DNA of 52,412 nucleotides from assembly GCA_902806065.1 (NCBI GenBank), contig CADCVE010000009.1, positions 1 through 52,412 on the forward strand, read 5' to 3'. The notes under the pieces are model-generated. The model searched no databases, was not told where the DNA came from, and worked only from the letters and a program-made list of their open reading frames with translations. Below are positions 1-52,412 of this stretch, one piece after another. A program made the position numbers and the translations under genes. This DNA comes from an uncultured Rubrobacteraceae bacterium (GTDB taxonomy: Bacteria > Actinomycetota > Rubrobacteria > Rubrobacterales > Rubrobacteraceae). Position 1 is the first letter of the stretch. Every line of letters begins with the position of its first letter.

Positions 1-60
1 CGTACCTTCTTGGATGGCTTTGACGATCCTGAGACGAAGATCTTCGGAGTAGGGTTTCAT
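1..60 (-). CDS. IS630-family transposase, N-terminus only (cut by window edge)
   Basis: The minus strand from 60 to 1 reads ATG followed by MKPYSEDLRLRIVKAIQEGT, which continues off the left edge. This is the usual opening of IS630-family (Tc1/mariner-like) transposases, where a helix-turn-helix DNA-binding region follows at once. Only 20 residues are visible, so whether the rest of the gene is intact cannot be judged. The family normally inserts at TA dinucleotides. No terminal inverted repeat was identified with confidence between this start and base 160. It lies next to a truncated gene remnant (269-418), consistent with disruption by insertion, but that link is inferred. Confidence 0.7.
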   Translation of the reverse strand, partial: MKPYSEDLRLRIVKAIQEGT

Positions 61-157
61 AGCTTCTATGATCGCCTACGGCGGCCTTACAGGTCAACGG
101 TTATGGTCTTTGCTGTAAAAGAAGCATTATCGGTAAAACGCTCGAAAGCGAAAGGGC

Positions 158-201
158 CGAGCGCGATGAGGCTTTGTGACTGCGGAGCTTCATCGCGCTC
201 G
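158..201. repeat. Inverted repeat, 12-bp arms
   Basis: The arms at 158-169 and 190-201 (core GAGCGCGATGA and its complement) form a perfect 12-bp stem with a 20-base loop. There is no run of T on either side. It could be an end of the adjacent IS element or a folded transcript end. It lies only 12 bases from a second hairpin. Confidence 0.5.
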
Positions 202-213
202 ACCCAAACGGAC

Positions 214-244
214 GGGATGCCGTCGCTACGAGCCACGGCATCCC
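214..244. terminator. Hairpin, possible terminator of the 269-418 remnant
   Basis: GGGATGCCGT at 214-223 pairs perfectly with ACGGCATCCC at 235-244 around an 11-base loop. It lies 25 bases past the stop codon of the minus-strand remnant at 269-418, where an intrinsic terminator would be expected. No U-tract follows on either strand, so the terminator assignment is tentative. Confidence 0.4.
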
Positions 245-268
245 GAACATTACACTATCCAGTATTTA

Positions 269-418
269 CTACTGCGCCGCGTTGACGCTCAGCGAGTTGG
301 CGGTGGCAGAATCAACCCCGGGGCTGATGGCGCACACCCAGTCGTTAGCAGTAGCGGACGCGTCCTCTACGCAGCTGTACCAGCTACCATCGGCAAAGAC
401 GATCTGTGTGCGAATCAT
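269..418 (-). pseudogene. 3' remnant of a pilin-like or other secreted protein gene
   Basis: A short minus-strand frame of 49 residues from an ATG at 418 ends at TAG. It contains the segments FADGSWYSCVEDA and ANDWVCAISPG. The paired cysteines, each near a tryptophan, and the short tail resemble the C-terminal disulfide region of type IV pilins and pseudopilins. The frame is open a little further upstream and meets a stop near 510. There is no N-terminal prepilin signal or hydrophobic helix, so this is probably a broken 3' end. The family call is a guess from pattern; it could also be a short unknown protein. Confidence 0.3.
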
Positions 419-594
419 CCACCCAAGCGCAACAGCCACACTCCTCCTTGGCCCAAAAGAAGGCTCAGAAGATAGTTGGCTGCGTTCGCAGATCGTGTAG
501 ACGGTCTACGAAAAACTCTCGAACAACTTCGGCCTTCACCGGGAGCGGCCCCGCGAGCAAAACTCAGCGCGGCCTTCGCTCTTGTGCCCCACAC

Positions 595-1368
595 CTACAT
601 TTCCTGGTTGGAGAACTCCCTCGGCTTTGGTCTGGCACTCTCGGAGATACGCCAGGCCGTGTCGAGCACGGCATCGGTGTAGTCCTTCTCTTTTGTATAA
701 AACCGGTAAGCTGGCACCGAGATGCTTACGGCCGCGACCGTCGTACCAGCAGGGTCGCGTATCGGCGCCGCGGCACAGCATAGCCCGACCATGGACTCCT
801 CTTCGTCGAGGGCGTAGCCTTGTTCTCGTACTTTACAAAGCTCTTTGTGCAGAAGGTCTAGGGAGGTGATGGTGTTCAACGTCAGCGCCGACATTCCCTG
901 ATCCTCAAACAGCGCGGCGACGTGGTCCCATTCGCTGCTTGCCAGCAAGACCTTGCCGACGCCGCTGCAGTGGGCCGGCAATCGTGCCCCGGTCCGCGAT
1001 ATACAGATCTTTATCGCAGGCGTGGGCTGCAGCTTCTCTACGTATACCGCTTGCACGCCATCCAGGACTGCCAGGTGTACCGTCTCGCCCCAGCTCCTCA
1101 CTAACTCTTCCATTAGCCTGCGGGCCTCGGTACGGAACTCGGTGGTGTCCAGAAGGGTCTGACTCAACTCGAAAAGTTGCCAACCAAGCCGGTAGCGTCC
1201 TTTGGCAGTACGGGCCAGTAACCTCTCGTCCGCCAGGCTAGCCATCAACTCGCTGGTGGTCGACTTAGGCAACTCCAGACACCTGGCTACCTCGCCGACG
1301 CCCCACTCGGGCCGTGCGAGCGAGAACAGGTCCAGCACCCGCATCGCCTTCCTTATAGTCTGTCGCAT
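595..1368 (-). CDS. IclR-family transcriptional regulator
   Basis: A 257-residue protein of usual IclR length. Residues 1-60 form the winged helix (IRKAMRVLDLF at the start, then the recognition region around EVARCLELPKSTTSELMASL). Residues about 75-245 form the GAF-like effector-binding domain, with AHCSGVGKVLLA and the late GLCCAAAPIRD segment typical of the family. IclR proteins act as dimeric repressors or activators of catabolic genes and bind a small organic acid. No catabolic operon is adjacent, so the ligand cannot be proposed. A GTTCG-N7-CGAAC inverted repeat at 1440-1456 lies upstream and could be its own operator. Confidence 0.9.
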   Translation of the reverse strand: MRQTIRKAMRVLDLFSLARPEWGVGEVARCLELPKSTTSELMASLADERLLARTAKGRYRLGWQLFELSQTLLDTTEFRTEARRLMEELVRSWGETVHLAVLDGVQAVYVEKLQPTPAIKICISRTGARLPAHCSGVGKVLLASSEWDHVAALFEDQGMSALTLNTITSLDLLHKELCKVREQGYALDEEESMVGLCCAAAPIRDPAGTTVAAVSISVPAYRFYTKEKDYTDAVLDTAWRISESARPKPREFSNQEM

Positions 1369-1680
1369 CTACGAACCCAACCTCACTGCCCTCTGAACTT
1401 CCCACTATAGTCCTTCGTAAATCTCGAAACAACCGACGTGTTCGCTATAAACGAACGTTTCTTACCACCGGATTCTTCTTGCGCGTCTTAACTTGTGCCA
1501 GATCCGGAGCGCCAGGGGAATACAAAGGCGCGAAGTATGCCTTACGCCTCGGAAAGAGTCACTGTCGGGGTGATCGTTACTGAAAGGCTGGTTCGAGCGT
1601 TACCCCTCACTCGCGCCGGTAGATAACGAACGCGAGGATATTATCCGCCTTGCGAGGATGGCTGAGGCCCTACAGGTTGC
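1369..1680. other. Intergenic region between the IclR gene and cinA
   Basis: These 312 bases hold the upstream region of the IclR gene and the 3' side of cinA. The only symmetrical element seen is GTTCG (1440-1444) N7 CGAAC (1452-1456), a candidate operator for the IclR protein. A plus-strand frame around 1573-1680 looks weakly coding-like but has no start signal and runs into antisense cinA, so it is not called. Confidence 0.4.
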
Positions 1681-2994
1681 TCAGGGCCGGGTTTCACGGA
1701 CGCGGTGTCTCAAGAGATCGAAGGCGCGGTTGGCGCTCCGCTCCCGAATAGCCTCGCGCGAGCGTCTCCAGGCCGAGAGGTCCAGCCTTTCGGCTACCGT
1801 ACCGCTTCCGTCGGAGATGCCAACAAAGACCAGCCCGACCGGCTTCTCCTCCGTCCCCCCGCCGGGGCCGGCGACACCGGTGATAGAGAGACCGTAGTCG
1901 GTTCCGGCCTTTTCGCGGACACCTTCGGCCATCGCTTTCGCGACCGGCTCGGAGACAGCGCCGTGCTTCACGAGCAGTTCGTAGGGTACTCTGAGGAGAC
2001 GCTCTTTGGAGTCGTTGGAGTACGTGACTAGGCCCTCGATGAAGTATGCCGAGGAGCCGGCGCGGTCGGTCAGGCGCTTGGCGAGGAGGCCGCCAGTGCA
2101 GCTTTCGGCGACCGCCAGGGTGGCGCCCTTCTCGGTGAGAAGCTTGCCGATGGCGCTCTCCAGGGTCTCGTCGCCTTCACCGAAGTAGTAGTTACCGAGA
2201 CGGGCCAGGATCTCATCGGCCACGGGCCCTATCTTTTTCTCCGCCTCCTCGGGTGTGGCAGCCCTCGCGGTGACGCGCAGGCGAACCTTGCCCTGCCCGG
2301 CCAGGGGAGCTACGGTGGGGTCGGAGGCATCGAGGAGGTCCTGGACTTGCTCCGCGAGCGCCGACTCGCCGATGCCGGTGAACCACAGGGTGCGGGAGAC
2401 GATGGCGCCTTCGCTCTGCTCCTTTATAAAAGGCTCCAGCGTCTCCTCGAACATACTCCTCATCTCCGTGGGGACGCCAGGGAACGTAGCGATGAGGGCG
2501 CCGTCGAGGTCCAGCATCGCCCCCATCGCCGTGCCAACGGGGTTCGGGATGAGCTTCGCTCCCTCGGGAAAGAGGGCCTGCTTGTAGTTGGAAGGGGTGG
2601 GCTCGCGGCCGAAGCGCCTGAACATCTCGTCAACGTGGTTGCGCGCCTCGGGATACTCGACCATCTCGTGGCCCGCCGCTACGCCCAGACACTCGTTGGT
2701 CAGATCGTCGGAGGTCGGCCCTAGGCCACCGGTGGTTATAACGAGGTCGCTTCGGGAGGCGGCCTCCAGGAGCGCGGCGGTGATACGCTGCCTGTTGTCC
2801 CCGACGGTGGTGTGGCGGTAGAGTGAGACTCCAAGGGCGGCAAGGTGGCTGCTCAGCCACGCCGAGTTCGTGTCCACGAGGTCCCCGAGCAGTATCTCGG
2901 TCCCGATCGTCAGGATCTCGGCGCTCCTTATGGCGCCGGTCTTCTCTTTTATACTTGCATCCGCATCTTCTATATCAATCTTCTCGTTGTGCAT
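1681..2994 (-). CDS. cinA: CinA: competence/damage-inducible protein, NMN amidohydrolase
   Basis: 437 residues, full length for CinA. The N-terminal half carries the MoCF/COG1058 domain, with [19 protein letters not shown] near residue 28 and [12 protein letters not shown] near 85. The C-terminal domain, from about residue 285, is the PncC-type nicotinamide-nucleotide amidase, with [15 protein letters not shown] and [10 protein letters not shown]. In the family, the N-terminal domain hydrolyses ADP-ribose and the C-terminal domain deamidates NMN in pyridine-nucleotide salvage. The ATG lies 23 bases from the divergent yqeK start. A minus-strand TAGAAT ends just 6 bases before the ATG, suggesting a leaderless transcript. 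A later start near residue 22 is possible. Confidence 0.93.
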
Positions 2995-3000
2995 CCCTTT

Positions 3001-3010
3001 ATTCTACAAT
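3001..3010. promoter_or_regulatory. Overlapping divergent -10 elements of cinA and yqeK
   Basis: On the minus strand, TAGAAT (3006-3001) is followed by six bases and the cinA ATG. On the plus strand, TACAAT (3005-3010) is followed by seven bases and the yqeK ATG. Each hexamer stands where transcription would begin at or beside the start codon, so both mRNAs may be leaderless. Neither has a clear Shine-Dalgarno sequence. The -35 regions are weak. Confidence 0.45.
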
Positions 3011-3017
3011 CCTGGCC

Positions 3018-3614
3018 ATGATCGAAAACTCTCTCCTCAAAGACGCCGAAAACTACGCCCGCAAACGCCTCTCCTACAAACGCTACGAACACACCTTGCG
3101 TGTCGCCGAGACCGCCGGACGCCTCGCCGAACTACACGGACTCGACCCCGACAAGGCACGCCTCGCCGGCCTCCTGCACGACGCGTCGAGGGAGACGTAT
3201 AAGGAAGGGCTCCTGCGGCTAGCCGAAGAAGCGGACCTGCCCATCAACGAGCTGGAGCGGGAGCGGCCGATGTTGCTGCACGGTCCCGTGGCGGCGGAGT
3301 GCGCGCGCCGGGACCTCGGGGTGAAGGATAGCGAGGTCCTGGAAGCGGTGCGGGTGCATACGACCGGCGAGCCGGGGATGGGGCCACTCGCGCTCGCGGT
3401 GTACCTAGCTGACAAGATCGAACCGGGCCGCGACCAACCCGGAGTGGACGGGCTGCGCAAGCTCGCCCTGAAGAGCTTGCACCGTGCCGCGAAGGCCGCG
3501 CTCGAAGCCTCCATCTCGTACAACGAACAGCGCGGGCGCCCTACCCACACCAAGAGCCTGCGGGCCCTCGAATGGTTAGAGAATCCCGGAGGTAAAAGCT
3601 CCGGCGAGGTGTAG
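3018..3614 (+). CDS. yqeK: YqeK-type HD phosphohydrolase (symmetrical Ap4A hydrolase)
   Basis: 198 residues, the usual size for YqeK. The HD-domain metal ligands are visible in order: H in YEHTLRVAE (near residue 25), the HD pair in LLHDASRE (near 55), H in LLHGPVAAE and VRVHTTGEPGM, and D in LADKIEPGRD. In the family this enzyme uses iron to cleave diadenosine tetraphosphate to two ADP. It is commonly encoded near nadD and other NAD genes. Here it is divergent from cinA, another pyridine-nucleotide gene. The chosen ATG follows a TACAAT -10 by seven bases; longer upstream frames would run through the cinA promoter. Its 3' end overlaps the convergent gene by 39 bases. Confidence 0.88.
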   Translation: MIENSLLKDAENYARKRLSYKRYEHTLRVAETAGRLAELHGLDPDKARLAGLLHDASRETYKEGLLRLAEEADLPINELERERPMLLHGPVAAECARRDLGVKDSEVLEAVRVHTTGEPGMGPLALAVYLADKIEPGRDQPGVDGLRKLALKSLHRAAKAALEASISYNEQRGRPTHTKSLRALEWLENPGGKSSGEV

Positions 3615-4190
3615 GGCGTAGACCCCGAACCCCGCCGCTACCGCCAAGACGACCGCTACGAACAACTCCGTCACCCCCCCGGACCTTACACCACGAGGCA
3701 GGAACCGGAAGGTCGACTTCACCGGCCACAGGAGCGGCACGCCCCTCTTGTTCAGGGCGTCGGCAAACAGATGCGAGACGTAGCCAGCCAGGAGGGCAAG
3801 GAATAGTTCGGGGGAGAGCGGCGCGACGGGAGAGATCAGGACGGCGAAGAGCGAAACGCCGAGGAGCGAGTGCGTAAGCGTCCGGTGCCCGACCGTGCGA
3901 AAGAGGGTGAATGAAGTAATCCTCAAGGCCCAGCTTACGGGGCGTGAGATCACATCGAGGACCGGAACCTTCGTCCGGCTCAGACCGTTCCCCAGCCGGC
4001 TGCGCGGGTTATCCACATCCGGGACCCAGGAGGCTACTACGGCCGCGGGATAGGCATACAGAGGCGGTTCGTTGCCGGTAAGCAGTGAGACCCCGGCCAG
4101 AGCCGCGACCCCGAAGATCGCGTGTGTAGTGGCGTTCAACGCGAAGAGCAGTCCAACGACCCGCGGGACCTCGAATACAATGATCCGCAT
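3576..4190 (-). CDS. YdjM/DUF457-type membrane-bound metal-dependent hydrolase
   Basis: Up to 204 residues, with the signature of the YdjM (LexA-binding, DUF457) family: an N-terminal TTHAIFG, PDVDNPRSRLG near residue 58, GHRTLTHSLLG near 102, and HLFADALNKRGVPLLWP near 140. These histidines and aspartates are the presumed metal ligands, and four to five hydrophobic helices place it in the membrane. The substrate is unknown for the family. Proteins of this family usually start just before THxxxG, so the TTG at 4139 is a credible alternative start. The 3' end overlaps yqeK convergently. Confidence 0.75.
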   Translation of the reverse strand: MRIIVFEVPRVVGLLFALNATTHAIFGVAALAGVSLLTGNEPPLYAYPAAVVASWVPDVDNPRSRLGNGLSRTKVPVLDVISRPVSWALRITSFTLFRTVGHRTLTHSLLGVSLFAVLISPVAPLSPELFLALLAGYVSHLFADALNKRGVPLLWPVKSTFRFLPRGVRSGGVTELFVAVVLAVAAGFGVYALHLAGAFTSGIL

Positions 4191-4221
4191 CGAACGGAGA
4201 GCTTGTGTTTGCCGGGCGCGT

Positions 4222-4818
4222 TCAAGTTTGATAGAGCCTCTCCCGGGCTACGTCCTCGACCATCGCCCTCTTCGAGTCCCGGGCGAAGCGCTTCTGCAAA
4301 AGACGGGCGAAAGGATAGCCGGGCCAGGCCAGGGGGTGTTTCGGGCGGGAGAAGGCGAAGACATCGTAATGAACCGTGTCTTCTTCGCGGTTCCACTCCA
4401 CGCTGAAGCGTTCCTCGCCGCGCTCGGCGTGACCGGGGAGTGTCCCGTAGCCGAAGCCGAACCGCTCGACGTTGCCGCTCTCTTCGATGAGGTACACGAT
4501 ACGGGCGGTGTTCAGCGACCAGAAACCGAGGTGACGGGCGAGCACGCCGACCGTCGCGCCGACCTGTATCGGCGCATCCGGGGGAAGGAGCTTTACCCAT
4601 CCGAGATCAAATTGCCGCCACCCACGCAGGGCTTGGACAGCTCGCACATACGCCTCCGGCCCCTCGCCGAGCCGGACCCGGTAACGGTCCACAACGTAGC
4701 CCGAGGGGGCTTTATCCTCGCGGGATGCTCCTACCCGACCGTAAGAGAACGGCAGCGCCTTCTGAGATTCGATGAAGTGGAGGATGCGTTCCTTTGTGGG
4801 CTCTCGGAGCAGGAACAT
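4222..4818 (-). CDS. DUF1990-family protein
   Basis: 198 residues from the ATG at 4818. Features of the DUF1990 (PF09348) family are visible: FSYGRVGASRED near residue 25, then YVVDRYRVRLGEGPE, alternating beta-rich segments (VGATVGVLARHLGFWSLNTARIVYLIE), FGFGYGTLPGHAERGEERF, and a C-terminal LLQKRFARDSKRAM. The family is of unknown biochemical function; plant and bacterial members are soluble. The frame is open further upstream to 5043, but that part does not resemble the family. The ATG shares its A with the TGA of an upstream frame (TGATG), which suggests translational coupling. Confidence 0.75.
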   Translation of the reverse strand: MFLLREPTKERILHFIESQKALPFSYGRVGASREDKAPSGYVVDRYRVRLGEGPEAYVRAVQALRGWRQFDLGWVKLLPPDAPIQVGATVGVLARHLGFWSLNTARIVYLIEESGNVERFGFGYGTLPGHAERGEERFSVEWNREEDTVHYDVFAFSRPKHPLAWPGYPFARLLQKRFARDSKRAMVEDVARERLYQT

Positions 4819-5162
4819 CAGCGGCGCCCCGTCCCGGTACTCGTCACGCTTTGCGCCCATATCCGGCCGGAGAGGCTGCATGATGATCGGACTCCGAACG
4901 CCCTTACGTCCTCTTCGTACGTCCGGCGGAGCAAGTCTTCCTTTGATTCGCGCATTACTGGCCGCGCGCATTTCCGGCCATCCCGGAAGTCGTCGTGCTC
5001 GGAGTGGTGGGAGATCACGCCCGACCAGATCAAGCCTAAGCACTCGTGTGACTTGCCGTCCAGGGAGACGGTATGGAAACGGTTCTCCTTCTCCCTAGCG
5101 AACCCGGAGTAAGAGAATAGGAGGTTATCTTGGGCGGGGATGCTCACTGCGGAGATGCACAT
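4818..5162 (-). CDS. Uncertain hypothetical or decayed gene upstream of the DUF1990 gene
   Basis: A minus-strand frame open from 5264 to 4818. An ATG at 5162 gives 114 residues (MCISAVSIPAQDNLLF at the start), and the longer frame would overlap the end of dut. The segment FSYSGFAREKENRF looks like a real beta-strand pattern, but I do not recognise a family. In favour of it being a gene: its stop and the next start overlap as TGATG, and otherwise almost 400 bases would be empty. Against: no good ribosome site and irregular composition in its C-terminal half. It may be a degenerate gene. Confidence 0.3.
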   Translation of the reverse strand: MCISAVSIPAQDNLLFSYSGFAREKENRFHTVSLDGKSHECLGLIWSGVISHHSEHDDFRDGRKCARPVMRESKEDLLRRTYEEDVRAFGVRSSCSLSGRIWAQSVTSTGTGRR

Positions 5163-5214
5163 AGAATACACGGAGTCTAGCAGGGCGATCTTTGGGACGG
5201 ATATTCCGGCAGGC

Positions 5215-5697
5215 TCAAGACGTCCCCGAGGAGCCAAATCCCCCCTCCCCACGCGCATCAGCACCCTCTTCGAGCAGTTCCACGCTCACGAATTCCGCCT
5301 CTGCAACCCGCACGAGGACGAGTTGCGCGATCCTCATGCCTACCTCGACCTCGAAGGTCTCCTCCCGGTCATGGTTTATAAGGGGGACCATCAGCTCACC
5401 TCTGTAGCCGGGATCTATGAGCCCGGGTGTATTTACAAGCGAGATACCGTGCCGCACTGCCAGGCCGCTCCTCGGCAAAATGAGCCCCGCGTACCCGTCG
5501 GGAACGGCGACCGCTATCCCGGTGCGGACCACGACGCGCTCACCGGGCGCGAGGGCGACACCCTCGGCGGCGGAGAGGTCGTAGCCGGCATCTCCAGCGT
5601 AAGCCCGGCCGGGGACTCTTGCTTCAGGCTGTAGCCGCCGGAACGGCACCCTCAAAGCGGGGGGGTCGGTGGAGACTGAGAAGGAATCGGGGCACAT
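5215..5697 (-). CDS. dut: dUTP diphosphatase (dUTPase)
   Basis: 160 residues with all five trimeric dUTPase motifs in order: AGDAGYDLSA (I, with the catalytic-region Asp), PRSGLAVRHGI (II), NTPGLIDPGYRGE (III, uracil-binding hairpin and the general-base Asp), RIAQLV (IV), and the glycine-rich C-terminal GEGGFGSSG (V, closes over the phosphates). It hydrolyses dUTP to dUMP and pyrophosphate, preventing uracil incorporation and supplying dUMP for thymidylate synthesis; thyX lies about 12 kb away in this window. The start at 5697 leaves a short N-terminal arm before the conserved core. Confidence 0.95.
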   Translation of the reverse strand: MCPDSFSVSTDPPALRVPFRRLQPEARVPGRAYAGDAGYDLSAAEGVALAPGERVVVRTGIAVAVPDGYAGLILPRSGLAVRHGISLVNTPGLIDPGYRGELMVPLINHDREETFEVEVGMRIAQLVLVRVAEAEFVSVELLEEGADARGEGGFGSSGTS

Positions 5698-5708
5698 GAC
5701 GGTTGAGT

Positions 5709-5871
5709 TTATAGCTTTCAGCGATCAGCTTTCGGCAGTCAGCAAGAACGGCTAACGAATCGTACCGAAGTTGGACCGAGCCCTCCGGCAGCGGGTATCT
5801 GGTTACACCCTCTCCGAAGAGCAATACCATCTCACAAAAGCTGATGGCTGAAAGCTGAGGGCTAGATGCTA
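5709..5871. repeat. Imperfect inverted repeat pair before metG
   Basis: The segment beginning ATAGCTTTCAGCGATCAGC at about 5710-5743 and the segment at about 5836-5871 (AGCTGATGGCTGAAAGCTGA) are imperfect inverted copies of one another, about 33 bases each, separated by roughly 92 bases. Both are built from AGCTTTCAGC/AGCTGA units. A related AGCTTTCAGC occurs after the sulfite-oxidase-like gene near 42591. This is a probable small dispersed repeat; the right arm abuts the metG start. Confidence 0.5.
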
Positions 5872-5881
5872 TGCTTAAAGT

Positions 5882-7612
5882 ATGAGCGAGAGAGTTGCGA
5901 GAGACGGAAGAGAACGTTACCTGGTTACATCGGCGCTGCCTTATGCCAACGGGCCGCTGCACATCGGGCATATGGCGGGGGCTTATCTGCCGGCGGATGT
6001 GTATGTGCGGTACCTCAGGATGCGCGGCGAGGACGTGGTGTTCGTTGGGGGGACTGATGAGCACGGCGTTCCGATCACGCTGACCGCCGAGCGCGAGGGC
6101 AAGGAGCCCCAGGAGGTCGTGGACTACTGGTACGCTCACATGAAGGAGACTTTTAGCCGCTTCGGCATCAGCTTCGACAACTTCTCGCGTACCTCTACAC
6201 CGCTGCACGCGAGGAATACTCAGATCTTCTACGAGAAGCTCAAAGAGGGCGGGTACATCTCCGAGGCCGAGAGCAAGCAGATGTACAGTCCGACCGAGGG
6301 GCGTTTCCTGCCGGATCGCTACGTCGAGGGGACGTGTCCGGTGTGCGGCTATAAGGAGGCTCGGGGCGACCAGTGTGACAACTGCGGGAGTTGGTATGAA
6401 GCTTATGAGCTTATAGAGCCGCATTCCAAGATTACGGGCGGCCCCGTGGAGGTGCGCGAGACGACGCACCTGTATCTGGACCTGCCGAAGTTCTCCGATC
6501 GTCTCCAGGAGTGGGTCGGGCGGCAGGATCATTGGCGCGACTCGGTGAGGAACTTCGTGCTCGGCATGATCGGCGGTGGTTTGGAGCGGCGTCCGATCAC
6601 CCGCGATATAACCTGGGGCGTGCCGATACCCGAGCCCGGTTTCGAGGACAAGCGCTTCTACGTGTGGTTCGACGCGCCGATAGGCTACGTTTCCTCGACG
6701 ATGGAGTGGGCGGAGAACGCCGCCGATCCGGATCGCTGGCGGGCATACTGGCAGGAGCCGGAGACGAAGCTCATCCACTTTATCGGCAAGGACAACACCG
6801 TCTTCCACGCCGTGGTGTGGCCCGCCATGCTCATGGGCGCCAGCGAGAGCGGCGAGGAACCCTTCGTACTACCCCACGACGTACTCGCCAACGAGTTCAT
6901 GAACCTGGAGGTGGTCGTAAACGGTGAGCGGCGGCCGATGCAGATGTCCACCAGCCGCAACCTCGCAGTTTGGCTGCACGAGGCACTCGACGACTTCCCG
7001 GCGGACCTGCTGCGGTTCTATCTCGCCTCCATCCTGCCGGAGACAGCGGACGTGAACTTCTCGTGGCGTGAGCTGCAGGAGCGGGTGAACTCCGACCTGA
7101 TCGGCACCCTAGGAAACTACGTAAACCGCACCCTATCCTTTCTGGAACGCTACTTCGACGGCGAAGCCCTACGTCCCGAAGAGATATCCGCGGACGCCAA
7201 GGAAGTCTTCGCGGACTTCAAAGAGATCGAGGCTCGTTACGAGGCACGCATGCTCGCCGGGCGCCCGAGAGACGCTCTGGGCGAGCTACTGGCAATGGGC
7301 CGGCGGGCGAACCGTTTCTTCGACGCCGAAGCGCCGTGGAAGAGCCGCAAGGAGAACCCGGAGGCGGCCCGGGCCACGCTCTACGCTTGCTCGGTCTTGC
7401 TCGGCTCCATCGCATACCATGCCGCCCCCTACGTCCCGGAGGCCGTCGAGCGCCTCGAAAAGTTCTTCGGCGGTACTATCGCAAGAGTCTCGGACCTGGA
7501 GAAGCTGCCCGATGCCTACCGCGCTAACAACGCCAAACCCCTCTTCAGGCGGGTCGAGGATTCCGAGGTCGAAGCGGCTGAGAGGAGGCTTTCAGCTGCG
7601 GCGGAGGGTTAG
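5882..7612 (+). CDS. metG: Methionyl-tRNA synthetase
   Basis: 576 residues of a class I aminoacyl-tRNA synthetase that charges tRNA-Met. The HIGH signature is at residues 27-30. A single zinc knuckle has Cys 152, 155, 165 and 168 (CPVCG and CDNCG). The KMSKS-equivalent loop is at 354-358 and reads QMSTS. The helical anticodon-binding domain follows (LLRFYLASILPETADVNFSW, then LGNYVNRTL). There is no C-terminal EMAP/Trbp111-type tRNA-binding domain, so the protein is at the short end for the family. The ATG is the natural start just before the Rossmann core. The upstream region contains an inverted repeat pair rather than a T-box. Confidence 0.96.
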   Translation: MSERVARDGRERYLVTSALPYANGPLHIGHMAGAYLPADVYVRYLRMRGEDVVFVGGTDEHGVPITLTAEREGKEPQEVVDYWYAHMKETFSRFGISFDNFSRTSTPLHARNTQIFYEKLKEGGYISEAESKQMYSPTEGRFLPDRYVEGTCPVCGYKEARGDQCDNCGSWYEAYELIEPHSKITGGPVEVRETTHLYLDLPKFSDRLQEWVGRQDHWRDSVRNFVLGMIGGGLERRPITRDITWGVPIPEPGFEDKRFYVWFDAPIGYVSSTMEWAENAADPDRWRAYWQEPETKLIHFIGKDNTVFHAVVWPAMLMGASESGEEPFVLPHDVLANEFMNLEVVVNGERRPMQMSTSRNLAVWLHEALDDFPADLLRFYLASILPETADVNFSWRELQERVNSDLIGTLGNYVNRTLSFLERYFDGEALRPEEISADAKEVFADFKEIEARYEARMLAGRPRDALGELLAMGRRANRFFDAEAPWKSRKENPEAARATLYACSVLLGSIAYHAAPYVPEAVERLEKFFGGTIARVSDLEKLPDAYRANNAKPLFRRVEDSEVEAAERRLSAAAEG

Positions 7613-7627
7613 AGAGCCTTTGGCGGT

Positions 7628-7996
7628 CTACCTGCCCGTCTCGACCTCGTAGCCCTTCTCCCGCCAGGCGTTTACGCCGCCGTCCATGTTAGCGACGTTC
7701 GTATAACCCATCTCCTTCAGGGACTTCGCCGCGAGGGCGCCACGGCCGCCGACGGCGCAGTGAACGATTATGCGCTCGTCCTTGTCCGGCAGCTCATCGG
7801 CGGCCTTGTACTCCAGTAGGCCGCGTGGGATCGGCTTCGCGCCCGGTATGTGCCCCTCATCCCACTCGTTGGGTTCCCGCACGTCCACCACGATGACGCT
7901 CTCGCCGGAGTCTAGCAAGCCGTGCACCGCCTCGACGTCCGTCTGCTCGGTCTCGCTCTTTGCCTCGGCCACCATCTCCTGGTAACTCTTCGCCAC
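7628..7996 (-). CDS. Rhodanese-like sulfurtransferase, single domain
   Basis: 122 residues. Residues 20-120 form one rhodanese fold: VIVVDVREPNEWDEGHIPGA near 34-53 and the active-site loop HCAVGGRG with catalytic Cys80, which would carry the persulfide. No signal peptide or membrane segment is present, so it is cytoplasmic. Single-domain rhodaneses move sulfur to acceptors such as thiols or cyanide; the physiological partner cannot be told from the neighbours. A purine-rich ribosome site (GGAGGGAG) precedes the ATG. It converges on metG with 15 bases between stops. Confidence 0.9.
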   Translation of the reverse strand: MAKSYQEMVAEAKSETEQTDVEAVHGLLDSGESVIVVDVREPNEWDEGHIPGAKPIPRGLLEYKAADELPDKDERIIVHCAVGGRGALAAKSLKEMGYTNVANMDGGVNAWREKGYEVETGR

Positions 7997-8056
7997 TTCT
8001 CTCCCTCCTTCGTACTTTCCGGGACGAATACTAACCGAACGGGATGTTCCCGGCCT

Positions 8057-8356
8057 TCAACTCCCCCGCGCCAGTTGGCCGAGGGAGAGTGTTACGAGCT
8101 TGCGCGTCACGATTATGACTGCCGCGGTCGTTACCGTTGCCCACGTAGGATTGAGCATGAGATTCAACAGTCCGGCCCCGATAAAGAACTCCAGCCCCAG
8201 GGACATGTGATCCAGTATCCATCGGGGTACGCGAGGGCCGGGTCCGAAACGCACGGCCTCCACAACAGCGCGCGCGACGCCGACAAAGACCGCCACGCCT
8301 CCCACGAACAATAGAGACGTCCTCAAGACATCCAACCCGGCGTAGTACAGGTTCAT
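8057..8356 (-). CDS. DUF1622 membrane protein, second of a pair
   Basis: 99 residues with three hydrophobic segments (about 8-30, 50-68 and 72-92) and the DUF1622 pattern LEFFIGAGLLNLMLNPTW followed by VIIVTRKLVTLSL. Its ATG overlaps the stop of the upstream paralogue (8353-8736) as ATGA, so the two are translationally coupled and may form a hetero-oligomer. The family is an inner-membrane protein of unknown function. Confidence 0.75.
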   Translation of the reverse strand: MNLYYAGLDVLRTSLLFVGGVAVFVGVARAVVEAVRFGPGPRVPRWILDHMSLGLEFFIGAGLLNLMLNPTWATVTTAAVIIVTRKLVTLSLGQLARGS

Positions 8357-8736
8357 TCGTCTCTCCCGCTAGAAGCACTGCCGGAGGCACCGCGCCCGGA
8401 GTCCAATGAGGAGGCTTGCTCGCGTTCGAGTTCCTTCTGGGGGAAGTAGTTGAGGACCGTTCGGATGACCGCGATGGCCGCGAGCAACTGCACCTCCTGA
8501 AAAGTCGGGGCGACCGCGGTAGCGAGGATGTCCGAAGCGAGTTGGAACTCCAGCCCCAGAGCCAGAAACCGCCCGAGGTGCAGCCGGATATCAGAGTTCG
8601 TGTACTTCCTCAGACCCAGCAGGGAGAGTACGTACCGGTACACCGCCGAGGCCGCCCCAATCCCTATGAATGCGGCGCCAACGGCCTCCACCGCGAGCCG
8701 TAGATAACCGACCGTGACGACCAGTAACTCCTCCAC
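8353..8736 (-). CDS. DUF1622 membrane protein, first of a pair
   Basis: 127 residues, with three membrane helices in the first 100 residues and a polar, serine- and arginine-rich tail. The segment LGLEFQLASDILATAVAPTF followed by AAIAVIRTVLNYF matches DUF1622, where the second part usually reads as a conserved arginine in a helix. It is a paralogue of the gene that follows, which it overlaps by four bases. The function of the family is unknown. Confidence 0.78.
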   Translation of the reverse strand: MEELLVVTVGYLRLAVEAVGAAFIGIGAASAVYRYVLSLLGLRKYTNSDIRLHLGRFLALGLEFQLASDILATAVAPTFQEVQLLAAIAVIRTVLNYFPQKELEREQASSLDSGRGASGSASSGRDE

Positions 8737-8786
8737 GGCCTGTATGGTACCCGAAGAGCGAAGCCCCTGGCCCTCCGTCCTCTACA

Positions 8787-9587
8787 TCAGTCGTCGGTCT
8801 CGCCCTCGAAGATAGCGAACACCGCGCCCTGAGGGTCTTGTAACACCGAGATCCGGCCGGCCCCGATGTCGAGCGGTCCGACCAACATCTCACCGCCCAG
8901 CCCACGCACCCCGGCGACCACGTCGGTATCCGGGAGAGCGGTGAAGTAGGTGAGCCAGTAGGATGGCGCGTCACCGTGTTGCTCCGTCGACGGCTCTGCC
9001 ATCGGCATGATCCCGCCGTTGCTGGAACCGGCGTTCTTGATCGTCACGTAGACCAGCTCCCCTTCTTGCTCGATGGGCTCCATCTCCCAGCCGAAGAGCC
9101 CGGAGTAGAAAGCGGCGGCTTTCTTGGGATCGCGACTCTGAAGCTCGTTCCAGGTCATGCAACCGGGATCGTTAACCCGTCGCGCCCCGATATGCCTCTC
9201 CGGTTGCCAGGCCGCCAGCACAGCACCCGCCGGGTCCTGGATGATCGCCATGCGGCCCGCGTCCATGACGTCGAATGCCTCACCGAATACCGTGCCGCCC
9301 AGCTCGACAGCCCTGGACGCGGTCGCGTCCGCGTCCTCGACGCTTACATAGGAGAACCAGTGGGGTGGAATACCCATCTCGCGACGTTCGTCTTCCAACT
9401 CATAGAGGGCGCAAACATCGTCGCCGTCCAGGCGCAGCATGGTGTAGGTGCCCGCTTCGCCGGCCGGCATATCCTCTGACTCCCAGCCGAACAGCTCACT
9501 ATAGAAAGCCTTGGCGCCCGCCGGGTCCGTCGTCGCCAGGTCCGCCCAGCAGAAAGTCCCCGGCTCGTAACGCTCCCTCTTACCCAT
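8787..9587 (-). CDS. VOC-family protein with two glyoxalase-like domains
   Basis: 266 residues made of two similar halves. Each begins with a segment like CWADLATTDPAGAKAFYSELFGWE (near residue 13) or MTWNELQSRDPKKAAAFYSGLFGWE (near 143) and ends with a DPAGAVLAAWQ or DPQGAVFAIFE strand. This is the arrangement of the CFP30B-type actinobacterial VOC proteins. VOC proteins bind a metal and act as glyoxalases, dioxygenases or resistance proteins; the substrate here is unknown. The ATG is preceded by AAAGGGG at good spacing. No operon partner is close. Confidence 0.85.
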   Translation of the reverse strand: MGKRERYEPGTFCWADLATTDPAGAKAFYSELFGWESEDMPAGEAGTYTMLRLDGDDVCALYELEDERREMGIPPHWFSYVSVEDADATASRAVELGGTVFGEAFDVMDAGRMAIIQDPAGAVLAAWQPERHIGARRVNDPGCMTWNELQSRDPKKAAAFYSGLFGWEMEPIEQEGELVYVTIKNAGSSNGGIMPMAEPSTEQHGDAPSYWLTYFTALPDTDVVAGVRGLGGEMLVGPLDIGAGRISVLQDPQGAVFAIFEGETDD

Positions 9588-9849
9588 CCACTGCCCCTTT
9601 CCTCACTACCTCCAAACAGCCAAAAGGCCATACCGGAAGTCTACAAAGACCCTCTCGTTCCCCAAGTAGCAAAGGGTCGCAGAGGGAAGATTTCGTCTGC
9701 CGCCCGGGGAGAACCAGGGTAACCTCTCGATGTTTTCGCGGAAGCCGGTAAGGGCCGCGTAAGGATCGTCGTGTAACCTTACGGGGCAGGCAGAGTCAAG
9801 ACGCCTCGATGCGCGAGCAGACATCAGAACATTGGGAGGAACTTCATTT

Positions 9850-11292
9850 ATGGCCTCACGGTATGACTTGATCGTTGTCGGCGGCGGGACCGCGGGGTTG
9901 GTCTCGGCCGCCGGAGCGGCGTCTCTGGGCGCGAAGGTTGCCCTCGTGGAGCGTGACAAGCTCGGCGGCGACTGCCTCCACACCGGCTGCGTCCCGACCA
10001 AGACGCTCGTCAAGAGCGCCCGGGTCGCGCACCTCATAAACCACTCCGAGGAGTACGGCGTCAAGACCTCCGGCTACGAGGTGGACTTCCCGGCCGTGAT
10101 GGACCGGATGGCCCGTGTAATACGAACCGCCGGTGAGCAAGACTCCCCGGATCGTTTTCGGGAGTTGGGTGTTGACGTCTTTCTCGATGAGGCTCAATTC
10201 ACCTCCCCCGATGAAGTCTCGGTGGATGGCAGGCGTCTGGCATTCCGGAGCGCTATCATTGCCACCGGCTCCCACTCTATAGTTCCTCCCATAGACGGAC
10301 TGGAAGACGTCGGCTATCTCACCCACGTCGAGGCTCTGCGGCTGCGGCGACTACCCTCCTCCATAATTATCCTGGGCTCAGGTCCTATCGGATGCGAGTT
10401 TGCCCAGATCTTCGCCCGCTTCGGCTCGAAGGTCACCTTGATCGACACCGTTCCCCTACCCCTCCCGAAGGAGGACCCCGAAGTCGGCGAGGTTCTGAGA
10501 GACGTCCTGATGGCCGACGGCGTGACCTTCCGCGGCGGGTACAAAGCCGGGGAGGCTCGAACCGAGGGTAGCGAGAAGGTTCTCGTAGCCCACAACGAGC
10601 AGGGAGAGAAGATAGAAGTCAGGGGCGAAGAGATTCTGGTTGCCGCCGGACGCGCCCCCACCGCCGGGAGCCTGGCACTAGAAACCGCGGGCGTGGAGGT
10701 GCAGAAAAAGGGCCTGAAGGTAGACGAGAACCTCCGTACCACCGCCCCGAACATCTACGCCGCCGGAGACATAACCGGCAAGTACCTCTTCACCCACGTC
10801 GCCGAATACCAGGCCCGGGCAGCGTTGCGCAACGCCCTCTTCCCCGTAAAGACGAAGGCCAACCACCGCGTCGTCCCCTGGACCACCTTTACGGACCCGG
10901 AGGTAGCCCGTGTGGGCCTCACCGAGGAGCAGGCCCGCCGGGAGTACGACTACGTCCGGGTCTACCGTCACCCGTTCACTGGGGTAGACCGGGCCATTAC
11001 TGACGGAGAGGCGAAAGGGTTCGTCAAGGTAGTGACCGGCAGGCGGGGCAAAATTCTGGGCGGACACATTGTCGGGCCGGACGCGGGGAACCTGATCCAC
11101 GAGATAGTCCTCGCGATGCAGGAGAACATCCCTATCGGGACCTTGTCTACGACTATTCACGTCTATCCGACGCTAGCTCAGGCCAATCAGCGCGTCGCGG
11201 ATAATTACTACCGGGAGACACTCTTTACAGACCGCAACCAGAAGATAATGAAGGGCTTCTTCGGGCTGCGGCGCAGGTTCGGCGGACGTTAA
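9850..11292 (+). CDS. FAD-dependent pyridine nucleotide-disulfide oxidoreductase (mercuric-reductase/LPD-like)
   Basis: 480 residues from the ATG at 9850, chosen because GGGAGGA ends nine bases upstream; an earlier TTG would lie before this site. The N-terminal FAD Rossmann motif is VVGGGTAGLVSA (residues 9-20). The redox-active pair is C42 and C47 in GGDCLHTGCVPTK. The NAD(P)H motif LGSGPIGCEFAQ follows near 176, then YAAGDITG near 305, and the dimerisation domain with HVYPTLAQ near 437. There is no N-terminal metal-binding domain and no C-terminal vicinal Cys pair, so true mercuric reductase activity is unlikely. The next gene encodes a TVP38 membrane protein, a frequent partner. Confidence 0.9.
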   Translation: MASRYDLIVVGGGTAGLVSAAGAASLGAKVALVERDKLGGDCLHTGCVPTKTLVKSARVAHLINHSEEYGVKTSGYEVDFPAVMDRMARVIRTAGEQDSPDRFRELGVDVFLDEAQFTSPDEVSVDGRRLAFRSAIIATGSHSIVPPIDGLEDVGYLTHVEALRLRRLPSSIIILGSGPIGCEFAQIFARFGSKVTLIDTVPLPLPKEDPEVGEVLRDVLMADGVTFRGGYKAGEARTEGSEKVLVAHNEQGEKIEVRGEEILVAAGRAPTAGSLALETAGVEVQKKGLKVDENLRTTAPNIYAAGDITGKYLFTHVAEYQARAALRNALFPVKTKANHRVVPWTTFTDPEVARVGLTEEQARREYDYVRVYRHPFTGVDRAITDGEAKGFVKVVTGRRGKILGGHIVGPDAGNLIHEIVLAMQENIPIGTLSTTIHVYPTLAQANQRVADNYYRETLFTDRNQKIMKGFFGLRRRFGGR

Positions 11293-11331
11293 GCTCTTCG
11301 TAAGGGAACAGCAAGAGGCACGTAAGGTCGG

Positions 11332-11343
11332 TACGGTACCGTA
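11332..11343. promoter_or_regulatory. 12-bp perfect palindrome before the TVP38 gene
   Basis: TACGGTACCGTA reads identically on both strands and stands 46 bases before the TVP38-family start codon. A dimeric regulator could bind here. No regulator gene is adjacent and no second copy was seen, so this is only a candidate. Confidence 0.3.
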
Positions 11344-11389
11344 GCATGGCTAGAGTAGAAGAACTACGCCAACGAACCTGGAGGCGAGC

Positions 11390-12106
11390 ATGGCCGAAGA
11401 AGCTGGAGAGGGAGAAGCCAAAAAGCCCTCACAGAGAAAGAAGACCATAGGCAAGGCCCTCGGCCTAATTCTGGCTCTGTTAGCCATCGTCGTGACTGCC
11501 TACGTCACCGGGCTGACGAGCTATGTAAGCCTGGACAACCTCGGCATGCTGCGGGGTTGGATCGACGGTTTCGGGGTGCTTGCTCCTATCGTCTTTATCG
11601 TCGTCTACGCCGTTGCGGTCGTGGCCTTCCTGCCCGCCACGCCTCTAACCCTTCTTGCCGGTTTGGTGTTCGGAGCGGTATGGGGCACTCTGTGGGCCTG
11701 GATCGGGGCCACGCTGGGGGCGACCCTGGCCTTTCTGGTAGGGAGATACGCGGCCCGCGGGCTGGTGGATTCCTGGAAGGCGGACAATGAGCGCGTCAGG
11801 AAGCTCGACGAAGAGGTCGAGAAACACGGCTGGAGGATGTTGCTTATCACCAGGCTCGTGCCCGTATTCCCCTTCAGCCTGCAGAATTACGTGTATGGCC
11901 TAACAAAGATCGGTCTGGGTACTTACGTGCTCCTCACCGCAGTGTGCATAGTACCGGGGGCGGCCGTGTACACCTTCGCGGGAGGCTCCCTGGCGACGGC
12001 CCAGGAGAACATTACCCAGACCTTTGTGTACCTGGGGATAGCCGCGGTGCTCTTCGTGTTGGTCTCCTTCGTTCCTGCCTGGATCCGAAAGAGAAATCAG
12101 AGGTAG
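11390..12106 (+). CDS. TVP38/TMEM64 (DedA-like, VTT domain) membrane protein
   Basis: 238 residues. After a charged N-terminal 20 residues come about six hydrophobic segments. The VTT-domain signatures are visible: FLPATPLTLLAGLVFGAVWG near residue 84, GATLAFLVGRYAARG near 112, and LITRLVPVFPFSLQNYVYGL near 155, containing the conserved Arg and FxxxxNY. Such proteins are half-scramblase-like membrane transporters. The neighbour upstream is an FAD disulfide oxidoreductase in the same direction with a 97-base gap. The ATG has GGAGGCGAGC before it. Confidence 0.88.
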   Translation: MAEEAGEGEAKKPSQRKKTIGKALGLILALLAIVVTAYVTGLTSYVSLDNLGMLRGWIDGFGVLAPIVFIVVYAVAVVAFLPATPLTLLAGLVFGAVWGTLWAWIGATLGATLAFLVGRYAARGLVDSWKADNERVRKLDEEVEKHGWRMLLITRLVPVFPFSLQNYVYGLTKIGLGTYVLLTAVCIVPGAAVYTFAGGSLATAQENITQTFVYLGIAAVLFVLVSFVPAWIRKRNQR

Positions 12107-12528
12107 ACGCCCTCCCGGAATGTCATTCGTTTCCCGCGTCTCACCTTACTCCCGGAACCGTGGCAGAGTCGTACCTGTAAGCCTGCGGGACACATCGCTC
12201 CAGAAGGACGCCAGGGTTAATCCTTCTGTAAGGAATCGGAAAGGGTAGCTTAAGGGTTGGCGGGTAGCATCTTTCGTACGAACTTGCGGGAACCTGGAAA
12301 GGAGCGGAGCCATGATCGGGAAGTCGGCTCGAAGTGTGGTGCTCCGTCCCGGCATGATCGGAGCTGTGCATTCCCGGCTGAGGTCGGCCCTGCGGTACAC
12401 GGGCGATTTCAGTGTAAGGTAAGTCCTTCAACGTTGGCTTCGTAGCTGCGTCCTTCGGTAGCAATTGCGCCATGCGACATGCAGAGGTAAGCTCTTCGCA
12501 GCCGGGCGATATCGATAAAAGGAGCATT
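12107..12528. other. Intergenic region upstream of the GH15 gene
   Basis: This stretch of about 420 bases contains one small frame with a good ribosome site (12312-12422) and otherwise no recognised element. The sequence around 12312-12360 repeats CATGATCGG twice. No promoter matching consensus stands out. Confidence 0.3.
12312..12422 (+). CDS. Possible 36-residue small protein or leader peptide
   Basis: AAAGGAG is followed at good spacing by ATG and 36 codons to TAA. The product is arginine- and serine-rich, begins [14 protein letters not shown] and has no cysteine. It precedes the GH15 gene by about 100 bases in the same direction. Support comes only from the ribosome site and position; chance is a real alternative. 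Confidence 0.25.
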
Positions 12529-14355
12529 GTGTCTTACCAGCCAATAGAGGATTACGGGATCATCGGGGATATGCATAGCGTGGCGTTGATTGGTATGAAC
12601 GGGTCGATAGACTGGCTGTGTTTCCCGCACTTCGACTCGCCGAGCGTCTTCGCGGCTATCCTGGACGACGAGAAGGGCGGGTATTTCAAGATCTCCCCGG
12701 CCTTTGAGGGGTCTGCCCACAAGCAATTCTACTGGCCGGACACGAACGTCCTGATCACGCGTTTCTACTCACCGGACGGGGTTGGGGAGATCCTGGACTA
12801 CATGCCGGTGAACATCTACAAAGACGGTTACTATAATCAGGTGATCCGGCGCGTCAAGGTGGTCCGCGGACAGGTTACCTTCCGCATGGAGTGCTTCCCG
12901 GCCTTTGACTACGCTCGGGCGAAGCACGAGACCGATTTCTCCGAGGACGGCGTGTGCTTTCACTCAGCGCAACTCGGACTGGGACTGGCGACGACCATCC
13001 CCCTTACACAGCAAGGCAATGGAGCCGTCGCCGAGTTTACGCTGCAAGAAGAGGAGACGGCGTTGTTCGTGTTGCGGGAGGTCGAATCCGGAGCCGGTTG
13101 TGGCGTTACGTTCTCCGCGGTGGAGGAAGAGAAGCTACTCGAGCAGACCATAGATTACTGGCGCCGGTGGCTCTCGCAGTGTACTTACAAGGGCCGTTGG
13201 CGCGAGGTGGTCCACCGCTCGGCGCTAGCGCTGAAGCTCCTGACGTTCGAGCCGACGGGGGCCATCGTCGCGGCGCCGACGTGCAGTTTGCCGGAGAGCA
13301 TGGGCGGCGAGCGCAACTGGGACTACCGTTACACCTGGATCCGCGACGCCGCCTTCACCCTCTATGGTTTGCTCCGCATTGGGTTCACCGAAGAGGCGAC
13401 CCAGTTCATGGGCTGGCTCGAAGAACGCTGCCAGCACGCCAACCCCGATGGCTCCCTGCAACTCATGTACGGCCTGGATGGGCACTCCAACCTGGCCGAG
13501 GAGACCCTGGATCACCTGGATGGCTATCGCGGCTCGCGTCCGGTTCGGATCGGGAACGGCGCTTACGACCAGTTGCAGCTCGATATCTACGGTGAGCTGA
13601 TGGACGCGGTCTACCTCTATAACAAGTACGGTGCCCCGATCTCCTACGACCTGTGGAACCACCTGCGGGTGCTCGTCAACTGGGTCTGCGACAACTGGCA
13701 GCGTAAGGATGAAGGGATCTGGGAGACCCGCGGCGGGCAGCGGCACTTCGTTTACTCCAGGCTCATGTGCTGGGTCGCCGTGGACCGCGGCCTCAGGATC
13801 GCCACCAACCGCTCGTTCCCCGCAGACCGCTACCGGTGGTTGCAGGTACGCGACGAGATCTACGAGGAGATCATGGAGAAAGGGTGGAGCAAGGAGCGCA
13901 AGGCGTTCGTGCAGTCCTACGACAATGACGACACTCTAGACGCTTCCAACCTGATGATGCCCCTGGTGTTCTTTATCTCCGCCAACGACCCCAGAATGCT
14001 AAGCACCCTGGATGCTATCAACCGTTCCCCCAGAAAAGGCGGGCTGGTCTCCAACAGCCTCGTGTACCGCTACGACGTCGAGAAATCGCCGGACGGCCTC
14101 CCAGGAGAGGAGGGGACGTTCAACCTGTGTACGTTCTGGCTCGTCGAAGCCCTGACCCGCGCGGGGCGGCTCGACGAAGCCCGGCTCATGTTTGAGCAGA
14201 TGATGAGCTACTCCAACCACCTGGACCTGTACGCCGAGGAGATCGGAGCCTCCGGCGAGGCCCTGGGTAACTTCCCCCAGGCTTTCACCCACCTCACCCT
14301 TATCAGCGCCGCCTTCAACCTCGACCGCGCCCTCGGCTCCGGAGACCCATCCTGA
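12529..14355 (+). CDS. Glycoside hydrolase family 15 (glucoamylase/trehalase type)
   Basis: 608 residues from the GTG at 12529, which has AGGAG just upstream; the frame is open to an ATG at 12472. The N-terminal beta-sandwich starts at [17 protein letters not shown] and runs to about residue 220. The (alpha/alpha)6 catalytic barrel follows, with [16 protein letters not shown] near 270 and the catalytic-base region [20 protein letters not shown] near 575. Bacterial GH15 proteins of this architecture are often trehalases or glucoamylases that release glucose from alpha-glucosides. There is no signal peptide, so it acts in the cytoplasm, probably on trehalose or glycogen-derived sugars. The exact substrate is not decided by sequence reading. 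Confidence 0.88.
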
Positions 14356-14410
14356 CACAACACAGCCACACCGGCACCCCCCGCTCGCCACAGTACTGGC
14401 CCGGACCTGA

Positions 14411-14941
14411 CGCAAGGCCGACAAATGGGGCTTCGTGGAGGTAAACGGGCGGCTGGAGACCAACGTGCCGAGCGTCTACGCTCTGGGCGACGCGAAGGGC
14501 GGTCCGGCCTTTACCCACATCTCCTACGACGACTTTCGTATCGTCCAGACCAACCGGCTCGAAGACGGAGACGCTATCATCATCGGCCGCCTCATACCCT
14601 ACACTTTGTTTATCGACCCTCAACTGGGTCGGGTAGGACTGAGCAAAGAGGAGGCCCGCGATCAGGGTCGAGACATCCGCATCGCCAAACTGCCGATGAG
14701 CTCCGTGCCAAGGAAGTTGGAGGTAGACGAACCTCAAGGCTTCATGAAGGCAGTGGTAGACGCTGATGCGGACCGTATCCTCGGCTGCGCGGTACTCGGC
14801 ATCGAAGGAGGCGAGGTCATGGCGATGATCCAGATAGCCATGATGGGCGAGTTGCCCTACACGGCCCTCCGCGACGGCGTCTTCTCCCACCCAACTCTGA
14901 CCGAGTCTCTAAACAGCCTTTTCGCCACCGTCGATGCATAA
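14411..14941 (+). pseudogene. 5'-truncated FAD disulfide oxidoreductase (C-terminal half only)
   Basis: The frame opens after a TGA at 14408-14410 and encodes the last third of a pyridine nucleotide-disulfide oxidoreductase. It starts in [19 protein letters not shown], continues with the FAD-contacting [10 protein letters not shown], then the whole dimerisation domain with [17 protein letters not shown], and ends at the [14 protein letters not shown] motif. The N-terminal FAD domain, CxxxxC pair and NAD domain are absent. The upstream 50 bases after the GH15 stop do not encode them. This is a decayed mercuric-reductase or RclA-like gene, distinct from the intact gene at 9850. Confidence 0.85.
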
Positions 14942-15085
14942 GACAAGAGCAGGTGTTCGTCGAGGTGGGTAGATCTTGAAAACTATCCGGACCAGCCACG
15001 GGCCGGTGTGGCGCTCTCTCTGGTACGGCGTTCTTGTGTCGGTGGCATAATGTTTACGAGAAGGACCTGAGAGGTGGAAGCTACA

Positions 15086-15787
15086 GTGGCGAAGATCCTG
15101 GTGGTCGACGACGAGCCAAATATCCGAGAGGTCGTGGGCCAGTACCTGCAACGCGACGGTTACGCGGTCGTCTCGGCCGCTGACGGTGAAGAGGCCCTGA
15201 GTTTGTACCGTCAGGAGAGGCCGGACCTGGTCGTGCTGGACCTGATGCTCCCGAAATTAAGCGGGATCGAGGTGTGCCGACGTCTGTTTGGAGCGGAAGC
15301 CAGGGAGCGCCGGGTGCCCCTGATCATGCTGACCGCCCGCGGCGAGGAGGAGGACAGGATCGCTGGCCTCGGCCTCGGCGCCGACGACTACATAGTCAAG
15401 CCCTTCTCCCCGCGCGAGCTGGTAGCCCGAGTCGGGGCAGTCCTGAGGCGGGCCGGCGAGGACCCGATCGCCGGGGTGGGAGAGAGGCCACTAGCATTCG
15501 ACGGACTGGAGATAGATCCCAACACACGCGAGGTAACGGTACGGGGCGCGCCTACGACCCTCACGGCGCGGGAGTTCGACCTGCTACACCACCTGGCCTC
15601 CCACCCCAAACGGGTGTTCACCCGCGACCAGCTAATGGAGGCGGTCTGGGGCTACACCTTCGCCGCCGAGATGAGCACGGTCACCGTACACGTGCGCCGA
15701 CTGCGCGAAAAGATAGAAGCAGACCCGGCACAGCCACGATACCTGCAGACCGTCTGGGGCGTCGGCTACCGGTTCAGCGGCGGTTGA
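15086..15787 (+). CDS. OmpR/PhoB-family response regulator
   Basis: About 233 residues. The receiver domain (3-118) shows the acidic pair in [10 protein letters not shown], the phospho-acceptor Asp in VVLDLMLPK, the Thr in [10 protein letters not shown] and the Lys in VKPFSPREL. The C-terminal winged helix (140-230) contains [21 protein letters not shown] and ends in the usual TVWGVGYRF. It is paired with the histidine kinase downstream, whose coding starts ten bases later. Two GTG starts are possible (15074 and 15086); the second has GAGGTGG at good spacing. The signal is unknown. Confidence 0.93.
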
Positions 15788-15797
15788 AGGAGCCTCC

Positions 15798-17054
15798 CTG
15801 AAAGAATCTCTCCGGGCATTCCTCCGAACCGCGAGCGCCGCGCTGCTCTTCCTCGCGGCATCTCTCGGGGTCACACTACTCCTTGCCGCTACCCTATTCG
15901 GCGTGCCTCGGGCAGACCTCGTCCCGGTGGCGCTGCTGCTCCTCGTCGTCGGTGGCGGGGTCGGCCTCGTGGCGCTGCTCTCGATGTGGCCGACGGTACT
16001 CGGGCGTATCGGCGGTGTGCGGGGACAGCTTGTGGGAACCGGGCTCATCGGCAGCCTGCTCCTCGTCTTTATGGTGCTCGCGGGGGCACGGGCGATGTTT
16101 ATCTCCGGTCACGACCTCACGATCCTGCTGACCATGCTGCTCTTCGCGGCGCTCCTGGCCGTCGGCTTCAGCCTCTACGGGGCCGGGCCGCTCGCGCGGC
16201 GCATAAAAAGGGTGCGTGACGGGACGGCGCGACTGGCGAACGGCGAGCTGGGCACGGAGTTACCGGTCGAGGGGCACGACGAGATCTCCGGTCTCTCCGC
16301 CGACTTCAATCGCATGGCCAACGCGCTCAAAGAAGCGTCGGCGCGCGAGCGCGAGATGGAGGAGGCCCGCCGCGACCTCATCGCCGCCGTCTCCCATGAC
16401 CTGCGCACCCCGCTCGCCTCCGCGCGGGCGCTCATAGAGGCCGTCGCCGACGGCGTCGCCAACGACGCAGAGACCGAGGCGCGCTACCTCTCCTCGGCCT
16501 GCAACGAGCTCGCGAACCTCGGGACTCTCGTGGACGACCTCTTCGAGCTGGCCCAGATAGACGCAGGGGCGCTGCAGCTGGAGCTGGAACAAGCCTCACT
16601 GCACGACTTGATCTCCGACACCCTCTCCAGCTTCCATCCCCAGGCTGAGCGACAGGGCGTACACCTCGTTGGAGAAGTCGCGGGCGGCGTAGACCCCGTG
16701 CTAATGAACCCGCCCAAGCTGCAGCGCGTCCTCTACAATCTGGTCTCCAACGCCCTCCGTCACACCCCCGCCGATGGCACTATAGCCCTGCGCGCGGAGC
16801 CGGACGGTGAGGTGGTGCGGGTCGAGGTCGCCGACACCGGCGAAGGCATCTCCCCCGGCGATCTGCCGCGCATCTTCGAGCGCTCGTACAAGGGCGAGAA
16901 GTCCCGGACCCGACGCGAAGAAGACGTTGTCCCCGGCACCGGGCTGGGACTCGCCATCACGCGGGGCCTCGTCGAGGCGCACGGCGGCCGGATCAGCGTC
17001 GAGAGCCGCCCCGGCTACGGCTCTCGGTTCTACTTCACGCTAAACCGCGCCTGA
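15798..17054 (+). CDS. Membrane sensor histidine kinase (HAMP-HisKA-HATPase)
   Basis: About 418 residues if started at the CTG at 15798, which has AAGGAG five bases upstream. The first ATG/GTG-type start, at 15903, would cut off the first membrane helix (LFLAASLGVTLLLAATLFG). Four hydrophobic segments are visible before residue 135, then a HAMP linker, the HisKA box AAVSHDLRTPLASAR with the phospho-accepting His, the N-box NLVSNALRHTP, and the ATP lid motifs ADTGEGIS and GTGLGLAI. It partners the upstream OmpR-type regulator. There is little extracytoplasmic domain, so it probably senses within the membrane. The CTG start is unusual and should be treated as provisional. Confidence 0.88.
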   Translation: MKESLRAFLRTASAALLFLAASLGVTLLLAATLFGVPRADLVPVALLLLVVGGGVGLVALLSMWPTVLGRIGGVRGQLVGTGLIGSLLLVFMVLAGARAMFISGHDLTILLTMLLFAALLAVGFSLYGAGPLARRIKRVRDGTARLANGELGTELPVEGHDEISGLSADFNRMANALKEASAREREMEEARRDLIAAVSHDLRTPLASARALIEAVADGVANDAETEARYLSSACNELANLGTLVDDLFELAQIDAGALQLELEQASLHDLISDTLSSFHPQAERQGVHLVGEVAGGVDPVLMNPPKLQRVLYNLVSNALRHTPADGTIALRAEPDGEVVRVEVADTGEGISPGDLPRIFERSYKGEKSRTRREEDVVPGTGLGLAITRGLVEAHGGRISVESRPGYGSRFYFTLNRA

Positions 17055-17091
17055 CTTTTCGAGAGGTCGAACGTTGGCAGAGAGCCGAGGG

Positions 17092-17718
17092 CTACGCTCC
17101 CGGTTTTACCCCTCCAAACAGCGCCAACTCCAGCCACTTCCAGTGGCAATCGACATCCACGAAGCCGATCTCCCGGAGCCAGCGAAGCTGCGTCTCGATA
17201 TCGAGCAGCCGGTTGGACGGATCCTCCTCGTTCGCGGTGAGGCCCAAAGCGTCCAGAAACCGCTCGTGCAAACGCGCTGTCGGCGAAGAGACGTGCTCAA
17301 GGTTGCAAAGAACGCCGCCAGGTTCGAGCAGGCTGAAGACCTCCTCGTAGAGCTCGCGCTTGCGTTGGTCCTCGAGGTGGTGGATGGCGAAGCAGGAGAC
17401 GACCGTGTCGAAGGTGCCTTCCAGGTCGGGGAGCGGCTTCCCGAGATCATGCTCGACCACCCGCACCGACTCGTCGCCCGCGAAGCGTTCGCACGCCTTC
17501 TCGAGCATGGTCGGCGAGAAGTCCAGAGCGACGCCGGTACACCCCGGCCGGGCGAGCTTCACGAGACCGAGCAGCCGCCCATCACCGGTGCCGAGATCGA
17601 GGACGCGTCGGGTCTTTGCAGGTAATTGCTCTATGAGCGCGGCCTCCCCCTCGGTACGGTGCGGGATCTCGTCCGCCCGCGAGAGGTAGTAGAGTGCGTG
17701 CTCGACCGTAGTCCATTC
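17092..17718 (-). CDS. Class I SAM-dependent methyltransferase, start codon not visible
   Basis: The frame is open from 17754 to 17092 and encodes a small-molecule methyltransferase. EWTTVEHALYYL opens the recognisable part, then RVLDLGTGDGRLLG (motif I, SAM binding), VALDFSPTML, SCFAIHHLED (motif IV region) and LLEPGGVLCNLEHV. No ATG, GTG or TTG occurs before motif I: the first is a GTG at 17562, which would delete the SAM-binding loop. An ATG exists one base out of frame (17716-17714), so either a frameshift or a non-standard start is present. The frame begins at the 3' end of thyX, overlapping it. The substrate is unknown. Confidence 0.75.
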   Translation of the reverse strand, partial: EWTTVEHALYYLSRADEIPHRTEGEAALIEQLPAKTRRVLDLGTGDGRLLGLVKLARPGCTGVALDFSPTMLEKACERFAGDESVRVVEHDLGKPLPDLEGTFDTVVSCFAIHHLEDQRKRELYEEVFSLLEPGGVLCNLEHVSSPTARLHERFLDALGLTANEEDPSNRLLDIETQLRWLREIGFVDVDCHWKWLELALFGGVKPGA

Positions 17719-17731
17719 GCTTACGCGTTCT

Positions 17732-18667
17732 CTACGCCTTTCTGTACTTCGTCGTCACCTTGTAGGTACCGTCGGGGAGAGTCAGGAGTTGGTAGTCGTG
17801 AAAAAGGATGGGGTCGACCGTAACCAGACACAGGAAGAGCCGGATGGCGAGGTTCCGGATCTCACTCTCCGCGTGCTCGTCGGCCCGCATCTCGATGATG
17901 TGCCGCAGAGCCCGCACGTTCCCCGTAAACACCATTGGCGCCTCGGTCTCATTGGGCAGCAAGGAGCGAGCGGTCTGCTGCACCTTCTTTCTCGCGTCGG
18001 TCTTGTACTCCGCGTCTAGAAGCGCTGCCCCCTGCTCCTGGCGCTCCAACAACCGGCCCGCCATCGCCTCGTACTCCACCGCCGCCCGATCGGCCCTCTC
18101 TTCAAAGAGGGCGTGCAGATCCCGATCATCCTGGTACTCCGGCCGCTCCACAAAGCGCAGTACAGCTCCAGAAACGTAACGCTGCGAAACTTGCGAAATT
18201 CCAACGCCGGCCCTGTGTCGAACCAACTCGTGTGTGACGCTACGGCTAATGCCGTAGAGCAGGAAACTAAAGCTCGCATGCTCCAATACACTGCCATGCC
18301 CGGCAGAGGTCAGCCGCTCGAAGTACCCGGCGGCATTCTCGTTGGTAGTGCGCCTGGGACCGAAGCTCATGTAGCAGAGTTGCCCCGCCGTCTTGCAGAG
18401 CTGGGAAGAGTCCGGAAGCGCGGTTGGATCTTCGATGTACGCCGGGAAGCCGGAAGATGAACCGAAGCCCTCCAGGAAACCGCCGAGGCCCGCGACGTTG
18501 GTCTGAGGTCTCGCCAGCATCACCACCCCCGGCGCCTTGAGATACGCTGTCCCGGACTTCGTGTGAGAGACTGGGGAGTGTATGGTCGGGAAGCCATCTG
18601 ATATCTCTCCGCCCAGCTTCTCGAACAACTCTGCTACGCGCTCCGTACTCTGCCCGGTCGTCTGCAA
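17732..18667 (-). CDS. thyX: Flavin-dependent thymidylate synthase ThyX
   Basis: 311 residues. The ThyX signature is RHRAGVGISQVSQRYVSG, a variant of the RHRx(7)S motif that binds dUMP and FAD. Upstream are SAGHGSVLEHASFSFLLYGISR (first FAD/dUMP region) and downstream NVRALRHIIEMRADEHAESEIR. The enzyme methylates dUMP to dTMP using methylenetetrahydrofolate and NADPH through FAD. At 311 residues it is longer than many ThyX proteins (about 220-250), with an extra N-terminal stretch of about 70 residues. No thyA is in the window. Its stop lies inside the reading frame of the methyltransferase that follows. Confidence 0.94.
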   Translation of the reverse strand: MQTTGQSTERVAELFEKLGGEISDGFPTIHSPVSHTKSGTAYLKAPGVVMLARPQTNVAGLGGFLEGFGSSSGFPAYIEDPTALPDSSQLCKTAGQLCYMSFGPRRTTNENAAGYFERLTSAGHGSVLEHASFSFLLYGISRSVTHELVRHRAGVGISQVSQRYVSGAVLRFVERPEYQDDRDLHALFEERADRAAVEYEAMAGRLLERQEQGAALLDAEYKTDARKKVQQTARSLLPNETEAPMVFTGNVRALRHIIEMRADEHAESEIRNLAIRLFLCLVTVDPILFHDYQLLTLPDGTYKVTTKYRKA

Positions 18668-18831
18668 AAGGCTCCCTTCTCTGTTTGCTCGGAAGAAAGG
18701 TTAGCGCATTCCGTTCGACGGCGCCTCACGCAGATTCAATGGACCACCGGCTCTAGATCCAACCTCCCACAGAAGGGCTGTTGTAGTTGCGGGCACAGCG
18801 CTTGTTGCACCAGGCGAGATCCCGCGGTTGG

Positions 18832-19674
18832 CTACACGGCCTCTGAGAGAGCGCGTCGGAGGCTGCCCGCGTAGCGGCCGGTGCGGATGGTCCTCAGGGC
18901 CTTTATCTCTACCTGCCGCGCCCGCTCCTGTGAGATGCCCAGGACCTCGGAGACCTCGCGCAGGGTGCGAGTCTTGCTGCCGTCGAGACCGTGGCGCATC
19001 TTCAGGATGCGGGCCTCGCGCTCGGGTAGAGAGCTTACGGCTTCGTGGAGCGTTCCCTCCCACTGCCCAATCTCCACCAGGGCGTACTCGTCGCCCGCGC
19101 GCTCGTCGGGCAACAGGTCGCCCATCTCCGCGCCTTCTTCGCCGATGCTCCCCACCTTCGCGTTCACGCTGCCGATGGGCTGGCTGATCTCGCGCAGGCG
19201 GCGGACCTCTTCGGGCCTTACGTCGAGATGAGCGGCTAGCTCCTCCTCGGTGGCGTCGCGACCGAGCTCGAGGCTCAAGGCGTTCTCGGCCCGGCGCAGC
19301 CTGAAGATGGCATCCACGACGTGCGATGGCAGGCGGACGGTGCGGGCGTGGTCCGCGACGGCGCGGGTGATGGCCTGACGGATCCACCACGTAGCATAAG
19401 TCGAGAACCGGTTGCCAAGAGCCGGGTCAAACCTCTCGACCGCTTTGATAAGGCCCGCGTTGCCTTCCTGGATCAGGTCCTCGAACGCCACCCCTCGTCC
19501 GCGGTACTTCTTGGCGATGGAGATCACCAACCGGAGGTTGCACTCTATAAGGCGCCTCCTGGCCTCCCTATCACCCTCACGAGCACACCCACTAAGATAC
19601 CGTTCCTCAGCGGCATCGAGCAACCGTCCGCCCCGGATCCTCCCAAGATAATGAGTTAGAACGTCCTGCGCCAT
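18832..19674 (-). CDS. RNA polymerase sigma-70 factor, primary/SigA-like group
   Basis: 280 residues from the ATG at 19674, chosen for AAAGG seven bases upstream; an in-frame start 30 bases earlier is less likely. Region 1.2 begins near residue 5 ([18 protein letters not shown]). Region 2 has [15 protein letters not shown] and [17 protein letters not shown] (2.3-2.4). Region 3 follows, and region 4 has [10 protein letters not shown] with a helix-turn-helix [20 protein letters not shown]. There is no region 1.1, as in group 2 alternative sigma factors. It lies downstream of a row of small genes (20862 to 19731) with a 56-base gap and may be cotranscribed with them. Confidence 0.93.
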
Positions 19675-19730
19675 CCCGCCACCTTTCTTCCTTGCTCTCA
19701 ACACTCTGTCTGGTACCTGTACGCTCTCCG

Positions 19731-20018
19731 CTAAGCCGCCGGATAGGTCCCGTCCGTCGCCCGCGTCCCGCCATGAGTGTCAAACCGCTCCACGACCCGC
19801 TCGTCGAGGCTGCTCGTGACCTTCCAGCCGCGCCCGCAGGAGGAGCAGCGCAACTCCGCGAGCCGCTGGTCATCTCCACGAGCCACCACCGCCTCCTTGA
19901 AAGACCGCAGGCAACACCCTGGCAGCCCCCGCACGTACACCTCGGCCTCCGGCTCCTCCACCGGCGCGAGCGTCGTGTCCGGCCTCAAGGTCCCCTTCTT
20001 CCTCGTGTTGCCGGCCAT
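19731..20018 (-). CDS. Small zinc-ribbon protein, paralogue 1
   Basis: 95 residues. I do not recognise a named family. It has [18 protein letters not shown] near residue 23 and a CSSCGRGW motif near 58. With the preceding CC, these four cysteines could form one zinc ribbon. The gene upstream (20021-20263) has the same layout with a YEVDLPGCCQRS segment and CPVCGAEW, so the two are tandem paralogues. The ATG follows the upstream stop by two bases. The context, with an annealase-like gene before and a sigma factor after, suggests nucleic-acid association, but this is inference. Confidence 0.65.
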
Positions 20019-20020
20019 TG

Positions 20021-20263
20021 CTATGCCGCTCCTTTACGCTCACTATCGCTTGCACGCTCGGTAAACGCGCACTCCTCGGGCTCCACGGCCAGCGACGCTC
20101 GCCACTCAGCCCCGCACACCGGACAATAGAAGGAATCGTCGAAGCTACCCGCCGGGCTAGGGGAGCCGTTAACGGAGCCAGCGGAGCGTTGGCAGCATCC
20201 CGGGAGATCGACTTCGTAGAGCGCCTCCTCCCCGAGCGACGCCATCCAGAGACGACTCTGCAT
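20021..20263 (-). CDS. Small zinc-ribbon protein, paralogue 2
   Basis: 80 residues from the ATG at 20263, whose A is shared with the TGA of the upstream gene (TGATG), a coupling arrangement that fixes the start. LYEVDLPGCCQRS and FYCPVCGAEW carry the four cysteines expected of a zinc ribbon. The C-terminus is acidic then basic. It is the tandem paralogue of the next gene. The function is unknown; the fold suggests a small adaptor or DNA/RNA-binding protein. Confidence 0.65.
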   Translation of the reverse strand: MQSRLWMASLGEEALYEVDLPGCCQRSAGSVNGSPSPAGSFDDSFYCPVCGAEWRASLAVEPEECAFTERASDSERKGAA

Positions 20264-20862
20264 CAGGCAGCCTTCCCGGAGAGACGTGCGATCCACTCAC
20301 TCGCCTCGGCGCGTGTGAGCTCCAGGATAGGCTTGCCCACCATCTCCTCGAACTTCGGCAACCCATCCTCGACCGCGTCCGCGATCAAAGCCTCCAGATA
20401 ATTGAGTTGCTTGCGCGTAGCCGGTAAGGCTTCCTTGGGCAACTCACCCCTACTCTCCCCAGCCTGTTCCCGCGGCTGAGCCTGAGCGCGCGGCTGCTCC
20501 ACCCGTCCTCGCGCCGGGGCGGCCTCCTCGGGCTCGTCCCCGATCTCCTCCAGTGCCGCGACCCCGATATTGATCGCATCGCGCAAAGCCCGCGCCTTGG
20601 CCCTGGTCTCCGCCATCCGAATAATGTGCGGGATGATAGCCCGCCCCACGTTCCCGGGGCTCGCGTCCCCAATGCCGCTGAACTTGCCCTCCTCGGTCCT
20701 CACCACAGCCTTCGCAATGGCGACCTCGCCGTTATCCGATCCAGGTACCTGCAAAAGCTCCGTCTCGATGCTCCTCAAACCCCGCGCATGAGCCTCGTCG
20801 AGCAATCCAGCGTAGAGCACGAACCTTCGCCCGCCGCGCTCGATCATGTACTCTTCCCGCAT
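20263..20862 (-). CDS. Annealase-like conserved protein (phage/plasmid-type)
   Basis: 199 residues. The N-terminal domain (about 1-100) contains FVLYAGLLDEAHARGL, IETELLQVPGS and the strongly patterned HIIRMAETRAKARALRDAINIG. These resemble conserved proteins often found near single-strand annealing (Erf/Rad52-like) functions in phages and plasmids. A proline/glutamine-rich linker (112-140) leads to a C-terminal helical segment, ATRKQLNYLEALIADAV to RAEASEWIARL, like small modules at the C-termini of such proteins. No catalytic residues are obvious. GGAGGAGGT precedes the ATG. The family resemblance comes from memory of motif patterns, so the function is tentative. Confidence 0.5.
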   Translation of the reverse strand: MREEYMIERGGRRFVLYAGLLDEAHARGLRSIETELLQVPGSDNGEVAIAKAVVRTEEGKFSGIGDASPGNVGRAIIPHIIRMAETRAKARALRDAINIGVAALEEIGDEPEEAAPARGRVEQPRAQAQPREQAGESRGELPKEALPATRKQLNYLEALIADAVEDGLPKFEEMVGKPILELTRAEASEWIARLSGKAA

Positions 20863-20905
20863 CGCGCTATACCTCCTCCGGTGCCATCACACCGGTGCTG
20901 CTATC

Positions 20906-20914
20906 TTCACTGAA
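20906..20914. promoter_or_regulatory. TTCACTGAA half-palindrome, copy 1
   Basis: Part of TCTTCACTGAAAT, 44 bases before the annealase-like gene. The same 13-mer with the central base swapped (TCTTCAGTGAAAT) overlaps the start of the STAS/HTH gene at 21557-21565. The core is self-complementary around the central base. The neighbouring HTH protein could bind it; this is only a candidate. Confidence 0.25.
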
Positions 20915-20943
20915 ATGAGTGAGACTAAGGACAAAAATAAACA

Positions 20944-21570
20944 TCAGGCGATCCCTTCGTAGGAGTACTGACGGCCGCCGGGAGCGGCGGTGTTCTTACG
21001 ACGGTGGATAAGGCCGAGCTTGAAGAGACGGGTGGCGCGGTTGTTGCAGGCGGTGTGGTTCAAGCCAAGTCTGGCAGCAAGGTCGGCGTTCGTGATAGAT
21101 CCAGCGTCATAGATCGCGTCCAGCGTCTCCACCAAATGCTCGGGCACCTCGCCGACTATCTCTGGAACAGCGCCAGGCTCGTCCACCCGAACCATCGCCA
21201 GAGATCGCTGCCGCAAAGACGCCTCGATATTCTCCAGAAGCTCCCGGTCCTCCTCGACCAAAACCACCCGCCGGTCCCCATACTCCCCAGCCGCGACCCG
21301 TGAGGCCAGTATCCCAAGAGCCTCATCCGCGAAAGAGTAGTCCATCAACTCCACACCCCGCGTATCGACGTACAATACCCCATCGCCTGGTAACCCTTCG
21401 AGGACCTCCCCGAGCGCCTCGCGCACCCGACGTCCCGTCCCCCGCGTCACCATCAGCTTGCTGCCAGCACCTTCAGCGTCTCCCGAAGCCACCACATCGT
21501 AAACCACGTGCGCCCGGGGTTGCGCCTCCTCAGCCACCGGCTCTACCCTCACTGTCTTCAGTGAAATCAT
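20944..21570 (-). CDS. STAS-like (DUF4325-type) domain plus winged-helix DNA-binding protein
   Basis: 208 residues. Residues about 55-130 look like the STAS-like DUF4325 fold (VLYVDTRGVELMDYSFADEALGILAS then RRVVLVEED). Residues 150-205 form a winged helix (LDAIYDAGSITNADLAARLGLNHTACNNRATRLFKLGLIHRR). A fusion of a STAS-like domain to an HTH suggests a regulator controlled by phosphorylation or partner binding. A STAS plus HATPase protein is encoded about 700 bases upstream on the same strand, a natural partner. A TTCAGTGAA element overlaps codons 2-5. Confidence 0.6.
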   Translation of the reverse strand: MISLKTVRVEPVAEEAQPRAHVVYDVVASGDAEGAGSKLMVTRGTGRRVREALGEVLEGLPGDGVLYVDTRGVELMDYSFADEALGILASRVAAGEYGDRRVVLVEEDRELLENIEASLRQRSLAMVRVDEPGAVPEIVGEVPEHLVETLDAIYDAGSITNADLAARLGLNHTACNNRATRLFKLGLIHRRKNTAAPGGRQYSYEGIA

Positions 21571-21657
21571 ATAAGGTGATTATAAGGGTCGTACCGTGCA
21601 AAATCAACAGCATTCGCCGGCTAATTTTCGGCGGGGTTGTTGGCGTTCGCTGGCCTA

Positions 21658-22233
21658 TCATGAAGCGCTTCTGGGGCGGTATGGCGCTTCTTTGAGCAGG
21701 TGGCTCACGAGAAGCTTCAAGAGCAGTAAGGTACCCCAGAGCAGGCTCATTGCCACTGGACGTTGCAGGTACAACGGCGAGGCGAGAATTACTACGGACG
21801 CGGCGATCAGGTAACCGTACACGGCGGCGAAGAACGGCCAGTCCATCGAGCGGAACAGCCAGGCGACCAGGAAGATCTGGACGCCGTGGATCAGGACGAA
21901 CCCGAGGTGTTGAGCCAGACCTTGCCCGCTCCTGTGATACCAGCGCTTCGCGGAAGAGGTTGCATTAGCGGTTACCCCGCCTGCCAGATCAAAAGCCAAC
22001 AGACCCGCGAGGAGCACCTGAACAGCTCCCCACGCCGCATCTTCGTACACTACTGCATGGATGGGTAGGATGAGAGCGGTGAGTACCGCGCACAGAAGCA
22101 CGAGCCATAGCTCGGCAGGAGTGGCACCGGGGCCAATGAGCCTGTCCAAAGCCCCCGCTACGCCACCTCTCGTCTCCGGAGGTTCCCAACTGATTCTTGC
22201 GTTATTTCCCGCTCTGAATTTCCCTTGCAGCAA
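21658..22233 (-). CDS. Multi-pass membrane protein of unknown function
   Basis: Up to 191 residues from a TTG. After a polar N-terminus there are about five hydrophobic segments (LWLVLLCAVLTALILPIHAV, VQVLLAGLLAFDLAGGV, FVLIHGVQIFLVAWLF, FFAAVYGYLIAASVVILA, and a C-terminal one). A conserved-looking ANATSSAKRWYHR motif follows the second. I do not recognise a named family. Its start lies three bases after the stop of the STAS/HATPase gene, so the two form an operon and may act together. Confidence 0.6.
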   Translation of the reverse strand: MLQGKFRAGNNARISWEPPETRGGVAGALDRLIGPGATPAELWLVLLCAVLTALILPIHAVVYEDAAWGAVQVLLAGLLAFDLAGGVTANATSSAKRWYHRSGQGLAQHLGFVLIHGVQIFLVAWLFRSMDWPFFAAVYGYLIAASVVILASPLYLQRPVAMSLLWGTLLLLKLLVSHLLKEAPYRPRSAS

Positions 22234-22236
22234 AGC

Positions 22237-23190
22237 TCAAACCTCGGCTTTTTTGTTCTTGCCAACGGCTGGTGGTGGGTCGCTGACAGCTTTCCTTGGC
22301 AGCGAGACGCGGACGAAGGCGCCGGGGAAATCGGGGACGTTGCGGGAGTTTGTACGGTCGCCGTAGTAGGTGACGCGTCCGGATCCGGAGCGCAGCGAGA
22401 GAGAGCCGCCGGCGCGGGTGGCGATCTGGCCGACCACCGCGAGCCCACCGCCGCGGCCGACCTCCCCCGTCCCGGAGACCCCCATCTTCAGCGCGTGACG
22501 CAGGGCGCCGTTGTCCGAGCCCGTATGCTCCGCGTACTCCGGGTTACGTGACAGGGTCTCGCGGACGCCTACGCCGCCGTCGGCGATAGCTACGAGTACC
22601 TCTTCGCCCTCGCGTTCGCCTCTCCTGGGTCCGCTTACGATGTGCTGGTAGGCCTGGACGGCGGCATAAGCACCGAAGGGAGAGTGGCCATGCTCGACGG
22701 CGTTCGCGCAGATTTCGGAGAGGGTGGCACAAATGGCGGCCCGTTCGCGCAGCCAGTAGTCCTTGTTCGTCAGAATCTCCGAGATACGGTTGATGATGCC
22801 GGGGATCTCCTCTTCGGAGTGAAAGTTGATGAGCTCCTGCAGAGTCCCCGGGTTGCCCCGCTGGCGTTCCTCAAGCGCCGCCACGTCCGCGTTCGTCTCG
22901 ACCCTGTGACCGAAGATCTTGAAGAAATTCATTCTTTCGAGGTACGCCGTGACGTTGTGCCCGGAGAACCTCAAACCAACCAACCGCGAGCGCGGTATCA
23001 GAAACTCCAGAAGAGCCGCCAGCCCACAAAGCCCCGCCGGCTCCACGAACTCCACCGCGCTGAGGTCCAGGACCGCCATCCCGCCCTCGACCTCCTGGGC
23101 CATCGCGAACGCCGGGTCCAGACTCCCGATAGTCAGGACCCCGCTCATCGCGCCTTTGCGCCGGATGTTCAGTTCGAGTTGGGTGCTCAT
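22237..23190 (-). CDS. STAS domain plus GHKL ATPase signalling protein
   Basis: 317 residues from the ATG at 23190 (MSTQLELNI); a longer frame to 23235 is less likely. Residues 15-100 form a STAS-like domain (MAVLDLSAVEFVEPAGLCGLAALLEFL). The C-terminal part (about 150-310) is a histidine-kinase-like ATPase, with the N-box EICANAVEHGHSP, the G1 motif IADGGVGV and a glycine-rich GRGGGLAVVGQ. There is no phospho-accepting His, so it is an anti-sigma-factor/switch-kinase type protein fused to its own antagonist-like domain. It probably acts with the STAS-like/HTH regulator nearby. Confidence 0.7.
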   Translation of the reverse strand: MSTQLELNIRRKGAMSGVLTIGSLDPAFAMAQEVEGGMAVLDLSAVEFVEPAGLCGLAALLEFLIPRSRLVGLRFSGHNVTAYLERMNFFKIFGHRVETNADVAALEERQRGNPGTLQELINFHSEEEIPGIINRISEILTNKDYWLRERAAICATLSEICANAVEHGHSPFGAYAAVQAYQHIVSGPRRGEREGEEVLVAIADGGVGVRETLSRNPEYAEHTGSDNGALRHALKMGVSGTGEVGRGGGLAVVGQIATRAGGSLSLRSGSGRVTYYGDRTNSRNVPDFPGAFVRVSLPRKAVSDPPPAVGKNKKAEV

Positions 23191-23336
23191 CGCTGAGTTA
23201 TTGTAAGCCGAATCCAGGGGAAGACATCCAACCACGTGTCCCTTAGCCCCCCGAACTTTGGCGCTTTTCAGGAGAAGGCGAACCGGGGACCACCGTCGAA
23301 TTCAAAGTACCTGCGGGAATTCCCAGCTACCGAGGC

Positions 23337-23366
23337 TTGCATGACGTTCGTGAGCTTGAGTATAAT
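23337..23366 (+). promoter_or_regulatory. Promoter of the riboswitch-terC transcript
   Basis: A perfect -10 TATAAT at 23361-23366 with TTGCAT at 23337-23342 as a -35, spaced 18 bases. Transcription would start about 23373, directly at the 5' side of the riboswitch aptamer. This fit between promoter and aptamer supports both calls. Confidence 0.65.
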
Positions 23367-23371
23367 TAGGT

Positions 23372-23486
23372 CTGAACGGGGAGTAGCCAACACCATTAGG
23401 TGGGGCCGGTCGTCAGTACGGAGTGCTTAGGTGCTCCCGGCCGGTCAATAGCGTTAGCTAACGCGAATCGGCGAGACCGCTACGGA
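23372..23486 (+). promoter_or_regulatory. yybP-ykoY (manganese) riboswitch
   Basis: The two conserved boxes of the yybP-ykoY class are present in the right order: GGGGAGTAGC at 23378-23387 near the 5' end and CGGCGAGACC at 23469-23478 near the 3' end. Between them are GGCCGGTCGTCAGTACGG and the stem CCCGGCCGGTCAATAG. This aptamer senses Mn2+ and typically controls TerC/YkoY and P-type ATPase genes. The TerC-family gene starts about 75 bases downstream. The expression platform was not resolved; the ribosome site of terC is close enough for translational control. Confidence 0.85.
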
Positions 23487-23552
23487 CAGGTTAGGCCGTG
23501 GTGGGCTCGCTTTTTCGTTGCTCCCACGGCCCGTCGAGAGAGGAGATGGGTC

Positions 23553-24485
23553 ATGGTGTTTCCCGTTTGGGCGTGGGTTGGCTTCGGGGCGTTCATTTTG
23601 CTAATGCTGGTGCTGGATCTCTTTGTTCTGCACAGGGATGCAAAAGAGATCTCCTTCCGCGAGGCAGCGGTCCTGAGTGCGTTCTGGGTCGCTCTGGCGC
23701 TCCTTTTTGGAATTTTGGTCTGGATCTGGGCTGGCCCGACGGCAGCGGGCGAATACTACACCGGCTACATCATCGAGAAGGCGCTCTCGGTGGATAACGT
23801 CTTCGTCTTCGCCCTGATCTTCGCGTACTTCGCCGTACCAGTCGAGTACCAGTACCGGGTCCTGTTTTGGGGCGTGGTAGGCGCCTTGGTGTTACGCGTA
23901 GTCTTCATCCTCATCGGGGCCGAACTGCTGGAGCGTTACGACTGGATGGTTTACCTCTTTGGAGCGTTCTTGATCTACACGGGCATCCGCATGGCCCGCC
24001 ACAGCAACCAGGAAGTCCACCCCGAACGAAATCCCGTCCTGCGCCTGGTCCGGCGCGTACTACCCATGACCGACGGCTACCGCGGCCAGAAGTTCCTCGT
24101 CCGCGAAGGCCCTGGTCGCGGCAGGCTCATGGCGACGCCGCTGCTGGCGGTTCTGATAGCGGTAGAGACCACTGACGTAGTCTTTGCGGTGGACTCCATA
24201 CCGGCGATCTTCGCGATCACGACCAACACCTTCGTGATCTGGACCTCCAACGCCTTCGCCATCCTCGGCCTGCGCGCACTATACTTTATGCTCGCTGGTT
24301 TGATGCAGCGCTTCGTGTACCTGAGCCTCGGCCTCTCGATAGTACTCGTCTTCGTCGGAGCAAAGTTCATCTGGACCGACCTGTTTGGTAAGGTGCCGAT
24401 CTGGGTCTCCCTGCCGTTTATCGCCACGGTCGTAGCGGTCTCCATAGCCGCCTCATTGTGGAAGACTCGCGATCAGGCAAAATAG
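23553..24485 (+). CDS. TerC-family integral membrane protein, probable Mn2+ exporter
   Basis: 310 residues from the ATG at 23553, which has GAGAGGAGA upstream; the frame is open to 23400 but that would start inside the riboswitch. Nine or so hydrophobic helices. The TerC signatures are EKALSVDNVFVFALIF near residue 75 and AVETTDVVFAVDSIPAIFAIT near 205, whose Asp and Glu are thought to bind metal. Riboswitch-controlled TerC proteins of this kind (YkoY/YceF/MeeY type) export or metallate with manganese. The upstream Mn2+ riboswitch supports this role. Confidence 0.92.
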   Translation: MVFPVWAWVGFGAFILLMLVLDLFVLHRDAKEISFREAAVLSAFWVALALLFGILVWIWAGPTAAGEYYTGYIIEKALSVDNVFVFALIFAYFAVPVEYQYRVLFWGVVGALVLRVVFILIGAELLERYDWMVYLFGAFLIYTGIRMARHSNQEVHPERNPVLRLVRRVLPMTDGYRGQKFLVREGPGRGRLMATPLLAVLIAVETTDVVFAVDSIPAIFAITTNTFVIWTSNAFAILGLRALYFMLAGLMQRFVYLSLGLSIVLVFVGAKFIWTDLFGKVPIWVSLPFIATVVAVSIAASLWKTRDQAK

Positions 24486-24624
24486 GAGGCGCTTGGTTGA
24501 ATCAGCAGGCGAAACGCAGGCGATGCAGGCACTCGCAACCTGGCGGCGAAGCTCACCCTCCGACCGGCAATGAGCGAATCAGGGTCCAGCGGGACGGCCT
24601 TCCGTCGCTTCAGCGGCGGTAGTC

Positions 24625-25152
24625 CTAACTGTCCCACCTGCGCTCGTAGAAGAGCTCAGTGTAGCGTTTGTTGTCGAAGCGGCTGATGATGGAGCCGTCG
24701 CCGACCTCCACGAAGCCGCACTTCTCAAAGACGCGCTGCATACGTATATTGTGGGAGAGTGTGGAGCCCCGCACGGCTCTCAGGCCCAGCGTCTCGAAGC
24801 AGTAGGAGACAAGAAGGTCCACGGCCTCGCCGGCGTATCCGCGGCCGCGTAACGTCTTGGGGCCTATCTTGATGCCGAGTTCGCATCCTTCATGGCGAAA
24901 GTCGTAGAGGGTCGCGAGACCGATCGCTTCACCCTCGGCCTCTATGATGAAGGTCTTTACGGACGAATCTTCCCAGCGGGCAAGGTAATCGCGGCGGGCG
25001 GCGGAGAGGGAGATCCTGATCGGAGGCCGCCCGTTCCAGGCGGCGAGCTCGGGGTCGCGGTCCCACTCGTACGCCTTCTGCACGTCCTCCGCGCGAGGAG
25101 GACGCAACGTTACGGACTCGCCGTTTATTAACTCCAGCTCTTCGGCGTAGAT
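24625..25152 (-). CDS. GNAT-family N-acetyltransferase
   Basis: About 160-175 residues. The GNAT acetyl-CoA region is KIGPKTLRGRGYAGEAVDLLVSYCFETLGL near the middle (R-G-x-G-Y/A loop), followed by HNIRMQRVFEKCGFVEVG. It resembles RimJ/RimL-type acetyltransferases. The N-terminal strand ELELINGESVTLRPPRAED continues upstream of the TTG at 25107. The only codon at good spacing from the strong GAGAGGAGA site is an ATC at 25152, with a CTG at 25137 as alternative. The start is therefore uncertain. The substrate is unknown. Confidence 0.8.
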   Translation of the reverse strand: MYAEELELINGESVTLRPPRAEDVQKAYEWDRDPELAAWNGRPPIRISLSAARRDYLARWEDSSVKTFIIEAEGEAIGLATLYDFRHEGCELGIKIGPKTLRGRGYAGEAVDLLVSYCFETLGLRAVRGSTLSHNIRMQRVFEKCGFVEVGDGSIISRFDNKRYTELFYERRWDS

Positions 25153-25294
25153 GCGCTATCTCCTCTCGGTTAGGGTCTCGCGCCGCTACTCGCAACGCTT
25201 ACGGCTGCCAGGATCACAAGTATAAAGCCTCTTTTGGTTAGAATACCCTCTGGGGGAGACTTTGGGACCAGCAAGACGAGGGTCGGGGGCGGGT

Positions 25295-26674
25295 ATGGTA
25301 GGGGACTTCTTTGGAGGCTCCACGAGAAAGGTCCGGGATGACGTCTGGGGTGACGTCCCGGTGGACAAGGCGGTCCGGGCACTCCTGGAGACCGCCGCTA
25401 TGTCGCGTCTCAAAGGCATGAGCCAGCTCGGCTTTACCCTTTACGCTTTCCCCTCCGCCAAACACACCCGCTTCGACCACTCGGTCGGCGTCTACTACCT
25501 GACGCGCCTGACCCTCAAGAGGATAATAGATTCCGGCGCCTACCTCGAAGACCGTGACGTCCGGGCCTCTCTGGCCGCCGCCCTTCTCCACGACGCCGGA
25601 CGCTATCCATATGCTGCCTCCGTCGAGGGGATAAAACTACCCGGGATACTCTCTCGCGACGAGGCGAGCCGGCGCCTAATCGAGGAGACCGAAGTAGCCG
25701 ACGTCCTGACGGAGAGCTGGGACCTCGAGCCACACAATGTCTTCCGTCTGATCGCCCAGGGTGACCGCCATTACCACGACGACCACGAAGACGACGGTAT
25801 GGTCGCGGGAGAAGCCAACGGCACACCCTTGCGCCACCTGACGCCGACCGAGTACCTGACGCGAGACTTGCTCTCCGGCTCCCTGGATGTCGGGACGCTC
25901 GACAGCCTCGCGCGCGACGCTCGGGCCGCGAAGGTCTCCTATGGGGCCGTAGACGCTGAGGCACTCGTGGGCTCCCTGCGTATCGTAGGACAGGATAACC
26001 GCGCTTTGATCGCCGTCGACGAAGCTGGGGTCGGCTACCTGCAATCGCTGGTTTTCGCCCGCTACCTCATGCACTACAACGTCTACGGGCACTACGCCCT
26101 GCGCATCCCAACCGTAATGTTCCTCCGGGCCGCTCAGGACGCCCTGCAGACCGAAAACATAACCTCCGAACAACTCGCTCACGAAGACGACGCCGGTGCC
26201 CTGGCCCTGATCACCAGGTCCGCCGCCCCGGAAAGTTCCTCGGCCATCCTCGTAAAACGGCTGGGCGACCGGCGGCCCTACAAGCGTGCCATCGAGTTCG
26301 ACGAGCGTCACTCCAGCTACGCCTCGCTCGTACGCCTGCGCGATGACGCCTCCTGGCGCCGCCGCGTCGAAGAGGCCTGGGCCCGCTACCTTACCCGCTA
26401 CCGCAAGGGTGTCGCGGGTCCCTTCGATATCCTCATAGACCTCCCCGAGAGACGGCGCTTCGACATCGGCCTCCGCCTCATCCGACGCTCCCCCCTCCCC
26501 GGCGAGCGGAACCCCGTCAACTGGCAGGACATCTCGGGCCTCACCGAAGAAGACATGGCTCGCTATCACGCCCCCCTCCACCGTATCCGCGTCGTTGCCG
26601 CCAACGATGACCTCGCCACCTCCGTCCGCCGTCACATTGACGAGCTCTTCACCATCGCCGAAGAAGTCGGATAG
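25295..26674 (+). CDS. HD-domain phosphohydrolase (SAMHD1/dNTPase-like)
   Basis: 459 residues from an ATG at 25295. The HD motifs are HTRFDHSVGVYYLTRLTL (first His) near residue 60, the LLHDAGRYPYA HD pair near 107, and a distal Asp in SLDVGTLDSLARDAR near 205. This pattern, with H....H..D spacing, matches the SAMHD1/YdhJ-like HD hydrolases that act on nucleotides; a dNTP triphosphohydrolase role is possible. It has no membrane or sensor domain. A divergent GNAT gene is upstream, but no operon partner is present. Confidence 0.75.
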   Translation: MVGDFFGGSTRKVRDDVWGDVPVDKAVRALLETAAMSRLKGMSQLGFTLYAFPSAKHTRFDHSVGVYYLTRLTLKRIIDSGAYLEDRDVRASLAAALLHDAGRYPYAASVEGIKLPGILSRDEASRRLIEETEVADVLTESWDLEPHNVFRLIAQGDRHYHDDHEDDGMVAGEANGTPLRHLTPTEYLTRDLLSGSLDVGTLDSLARDARAAKVSYGAVDAEALVGSLRIVGQDNRALIAVDEAGVGYLQSLVFARYLMHYNVYGHYALRIPTVMFLRAAQDALQTENITSEQLAHEDDAGALALITRSAAPESSSAILVKRLGDRRPYKRAIEFDERHSSYASLVRLRDDASWRRRVEEAWARYLTRYRKGVAGPFDILIDLPERRRFDIGLRLIRRSPLPGERNPVNWQDISGLTEEDMARYHAPLHRIRVVAANDDLATSVRRHIDELFTIAEEVG

Positions 26675-26733
26675 AAAGAAGTCGGACAAAAGAACAACTA
26701 CGTTAAGCCACGACCTCAAAGTAGGCAAAGAAA

Positions 26734-26775
26734 AAGGGCCGGCTTCTATGAGGGTGAGACCCTTTTCCGGCCCTT
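26734..26775 (-). terminator. Rho-independent terminator, strong on the minus strand
   Basis: AAGGGCCGG at 26734-26742 pairs with CCGGCCCTT at 26767-26775, with an inner GGGT/ACCC helix. On the minus strand the stem is followed by TTTTTCTTT. On the plus strand it lies 60 bases after the HD gene but without a T-run. It may act in both directions. Confidence 0.6.
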
Positions 26776-26888
26776 AGCGGTCCCGTGTTAGGCCCGCTAG
26801 GATAATACAGGTACTATAGAGTCTCCTCATCGCTCGCGCAAGTCCTGGCTGACAAAATTCGACCTTTTTAAGTACAGCCTACCGATGC

Positions 26889-26894
26889 TATACT
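26889..26894 (+). promoter_or_regulatory. -10 element of tRNA-Lys
   Basis: TATACT ends 11 bases before the mature 5' end of tRNA-Lys. A convincing -35 was not found. Confidence 0.45.
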
Positions 26895-26905
26895 ACGTGC
26901 CGCAC

Positions 26906-26978
26906 GGGCCGCTAGCTCAATTGGCAGAGCAAAAGACTCTTAATCTTTAGGTTCCAGGTTCGAGTCCTGGGCGGCTCA
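26906..26978 (+). tRNA. tRNA-Lys(CTT)
   Basis: 73 bases fold into a cloverleaf: acceptor GGGCCGC with GCGGCTC and discriminator A, D-loop with AGCTCAATTGGCAGAGC, anticodon stem AAAGA/TCTTT around the loop CTCTTAA (anticodon CTT), and T-arm CCAGG-TTCGAGT-CCTGG. The 3' CCA is not encoded. Confidence 0.95.
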
Positions 26979-27128
26979 CTTCTTTTTCGCTCTCATCCTC
27001 CGGCGATTAGTAAGAGCAGTAAAGAGGCTGGCAGCGAATGCTTGTCCGTTCTTTCATTGGCCGGGAAATAGAAGGGGCCGATCGTCGGGCCTCCATGTAC
27101 TCGCAGCTCATTCCTTCGAGAAGTAAAA

Positions 27129-27154
27129 AGCCGCCGGCTGATTGCCGACGGCTA
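27129..27154 (-). terminator. Terminator of the LPKSG-protein gene
   Basis: AGCCGCCGGC (27129-27138) and GCCGACGGCT (27144-27153 region) form a ten-base stem with one mismatch. On the minus strand it is followed by TTTTACTT. It lies about 95 bases past the stop of the minus-strand gene at 27249. Confidence 0.6.
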
Positions 27155-27172
27155 ACGAGTAGGCGGGAAAGT

Positions 27173-27238
27173 GCAGGCTCTCCCCCACCCGGTTCCGGGG
27201 AGACGGAAGCTTGCGTCCCACTCCCCGGTAAGTCCTGC
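27173..27238 (-). other. Nested inverted repeats in the 3' region of the LPKSG-protein gene
   Basis: GCAGG (27173-27177) and CCTGC (27234-27238) enclose the 8-bp stem CCGGGGAG (27195-27202) with CTCCCCGG (27221-27228), extended inward by ACG/CGT. The CCGGG can instead pair with CCCGG at 27188-27192, so two mutually exclusive folds exist. It may be a stabilising 3' UTR structure or a small regulatory RNA. Confidence 0.35.
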
Positions 27239-27248
27239 TAGGTTTTAG

Positions 27249-27491
27249 TTACCTGCGCCGCAAAACAGCGAACGTCAGGACGCCAGAGCCCAGAAGCAGG
27301 GCTGCAGCGGGCAGCAATATGGATGGGCTGCCAAGCACCGGACCACCGCTCTTGGGGAGCGGCTGAGTGGTCTCCATCATCATAGTCTCTTCCATCATCA
27401 TAGTCTGTTCCACTTCCTGCGCCATAGCTGTCGGCACGAGGATCATCATGGCCAACAGAGCGGCCGTAGCCAGATATACTAGCCTCTTCAC
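27249..27491 (-). CDS. Small secreted protein with LPKSG sorting-like tail
   Basis: 80 residues from a GTG with GGAGGG upstream. A signal peptide (KRLVYLATAALLAMMILVP, cleavage after TAMA) is followed by only about 20 exported residues, including two near-repeats of MMMEET. Then come LPKSGGP, a hydrophobic helix (ILLPAAALLLGSGVLTFAVL) and a terminal RRR. This is the layout of a sortase substrate with an LPxSG variant in place of LPxTG. The exposed part is unusually short and methionine/glutamate-rich. It lies alone between two tRNA genes. The function is unknown; metal binding by the Met-rich stretch is a guess. Confidence 0.75.
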   Translation of the reverse strand: MKRLVYLATAALLAMMILVPTAMAQEVEQTMMMEETMMMETTQPLPKSGGPVLGSPSILLPAAALLLGSGVLTFAVLRRR

Positions 27492-27669
27492 AGAATTTCC
27501 CTCCTTCTACTTACAGAGTCTTTACACGGCCTGCACCGCTTCCCACCCGGGGAAGTTACCCGTAGTTTACACAGTTGAAACGCGAATTTCTCTATTTGTT
27601 TAATTTTTTTTAACAAAAGCTTCTTATTTTCGTCTCGGAGACCGGGAGTTTGTTGGAGTACGAGGTAGG

Positions 27670-27754
27670 CGGGGGCGGAAGGATTCGAACCTTCGGGCGT
27701 TTTACCGCCTCTGGTTTTCAAGACCAGCGCATTCGTCCGCTCTGCCACGCCCCC
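27670..27754 (-). tRNA. tRNA-Ser(TGA)
   Basis: 85 bases on the minus strand, class II with a long variable arm. Acceptor GGGGGCG pairs with CGCCCCC, discriminator G. The anticodon stem CTGGT/ACCAG surrounds CTTGAAA (anticodon TGA). The variable arm is AGGCGGTAAAACGCC, and the T-arm has GAAGG-TTCGAAT-CCTTC. CCA is not encoded. A TATAAT -10 (27771-27766 on the minus strand) lies 11 bases upstream. Confidence 0.95.
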
Positions 27755-27765
27755 GGTGGATCTTG

Positions 27766-27771
27766 ATTATA
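27766..27771 (-). promoter_or_regulatory. -10 element of tRNA-Ser
   Basis: A perfect TATAAT on the minus strand, ending 11 bases before the mature 5' end of tRNA-Ser. No good -35 was seen. Confidence 0.5.
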
Positions 27772-27887
27772 CGACTTCGTTCTACAACATCGTTCGTACC
27801 GGGCGTCGTTCGGGCATCTCTCTCGTACCTCGGCCGGATCTGCCTCACTAGTTGCTCGAACTTCGGAGTTCGCTTCGAGGTGCTTCG

Positions 27888-28916
27888 TTATCGCGCCTTC
27901 TGATCCTGGTACTGTACTACCCTATCGTTAGGTGGTCTGTGCCCCAGGAACTCCTCCATGGCGGCGCGCCCGGACTGAAACAACTCCATCGCCCGCTCCT
28001 TAGAGAGATCGAACTCCGTCGTACGCACGCCCAGGGTGTTGATAGCGATCGTGCGTTGGAAGTCGTGTTCTTCTATGTACAGCCGGTCGTGGGCAGCCAT
28101 CATGGTGTCCACCAGACTCCTGAGGTAGTCAATGACCGACAATACCCCGCCGCGCGGTCTCTCCTGTGAAAGCTGGCTGCCTATCGGCAACTTCGGCTTC
28201 TCCACCAGCTTCAACCCGAAGGTGGGCCACTGCGGCTCTTCTGCGTCGAAGAGCCAGACCGGGAAGTTCGATAGCATCCCTCCATCCACGATAAGGTGTT
28301 CCCTGCCAGTCTGCGCGTTGGTGAGCGTCACCGGCTCGAAGAAGATAGGTATGCTCATGCTCATACGAACCGCCAGGGCCACGTTGAGGTCGTCCGGGTC
28401 GTCGATACCAAGCCTGGCCGCGTCCCGGGGCAGGACCAAAAGGCGCCGTTCGGTTACGTCCGAGGCGATCACCTGCGCCTTGTAGCGGTACTTCGGCTCG
28501 GCGTCTTCGCGACGCACCAAATCCCCGAACGTCCGGACCCCCTTGGCCTCCAACAGGTCGCGCATCCACGCCAGGAAAGCCTCGCCCTCGTAGACGCCTA
28601 AGTCCTTCAAGACGCTCAAGGTCCTATCTGCCAGGGGTATTCGATCCTCCCAAGACTCGTCCTTGAAGTGGTCGTAATCCAGCTCCCCAATGATCCTACG
28701 TAGCTCCGTGGCTGTGTAACCTGCGGCGACCAGCGCGGCCACGATGGCCCCGGCCGAGGCCCCGGCCATGTTCTGAGGCTCGTAGCCCCGCTCCTCGAGG
28801 ACGGAGAAGGCTCCCACCAGGGCTATACCCTTCACTCCCCCGCCCTCGAACACCAGATCCACGTACTTCTCCCGGTTCTCCCGGTTCCCGCTCTCCCACA
28901 CTTCCCGCTCCTCCAC
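27888..28916 (-). CDS. Patatin-like phospholipase
   Basis: 342 residues from a GTG with AAGGAG eight bases upstream; that site overlaps the stop of the preceding gene. The oxyanion loop is LVFEGGGVKGIALVGA near residue 23, and the nucleophile elbow is MAGASAGAIVAALV (G-A-S-A-G) near 55. The Asp of the dyad is in LIVDGGMLSNFPVWLFD near 215. Patatin enzymes release fatty acids from phospholipids by a Ser-Asp dyad. No signal peptide is present, so it acts from the cytoplasmic side or is released on lysis. It is the last gene of the operon with an endolysin-like enzyme and a membrane protein. Confidence 0.9.
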   Translation of the reverse strand: MEEREVWESGNRENREKYVDLVFEGGGVKGIALVGAFSVLEERGYEPQNMAGASAGAIVAALVAAGYTATELRRIIGELDYDHFKDESWEDRIPLADRTLSVLKDLGVYEGEAFLAWMRDLLEAKGVRTFGDLVRREDAEPKYRYKAQVIASDVTERRLLVLPRDAARLGIDDPDDLNVALAVRMSMSIPIFFEPVTLTNAQTGREHLIVDGGMLSNFPVWLFDAEEPQWPTFGLKLVEKPKLPIGSQLSQERPRGGVLSVIDYLRSLVDTMMAAHDRLYIEEHDFQRTIAINTLGVRTTEFDLSKERAMELFQSGRAAMEEFLGHRPPNDRVVQYQDQKAR

Positions 28917-28928
28917 CTCGCACGCTCC

Positions 28929-29777
28929 TTAATTCCCGCCAGAACCTTGCCTTCCGGAGCCCCCAGAGCTCGCCCTTCCGGAGATGAACCCTGCTAGAAC
29001 GCCTGCAACGGTCGTAACCACCGTGAGCAGTATCTGGATCTGTTCTGGGTTCCAGAAAGCGGCCGCGAAAAGCGCGAGGGCGGATAGTACGAAGACAAGG
29101 GCAAAGGACCAAACGATTATCTGCCATATCCGGTCGGCTATGCCCTGCGTCGGAAGGACGCGCTCAGCAAGATCCTCCCGGTCTTCGAATGAAAGGCTCC
29201 TTATAGCTTGGGCGGCAACATCCTTTTTGGCCTCGGGGGAAAGGGCTATCATCGCCTCGGCGGCAACGTCCTTCTTGGTCTCGGTAGGAAGACTCGCCAT
29301 CGCTTCGGTAGCAACGTCCTTTTTGGCTTCGGGAGGAAGAGCCGCCATCGCTTCGGTGGCAACGCCCTTTTTGGCTTCGGGAGAGAGCGCCCGTACTGCT
29401 TCGTTGGTAACGTATCTCTTGGCTTCGGGAGGGAGGGTTCGCACCGCTTCGGCGGCGACGCCCTTCTTTACGTCGGGAGGAAGGTTTCGCAGCGCGTCGG
29501 TGATGAGACCCTTCTCGTCCTCGACAGCATTAGGGGCAAAGGTGTGCGGCGCCGCTTCGGTAGCAGCATCTCTCTCGCCCCCGGAACCATCGAGAAGGGC
29601 CTCCGGCGGTGCGGGTGGTGCAGGCCGCTCTTTTTGCTGTCGCGGCTGATCGTGTCGAGGCATGCCTTGCGGCAGCTCTACTTTACGAGTGTTTCCCTCT
29701 TTGGGCAGGTCGGCAGGTTGCCCTGCGGGGCGGTCCATGGCGATCGGCGGTCCGGTCACTGCTCCCTGTTTCGTCAT
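28929..29777 (-). CDS. Tandem 16-residue-repeat protein with C-terminal two-helix membrane hairpin
   Basis: 282 residues from the ATG at 29777. The N-terminal 70 residues are proline- and charge-rich. From about residue 85 to 205 there are seven or eight copies of a 16-residue repeat with consensus like LPPEAKKDVATEAMAA. It is helical in pattern and would form a rod or coiled array. Residues 215-270 contain two membrane helices (IIVWSFALVFVLSALALFAAA and ILLTVVTTVAGVLAGFISG) with a short NPEQIQ turn, then a glycine/serine tail. The topology recalls small holins or anchors. It starts 19 bases after the endolysin-like gene and is followed after 12 bases by a phospholipase. No named family recognised. 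Confidence 0.75.
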   Translation of the reverse strand: MTKQGAVTGPPIAMDRPAGQPADLPKEGNTRKVELPQGMPRHDQPRQQKERPAPPAPPEALLDGSGGERDAATEAAPHTFAPNAVEDEKGLITDALRNLPPDVKKGVAAEAVRTLPPEAKRYVTNEAVRALSPEAKKGVATEAMAALPPEAKKDVATEAMASLPTETKKDVAAEAMIALSPEAKKDVAAQAIRSLSFEDREDLAERVLPTQGIADRIWQIIVWSFALVFVLSALALFAAAFWNPEQIQILLTVVTTVAGVLAGFISGRASSGGSGRQGSGGN

Positions 29778-29796
29778 CTGTGCGCGGCCTCCTCTC

Positions 29797-31041
29797 CTAT
29801 GGGCGGTGAAACGTAATGTGCAGGTGGTACCAGTGGCCGGCATCTGACCAGGGGTCGGTGTCCCAGTACTCCTGCCAGCCCACTCCGTCTGTCCAGATGT
29901 AGCCCTCGTAGATGCACCAGTTGATCCAGGGCGCGTTCTGGTCGTTGAAGATCCAGTTGAGGATCTCTTTGCCGATTGTCAAGTCCAGGGAGGCGGCGCG
30001 CCCCGCGTAGTCCCAGAAGTCCACGGAGACGCTGTCCATCCCAAACCCCGGCGGGTGATCAACGTACGTGTTCGCCCACACACTACCCGGGTGCATCCCC
30101 AAGATGCGCCTGATGTAGTTGTCTACCGACTGCTCCCACGTATACCGGTCGGGGTGCAGATCGACGTAACTTCCGTCCCCTAACCATCCCACCGGCTGCC
30201 ACGCCTCGGGCCACGGCTCCGTGTACTTCGGCTCGGCCAAGCTAACCGCCGGCTCCGGAGCGACGACCTCCTCTTTTTTGGACGGGACGTGGAGGCCGCC
30301 TTTCTTCAGCCAGACACGTTGCGTCTCGAACGCCTCGTCGGGAGCTTCTTCTAACGCAACGTACTTCTTGCGGTCCTGGGTCATGAGCCAATTCTCTCCC
30401 ACGACCACGAGCCGAAGCACGGGCCAGCCGTCGAGCAACTCTTCCGAACTCTCCGCCTCGCCGGGTGGCGCCTCTTGTACCTCGTCGGGCTCCGGCACTA
30501 CCACGTCGTCGGGCAAGACGTTCAGCGCCCTCCACCAGTAGTGCTCCCGGTCGGCGTCGGGGCCTCCGCGCACCCCTAGGATCGTCGAGCGGAAGTCGCC
30601 GGCCTCCGCGTATCCGTTGAGGTTCCCCCAAGAAGATCCGTAGCGCCAGTACCAGCCCGCGCTGTACCAGGGATTGGGCTGCTTGGTGAGAAGCAGAGGG
30701 TCTGCCTCAAAATCCACACCCAACGCTTCTCCCACCTTGCGGTGGTTGAGACGTCCGGTCGTCTGGATGTAGCCGTGGCCCTTGTACCTTGGGCCATCGC
30801 CTTGCTGCGTGTTCCCTAGATCCTCGCGCCACTCGTAGTCCCAACCGTCGGCGATCTCCTCAACGTAGTAGAGCTCACCTGACTCTTTGGCCACGTTCAT
30901 TAGGAACGCGGCCAGTCTATTCTTTGTCGTGATCTCGTAGTCGTGGCAGGTCTTGAGGAAGTACTGCCACTCCCTGTCCAGCCCGTTCGCCCGGGCGTTG
31001 GGCATGATCTCCACTACGTGATCTATGGTCAGCTTGGTCAT
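29797..31041 (-). CDS. GH19 (chitinase/endolysin-type) hydrolase with extra C-terminal domain
   Basis: 414 residues from the ATG at 31041, fixed by AGGAGG seven bases upstream. The GH19 domain (about 10-185) shows FLMNVAKESGELYYVEEI with the catalytic-acid Glu, then GPRYKGHGYIQTTGRLNH, the substrate loop typical of phage and bacterial GH19 lysozyme-like enzymes. A linker leads to a C-terminal domain (about 265-414) rich in Trp and His, ending WYHLHITFH, possibly a second wall- or substrate-binding domain. There is no signal peptide, as in phage endolysins that need a holin. It starts the tight operon with the repeat membrane protein and the phospholipase, below a SARP-type operator. Confidence 0.82.
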   Translation of the reverse strand: MTKLTIDHVVEIMPNARANGLDREWQYFLKTCHDYEITTKNRLAAFLMNVAKESGELYYVEEIADGWDYEWREDLGNTQQGDGPRYKGHGYIQTTGRLNHRKVGEALGVDFEADPLLLTKQPNPWYSAGWYWRYGSSWGNLNGYAEAGDFRSTILGVRGGPDADREHYWWRALNVLPDDVVVPEPDEVQEAPPGEAESSEELLDGWPVLRLVVVGENWLMTQDRKKYVALEEAPDEAFETQRVWLKKGGLHVPSKKEEVVAPEPAVSLAEPKYTEPWPEAWQPVGWLGDGSYVDLHPDRYTWEQSVDNYIRRILGMHPGSVWANTYVDHPPGFGMDSVSVDFWDYAGRAASLDLTIGKEILNWIFNDQNAPWINWCIYEGYIWTDGVGWQEYWDTDPWSDAGHWYHLHITFHRP

Positions 31042-31143
31042 AGAGTTCCTCCTCTCGGATGTTATCGTCTGCACGCTACTCTCCTTCTTCGGGGACTATC
31101 AAAAGCCCGAAAGCAACGTCGTAGGAACCCGACGCCTGTTCTT

Positions 31144-31362
31144 CTAACAGTAGGCCCTATTGGCCGTGCGCCCACGGCCAATAGGGCCTGCCCGGAGTAG
31201 GAACTCGGATGATTCACGACCCTGGCCACGTCTACATTGTCTCGTCGAACGCTGCGTCGCCTGCCTTTGCCATGTACCCTGTATCCAACGCAACCGGGCT
31301 AGGGCTACGCTGGACTTCATGGGGAGCTGGGTGTCCTCGAACTGAACTCTATAGACGAGCAT
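31144..31362 (-). CDS. Possible small protein, first gene after the SARP operator
   Basis: 72 residues from an ATG with a textbook AAGGAG six bases upstream. It starts MLVYRVQFEDTQLPMK, is arginine- and glutamine-rich and has no recognised domain. The last 15 or so residues are encoded by the perfect palindrome at 31152-31189, so the true end or purpose may be a leader that ends in a hairpin. It lies between the ATTCAT repeats and the endolysin-like gene. Confidence rests on the ribosome site and position. Confidence 0.4.
   Translation of the reverse strand: MLVYRVQFEDTQLPMKSSVALARLRWIQGTWQRQATQRSTRQCRRGQGRESSEFLLRAGPIGRGRTANRAYC
31152..31189. repeat. Perfect 17-bp hairpin
   Basis: AGGCCCTATTGGCCGTG (31152-31168) is the exact reverse complement of 31173-31189, with a CGCC loop. 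No T-run follows on either strand, so it is not a standard terminator. It lies about 110 bases before the endolysin-like start codon in the transcript and could be an attenuator, an mRNA processing site or a mobile-element palindrome. Confidence 0.8.
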
Positions 31363-31431
31363 AAGTGACTCCTTTCTTCCTGGTCTCTCCGCTGCTCGGG
31401 AGCCCAGCTACCTCAATCCTTACTTTTTATT

Positions 31432-31437
31432 AGAATA
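31432..31437 (-). promoter_or_regulatory. -10 element next to the SARP repeats
   Basis: TATTCT on the minus strand, seven bases past the last ATTCAT repeat; the overlapping TAATAA is an alternative. In SARP-activated promoters the binding repeats stand about eight bases from the -10 and replace the -35. Transcription would start near 31424 and run to the endolysin-like operon. Confidence 0.5.
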
Positions 31438-31444
31438 GGTGGCG

Positions 31445-31483
31445 ATGAATCTCCAATGAATTCTGAATGAATTCCTGATGAAT
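31445..31483 (-). promoter_or_regulatory. SARP-type operator: four direct repeats at 11-bp period
   Basis: ATGAAT occurs on the plus strand at 31445, 31456, 31467 and 31478, exactly 11 bases apart; on the minus strand the repeat is ATTCAT. SARP-family activators bind heptameric direct repeats spaced 11 or 22 bp just upstream of a -10. The array stands 25 bases past the stop of a SARP gene and directly before a -10-like hexamer. The repeat array is seen directly; its recognition by this SARP is inference. Confidence 0.75.
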
Positions 31484-31507
31484 CTAAGGATTTTCGAGGC
31501 TCTGTCT

Positions 31508-32884
31508 TTAGCGGGAGCCGCCGTCCTTCAGGATACTCGCGTAGAGGGTCCGAGTCTTGAGGGAGGGCATCATATCGTACTCGCTCCTGAGCACCCGCTC
31601 GCACAACCTGTACTGGCGTAGCGCCCGGGCCCGCTGGCCGAGGCGGACGTAGCACTCCATCAGCAGGCGGTGAGTGTACTCGTCGCAGCGATCTCTCTCC
31701 AGGATCTGGTAGTAGGTCTTGACGCTCTCCCAAGGCTGTCCGACCTCTGTGTAGCGAACGGCCAGCCTGCGTAACGAGTCGACGTACGCGTCGAGCAGCC
31801 TTTCGCGTTCGATCATGGTCCACTCTTCGTACAGGTCCTCGGTCAGGTAGTCCCCCCGGTACAGTTCCGCGGCCTTCTCGTACTGCGAAACCGCCTCCGA
31901 CACCCGACCGGCGTCCTCCAGCCGGTGCCCCTCCTCGTAGCGGGAATAGAACTCTTCGACATCCGTGCTCAGCAAAATGCGCGGCGACAGCCGATATCCT
32001 CCCCCCTGGAACAGGATGGCCTCCGAGGCGGGTAAGGAAGGCAAGCAGCCGCCCAGTAGCTTGCGCAGGGCGTAGACGGCGGAGTTTAACGACCAGCGAG
32101 CCCTCTTCGGGTCGGACTCCGGCCACAGCCAGCCCATGAGGTGATCCTGGGATACCGGACGTTCACATCGACGGGCCAGCAGGTACTTGAGGATGGCTAG
32201 TGCCCTGGCGTTGCGCCCCAAACACACGGCCTCCCCACCGTCCCGCAGAAGCTCGAAGCGTCCAAAGAATCGTACCCACAGACAGGGTCCAGCGGCAACG
32301 GTACCCGTCGCTATTGCTCCTGCCGGCGTCGAGGCTCGTCCCACCATTGCGCCCGTAACCTCGTCCGTCATGTAATCCGGCGATGCATGGCATGCAACGA
32401 GCGACTCGGCCTCCGCACAGCCGACGAGCGCGGCTCTGGCGTGGTTTACCTCCTCGTAGCTGAGACGGGACAGGTTCGGGCTCAATGTCCGTAGGGCGTC
32501 TCGTACTCTCTCTCCGACCGACTGCTCACGGCTTAAAGTGGCGCACAACTGCGCTGCTACCATAGCCGCCTCGGCCGACAAACGGTCGGACGAGCCTTCG
32601 GCCGAGAGCAGCATTCGGCCAAAGCACTCGGCGGCTCGCCCGTACTCACGCCGCTCGACAAGATCGTGCCCCCTCCTCCAGGCCGCAGAACCGGACGGAA
32701 GATGATCTCTACTCTGCCGCCGCACAGCCGAAATGTTCCCCGGTGGCTCTACTATCGTCGCCCGATCTTCGAGGGCGAGCGTAGCCCATAAAGAGACATC
32801 GATAGACATGTCCCGGTCCCCCAAAGGACCGCCCTCTCTGTTTGACCGCTGAGCTAAGTGATCTCGTTCGACGTTGAAATCCAT
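31508..32884 (-). CDS. AfsR/SARP-family transcriptional regulator (wHTH + BTAD)
   Basis: 458 residues. An N-terminal alpha-helical region of about 200 residues (AAWRRGHDLVERREYGRAAECF looks TPR-like) precedes an OmpR-type winged helix (VRFFGRFELLRDGGEAVCLGR to LGGCLPSL, about 205-300). The bacterial transcriptional activation domain follows, with TPR-like helices (EEFYSRYEEGHRLEDAGRVSEAV, LRRLAVRYTEVGQPWESVKTYYQ, ECYVRLGQRARALRQYRLCERVL). SARPs activate target operons, often secondary metabolism, by binding 11-bp-spaced repeats. Such repeats follow this gene directly. The N-terminal extension is not typical of small SARPs and may sense a signal. Confidence 0.9.
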   Translation of the reverse strand: MDFNVERDHLAQRSNREGGPLGDRDMSIDVSLWATLALEDRATIVEPPGNISAVRRQSRDHLPSGSAAWRRGHDLVERREYGRAAECFGRMLLSAEGSSDRLSAEAAMVAAQLCATLSREQSVGERVRDALRTLSPNLSRLSYEEVNHARAALVGCAEAESLVACHASPDYMTDEVTGAMVGRASTPAGAIATGTVAAGPCLWVRFFGRFELLRDGGEAVCLGRNARALAILKYLLARRCERPVSQDHLMGWLWPESDPKRARWSLNSAVYALRKLLGGCLPSLPASEAILFQGGGYRLSPRILLSTDVEEFYSRYEEGHRLEDAGRVSEAVSQYEKAAELYRGDYLTEDLYEEWTMIERERLLDAYVDSLRRLAVRYTEVGQPWESVKTYYQILERDRCDEYTHRLLMECYVRLGQRARALRQYRLCERVLRSEYDMMPSLKTRTLYASILKDGGSR

Positions 32885-33222
32885 TTTAGAGGCTCCTGCG
32901 TAGTCTCTCCCACCTACCGGTACGAGGACGCGTCTTCTCCCTACTTCCCAGGGAAGTTCCCTTCAACGTTCCACCATCGTCTATCGGTTCGGCTACCTCG
33001 TCTACCTTACTTCGACCTTATCCCCCAACACCCACCATGTAAAGTACCAAATGCTATTTCGAGAGCTAAACGTTACAAAATGTGTGCGCAAAATGTATAA
33101 AAGGTCGTATATCGTTTGCGACTTTTGGATGATGCCTACGAGTCCTTAGTTGTACGAATATACATCTATAGAAACACGGGTTGCTTCAAGTCCAGGCGGG
33201 ACCAAATTGGGAGGTTGATCTG
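32885..33222. other. AT-rich divergent intergenic region (SARP gene / ubiA gene)
   Basis: 338 bases with visibly lower GC than the flanks, containing the divergent promoters. CAAAATGT occurs twice at 33076-33083 and 33089-33096, 13 bases apart, followed at once by a -10-like TATAAAAG. These may be binding sites for the response regulator encoded in the adjacent plus-strand operon. Nothing else was recognised. Confidence 0.4.
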
Positions 33223-34116
33223 GTGACTCACTTGACTTCGGTGATCGGGTGGTGCTTTGGGGTACTTTACCGGTGTTTCTTGGAGGCGAGGCCGGCGGTT
33301 CAAGGCATCTTCCTGTTGCGCTTTCTGGCCGGTGCTTCGTTTGCCGGCTCTCTTTTTGCAGGAGGCGTGGTGAACTTCCCGCTGTGGGGAGGAGCGGCAC
33401 TTTGGGTCTGCGTGACGTTATCCGTCTATATACTCAACGGAGTTATGGACGTCGAGGAAGATCAGATCAACGGCTCTTCGAGGCCGGTGGCTAGAGGGAA
33501 GTTGAAGGTTGTGCAGGCCGCTAGCGTGGCCGGTGGTCTCGCAGTACTAAGCGTTGTGGGCAGCCTCGCGTTGGGAAGCCTGATGATGTTGAGCGTCGTA
33601 GCGGCGCTCGCTCTAGGATGGCTCTACTCGGGTCCGCCCTTCTACCTCAAGCGCTGGCCCGCCGGGTTGGCGGTGGTGGCGATACTCGCAGCCCTCATAA
33701 CATACAATGCCGGTTATGCAGCCAACGGGGGCGGGTACGGTATGCGCTCCTTGTTGATATTCACCGCGGTAATGGCACTGTGGATGGGTTTTGTGGGCCA
33801 GACGAAGGATCTCTCCGACATCGAAGGAGACAAGCAGGCCGGGCGAAGGAGTGGGCCGGTAGTTTGGGGCGAAGGCACCGCCCGGCTCGTTTTCTCGGGG
33901 GTGGCTCTCTGCCTCGGCGGGGGATACGTCCTGTCGGCCGCGCTTTTCGCGGAGAGCCTGCTAATCCCGGCCTTTATACTGGCGTCTGGGGCCGTGGTCC
34001 TAGCGGTGGTTACGCTCGGTCCCTGGAGCAGGGGCGAAAAGTCGAGACGTAGGAGACCATACCAGGTGTTCATGCTCACCCAGTACGGCGCCAACCTGAC
34101 TGTCTTGACCTTGTAA
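33223..34116 (+). CDS. UbiA-family prenyltransferase
   Basis: 297 residues from the GTG at 33223, chosen for GGGAGG eight bases upstream; the frame is open to 33181. Eight to nine hydrophobic helices. The two Asp-rich motifs that bind Mg-diphosphate are NGVMDVEEDQINGSSRPVARG near residue 80 (given here as two blocks, NGVMDVEEDQ and INGSSRPVARG) and KDLSDIEGDKQAGRRS near 200. Members transfer a polyprenyl group to an aromatic or other acceptor (ubiquinone, menaquinone, chlorophyll, tocopherol, carotenoid tails). The acceptor here is unknown. It heads an operon with a two-component pair. Confidence 0.88.
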   Translation: MTHLTSVIGWCFGVLYRCFLEARPAVQGIFLLRFLAGASFAGSLFAGGVVNFPLWGGAALWVCVTLSVYILNGVMDVEEDQINGSSRPVARGKLKVVQAASVAGGLAVLSVVGSLALGSLMMLSVVAALALGWLYSGPPFYLKRWPAGLAVVAILAALITYNAGYAANGGGYGMRSLLIFTAVMALWMGFVGQTKDLSDIEGDKQAGRRSGPVVWGEGTARLVFSGVALCLGGGYVLSAALFAESLLIPAFILASGAVVLAVVTLGPWSRGEKSRRRRPYQVFMLTQYGANLTVLTL

Positions 34117-34146
34117 CAAGCAGAAATATGAGAGGGTATTGAGGTA

Positions 34147-35241
34147 GTGCTCGAAGACGAAATTCTCCCCGGCCACCTGAACGAAGCCGCCAAAGTCCTC
34201 GAGGCGCGTTTCGAGGACTTTTTCTTGGCCTACGAGAAACGGCTGCTCGCTATAAATAGCCCACTGATAGCTGAAGCGGAGACACGCGAGCAGCTTAGGG
34301 AGCAGGCGCGCTCCATACTTCAGGAGGTCGCGGCGGACTTGCGCGGACGGGAAGCACCGACCGATGCGCCGCAAGATCACCTTTCCGAAGCTATTGGAGT
34401 CTCCAGGGCCCGCGGAAACGTGCATGCCAGCGAGTCCCTTCGAGCCGTGGTAGCCCTCTCCGAGGCAGCACTGCTGGTGGTGTCGGCTCATCTGCCTTCG
34501 TCTTCAAACCTGAGGAACGATATAGTAGCGGTAGCTTTGGCAGTCCAGAAGAGCATCATGGAACATGTAACGAAAGCAGGCGTAGCGTACGCCAACTACC
34601 TGCTCCAGAAAGCCCACGAGTCCCACGCCGACGAGCGGCGCAGGATCAGCCGAGAGCTGCATGATAGGGTCGCCCACTCCATCATGGTGGCATTCCGTAG
34701 CCTGGAGATCTTTGAGATGTACAGGACCAAAGACCCTTTGAAGGCTCAGGTCAAGCTGGAGTTGGCCAAAGGCACAACACAAGAAGCTCTCCAGTTGACC
34801 AGGAGTCTATCGAGGGAACTGCGCGAGATGTCGGCGGAAGAAGGTCTGGAGGTGGCCCTGTCGGACCTTCTGAGCACTAGCGTTCCTCAGAGCATCCGGT
34901 CCAGAGTCTCGGTCGCGGGTGACGAGACCCTCATCCCGCCCCAGGTGCGCGACGAACTGTTCTTGATCATTCGCAAGGGTATAAGGAACGCCGTGACCCA
35001 CTCCGGAGCCGGCACGATGACCGTCGGCGTGAACGTAACCGAGAGCCACGTGAGAGCGGTCGTCGAGGACGATGGTAGGGGATTCGAACCCGGAGAGAGA
35101 GAACACCGTGACGGCGGCACGGGCCTTGCCTCCATGCAGGAGCGAACCTCGCTTCTGGGAGGCACCCTCAACCTGGCCTCCACCCCGGGTGAGGGTACTA
35201 GGATAGAGGTCTTCGTGCCGTTGCCGGGGAGCCGGCGTTGA
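34147..35241 (+). CDS. Soluble NarL-type sensor histidine kinase (HisKA_3)
   Basis: 364 residues from a GTG. The N-terminal 150 residues are helical with no membrane segment, possibly a cytoplasmic sensor. The dimerisation and phospho-acceptor domain is ADERRRISRELHDRVAHS, with the His followed by the conserved D, near residue 165. The HATPase part has FLIIRKGIRNAVTHSGAGT (N-box), VVEDDGRGFEPG and GGTGLASMQERTSLLGG. It overlaps the response-regulator gene by four bases, so the two are a cognate pair. Cytosolic kinases of this kind often sense redox or gas. Confidence 0.9.
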   Translation: MLEDEILPGHLNEAAKVLEARFEDFFLAYEKRLLAINSPLIAEAETREQLREQARSILQEVAADLRGREAPTDAPQDHLSEAIGVSRARGNVHASESLRAVVALSEAALLVVSAHLPSSSNLRNDIVAVALAVQKSIMEHVTKAGVAYANYLLQKAHESHADERRRISRELHDRVAHSIMVAFRSLEIFEMYRTKDPLKAQVKLELAKGTTQEALQLTRSLSRELREMSAEEGLEVALSDLLSTSVPQSIRSRVSVAGDETLIPPQVRDELFLIIRKGIRNAVTHSGAGTMTVGVNVTESHVRAVVEDDGRGFEPGEREHRDGGTGLASMQERTSLLGGTLNLASTPGEGTRIEVFVPLPGSRR

Positions 35242-35903
35242 AGAAGAGAGACGGCCACATCAAGGTGCTCCTTGTAGACGATCACGCCCTCTTCCGCGAG
35301 GGTGTGGTCGAAATTTTCGCCGTGGAGGACGGCATGAGGGTGGTCGGGGAGGCGGAGAACGGCGTGGATGCCATCGCACTCGCTCAGAGAGAGAAGCCGG
35401 ACGTGGTGCTGCTCGACGTAGAGATGCCCGTGATGGGCGCTGAAGGGGCCATAGAGGAAATATTGCGCGTCTCACTTTCCTCGAAGGTCCTCGTGCTCAC
35501 CATGTACGACGAGCCCCGTTTGGTTCGGAAACTTCTAAGGCTTGGAGCCCACGCGTACATAGTAAAGAACGCCACCCGTGAGGAGCTCGTCGCCGCGGTA
35601 CGCACCGTGCATAGGGTCGAGGATCGCGTCGTTCTGTCGGTGTCGCGTACCACGGCCGACAGGCTGGAGGGATCGGATAGGGGTACGCTCTCCGGTCGAG
35701 AGCTGGAAGTCCTATTGCTCACGGTAAGAGCCATGAGCAACAGTCAGATAGCCGCCTACCTCCACATCTCTGAAGGCACGGTCAAACGCCACCTCACCAA
35801 CATCTACGCGAAGCTGGGCGTCTCCTCCAGGGCCGACGCCGCCAAGAAGGCCCTCACGAGCGGGCTGATAACCTTTAGAGACCTATCCGAACCCGGCCGG
35901 TAG
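35238..35903 (+). CDS. NarL/FixJ-family response regulator
   Basis: 221 residues from a TTG that overlaps the kinase stop. The receiver domain has LLVDDHALFREGV, the phospho-acceptor Asp in VVLLDVEMPVMG, Thr in VLTMYDEPR and Lys in YIVKNATREEL. The C-terminal LuxR-type HTH is LSGRELEVLLLTVRAMSNSQIAAYLHISEGTVKRHLTNIYAKLGV in pattern (LSGRELEVLLL then SEGTVKRHLTNIYAKLGV). It is the partner of the upstream kinase and the last gene of the ubiA operon. Its targets are unknown. Confidence 0.92.
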   Translation: MKKRDGHIKVLLVDDHALFREGVVEIFAVEDGMRVVGEAENGVDAIALAQREKPDVVLLDVEMPVMGAEGAIEEILRVSLSSKVLVLTMYDEPRLVRKLLRLGAHAYIVKNATREELVAAVRTVHRVEDRVVLSVSRTTADRLEGSDRGTLSGRELEVLLLTVRAMSNSQIAAYLHISEGTVKRHLTNIYAKLGVSSRADAAKKALTSGLITFRDLSEPGR

Positions 35904-35999
35904 AGACAGAAGGCAGCACCGCTCCCCGACTCCGTGACACGGCTACGATCACGATTTGTAGCTCTATTGTGATGGCACTGGAGATCACCGCCCATCTTG

Positions 36000-36659
36000 C
36001 TATACCCTCATGGCCGAGGGACAGGTATCGTTCAGAACGCAGCCGGGACAGTCGGGCCTGCGAGATTTACACACGCGACGGCCGTGAAAGATGAGCAGGT
36101 GTGAGAAGAGGGTACGCTCTCCTTCAGGCACTACCTTCAGGAGGTCGCTCTCTATCTTTTCGGGGTCGTGGTGTTCGGTCAGGCCGAGGCGGTTCGAGAG
36201 GCGCCGGACGTGAGTATCCACGACCACGCCCTCGTCGATACCGAAGGCGTTGCCGAGGACTACGTTGGCGGTCTTGCGACCCACCCCGGGAAGCTGTACC
36301 AGGTCCTCCATCGTGCGGGGGACCTCGCCGCCGTGATCCTCGACTAGGACTTGGGCCATGCCCTTTATGGCGCGGGCCTTGTTGCGGTAGAAGCCTACGG
36401 ACCTTATCTCCTCTTCCAGGTCCTCGAGGTTGGCCTCCGCGTAGTCCCCGGCGGTACGGTACCTACCGAATAGACTCTCCGTTACCCCGTTGACCCTGAC
36501 GTCGGTGCTTTGGGCGGAGAGTATAGTCGCGACCAGGAGTTGCAGGGGGTCCTCCCAGCGCAGCTCCGTTCTCGCGTCTGGGTACTCCTCCTTGAGACAC
36601 GCTAACACCTCGCCAATCGGGGCGGGGGAGCGTTCCAGGTTCTCGGCGGAAGGACTCAT
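36000..36659 (-). CDS. nth: Endonuclease III
   Basis: 219 residues. The helix-hairpin-helix is LPGVGRKTANVVLGNAFG near residue 123, with the catalytic Lys in GRKTAN and catalytic Asp in GVVVDTHVRRLSNRLGL near 147. The 4Fe-4S cluster cysteines are in the C-x6-C-x2-C-x5-C pattern of CKSRRPDCPGCVLNDTC near the C-terminus. It is a bifunctional DNA glycosylase/AP lyase for oxidised pyrimidines in base-excision repair. A minus-strand TATAAT ends 11 bases before the ATG, leaving a leader of only about five bases. Confidence 0.96.
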   Translation of the reverse strand: MSPSAENLERSPAPIGEVLACLKEEYPDARTELRWEDPLQLLVATILSAQSTDVRVNGVTESLFGRYRTAGDYAEANLEDLEEEIRSVGFYRNKARAIKGMAQVLVEDHGGEVPRTMEDLVQLPGVGRKTANVVLGNAFGIDEGVVVDTHVRRLSNRLGLTEHHDPEKIESDLLKVVPEGERTLFSHLLIFHGRRVCKSRRPDCPGCVLNDTCPSAMRV

Positions 36660-36670
36660 GACGATGGAAA

Positions 36671-36676
36671 ATTATA
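36671..36676 (-). promoter_or_regulatory. -10 element of nth, near-leaderless
   Basis: A perfect TATAAT on the minus strand, 11 bases before the nth ATG. Transcription would begin about five bases before the start codon, and there is no Shine-Dalgarno sequence. TGTCCC boxes cover the -35 position. Confidence 0.55.
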
Positions 36677-36685
36677 TCCTGGGTC

Positions 36686-36722
36686 GGGACTTTTGGGACA
36701 TTTCGCCGGGACAGTCGGGACA
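36686..36722. promoter_or_regulatory. Four GGGAC(A) boxes between nth and a sigma-factor gene
   Basis: GGGAC begins at 36686, 36695, 36708 and 36717, giving spacings of 9, 13 and 9 bases, as two equal pairs; three of the four are GGGACA. They stand upstream of and over the -35 region of nth (as TGTCCC on that strand) and upstream of the divergent sigma gene. This regularity suggests binding of a regulator to both promoters. Confidence 0.5.
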
Positions 36723-36738
36723 TTAGCCCAGAAGGCGA

Positions 36739-36759
36739 TAGGAACTATTTCCTATATAA
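36739..36759 (+). promoter_or_regulatory. Inverted repeat and -10-like element before the sigma-factor gene
   Basis: TAGGAA (36739-36744) and TTCCTA (36749-36754) are perfect inverted copies around CTAT, overlapping a -10-like TATATAA at 36753-36759. It may be a regulatory site of the sigma gene that starts at 36828. Confidence 0.35.
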
Positions 36760-36827
36760 AAGATCTTTGCGTGAAAGTATCTTGGTCTCTGTCAGGAAGA
36801 GTTGTACGGACGGATAGGAGGACCAGG

Positions 36828-37718
36828 ATGGAGCAGACGATCGAGAGGCCAGTTAGCGGGAGGGCAGAGGCGGGGCCGGAGGCCGTCAACGTGTACATGT
36901 TGCGGGCAAGGCGGCACAGGCTTCTCAGCCGACGAGATGAAGCGGCGCTCTGCGCGCGGATACGTCAGGGGGACGAAGAGGCCTGGCGAGAACTCGTGCG
37001 GTGCAACCTGAGGCTCGTCGTCTCCGTAGCACGCGGGTACGCGGGGCGCGGTCTCGAGTTGGCGGACCTGATCCAGGAAGGCAACCTCGGGCTCATGCGC
37101 GCGGCACGCGGCTTCGACGCCGATTTCGGTACCAAGTTCTCGACATATGCGATGTGGTGGATCAAGCAGTCCATCACCCGGGCTCTCGGTAACAAAGCTT
37201 CCACGATCCGGATCCCTATTCACGCCGCCGAGCAGGAGAGAGCCATACACGGTGCTCGCAACCATCTCCAGGCCGTGACCGGCCGCGAGCCCTCCATCGA
37301 GGAGCTCTCCGAGTACATTGGCAAGAGCCTTGATGAAGTCACGGGCACCCTTAATATCCGCAAGGCCGTCGTCTCCTACGATGTACCCGTCGGCTCCGGG
37401 GAAGAAAGCTCCCTCTCGGACCTCCTCGCGGATGAGACGGCGGAGGGTACGGAGGAGACGTTCATGGAGAGCGCCCTTCAAGAGCACGTACGCATCCTGC
37501 TCGATTCCCTCCCCGAGCGCGAGCGCTACGTGGTCGAGCGCCGCTACGGCCTCGACGGCAACGAATGCGCCACCCTCGAAGAGATCGGAGCGGGTATCAA
37601 CGTAACCCGCGAACGGGTCCGCCAGATTCAGGCCTCCGCCCTCCGCAAGCTCCGCGCCTTCGCCCGCGATGCCGAACTCGACTCGTTCCTCGAACCATGC
37701 TTCAATCCGGCCTCGTAG
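36828..37718 (+). CDS. RNA polymerase sigma-70 factor, primary/SigA-like group
   Basis: 296 residues from the ATG at 36828 with AGGAGG seven bases upstream. Region 1.2 is VYMLRARRHRLLSRRDEAALCARI, region 2 has LADLIQEGNLGLMRAARGF and KFSTYAMWWIKQSITRAL, and region 3 starts at RIPIHAAEQERAIHGA. Region 4 has VVERRYGLDGNECATLEEIGAG and the helix-turn-helix NVTRERVRQIQASALRKL. There is no region 1.1, so it is likely a group 2 alternative factor. It is about as distant from the sigma factor at 18832 as two group 2 members usually are. A GGGAC array lies upstream and a strong terminator downstream. Confidence 0.93.
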   Translation: MEQTIERPVSGRAEAGPEAVNVYMLRARRHRLLSRRDEAALCARIRQGDEEAWRELVRCNLRLVVSVARGYAGRGLELADLIQEGNLGLMRAARGFDADFGTKFSTYAMWWIKQSITRALGNKASTIRIPIHAAEQERAIHGARNHLQAVTGREPSIEELSEYIGKSLDEVTGTLNIRKAVVSYDVPVGSGEESSLSDLLADETAEGTEETFMESALQEHVRILLDSLPERERYVVERRYGLDGNECATLEEIGAGINVTRERVRQIQASALRKLRAFARDAELDSFLEPCFNPAS

Positions 37719-37759
37719 AAACGGCGAAACACACCCACGCCATCATGAACCGATAAACC

Positions 37760-37800
37760 AAACGGGAGCGCCAGCCCTGGCGCTCCCGGGGTACCCGTTT
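37760..37800 (+). terminator. Terminator of the sigma-factor gene
   Basis: CGGGAGCGCCAG (37763-37774) pairs perfectly with CTGGCGCTCCCG (37777-37788), and AAACGGG at 37760 can pair with CCCGTTT at 37794-37800. It lies 45 bases past the stop. The T-run is short (GTTTC), but the 12-bp stem is strong. Confidence 0.7.
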
Positions 37801-37884
37801 CACGATACAGCGTGTTCTCTCGCCCAGACGGGCGGGCTTTGTTACGTTATCTCTTGGGGCAGGCAACGCATCCCGGAGGACCAA

Positions 37885-39276
37885 GTGACGAAACATGTTC
37901 AAGAAGAGCGCATCCGGCACCTGAACGATAAGGACGTTAGAGAAGGAGACTACGTCTTGTACTGGATGCAGGAGGCACAGAGAGCAGAGTACAACCACGC
38001 CCTGGAGTACGCGGTGCAGAGGGCGAACGAACTGGAGCAGAGTCTACTCGTCGTCTTCGGACTCACGGATGGCTATCCGGAGGCGAACCTCAGGCATTAC
38101 ACGTTCCTGCTGGAAGGTCTGCGGGACGTGGAAGAGGCGCTCAAGGAGCGTAAGATCGAGTTCGTCGTACGCAGTGGCTCCCCGGAGGAGGTCGCTCTGG
38201 ATCTGGGCAAAGACGCATCCCTTATCGTTTGCGATATGAGCTACCTGCGGCTCCAGAAAGATTGGCGCGAGAAGGTAGCCGAAGGCGCCGATTGCGCGGT
38301 CGTTCAGGTCGAGACCGAGGTCGTGGTGCCGGTCGAGCTCGCATCCGACAAGCAGGAGCACGCCGCGCGGACCCTGCGGCCGAAGATAAGCGAATATCTC
38401 GACGACTTCCTGGTCGAACTGCAACCTACGGCGATCGACAAGCAGTCCCTGAACATTGAGGCTGACGGCCTGGACCTCTCGAAAATCGAAAAAATTCTGG
38501 AGGACATGGATTTGGACGGGAGCGTCGAGCCTTTGAGCCACCTCTATAAGGGCGGGACGAACGAGGCGAAGGAGATACTCGAAGACTTTCTAAACAACAG
38601 GTTCGACGATTACGTGGAGAACCGCAACCAACCGCAGACCAATGACGTCTCGCACATGAGCAAGTACCTGCATTACGGTCACATCTCACCCGTATACGTG
38701 GCGCTGAGGATCCGGGAAGCCGGCAAGGGCCGGGAGAACGTTGACTCGTATATAGAAGAGCTTATCGTGCGCCGCGAGCTTTCGATCAACTTTTGCCACT
38801 ACACCCCCGACTACGACTCCTTCTCCTGCCTCCCGGACTGGGCCAAAAAGACGTTGAAGGAGCACAAGGACGACGAGCGGGAATATGTCTACACGAGGGA
38901 GCAGCTCGAGGACGCCGCAACGCATGACGAGTACTGGAACGCGGCGATGAAAGAGATGCGACACACCGGCTACATGCACAACTACATGCGGATGTACTGG
39001 GGCAAGAAGATCCTGGAATGGTCCAACACCCCCGAGTATGCCTACTCGACTACGCTCTACCTCAACAACAAGTACTTCCTGGACGGCCGCGACCCAAACT
39101 CCTACGCGAACGTCTCCTGGGTCTTCGGCCAGCACGACCGTGGCTGGAAGGAGCGGGAAGTCTACGGCAAGGTCCGCTACATGTCCGCCGGCGGCCTCGA
39201 ACGCAAGGCCAAACCAAAACAGTACGTCGAAAAGGTAGAGCGCCTCGTCGAGGAAGGCCGGGCAGAGGCGCTCTGA
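37885..39276 (+). CDS. phrB: Class II CPD photolyase (deoxyribodipyrimidine photo-lyase)
   Basis: 463 residues from a GTG preceded by GGAGG at good spacing; the open frame starts earlier but that part crosses the terminator. The antenna/Rossmann domain begins at YVLYWMQEAQRAEYNHALEYA, characteristic of class II. The FAD-binding part has SKYLHYGHISPVYVALRI near residue 265, ELIVRRELSINFCHYTPDYDS near 295, MHNYMRMYWGKKILEWS near 370 and the late GLDGRDPNSYANVSWVFGQHDR type segment (LDGRDPNSYANVSWVFG). The enzyme splits cyclobutane pyrimidine dimers with blue light and FADH. It stands with nth as part of the DNA-repair content. Confidence 0.95.
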   Translation: MTKHVQEERIRHLNDKDVREGDYVLYWMQEAQRAEYNHALEYAVQRANELEQSLLVVFGLTDGYPEANLRHYTFLLEGLRDVEEALKERKIEFVVRSGSPEEVALDLGKDASLIVCDMSYLRLQKDWREKVAEGADCAVVQVETEVVVPVELASDKQEHAARTLRPKISEYLDDFLVELQPTAIDKQSLNIEADGLDLSKIEKILEDMDLDGSVEPLSHLYKGGTNEAKEILEDFLNNRFDDYVENRNQPQTNDVSHMSKYLHYGHISPVYVALRIREAGKGRENVDSYIEELIVRRELSINFCHYTPDYDSFSCLPDWAKKTLKEHKDDEREYVYTREQLEDAATHDEYWNAAMKEMRHTGYMHNYMRMYWGKKILEWSNTPEYAYSTTLYLNNKYFLDGRDPNSYANVSWVFGQHDRGWKEREVYGKVRYMSAGGLERKAKPKQYVEKVERLVEEGRAEAL

Positions 39277-39287
39277 GCCACCTCCGC

Positions 39288-40502
39288 CTAGCGGAAGGCC
39301 TGCACTCCGGTGATGGCGCTCCCGAGGATTAGGGTATGGACCTCGCTCGTGCCCTCGTAGGTCATCACGCTCTCCAGGTTGTTGGCGTGGCGCAGCACAG
39401 GATAGTCGTTCGTAACGCCGTTGCCGCCGAGGATGGTGCGTGCTTCCCGTGCGATCTCTATGGCCTCCCGGACGTTGTTCAGCTTGCCAAATGAGATGTG
39501 GGAGGGATGAGCCGTACCTTCGTCCTTCATGCGTCCGATGTGTAGCGCGACCATGACGCCTTTGTTGATCTCCAGCATCATGTTTACGAGCTTCTGCTGC
39601 GTGAGCTGGAAGCCAGCGATGGGCTTGCCGAACTGCTCACGCTCCTTCGAGTATTGCAGGGCCGTCTCATAGCAGTCGCGAGCAGCGCCCATTGCGCCCC
39701 AGATGATCCCGTAACGCGCCTCATTCAGGCAAGCGAACGGACCCTTCAAGCCCTCTGCCCCGGGGAGCATCGCGCTCTCGGGGAGCCGCACGTCCTCGAA
39801 GAGCAGGTCGCACTGCACGGACGCGCGCATCGAGAGCTTGTTGATAATGTTCGTGGCGGAGAAACCGGGCGTATCGGTCGGGACTAGGAAGCCGCGGATA
39901 CCCTCATCGGTCTGCGCCCAGACCACCGCTACGTCCGCGATGGTGGCCATCCCGATCCAACGCTTCGACCCGTTCAAGACCCAATCAGGGCCGTCTCTTC
40001 GAGCAGAGGTCTTCATGCTGGCCGGGTCGCTCCCAGCGTCGGGCTCGGTGAGACCAAAGCAGCCGATAGCCTCGCCCTTCGCCATCCTCGGGAGCCACTC
40101 TTGTTTCTGCTCCTCAGAGCCGAACTTGTGAATAGCGGACATCGCGAGCGAGCCCTGTACGCTGACAAAGGTCCGCAGACCGGAGTCGCCGGCCTCCAGC
40201 TCCATACAGGCCAAGCCGTAGGAGACGGCGCTCTTGCCGGCGCACCCATAGCCGGAGAGGTGCATGCCGAGCAGGCCCAAAGAGCCCATCTCCGGCACGA
40301 TCTCCTTCGGGAAGATCGCCTTCTCCCACCACTCCTTGATGTTTGGTTTGAGCCTCTCCTCCACGAAGACGCGGGTCTCGTCTCGTATCGCCCGCTCCTC
40401 CCTCGAAAGCAGGGTATCGAGCCCGAGGAAATCCGACGCCTCGGGAGGTCCGGGTCTCGTCTTGTTATCAGCGGCAGCCTTGTCTCTCCGTATAGTGTCC
40501 AT
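39288..40502 (-). CDS. Acyl-CoA dehydrogenase, glutaryl-CoA dehydrogenase-like
   Basis: 404 residues. The FAD/substrate loops are CFGLTEPDAGSDPASMKT near residue 148 and WIGMATIADVAVVWA near 183. The catalytic Glu is in MTYEGTSEVHTLILG near 380. Within the acyl-CoA dehydrogenase family the segments GYGCAGKSAVSYGL, RTILGGNGVTNDYPVLRHANNLE and YEGT are those of glutaryl-CoA dehydrogenases, which oxidise and decarboxylate glutaryl-CoA to crotonyl-CoA in lysine/tryptophan breakdown. It is a single gene here with no other pathway genes, so the physiological substrate remains open. Confidence 0.87.
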   Translation of the reverse strand: MDTIRRDKAAADNKTRPGPPEASDFLGLDTLLSREERAIRDETRVFVEERLKPNIKEWWEKAIFPKEIVPEMGSLGLLGMHLSGYGCAGKSAVSYGLACMELEAGDSGLRTFVSVQGSLAMSAIHKFGSEEQKQEWLPRMAKGEAIGCFGLTEPDAGSDPASMKTSARRDGPDWVLNGSKRWIGMATIADVAVVWAQTDEGIRGFLVPTDTPGFSATNIINKLSMRASVQCDLLFEDVRLPESAMLPGAEGLKGPFACLNEARYGIIWGAMGAARDCYETALQYSKEREQFGKPIAGFQLTQQKLVNMMLEINKGVMVALHIGRMKDEGTAHPSHISFGKLNNVREAIEIAREARTILGGNGVTNDYPVLRHANNLESVMTYEGTSEVHTLILGSAITGVQAFR

Positions 40503-40553
40503 GCCACAAGTTTACCTATCCGTGACGCCCCGGACCAATAAGGTCGGGTACAA

Positions 40554-41237
40554 TTGGCTGTGTCCCGGTTGTGGGCTAAAGAAGGGATACGGTTCGTTGT
40601 GAAGTGGCTCAAAGTCTATGGTCTCCCGAAATTACCGCTCTTTCTCGCGCGTCTGGCGATGAAGCTCGGGCTGCCGGGGCCGACGTGGTACAAGTGGAAA
40701 GCCGCCTCGGCGGGGACGGGCGTTATTTTGGATGAGATGATCCGGGCGGCCGACGACCTCGGCTACGACGGCCAGAAGGTCGGCCAACTCGCTATGAGCC
40801 GCATCGGCGAGAAGCAGGGCTCGGACCTGCGCGAGCAACTCGGAGTCACCACGATGAGAGACACCGTGGACGTCGTCATGCTCGCCAACCGCTTCTTCGA
40901 CATCGAGATCACGCTGACCGAGACCAAAGATGGCGAGTACGTCATAAACGCCGACCGCTGCCCGTGGTTCGGTGGCATGGGTAATGATGGTGTTCCCGGA
41001 TGGGATGTAAAACCCTGCGCGGCCTTCTCTACCTACGAAAAGGCAATGGTCAGCGCTATAAACCCGAACGTAAAGCTCTCCTACACCGAGAAACGCACGA
41101 CCGGCGGCCACACCTGCCGCGGCGTCTACCAATACAAGGACAAGGAACTGGGAGATGGTCCGGCGAGCGGCGTCACCCCGGAGATGATCAGTCTCGGTAA
41201 GAAACCCAAGAAGAAGGCCGAGGCGAAGGCGGAGTAG
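40554..41237 (+). CDS. Conserved protein, possibly ATC-hydrolase-like (PF14196)
   Basis: Up to 227 residues. A helical N-terminal part (LPLFLARLAMKLGLPGPTWYKWKAAS) is followed by an alpha/beta segment with DRCPWFGGMG, VKPCAAFSTYEKAMVSAINPN and THTCRG-like CRGVYQYKD. The Cys residues and the layout resemble L-2-amino-thiazoline-4-carboxylic acid hydrolase-like proteins, but this is a recollection of pattern. The C-terminus is lysine-rich. The first start is a TTG at 40554; GTG at 40599 is an alternative. It is divergent from the acyl-CoA dehydrogenase. Confidence 0.55.
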   Translation: MAVSRLWAKEGIRFVVKWLKVYGLPKLPLFLARLAMKLGLPGPTWYKWKAASAGTGVILDEMIRAADDLGYDGQKVGQLAMSRIGEKQGSDLREQLGVTTMRDTVDVVMLANRFFDIEITLTETKDGEYVINADRCPWFGGMGNDGVPGWDVKPCAAFSTYEKAMVSAINPNVKLSYTEKRTTGGHTCRGVYQYKDKELGDGPASGVTPEMISLGKKPKKKAEAKAE

Positions 41238-41258
41238 GCAGGGTACACACGTACTGCA

Positions 41259-41921
41259 ATGAACAATAAAGTCAACAAACCCGCTGAATATACGGATAAA
41301 GCGAAGCAGTTGGGACGAGAAGGCAGTGCGAGCTTTGAAGCTATCGATGTCAACACAAGGATTATCGAGTTAGACCCAACCCGCTATGATGCCTATATTA
41401 GACGCGGTATCTGCTATCAAAAACAGTGGTATCTGGACGACGCAGAACAAGACTTTCAGAAAGTTTTGGAACTCAATCCTGGCAACCGCATCGCTGCCGA
41501 CAGGTTAGAAGAAGTTATGGAGTCGAAGGCAGAAATCGAGATATTGAAGCAAAAGCAAAAAGCTGATACCTTAAAGTTTCAGAGTAGCTTTTCTTCATCG
41601 CAAAACTCGTTTTCGACAAGCGACTATCACGACTTCAGTTTGGGCTGGCGAAAAGAGACTCCCCTTTACAAGCTTGGCTACAAAATCACAGGACGTTCGC
41701 GCCATCAACGTTGGCAAATACTCATTAATCGAGCGTTGCCACAGCTTGGCCTTGCAGAGGTAGCGTATACGATCGCTAACAATCGTCGTGTAAAGAAGCT
41801 ACCGAACGACGGTGAAGAACGATACGCTCACGCAATTGGCGAATGGGAATATGACCTTGCTCGGCTCAAAGAACTTTTCTACGATGGATCTTTCTTCTGG
41901 CCGTCTACAGAGGTCGAGTAA
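41259..41921 (+). CDS. AT-rich TPR protein with C-terminal helical domain of unknown function
   Basis: 220 residues. TPR-like helices cover about 25-90 (AIDVNTRIIELDPTRYDAYIRRG, then AEQDFQKVLELNPGNRIAAD in pattern). A lysine/serine linker follows, then a helical domain with YKLGYKITGRSRHQRWQIL, LPQLGLAEVAYTIANN and HAIGEWEYDLARLKELFYDG. The latter recurs, from memory, at the C-terminus of otherwise unrelated bacterial proteins and ends in an EW-DL-L motif. Base composition differs from all neighbours: the line 41341-41400 is 25 of 60 G+C, against about 60 percent around it. This points to horizontal transfer. The function is unknown. Confidence 0.7.
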   Translation: MNNKVNKPAEYTDKAKQLGREGSASFEAIDVNTRIIELDPTRYDAYIRRGICYQKQWYLDDAEQDFQKVLELNPGNRIAADRLEEVMESKAEIEILKQKQKADTLKFQSSFSSSQNSFSTSDYHDFSLGWRKETPLYKLGYKITGRSRHQRWQILINRALPQLGLAEVAYTIANNRRVKKLPNDGEERYAHAIGEWEYDLARLKELFYDGSFFWPSTEVE

Positions 41922-41992
41922 GTAACTTTTGTTTACTTTGCACTCAGCCTGAGAATGCTAACTCTGTTTCATTACAACACACAGGAGGAGCC

Positions 41993-42592
41993 ATGGAACG
42001 CATCGAGATAGATACGGCGCGAGGCAAGGAGCGGATGCCGCCGGGACAGTACCTCGTCGGCGACCGCTGGCCGATCCTTACCTACGGCCCTACCCCAAAG
42101 TTCAACCCGGATGTCTGGGACTTCACTATTGGCGGGCTCGTCGAGACTCCCTTGAAGTTCACCTGGGAGGAGTGGAACGAGCTACCGAAGGTAGAGGTCA
42201 AGGCGGATATGCACTGCGTCACCTCGTGGAGTAAGCTGGACAACGTGTGGACGGGAGTCCGGGCGAAGTATCTGCTGGAGATGGCGAAGCCCAAGCCCGA
42301 GGCGAAGTTCTTTTCGGTCTTCTGCGACGGCGGCTACACAACGAATGCGCCGGTGGAGGAGCTTTACGAGGAAGATGCTCTCTTCGCGACGCATCACAAC
42401 GGCGAGACTTTGGAGCCGGGACACGGGTATCCTCTGCGGCTCGTCATACCGCGCCTCTACGCCTGGAAGAGCGCGAAGTGGATCCGGGGCGTCGAGTTCA
42501 TCGCCGAGGACAAACCGGGCTTCTGGGAGGTAAACGGCTATCATAGCTACGGTGACCCGTGGAGAGAGCAGCGGTACAGCTTCTCTTTCTAG
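41993..42592 (+). CDS. Sulfite-oxidase-fold molybdopterin oxidoreductase (YedY-like)
   Basis: 199 residues, with GGAGGAG before the ATG. The Oxidored_molyb fold is visible: FTIGGLVETPLKFTWEEWNELPKVE near residue 45, then MHCVTSWSK with the Cys that ligates molybdenum near 75, VWTGVRAKYLLEMA, and the C-terminal HGYPLRLVIPRLYAWKSAKW with GVEFIAEDKPGFWE. It lacks a Tat signal, so unlike MsrP/YedY it is cytoplasmic, and it lacks the C-terminal dimerisation domain of full sulfite oxidases. Small proteins of this type are common in Actinobacteria and Deinococci; the substrate is unknown. Confidence 0.88.
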   Translation: MERIEIDTARGKERMPPGQYLVGDRWPILTYGPTPKFNPDVWDFTIGGLVETPLKFTWEEWNELPKVEVKADMHCVTSWSKLDNVWTGVRAKYLLEMAKPKPEAKFFSVFCDGGYTTNAPVEELYEEDALFATHHNGETLEPGHGYPLRLVIPRLYAWKSAKWIRGVEFIAEDKPGFWEVNGYHSYGDPWREQRYSFSF

Positions 42593-42634
42593 CTTTCAGC
42601 ACCACACTTCATAGGCGGCAAGAACCCTCCTTTC

Positions 42635-42653
42635 GCACGGTGCGGCGCCGTGC
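42635..42653 (+). terminator. Hairpin after the sulfite-oxidase-fold gene
   Basis: GCACGG (42635-42640) pairs with CCGTGC (42648-42653) around a seven-base loop, about 43 bases past the stop. No T-run follows, so it is a weak terminator candidate. Confidence 0.35.
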
Positions 42654-42718
42654 CGGTCGTGAGAAGATGCAACTGTAACTGGTTCCACTAATCTTCTAAC
42701 TTTCAAGAGGGGAAAGCC

Positions 42719-43108
42719 ATGAGTAAGAGGCTGATGTTTCTGGCGGCGATGCTGGTGATGGTGCCGTTAGCTGCGGCCACCGTAACGGCTCAGTCGGAAG
42801 ATTTTGTCGCTAGCCGCACCTCTCCGAGCGGACAGTACCAGTCGGAATCGGCGGTCTGTCCGCACGCTCCCGGACAGTTCCTCGTTGGCTACGTCTCCGA
42901 GGAGGCCTTCCAGGCAGCCCCGACAGAGAACGTGGTGGACACCTTCGACAGTATCCTCGTGCAACACCTCGCGTACCCGGAGATAAAGGGCATACCGGAC
43001 CAGTCCAGCCGATTCGCCGCCGAGGAGGCTAGGAGGCAGGAGCTACTCTCCAGGCCCGGTGTGAGCTACGTAGAGTACAATTGCCTAGCGTCTATCGCTG
43101 GCGTCTGA
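42719..43108 (+). CDS. Small secreted protein resembling a subtilase prodomain
   Basis: 129 residues. A signal peptide (MSKRLMFLAAMLVMVPLAAA to TAQ) leaves about 105 mature residues. PGQFLVGYVSEEAF near residue 50 and LLSRPGVSYVEYNC near 110 recall the start (PGEVLVKF) and end (PGVxYVExN) of the prodomains of secreted subtilisin-like proteases. No protease domain follows. The protein may be a free-standing inhibitor or chaperone for a protease encoded elsewhere. GAGGGGAAAG precedes the ATG. The resemblance is by motif only. Confidence 0.55.
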   Translation: MSKRLMFLAAMLVMVPLAAATVTAQSEDFVASRTSPSGQYQSESAVCPHAPGQFLVGYVSEEAFQAAPTENVVDTFDSILVQHLAYPEIKGIPDQSSRFAAEEARRQELLSRPGVSYVEYNCLASIAGV

Positions 43109-43119
43109 TCTCCGAGCGA

Positions 43120-44055
43120 CTATCTCTTTGGGGCGCTAAAGAACTCGAACGTCTCCTTTAGACCGGCGGCGAGCTCAACCTCCGAATGCCAGCCTAGAGC
43201 GCGGCCGGCGGCGCTCGGGTCCACGCAGCTCCGGAGTTGTTCGCCGGGCTTGGCGGGGCCGTGCTCGGGCGGTAGTTCTAGCCCGGAGATACCGCGCAGG
43301 GTCTCGTAAAGCTCGTTCACGCTCGTCTCCAGGCCGGTCCCTATGTTGTACGCTCCCGTTGGAGCTCCGCCGTTCGCTCCACTTTCGAGGGCGAGGACAT
43401 TGGCGCGGGCGACATCCTCGACGTAGACGTAGTCGCGCGTCTGCTCCCCGGTGCCGTTGATCCTGGAGGTACGCCCCGAGGCCAGGTTGCCGCAGAAGAT
43501 CGCCACAACCCCAGCCTCGCCGTGTGGGTCCTGGCGTGGCCCGTAGACGTTGGCATAGCGCAAGGCCGCGTAGGGCAGCCCGTACTGCGCTTCGTAGTAG
43601 TGCAGGTAACGCTCCCCGGCGAGTTTGGAGACACCATAGGGCGAGACGGGGTAGTGTGGATGATCCTCGGGAGCTGGAGATACGTTCTGCTCACCGTAGA
43701 TGGCCCCACCCGTCGAGGCGAAGACGACCTTTCCAACGCCGTGACGGACGCAGTTCTCCAGCAACCCAAGCGTCCCCAGCACGTTCACCTCCGCGTCGAA
43801 GGCCGGCTCCCTAACCGAGCGCCGTACGTCCATCTGGGCAGCCTGGTGACACAAAGCCTCCGGCTGAAACTCCTCAAAGACTTCGGCGCACCCGGAACGA
43901 ATATCCAACTCATGCAGACGAGCGCCCTCGGGGACATTCTCCCTCTTGCCAGTCGAGAGGTTGTCTACAATGGCTACGTCATGGCCGCGAGCGAGCAGCA
44001 GATCAGCGACGTGCGAGCCTATAAAACCGGCGCCTCCTGTCAAGAGCACCTTCAT
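43120..44055 (-). CDS. NAD-dependent nucleotide-sugar 4-epimerase (GalE-like)
   Basis: 311 residues of an extended short-chain dehydrogenase. The NAD loop is [17 protein letters not shown] near residue 4, and [11 protein letters not shown] follows. The catalytic SxYxxxK is in [16 protein letters not shown] near 145 with Ser in [10 protein letters not shown] near 118. YNIGTG and the C-terminal part are as in GalE. It interconverts a UDP-hexose or UDP-pentose and its 4-epimer. Because it overlaps the UDP-xylose synthase gene by four bases (ATGA), it may make UDP-arabinose from UDP-xylose; UDP-galactose is the alternative. Confidence 0.85.
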
Positions 44056-45071
44056 CCGGTGGTACGCCCGATCTCCGGCCGAATCTCTGTTTCAGGGACC
44101 TCTTCAGCGCCTTCGAATCGTTCAGCGAACCAGCGAATGGTGCGTGAAAGACCTTCTCTTGCCGGGACTTCTGGTTCCCAACCTAGAGCCTCCCGGGCAC
44201 GCGTTATGTCGGGGCAGCGCTGCTTGGGGTCGTCCTGGGGGAGGAGTTCGTGGATCATTTTGCTCGTGCTGTTCGAAAGCTCCAGGATCAGGGCGGCGAC
44301 ATCATTCACCGTGTACTCCACGGGATTGCCTATGTTAACCGGGCTTATCTCCCGGCTATTCATCAGCCTGAGCACACCTTCCACGAGGTCGTCCACATAC
44401 TGCACGCTCCTGGTCTGGCTCCCGTCACCGTAGACGGTCAGAGGCTCGCCCGAGAGAGCCTGTTGAATGAAGTTCGGGATCATGCGTCCGTCGTCCGGGC
44501 GCATCCTGGAGCCGTAGGTGTTGAAGATCCTCACTATCCTCGTATCCACACGGTGGTGGCGATGATACGCCATGGTAATGGACTCGGCGTAGCGCTTTGC
44601 CTCGTCGTAGACGCCGCGTATGCCTATCGGGTTGACGTTCCCCCAGTACCCCTCCGGCTGAGGATGGACGAGCGGGTCACCGTAGACCTCGCTCGTCGAG
44701 GCGAGCATGAAGCGGGCTCCTTTGGCTTTGGCGAGTCCCAGAGCGTTGTAAGTACCGAGCGCGCCGACCTTGAGGATGGGTATCGGGATACGCTCGAAGT
44801 CAGCCGGACTCGCCGGGGAGGCGAAGTGGTAGATCCCGTCGAGCTCTCCGGGGCAGTCTATATACGTGGTCACGTCGTGATGGACGTACTCGAAGTCCGG
44901 GTCTTCTTGGAGGTGGGTGATGTTCTCCAGGCTCCCGGTGCGCAGGTTATCCATGCACACGACGCGGTAGCCCTCCGAGATGAGCCGCTCACACAGATGG
45001 CTCCCGATAAACCCGGCCCCGCCCGTAACGAGAGCCCGGGGCTTCGCAAACGGCTTTACCGCTCTCGGCAC
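44052..45071 (-). CDS. UDP-glucuronate decarboxylase (UDP-xylose synthase)
   Basis: 339 residues from the GTG at 45071, which has AGGAGG eight bases upstream; longer frames overlap the previous gene. The NAD loop is [18 protein letters not shown] near residue 12. UXS-specific segments are [17 protein letters not shown] near 80, [21 protein letters not shown] with the catalytic Thr/Ser region near 120, and the YDEAKRYAE catalytic Tyr-Lys near 150. It oxidises and decarboxylates UDP-glucuronate to UDP-xylose. The gene upstream makes its substrate and the gene downstream is a 4-epimerase, so the three are one pathway. Confidence 0.88.
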
Positions 45072-45103
45072 CGCAAGGTCCTCCTGACTCGGTTTAGCCA
45101 AGG

Positions 45104-46513
45104 CTAACGCCGCCCGAAGCCCCGGTAGAGGAGGCCCGAGGCCCGGGCCACTCCCGGGTCGTAGACGTTGCGGCCGTCCACGAGTAGCTTCGGCGGCTCC
45201 ATGAGGGCGGCGGCGCGCTCGAGGTCCAGGGTTCGCACTTCCTCCCACTCCGTCACCACCACCGCCGCGTGCGCCCCTTGTAGAGCTTCGTACGGGTCGA
45301 AGGCGACCTTGAGGCTTGGCAGAAGCTCCGCGGCCTTTTTTCCGGCCACAGGGTCGTAGCCGACGACTCGCGCCCCGCGCTTCTCCAACTCGCGCGCTAT
45401 CGCCAGGCTCGGCGCCTCCCGCAAGTCGTCGGTGTTCGGCTTGAAGGCGAGTCCCAGGAGGGCTATACGCTTGCCTTTGAGAGTGTGCAGATCACGCTGG
45501 AGCTTGGCGACGACCTGCCTGCGCTGGCGCTCGTTCACGGCGACCGCGGAGTCGAGCATTACGGGCTCGTGGTCGTACTCGCGGGCGATCGAGCGCAGGG
45601 CCGCGACGTCTTTGGGGAAGCAAGAGCCACCCCACCCGATACCCGCGTTGAGGAAGCGGGAGCCTATGCGTTCGTCCAGCCCCATGCCGTGGGCGACGCT
45701 CGCGACATCCGCGCCGACCAGTTCGCAGATCGTGGAGATCTCGTTGATAAAGCTGATCTTGGTCGCGAGAAAGGCGTTGGCCGCGTACTTGATCATCTCC
45801 GCGCTCGCCAGGTCCGTAGTTACGAACGGCACCGCGGCCTTCGGCCTCGGATCCACCTGAGTAGGGAAGGTCTGCTGGATTATCGGCTCATACAAAGCGC
45901 GCATCGTATCCAGCGCACCCCGCTTGTCGGCTCCGAGCACGATCCTATCCGGGAACAGCGAATCGTACATAGCGCTCCCCTCCCGCAAGAACTCCGGGTT
46001 GGAGACGACGTGGTAATCCACCGACGCGCTCCCACTCGAACTTCCACCCTCGGTAGCACCCTCCCGGACGAGCATAGAGACGTAATCCCCCGAACCCACA
46101 GGCACGGTGCTCTTGTTGACGACGACTAGCGGATGTTCGCGCAACCCGGACTCCGCATCCCCGACGTCGGCCAGCGCCCGTCCAACCCCCCTGGCGACTG
46201 CTCCCACACTGGAGAGGTCCGCCGCCCCATCGTCCCCCTGCGGCGTATCCACCGCGATGAACAACACATCCGCCTCCCGCACGACCTCGGGGAGGTCCGT
46301 AGTGAAGCGTAACCGCCCCCGCCGGGCGCCCCCGGCCACCATCTCTTCCAGGCCGGGCTCATAGATCGGTATCTGCCCCTCCTTGAGCCTGGCGACCCGC
46401 CCTTCATCCTTGTCCACGCACGCCACCCGGTGCCCCACGTGCGCCAGACAAGCCCCCGTCACCAGCCCCACGTATCCCGCGCCTACAACCCCAACATTGA
46501 ACTCTTCAGCCAA
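45104..46513 (-). CDS. ugd: UDP-glucose 6-dehydrogenase
   Basis: 469 residues from a TTG at 46513 with GGAG upstream; the frame is open to 46633 but without resemblance. The NAD motif is [21 protein letters not shown] near residue 7. The catalytic Cys is in [14 protein letters not shown] near 290, with the conserved [18 protein letters not shown] and [17 protein letters not shown] segments. It oxidises UDP-glucose twice to UDP-glucuronate. It is the first gene of the nucleotide-sugar operon ugd-uxs-epimerase. Confidence 0.95.
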
Positions 46514-46702
46514 AGATACCGTCTCCAGACCTGCTACTCCCGGACCGCCCGCAAACTGGCGGCCCAGAGATACTTGCTCTCTGACCCCATAGCTTACAAG
46601 AAAGCGTGCGAGTTGTAGCGGCACGAACGGCAAGGACCACGATAACCCGTGAAGAGGAGTCTTTCGGCCAGCAAGTCTCCAGTTTCATGGTAATAAACAA
46701 CA

Positions 46703-47572
46703 ATGGACGTAAACCGGATACGAAGAGTTGCCGCGAGCGCCCGTGACTGGCTGGCACTCGCGCTGTCCTATCCCGCCTCGTACTATAAGGGTCACAAGAA
46801 CAGGGAGCTGTTCGAGGGCGTCGGGACTTACTGTATGTTTATCGGCTACCCGCGCAGCGGGCACAGCCTGGTAGGCTCTCTCCTCGACGCGCATCCTCAG
46901 GCGATCATCGCCCACGAACTCGACGCCTTGAAGTTCGTTGAAGCGGGCTTCGATAAATTCCAGCTCTACCAACTCCTCCTCGACAACTCCCGCCGCTTCG
47001 CCCGCGGGGGCCGTGAATGGACCGGCTACGATTACGAAGTCCCCCACCAGTGGCAGGGCCACTTCGACGATCTCCGTATCATCGGGGACAAAAAAGGCGG
47101 CCGCTCCACCCTGCGGCTGTCAGAGAATCCCAACCTTCTACCCCGGCTACACAAGACCATCGCCGCCACAGTCAGGTTTATCCACACTATCAGGAACCCG
47201 TACGATAACATCGCCACCATGCACAAACGCGCCCTCGAACAAGACCACAACCACACTCTGGACGCCACCGTCGAGGACTACCTCTCCAGGTGTGGGATGA
47301 ACACTGGCCTCAAGGAGCGACTGGGCAACGGTGCGGTGCTCGACGTGCGCCACGAGTCTTTTGTACAGGACCCGAAGTCTTCGCTGCGCGAGCTGTGCGA
47401 TTTCCTGGGGCTAGGCTACGATGAGAGCTATCTCGAAGACTGCGCGAGCATCGTGTTTGCCTCGCCGCGCAGGAGCCGCCACGATATCGAGTGGGATGAT
47501 GCGTCGCTCGCTGCGGTGCGCGCTGCCATCGGAAGGTTTGAGTTCTTGCGGGGTTACTCCTATGAGGAGTAG
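46703..47572 (+). CDS. Sulfotransferase
   Basis: 289 residues. The PAPS 5'-phosphosulfate loop is FIGYPRSGHSLVGSLLDAHP near residue 46. A 3'-phosphate-binding RNPYDN segment (IRNPYDNIATMHKRAL) is near 155 and the C-terminal DFLGLGYDESYLEDCASIV matches sulfotransferase ends. It would transfer sulfate from PAPS to a hydroxyl of a sugar, lipid or other acceptor. Its place inside an exopolysaccharide cluster suggests a glycan target. No signal peptide. It is divergent from ugd and convergent with the initiating sugar transferase, with stops one base apart. Confidence 0.82.
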   Translation: MDVNRIRRVAASARDWLALALSYPASYYKGHKNRELFEGVGTYCMFIGYPRSGHSLVGSLLDAHPQAIIAHELDALKFVEAGFDKFQLYQLLLDNSRRFARGGREWTGYDYEVPHQWQGHFDDLRIIGDKKGGRSTLRLSENPNLLPRLHKTIAATVRFIHTIRNPYDNIATMHKRALEQDHNHTLDATVEDYLSRCGMNTGLKERLGNGAVLDVRHESFVQDPKSSLRELCDFLGLGYDESYLEDCASIVFASPRRSRHDIEWDDASLAAVRAAIGRFEFLRGYSYEE

Positions 47573-48964
47573 TTAGTAGGCGCCCTGGTGGCGCAGTACG
47601 GCGCTGACGGTCTTGAGGATTATCTTGATGTCCAGGGAAAGGGACCAGTTCTCGATATAGTAGAGGTCCAGGCGGACCATGTCTTCGAAGGAGAGGTCGC
47701 TGCGGCCGCTCGTCTGCCAGTATCCGGTGATGCCGGGGATGGCCGCGAGGCGCTTTTTGTGTAGCTCGCCCATGCGCTCGAAGTCTCTCAGGGGCAAGGG
47801 TCTGGGGCCGACGAGGCTCATCTCGCCCAGGAGGACGTTTATGAGCTGTGGTAGCTCGTCTATGCTCCAACGTCTGATGAATTGGCCGATCGGGGTAATG
47901 CGCGGGTCGTTCTTTATCTTGAAGATCACACCGCCCTCGGCCTCGTTTCTGGCTTCGAGCTCTGCCTGGCGCCTCTCGGCGTCCTGGTACATCGAACGGA
48001 ACTTGTAGCACAGAAAGATTTTCTCATCCGCACCAACACGCTTCTGTTTAAAGAAGACCGGCCCCGGAGAGGTCAGCTTTATCAGGGTGACGACCGTGAG
48101 GAGCAATGGAGAGAGCAGGGCCAGACCGGAGAGCGAGCCCACAACGTCCAGCAGACGCTTCAGGCTCCTCTGGGTGTTGTCCAACCTGGGATAGCCGACC
48201 TCGAAGAGGGGCACGCCCACGTACTCGGAGAAGACGGGCTTGCTCTTCATGAGGGTAACGGCCCCCGGGACGACCCTGAGCTTCACTTTACGCAGTCGTA
48301 TGGAGCGGAGCAGGTCCAGGAACTCCTCGTCCGCAAGCCGTTCGGCCCCGATCAGGATGACGTTGCGAACCTCGGTCTCGTCGAGCATCTCCCTTATGCG
48401 CGGTAGATCCACGTTTCCATCGGAGAGGTCCAGTGCTCCGACGAGCTTGTAGGCCGAAGGAGACGCGTCGAGGGCACGGATCAAACGCTCCCGGTCCCCC
48501 TTCTCCCCGATTACGAGCGTCGGAATCCGGAACGAACCGCGACGGTAGATCCACTCTATCCCCTGCTCGTAGAGGAGCCTCAAAGTACCACTCACCACGA
48601 GCGCAACGAGCGCGGAGAGCAGGACTCCGCCCAGCCCGAACCCACTCCCCGGATAGACCACCGACCCGACGACGAGTAGCCCCGCCCACCACAGCACCGC
48701 CCCCAAAAGCGCCCCGGGATCGCGCCTCCCGGCCGCCCTATCGTAGAGGTCGTGGGCTGCGAAGAGGGCCAACCCCACCACGAGCACGACCGGCAGGTAG
48801 CTCACTACCTCCTGTTCGGTCCCCATGAAGTACGCCGACGCGAGGACACCCGAAGACAGCGCTGTGGCATCGACGAGCACCAGTACCACCACGCTCAACA
48901 ACCGCCGGAAGGCGTGGAAGCTAAAGATCGTCCTCGCGACTCCCCTCACAACTTCGCACTCCAA
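47573..48964 (-). CDS. Polyprenyl glycosylphosphotransferase (WbaP/EpsE type)
   Basis: 463 residues. Five membrane helices (about 20-140), then a central nucleotide-binding-like domain (FRIPTLVIGEKGDRERLIRAL). The C-terminal bacterial sugar transferase begins with KRLLDVVGSLSGLALLSPLLL near 275. Catalytic motifs are KQKRVGADEKIFLCYKFRSM near 320, IRRWSIDELPQLINVLLGEMSLVGPRP (as WSIDELPQLINVL and MSLVGPRP) near 370, and GITGYWQTSGRSDLSFEDMV. It transfers a sugar-1-phosphate to undecaprenyl phosphate and so starts exopolysaccharide repeat-unit assembly. Confidence 0.93.
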   Translation of the reverse strand: MECEVVRGVARTIFSFHAFRRLLSVVVLVLVDATALSSGVLASAYFMGTEQEVVSYLPVVLVVGLALFAAHDLYDRAAGRRDPGALLGAVLWWAGLLVVGSVVYPGSGFGLGGVLLSALVALVVSGTLRLLYEQGIEWIYRRGSFRIPTLVIGEKGDRERLIRALDASPSAYKLVGALDLSDGNVDLPRIREMLDETEVRNVILIGAERLADEEFLDLLRSIRLRKVKLRVVPGAVTLMKSKPVFSEYVGVPLFEVGYPRLDNTQRSLKRLLDVVGSLSGLALLSPLLLTVVTLIKLTSPGPVFFKQKRVGADEKIFLCYKFRSMYQDAERRQAELEARNEAEGGVIFKIKNDPRITPIGQFIRRWSIDELPQLINVLLGEMSLVGPRPLPLRDFERMGELHKKRLAAIPGITGYWQTSGRSDLSFEDMVRLDLYYIENWSLSLDIKIILKTVSAVLRHQGAY

Positions 48965-49037
48965 AAGATCGAAAACATTTCAGAGAGGCAGTATACAAGA
49001 GGCCCCAGGATACCCGCCCCCCGACCATCTCGTCTCT

Positions 49038-50189
49038 CTACCAACTGCCCCGGGCGTAAGTCCCGTCTGGAATGCTCCACCCTTCCGGATAGACGAGGTA
49101 GACGACCCCACCAGATCCCGAAAACCAGGCCCGGGAGAACTCATTGCGGCGGTAGACGCGGCGGACCCGGGAATCGTCGCCGCCAGCCGGCTCGTTGACC
49201 ACAACGTTTCCCAAAGCGTCGAAGCCCCGGACCACCAACAAATGTCCGTTGCTCGAAGGCAGCGGAGCCCCCGTGAGTTGCGTCTCGCTATCCCGGTTGT
49301 CCCACTTTATGCTCGCGATGACGGGCACTCCGGAGGCGACCCACCGCTCGACCTGCCCCAGCGAGCTAAAGCGGTTGACCGAGGCCACGAGCCCAAAGGA
49401 AGAGGCGTAGGCCGTGTTGAACGGCCAGTTGCCGGTCCCCTCATAAACAGCATCGTAGGTCCCCCGCACCACCGTAGGTACGGGCTGGTCCAGCTTGCCT
49501 TCGCCGGTCTTACCCGCCCAGTAAGCCATCACCATCGAGAGGGAAACTGGGCTACACCACGCCTCACCTCCATCCGGATAAACCATCTGCGAGCGCACTG
49601 GCACTTCGAGTTCCCGCCCCCAAGAGCCCACATGCGCCTGTATACAGAGGTCCTCCCCGTGACGGCGAGAATCTGAGACCGTTACGAAGACACGCCGCAC
49701 CTCCGGAGAAACGCACCACTCCTCCGTAAAGAATGTAAGCCGGTACCGGTAAGCATCAGCGCAAACCGGTCCGATGCTCTCTACAGTGTCGGTCGACACT
49801 CGCCATCCTCCAGACTCCTGTCCCTTCACGCTGTGACGCTTTATGCTCTCCGTCCCCGAAGCCCAGATGCCCATGTCGAACCAGTTCGTCCACACATCAC
49901 CAGAACGCACGCACACCTCCAGCCCTAACCACGTCACGGCCGGCGTCTTCACGTTCCAGGAGGGTAGCAGCGTATCGAACCTTGTCGAAGTCTCATACAC
50001 CGGCGAGGTCAACGAACCCCGATGATACCCTACGCCGGTGACGGTACGCGGAGCTTTCGGCGTGGAGATGAGCCTCACCTCACCAGTCCCTTCAGCCCTC
50101 TCATAAACAACGACGCTATCCTTCTCCCCCGCCGAGAGCGCTGTATAAGTATCGTGCCGGTCAAAGTATATGTAGGAGTCGTTTACCAT
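49038..50189 (-). CDS. Cysteine peptidase of the C39-like (Peptidase_C39_2) family
   Basis: 383 residues. The N-terminal 190 residues are beta-rich, with no recognised domain. The catalytic part has VPVRSQMVYPDGGEAWCSPVSLSMVMAYW with the nucleophile Cys near residue 212, and GHLLVVRGFDALGNVVVNEPAG with catalytic His and Asn/Asp near 320. This is the papain-like fold of the C39-like proteins, often used for extracellular processing. No signal peptide was seen at this start. It lies among exopolysaccharide genes; a role in processing a surface protein is inference. Confidence 0.8.
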   Translation of the reverse strand: MVNDSYIYFDRHDTYTALSAGEKDSVVVYERAEGTGEVRLISTPKAPRTVTGVGYHRGSLTSPVYETSTRFDTLLPSWNVKTPAVTWLGLEVCVRSGDVWTNWFDMGIWASGTESIKRHSVKGQESGGWRVSTDTVESIGPVCADAYRYRLTFFTEEWCVSPEVRRVFVTVSDSRRHGEDLCIQAHVGSWGRELEVPVRSQMVYPDGGEAWCSPVSLSMVMAYWAGKTGEGKLDQPVPTVVRGTYDAVYEGTGNWPFNTAYASSFGLVASVNRFSSLGQVERWVASGVPVIASIKWDNRDSETQLTGAPLPSSNGHLLVVRGFDALGNVVVNEPAGGDDSRVRRVYRRNEFSRAWFSGSGGVVYLVYPEGWSIPDGTYARGSW

Positions 50190-50285
50190 CCTAGAGTCCT
50201 GTGAACAGATAGGACTGCCACCGTCGCCGCGATAACGAGACCAACCGCGTGTTCCTCGATAATCAAGGTTCTTTGTAATGAGATT

Positions 50286-51086
50286 CTACGATCTCCGATG
50301 CGCTCTCATCTCCCGGTTCAGGCGTTGTTTCAGCACCCGCACCAGGAAGAGTGGGTTGCCGATCACGTAACGCCGCCACAACCTTCGAGGCTCAATAAAG
50401 AGCCGGGCCAACCACTCAAAGCCGTTATCCGTCAATATACGCGGGCCTCTTTCGAGTTCTCCGGAGACGTAATCAAAGACCGCGCCGCCGGTAAGAGCGA
50501 CGCTGGCGTTTATGTGGTCCCAGTTGCGTGCCAACCAGCGCTCTTGCAGCGGCATGCCGAAGCCGACGAGCAATATGTCGGGTCTCGCGGCGTTGATCTC
50601 CCGCAGCACCGCCTCGTTCTCGGGGGACTCCGAAGCCTGATCGAAGTAGCCGTGGTGAACTCCGGCTACCTTCAACCCCGGATGCTTTATCAGGAGATGA
50701 CCGGCGGCTTTCTCCGCGACGCCGGGCCGGGCGCCAAGGAGGAAGACAGAGAGCCCCTCCTCCTCGGCAAAGGCCGCGAGCTGCCAGGCCCAATCAGCGT
50801 AGGTGATGCGTTTCGGGAGACGAGCCCCAAGGATGCGTGCGCCGAGCACGACACCCGCCCCGTCGCAGAAGACCACCGGGGCGGCGTTGAAGAAGGCGCG
50901 CAGCTCCGGGTCGTGGTAACAGAGGTTCAAACCGTGGACGTTCTGGTGCAGGACAAGGGCATGCTCCCTCTCACGCACGATGTCCAGTATCCTCGCGTGC
51001 AACTCCGCGACGGTCAGAGGATCCACCCCAACCCCAAGTACGTTCACGCGCTCATCGGCGGGGCGCTGCTTCGTGATACGTTCCAT
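50286..51086 (-). CDS. WecG/TagA/CpsF-family glycosyltransferase (GT26)
   Basis: 266 residues. Signatures are NVLGVGVDPLTVAEL near residue 15, VHGLNLCYHDPELRAFFNAAPVVFCDGAGVVLGA in pattern (VHGLNLCYHDPEL then VFCDGAGVVLG) near 50-80, VFLLGARPGVAEKAA near 113, and LLVGFGMPLQERWLARNW near 172. The enzyme adds a sugar such as ManNAc(A) to a lipid-linked GlcNAc in wall or capsule polymer synthesis. It starts seven bases after the next upstream glycosyltransferase gene, so the two are an operon. Confidence 0.93.
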   Translation of the reverse strand: MERITKQRPADERVNVLGVGVDPLTVAELHARILDIVREREHALVLHQNVHGLNLCYHDPELRAFFNAAPVVFCDGAGVVLGARILGARLPKRITYADWAWQLAAFAEEEGLSVFLLGARPGVAEKAAGHLLIKHPGLKVAGVHHGYFDQASESPENEAVLREINAARPDILLVGFGMPLQERWLARNWDHINASVALTGGAVFDYVSGELERGPRILTDNGFEWLARLFIEPRRLWRRYVIGNPLFLVRVLKQRLNREMRAHRRS

Positions 51087-51093
51087 TAGTCTC

Positions 51094-52263
51094 CTATAGC
51101 TTCCGCCGGATCGCTTTCTCTATGTCCGCGAAGCGCGCATCCCAGGAGTTCTCCCGGGCGAGCTCTATCCTGGCACGCACCTTCTCGTCCGTCTCGCGTC
51201 GGGGAAGACCGCGCAAGACCTCCGCCAGGCCCTCGGCGTCCTCCGCGAGGTAGACATGTTCCCCGAAGCGTTCCAGTTCCGGCAGCGGGGTCGCGACAAC
51301 CGGTATCCCTGTCGCCAGACACTCGTAGATTTTGGCCGGAGAGATACCCCTGGTGAGCGCGTTGATCCGGTAAGGGATGATAAACGCGTCGGTCCCAGCC
51401 AGGGCCGCTGGCAAGTCCGCGTGCGAGGCTTCCCCCCGGTAGTCCACTCCGGGCCAGGTCAAGAGCCCCTCCTCCACCCGGCCAAGCCCACCGACCAACC
51501 GGACCTCGAATCCCCTCTCAACAAGGCCCTTTACTATCGAGAAGTCCACCCGCTCCTCGCTCAGGTGCCCGAAGAAGCAAACAGTGCGCACCGGCCCGCC
51601 GGATCGCGCTCCTTGCAGCGCAGCGAAGTGCTCGTAGTCTACCCCGGGGCCGCTGAGGAAGGCGTCCAGTCTCGTGTGGCGCACTTTGTCCAACAGGAAC
51701 GCCGACGTGCAGGAGACGAGATCCGCCTTCTCCAGTAGCTCGCGCTCGGTGCGCCTTACGTCGGGAGGTATTCCGGGGAAACCCTCGTAGTTCTCCGAGC
51801 AGTCATACACCACCAGACGAGGCTTCGACTCCGCAAGGAGATCCAGGGTCGTCCTCGTCGGTGGGTACGCTATCATCACCGGCGATACACCTCTCGTAAG
51901 CTGACGGAGGTCCCGGACGACGCGCGGCACGAGAAGCCGGCGGTTGACGCGGCGAAAGCCCCCCCACGTAGGCGGAGCCACGAGCGGCGAATACACGGTG
52001 AGGTTGGGAGGCATGTCGTCTGGCGTCTCACTGTCTGGCGTCTCGCCGCCGGATGCCTTGCGTTTCTTATTCGCCTGGAGGCGGCAGAGTACTTTGCGGA
52101 GGGTGCCGGGGTCGGGGGAGGGGTTGCGCAGGCCCGTGGTCTCGACGAAGACCGTCGGGTATCCGGCCCTGGCGAAGAGGGTGGCGAGGATCTGGTGTCG
52201 TTGCCACAGAAAGTCCCACCGGATGCCGGAGAGAATAACCACCGGTGGTCTATCGTCTCCCAT
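51094..52263 (-). CDS. Glycosyltransferase (GT-B fold, GT4-like)
   Basis: 389 residues from an ATG at 52263, near a stop of the upstream gene (TGA-AT-ATG). The N-terminal part has VVILSGIRWDFLWQRHQILA near residue 8; the C-terminal domain has TVCFFGHLSEERVDFSIVKGL near 215, YRGEASHADLPAALAGTDAFIIPY near 268, and SPAKIYECLATGIPVVATPLPELE (near 300), the sugar-nucleotide-binding E-x7-E region of GT4-type enzymes. It adds a sugar in the exopolysaccharide path. The donor and linkage are unknown. Confidence 0.85.
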   Translation of the reverse strand: MGDDRPPVVILSGIRWDFLWQRHQILATLFARAGYPTVFVETTGLRNPSPDPGTLRKVLCRLQANKKRKASGGETPDSETPDDMPPNLTVYSPLVAPPTWGGFRRVNRRLLVPRVVRDLRQLTRGVSPVMIAYPPTRTTLDLLAESKPRLVVYDCSENYEGFPGIPPDVRRTERELLEKADLVSCTSAFLLDKVRHTRLDAFLSGPGVDYEHFAALQGARSGGPVRTVCFFGHLSEERVDFSIVKGLVERGFEVRLVGGLGRVEEGLLTWPGVDYRGEASHADLPAALAGTDAFIIPYRINALTRGISPAKIYECLATGIPVVATPLPELERFGEHVYLAEDAEGLAEVLRGLPRRETDEKVRARIELARENSWDARFADIEKAIRRKL

Positions 52264-52265
52264 AT

Positions 52266-52412
52266 TCACAAAGTTCCTATTCCCTCTAGCGCGGGAACGC
52301 TCCACGGATACCCGTAGCGGGCCAACAAGGGAAAGGTCAGCAAGGATACCAACCGCGCATCGGCCGGCTTGATACCGGGGACCCACTCTTTGTCCGGCTT
52401 TATCTCCACCGT
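52266..52412 (-). CDS. C-terminal end of a gene running off the right edge
   Basis: A minus-strand frame open from the window edge to TGA at 52268-52266, giving 48 residues that include KPDKEWVPGIKPADARLVSL, then LLTFPLLARYGYPWSVPALE and a short tail. The stop is two bases before the glycosyltransferase ATG, the usual spacing of genes in one operon. I do not recognise a family in this fragment; a polysaccharide gene is likely from position. Confidence 0.5.
   Translation of the reverse strand, partial: TVEIKPDKEWVPGIKPADARLVSLLTFPLLARYGYPWSVPALEGIGTL

What the first reader, a model, noticed from the sequence alone, without database searches (positions are those of the whole stretch)
31445..31483. 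SARP-type operator: four ATTCAT repeats at an exact 11-bp period directly after a SARP gene
Seen directly: ATGAAT at 31445, 31456, 31467 and 31478 on the plus strand. Known: SARP activators bind direct repeats 11 bp apart beside a -10 element. A TATTCT stands seven bases further. The SARP gene ends 25 bases before. Together these predict that this SARP activates the operon downstream, whose products are not a secondary-metabolite pathway but an endolysin-like enzyme, a membrane protein and a phospholipase. I do not know of a described SARP controlling such a set.
Basis: partly seen in the sequence, partly recalled or inferred. Interest (0 to 1): 0.78.

Follow-up and report, generated by a model that had tools for sequence, protein, structure and literature searches.

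The report
SARP-operated switch for attack-enzyme genes
The four short repeats are very probably the landing strip of the neighbouring SARP activator, and near-identical landing strips sit before dozens of genes for wall-, lipid-, oxidising and protein-cutting enzymes, and before phage-tail-like injection machines, in related bacteria, so a regulator type known from antibiotic making seems here to run a set of attack or lysis enzymes.

Summary
Confirmed: four ATTCAT units at an exact 11-bp period (minus strand, 31483-31445), 24 bp after the SARP stop; none expected by chance. The same box recurs: three more good arrays in this genome, about 75 in related Rubrobacteraceae. Aligned, they share a promoter: (A/G)TTCATCG units, then an extended -10 (TGnTannnT) at the AfsR-afsS spacing. 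Arrays track this SARP clade across 39 genomes (at least 2 arrays in 13/16 SARP-positive, 2/23 SARP-negative), not the adjacent response regulator or other BTAD proteins. The core is AfsR-like (TTCATCG), not a PHO box (GTTCACC). Downstream genes encode wall hydrolases, lipases, peroxidases, oxidases, proteases, Rhs, Hcp and DUF4157 proteins; all three contractile-sheath genes found among relatives sit behind an array. The endolysin/2-TM/patatin operon is conserved behind its array in one relative; in two others the endolysin-like and patatin genes each have their own. Best reading: a SARP activating an antagonism/lysis regulon; binding, activation and role are inferred. BTAD genes beside eCIS loci were already noted (Geller 2021), so: new variant of a known kind.

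The parts
31445..31483 (-). Operator: four ATTCAT units, period 11 bp (minus-strand sense; 31478-31483, 31467-31472, 31456-31461, 31445-31450)
   Evidence: PWM score 43.7 against a null maximum of 6.0 in 580,764 positions and 4.5 elsewhere in the window
31429..31434 (-).
   Evidence: offset 16-21 from the last repeat, where 77 aligned sites show T(A/T)nnnT preceded by TG at 13-14; conserved in G007
31421..31423 (-). Predicted transcription start (about 31422)
   Evidence: inferred from the register of the afsS promoter, repeat unit -29..-19 and hexamer -12..-7 (PMC10936776)
31508..32884 (-). SARP-type activator, 458 aa: N-terminal helical/TPR-like extension, OmpR-type winged helix (~200-300), BTAD (307-452)
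   Evidence: Pfam BTAD 3.5e-23; AlphaFold model matches EmbR and the AfsR-afsS initiation complexes 8k60/8hvr, TM to target 0.78-0.80
31042..31422 (-). Leader between promoter and endolysin gene, containing the hairpin 31152-31189
   Evidence: hairpin not found in the G007 counterpart
31152..31189 (-). Perfect 17-bp inverted repeat, 4-nt loop, no U-tail; possible attenuator or terminator
   Evidence: leader folds at z = -6.05
29797..31041 (-). GH19 endolysin-like wall hydrolase, 414 aa, no signal peptide or TM segment seen
   Evidence: PHROG endolysin 5.7e-32; G007 counterpart is Pfam GH19; 43% (N) and 40% (C) identity to G007
28929..29777 (-). Membrane protein with two C-terminal TM segments (longest ORF starts at 29843; likelier start at the internal ATG 29777); holin-like position
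   Evidence: the G007 protein at the same position also has two TM segments
27888..28916 (-). Patatin-like phospholipase, 342 aa, catalytic motifs GGGVKG, GASAG and DGG present
   Evidence: Pfam Patatin 2.6e-34; orthologs 85% G007, 76-77% G062/G020, 75% G035, 60% G017
33181..35903 (+). Neighbours: UbiA prenyltransferase, histidine kinase, LuxR/GerE response regulator (divergent from the SARP)
   Evidence: same three genes beside the SARP in Rubrobacter marinus; the response regulator does not track the arrays

Best explanation
The array is the operator and upstream half of an activator-dependent promoter. The SARP encoded just upstream binds the ATTCAT(CG) repeats side by side, as AfsR does, takes the place of a -35 element, and recruits RNA polymerase to an extended -10. 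This starts transcription toward an endolysin / two-TM membrane protein / patatin operon. The same SARP controls, through the same box, other loci in this genome (haloperoxidase-like PAP2 protein, FAD oxidase, metalloprotease) and in relatives a wider set: wall hydrolases, lipases, peroxidases and oxidases, proteases, Rhs, Hcp and DUF4157 proteins, and contractile injection systems. Shown: the motif, its spacing, its distribution, co-occurrence with the SARP and the downstream genes. Inferred: that this SARP is the binder, that it activates, and that the regulon serves antagonism and/or self-lysis that releases enzymes mostly made without a recognisable N-terminal signal.
For: Array far beyond chance. 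Three further good arrays in the same genome. 77 aligned sites show TG-n-T(A/T)nnnT at a fixed offset that was not part of the search pattern, equal to the afsS register. Unit (A/G)TTCATCGnn agrees with the published AfsR unit CGTT(T/C)ATCGNN. Arrays follow the SARP clade: at least 2 arrays in 13/16 SARP-positive vs 2/23 SARP-negative genomes, p = 6e-6, including contrasts within genera g1 and g12; genomes with only large, ~30%-identity BTAD proteins lack arrays. The adjacent response regulator does not track them. Array within about 3.3 kb of the SARP gene in 8 of 16 genomes. Operon order SARP-array-GH19-2TM-patatin kept in G007; in G035 and G062 the GH19-like and patatin genes are split and each has its own array. 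All 3 sheath genes among the 60 genomes searched are preceded by an array. Fold matches AfsR-DNA complexes.
Against: No binding or expression data. G020 and G060 have good arrays but no detected SARP ortholog (94% and 79% complete, each in 640 contigs). G017 has a SARP ortholog (52%) and a patatin ortholog but no arrays. In several other genomes the SARP contig carries no array. AfsR's base-contacting R92 is Ala/Gly here (my mapping). A strong hairpin in the leader could terminate transcription before the endolysin gene. The genomes are related, so the co-occurrence p-value is optimistic. The functional theme rests on a heuristic choice of the downstream gene; some targets (SSB, SnoaL-like, adenylate cyclase/TPR) do not fit it.
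Confidence: 0.82

Rival explanations
1. The array is a box for a different OmpR-type regulator, above all a PhoP-like phosphate regulator, which also binds 11-nt direct repeats; the SARP is only a neighbour.
For: Streptomyces PHO boxes are 11-nt direct repeats and overlap the AfsR box at afsS.
Against: Core is TTCATCG (T after TTCA in 99% of sites), not GTTCACC. No pst/pho gene among the characterised targets; the three PstS-like loci of this genome have no array (best score -0.1). Co-occurrence and adjacency are with the SARP clade.
Confidence: 0.06
2. The array promoter is real and SARP-bound, but its transcript ends at the 31152-31189 hairpin, so it makes only a short leader RNA or peptide; the endolysin operon has another promoter.
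For: Perfect 17-bp stem about 230 nt into the leader; leader folds at z = -6.05.
Against: No U-tail; the G007 counterpart has array-leader-GH19 without the hairpin; most other arrays lie 35-350 nt from the downstream gene; no sigma-70-like consensus promoter in 27500-33300.
Confidence: 0.12
3. The array is a neutral tandem repeat (slippage minisatellite) without function.
For: Units are identical in their six-base core here; G005 has longer runs.
Against: Spacers between units differ; the same box is dispersed over tens of unrelated loci; the -10 stands at fixed distance; distribution follows the SARP.
Confidence: 0.02
4. Regulator and box as proposed, but the regulon is a nutrient-scavenging or stress enzyme set, not antagonism or lysis.
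For: Many targets are generic hydrolases and oxidases; most genomes with arrays have no detectable sheath or tube.
Against: Only about 12 of 57 target ORFs show an N-terminal hydrophobic core by a crude test, odd for scavenging exoenzymes; endolysin-like hydrolases, Rhs, Hcp, DUF4157 and three injection-system operons are in the set.
Confidence: 0.3

Closest known systems
AfsR / afsS promoter of Streptomyces coelicolor
   [quoted passage not shown] winged helix plus BTAD activator; predicted fold matches 8k60/8hvr
   [quoted passage not shown] here a 458-aa SARP with an N-terminal helical extension and a regulon of lytic and oxidative enzymes
BTAD (PF03704) and GerE genes found next to eCIS loci (Geller et al. 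2021, PMC8213781)
   Same: BTAD regulator linked to contractile injection systems and DUF4157 proteins; histidine kinase plus GerE gene beside the regulator
   Different: There an association by gene neighbourhood only; here an operator sequence and a dispersed regulon, mostly in genomes without a detectable injection system
EmbR of Mycobacterium tuberculosis
   Same: SARP-like fold (best Foldseek and phmmer hit), non-antibiotic targets
   Different: Carries an FHA domain; known for arabinosyltransferase genes (own knowledge)
PhoP PHO box of Streptomyces
   Same: 11-nt direct repeats with a TTCA core
   Different: GTTCACC core, Pho regulon genes

Membership tests
SARP regulators | OmpR-type winged helix followed by BTAD | tested here: met
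   BTAD 3.5e-23, Trans_reg_C 3.7e-5 (just below its cut-off); fold match to AfsR and EmbR
SARP regulators | DNA-contact residues shared among SARPs (AfsR W74, T88, R94, K95 and others) | tested here: inconclusive
   By my mapping W254, R274 and K275 are kept and T88 is Ser268; R92 is Ala/Gly; no structure-based superposition of residues done
SARP operator (AfsR-like box) | direct repeats spaced 11 bp, last one just upstream of the -10, no good -35 | tested here: met
SARP operator (AfsR-like box) | bound by the cognate SARP and activated | not testable with these tools
   needs EMSA/footprint and in-vitro transcription
PHO box | GTTCACC repeats before Pho genes | tested here: not met
   TTCATCG core; no array at the three PstS-like loci
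eCIS (contractile injection system) in the window's own genome | sheath, gp19 tube and eCIS_core genes present | tested here: not met
   no sheath, tube or eCIS_core match in G000; in relatives G007, G032 and (sheath alone, contig end) G020 such genes lie behind the same box
Lysis cassette (endolysin plus holin-like protein) | endolysin and small membrane protein adjacent, lytic activity | tested here: inconclusive
   PHROG endolysin and 2-TM neighbour in window and G007; activity not testable here

The most novel reading that the evidence does not exclude
A single SARP is the master switch of a dispersed, family-wide antagonism programme in Rubrobacteraceae: self-lysis genes, contractile injection particles where present, and cytoplasmically made lytic and oxidative enzymes released or injected together, all wired by one AfsR-like box.
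Probability: 0.3. Interest if true: 0.8.

Novelty: new variant of a known kind. Interest (0 to 1): 0.62.

Why it matters
SARPs are known almost only as switches of antibiotic clusters in Streptomyces. Here the same promoter architecture is found in a deep-branching actinobacterial family, with a defined operator, and with targets that are enzymes and injection machines instead of small-molecule pathways. It turns a noted but unexplained BTAD-eCIS association into a concrete, testable promoter, and gives a sequence tag to find new effectors in poorly studied bacteria, including one with a complete genome from a named strain (Rubrobacter marinus SCSIO 52915).

Tried and rejected
C15:29744 in the own genome matches the pattern at 1 mismatch and has a TGCTTT -10-like stretch, but no sensible downstream gene; treated as unproven. 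Chloroflexi and other distant SARP relatives carry no such array. eCIS as the sole target: rejected, since most array-bearing genomes have no detectable sheath or tube. A domain shared by the GH19 proteins' C-termini as a cargo tag: shared clearly only by three of six candidates, not pursued. Divergent arrays in G017: none found. ORF starts were not resolved experimentally; the GH19 start is taken as the ATG at 31041 instead of the GTG at 31074. Single hits in G004, G006 and G019 score 5-14 on the matrix and are taken as chance.

Full report
Observation. The four ATGAAT (minus strand ATTCAT) words stand exactly as described, at 31445, 31456, 31467 and 31478. The full pattern occurs once in 52 kb and never in shuffled sequence, even at three mismatches. 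The SARP reading frame 31508-32884 (-) has a BTAD domain at 3.5e-23, and its stop lies 24 bases from the array.

The array is one of many. In the same 3.75-Mb genome three further loci carry the same kind of array with the same 3' extension ATTCAT-CG(C/T)C: C42, C95 and C14. In 39 genomes of the family (Rubrobacteraceae by the record titles, including Rubrobacter marinus SCSIO 52915 = G002) the pattern TTCATN5ATTCATCGCC at up to one mismatch gives about 80 hits, while the reversed control pattern gives 3.

Anatomy of the promoter. Aligning 77 terminal sites shows units (A/G)TTCATCGnn and, outside every letter used for the search, T(0.71)G(0.81)-n-T(0.75)(A/T)nnnT(0.69) at offsets 13-21 from the last repeat. 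That is an extended -10 with no -35. In the AfsR-afsS promoter the two repeats span -40..-30 and -29..-19 and the box ends just before the -10 (PMC10936776); the published AfsR unit is CGTT(T/C)ATCGNN (PMC10972967). Setting the first T of our repeat core to -27 puts the hexamer at -12..-7. In the window this is TCTAAT at 31434-31429 with a start near 31422. The relative G007 keeps ATTCATCGCC and TCTAAT but not TATTCT. A weight matrix of these sites scores the window array 43.7 (it was among the training sites); the best of 580,764 null positions scores 6.0.

Which protein binds. (a) The SARP orthologs form a clear group. Counting genomes with at least two arrays: 13 of 16 with the SARP, 2 of 23 without, Fisher p = 6e-6; counting at least one matrix-supported array (a sorting made after the fact), 15/16 against 2/23, p = 8e-8. 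The contrast holds inside genera g1 and g12, but the genomes are related and the p-values are optimistic. Three genomes added later were a blind test: G062 (arrays, SARP present) and G061 (no arrays, no ortholog) agreed; G060 (arrays, no ortholog found, 79% complete) did not. (b) Genomes holding only the large ~1000-aa BTAD proteins of ~30% identity have no arrays, and the response regulator beside the SARP does not follow the arrays. (c) An array lies within about 3.3 kb of the SARP gene in 8 of 16 genomes, often directly behind its stop codon. (d) In the PDB the model of the SARP matches EmbR and the AfsR-afsS initiation complexes best; the remaining hits are generic TPR proteins. (e) A PhoP-type reading is unlikely: the core is not GTTCACC and the PstS-like loci have no array.

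The downstream operon. It encodes a GH19 endolysin-like enzyme (PHROG endolysin), a protein with two C-terminal TM segments and a patatin phospholipase. In G007 the order SARP - array - GH19 - 2-TM protein - patatin is kept, with a second array and a small gene in between. In G035 and G062 the locus is rearranged: a GH19-like gene and the patatin gene diverge, and each has its own array (matrix scores 39.6 and 27.7; 38.7 and 28.0). The box follows the genes through rearrangement, which is the best comparative evidence that the window operon belongs to it. The patatin ortholog occurs in six genomes, all with the SARP or arrays; in G020 the contig ends before the promoter, and in G017 no array is found.

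The regulon. Genes placed first behind arrays (heuristic choice) include GH19, GH25, Amidase_2, Rv2525c-type and LysM wall proteins; patatin and GDSL lipases; vanadium chloroperoxidase/PAP2, animal-type haem peroxidase, Dyp, GMC, ALO, tyrosinase and copper amine oxidase; M28, astacin and M10 proteases; Exo_endo_phos; Rhs, Hcp and DUF4157 (eCIS_core) proteins. All three tail-sheath genes found in 60 genomes (G007, G020, G032) are directly behind an array, two of them followed by gp19 tube and T4-type baseplate genes and one by Pvc16 as well. By a crude test 12 of 57 target ORFs have an N-terminal hydrophobic core. I read this as an antagonism and/or lysis programme; this step is inference. The window's own genome has no detectable sheath, tube or eCIS_core gene.

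Known context. BTAD genes beside eCIS loci were listed by Geller et al. 2021 (PMC8213781), as were GerE regulators with a histidine kinase; both kinds of gene stand beside each other in this window. In the held library I found no paper that joins a SARP to control of a contractile injection system, or a SARP regulon to Rubrobacter (the few co-mentions were judged by title and abstract only). The library is open-access only.

Open points. The hairpin 31152-31189 could stop the array transcript; G007 lacks it. Two array-bearing genomes lack a detected SARP; one SARP-bearing genome lacks arrays. DNA binding, direction of regulation and the biological role need experiments.

Noticed in passing
31152-31189: Perfect 17-bp inverted repeat with a 4-nt loop in the leader between the array promoter and the endolysin gene, absent from the relative G007.
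   Followed up: partly
G005:C33 (L146), arrays near 254, 311 and 5196 counted on the minus strand: Two related HAD-M28 peptidase genes (75% identical) each stand behind longer ATTCATTCGGG arrays, one of them doubled, which suggests recent duplication of promoter plus gene.
   Followed up: no
L183 (G007:C52) 27-4383 and L184 (G032:C16) 5823-11612: Contractile injection operons (sheath, gp19 tube, T4-type baseplate; Pvc16 in G032) in Rubrobacteraceae directly behind the array.
   Followed up: partly
L189 (G000:C42) 568-1040: The array precedes a 41-aa truncated GH25-like reading frame, then an FG-GAP/M10 metalloprotease gene; the GH25 gene looks decayed.
   Followed up: no
L107 (G026) and L110 (G031): A single-stranded DNA-binding protein gene (SSB by inspection, 94% identical in the two genomes) sits behind an array, an odd member for an enzyme regulon.
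   Followed up: no
G007:C27:12602-13324: A second, partial SARP of the same clade near the response-regulator locus at a contig end; G007 seems to have two.
   Followed up: no
27670-27754: tRNA gene on the minus strand just downstream of the patatin gene.
   Followed up: no
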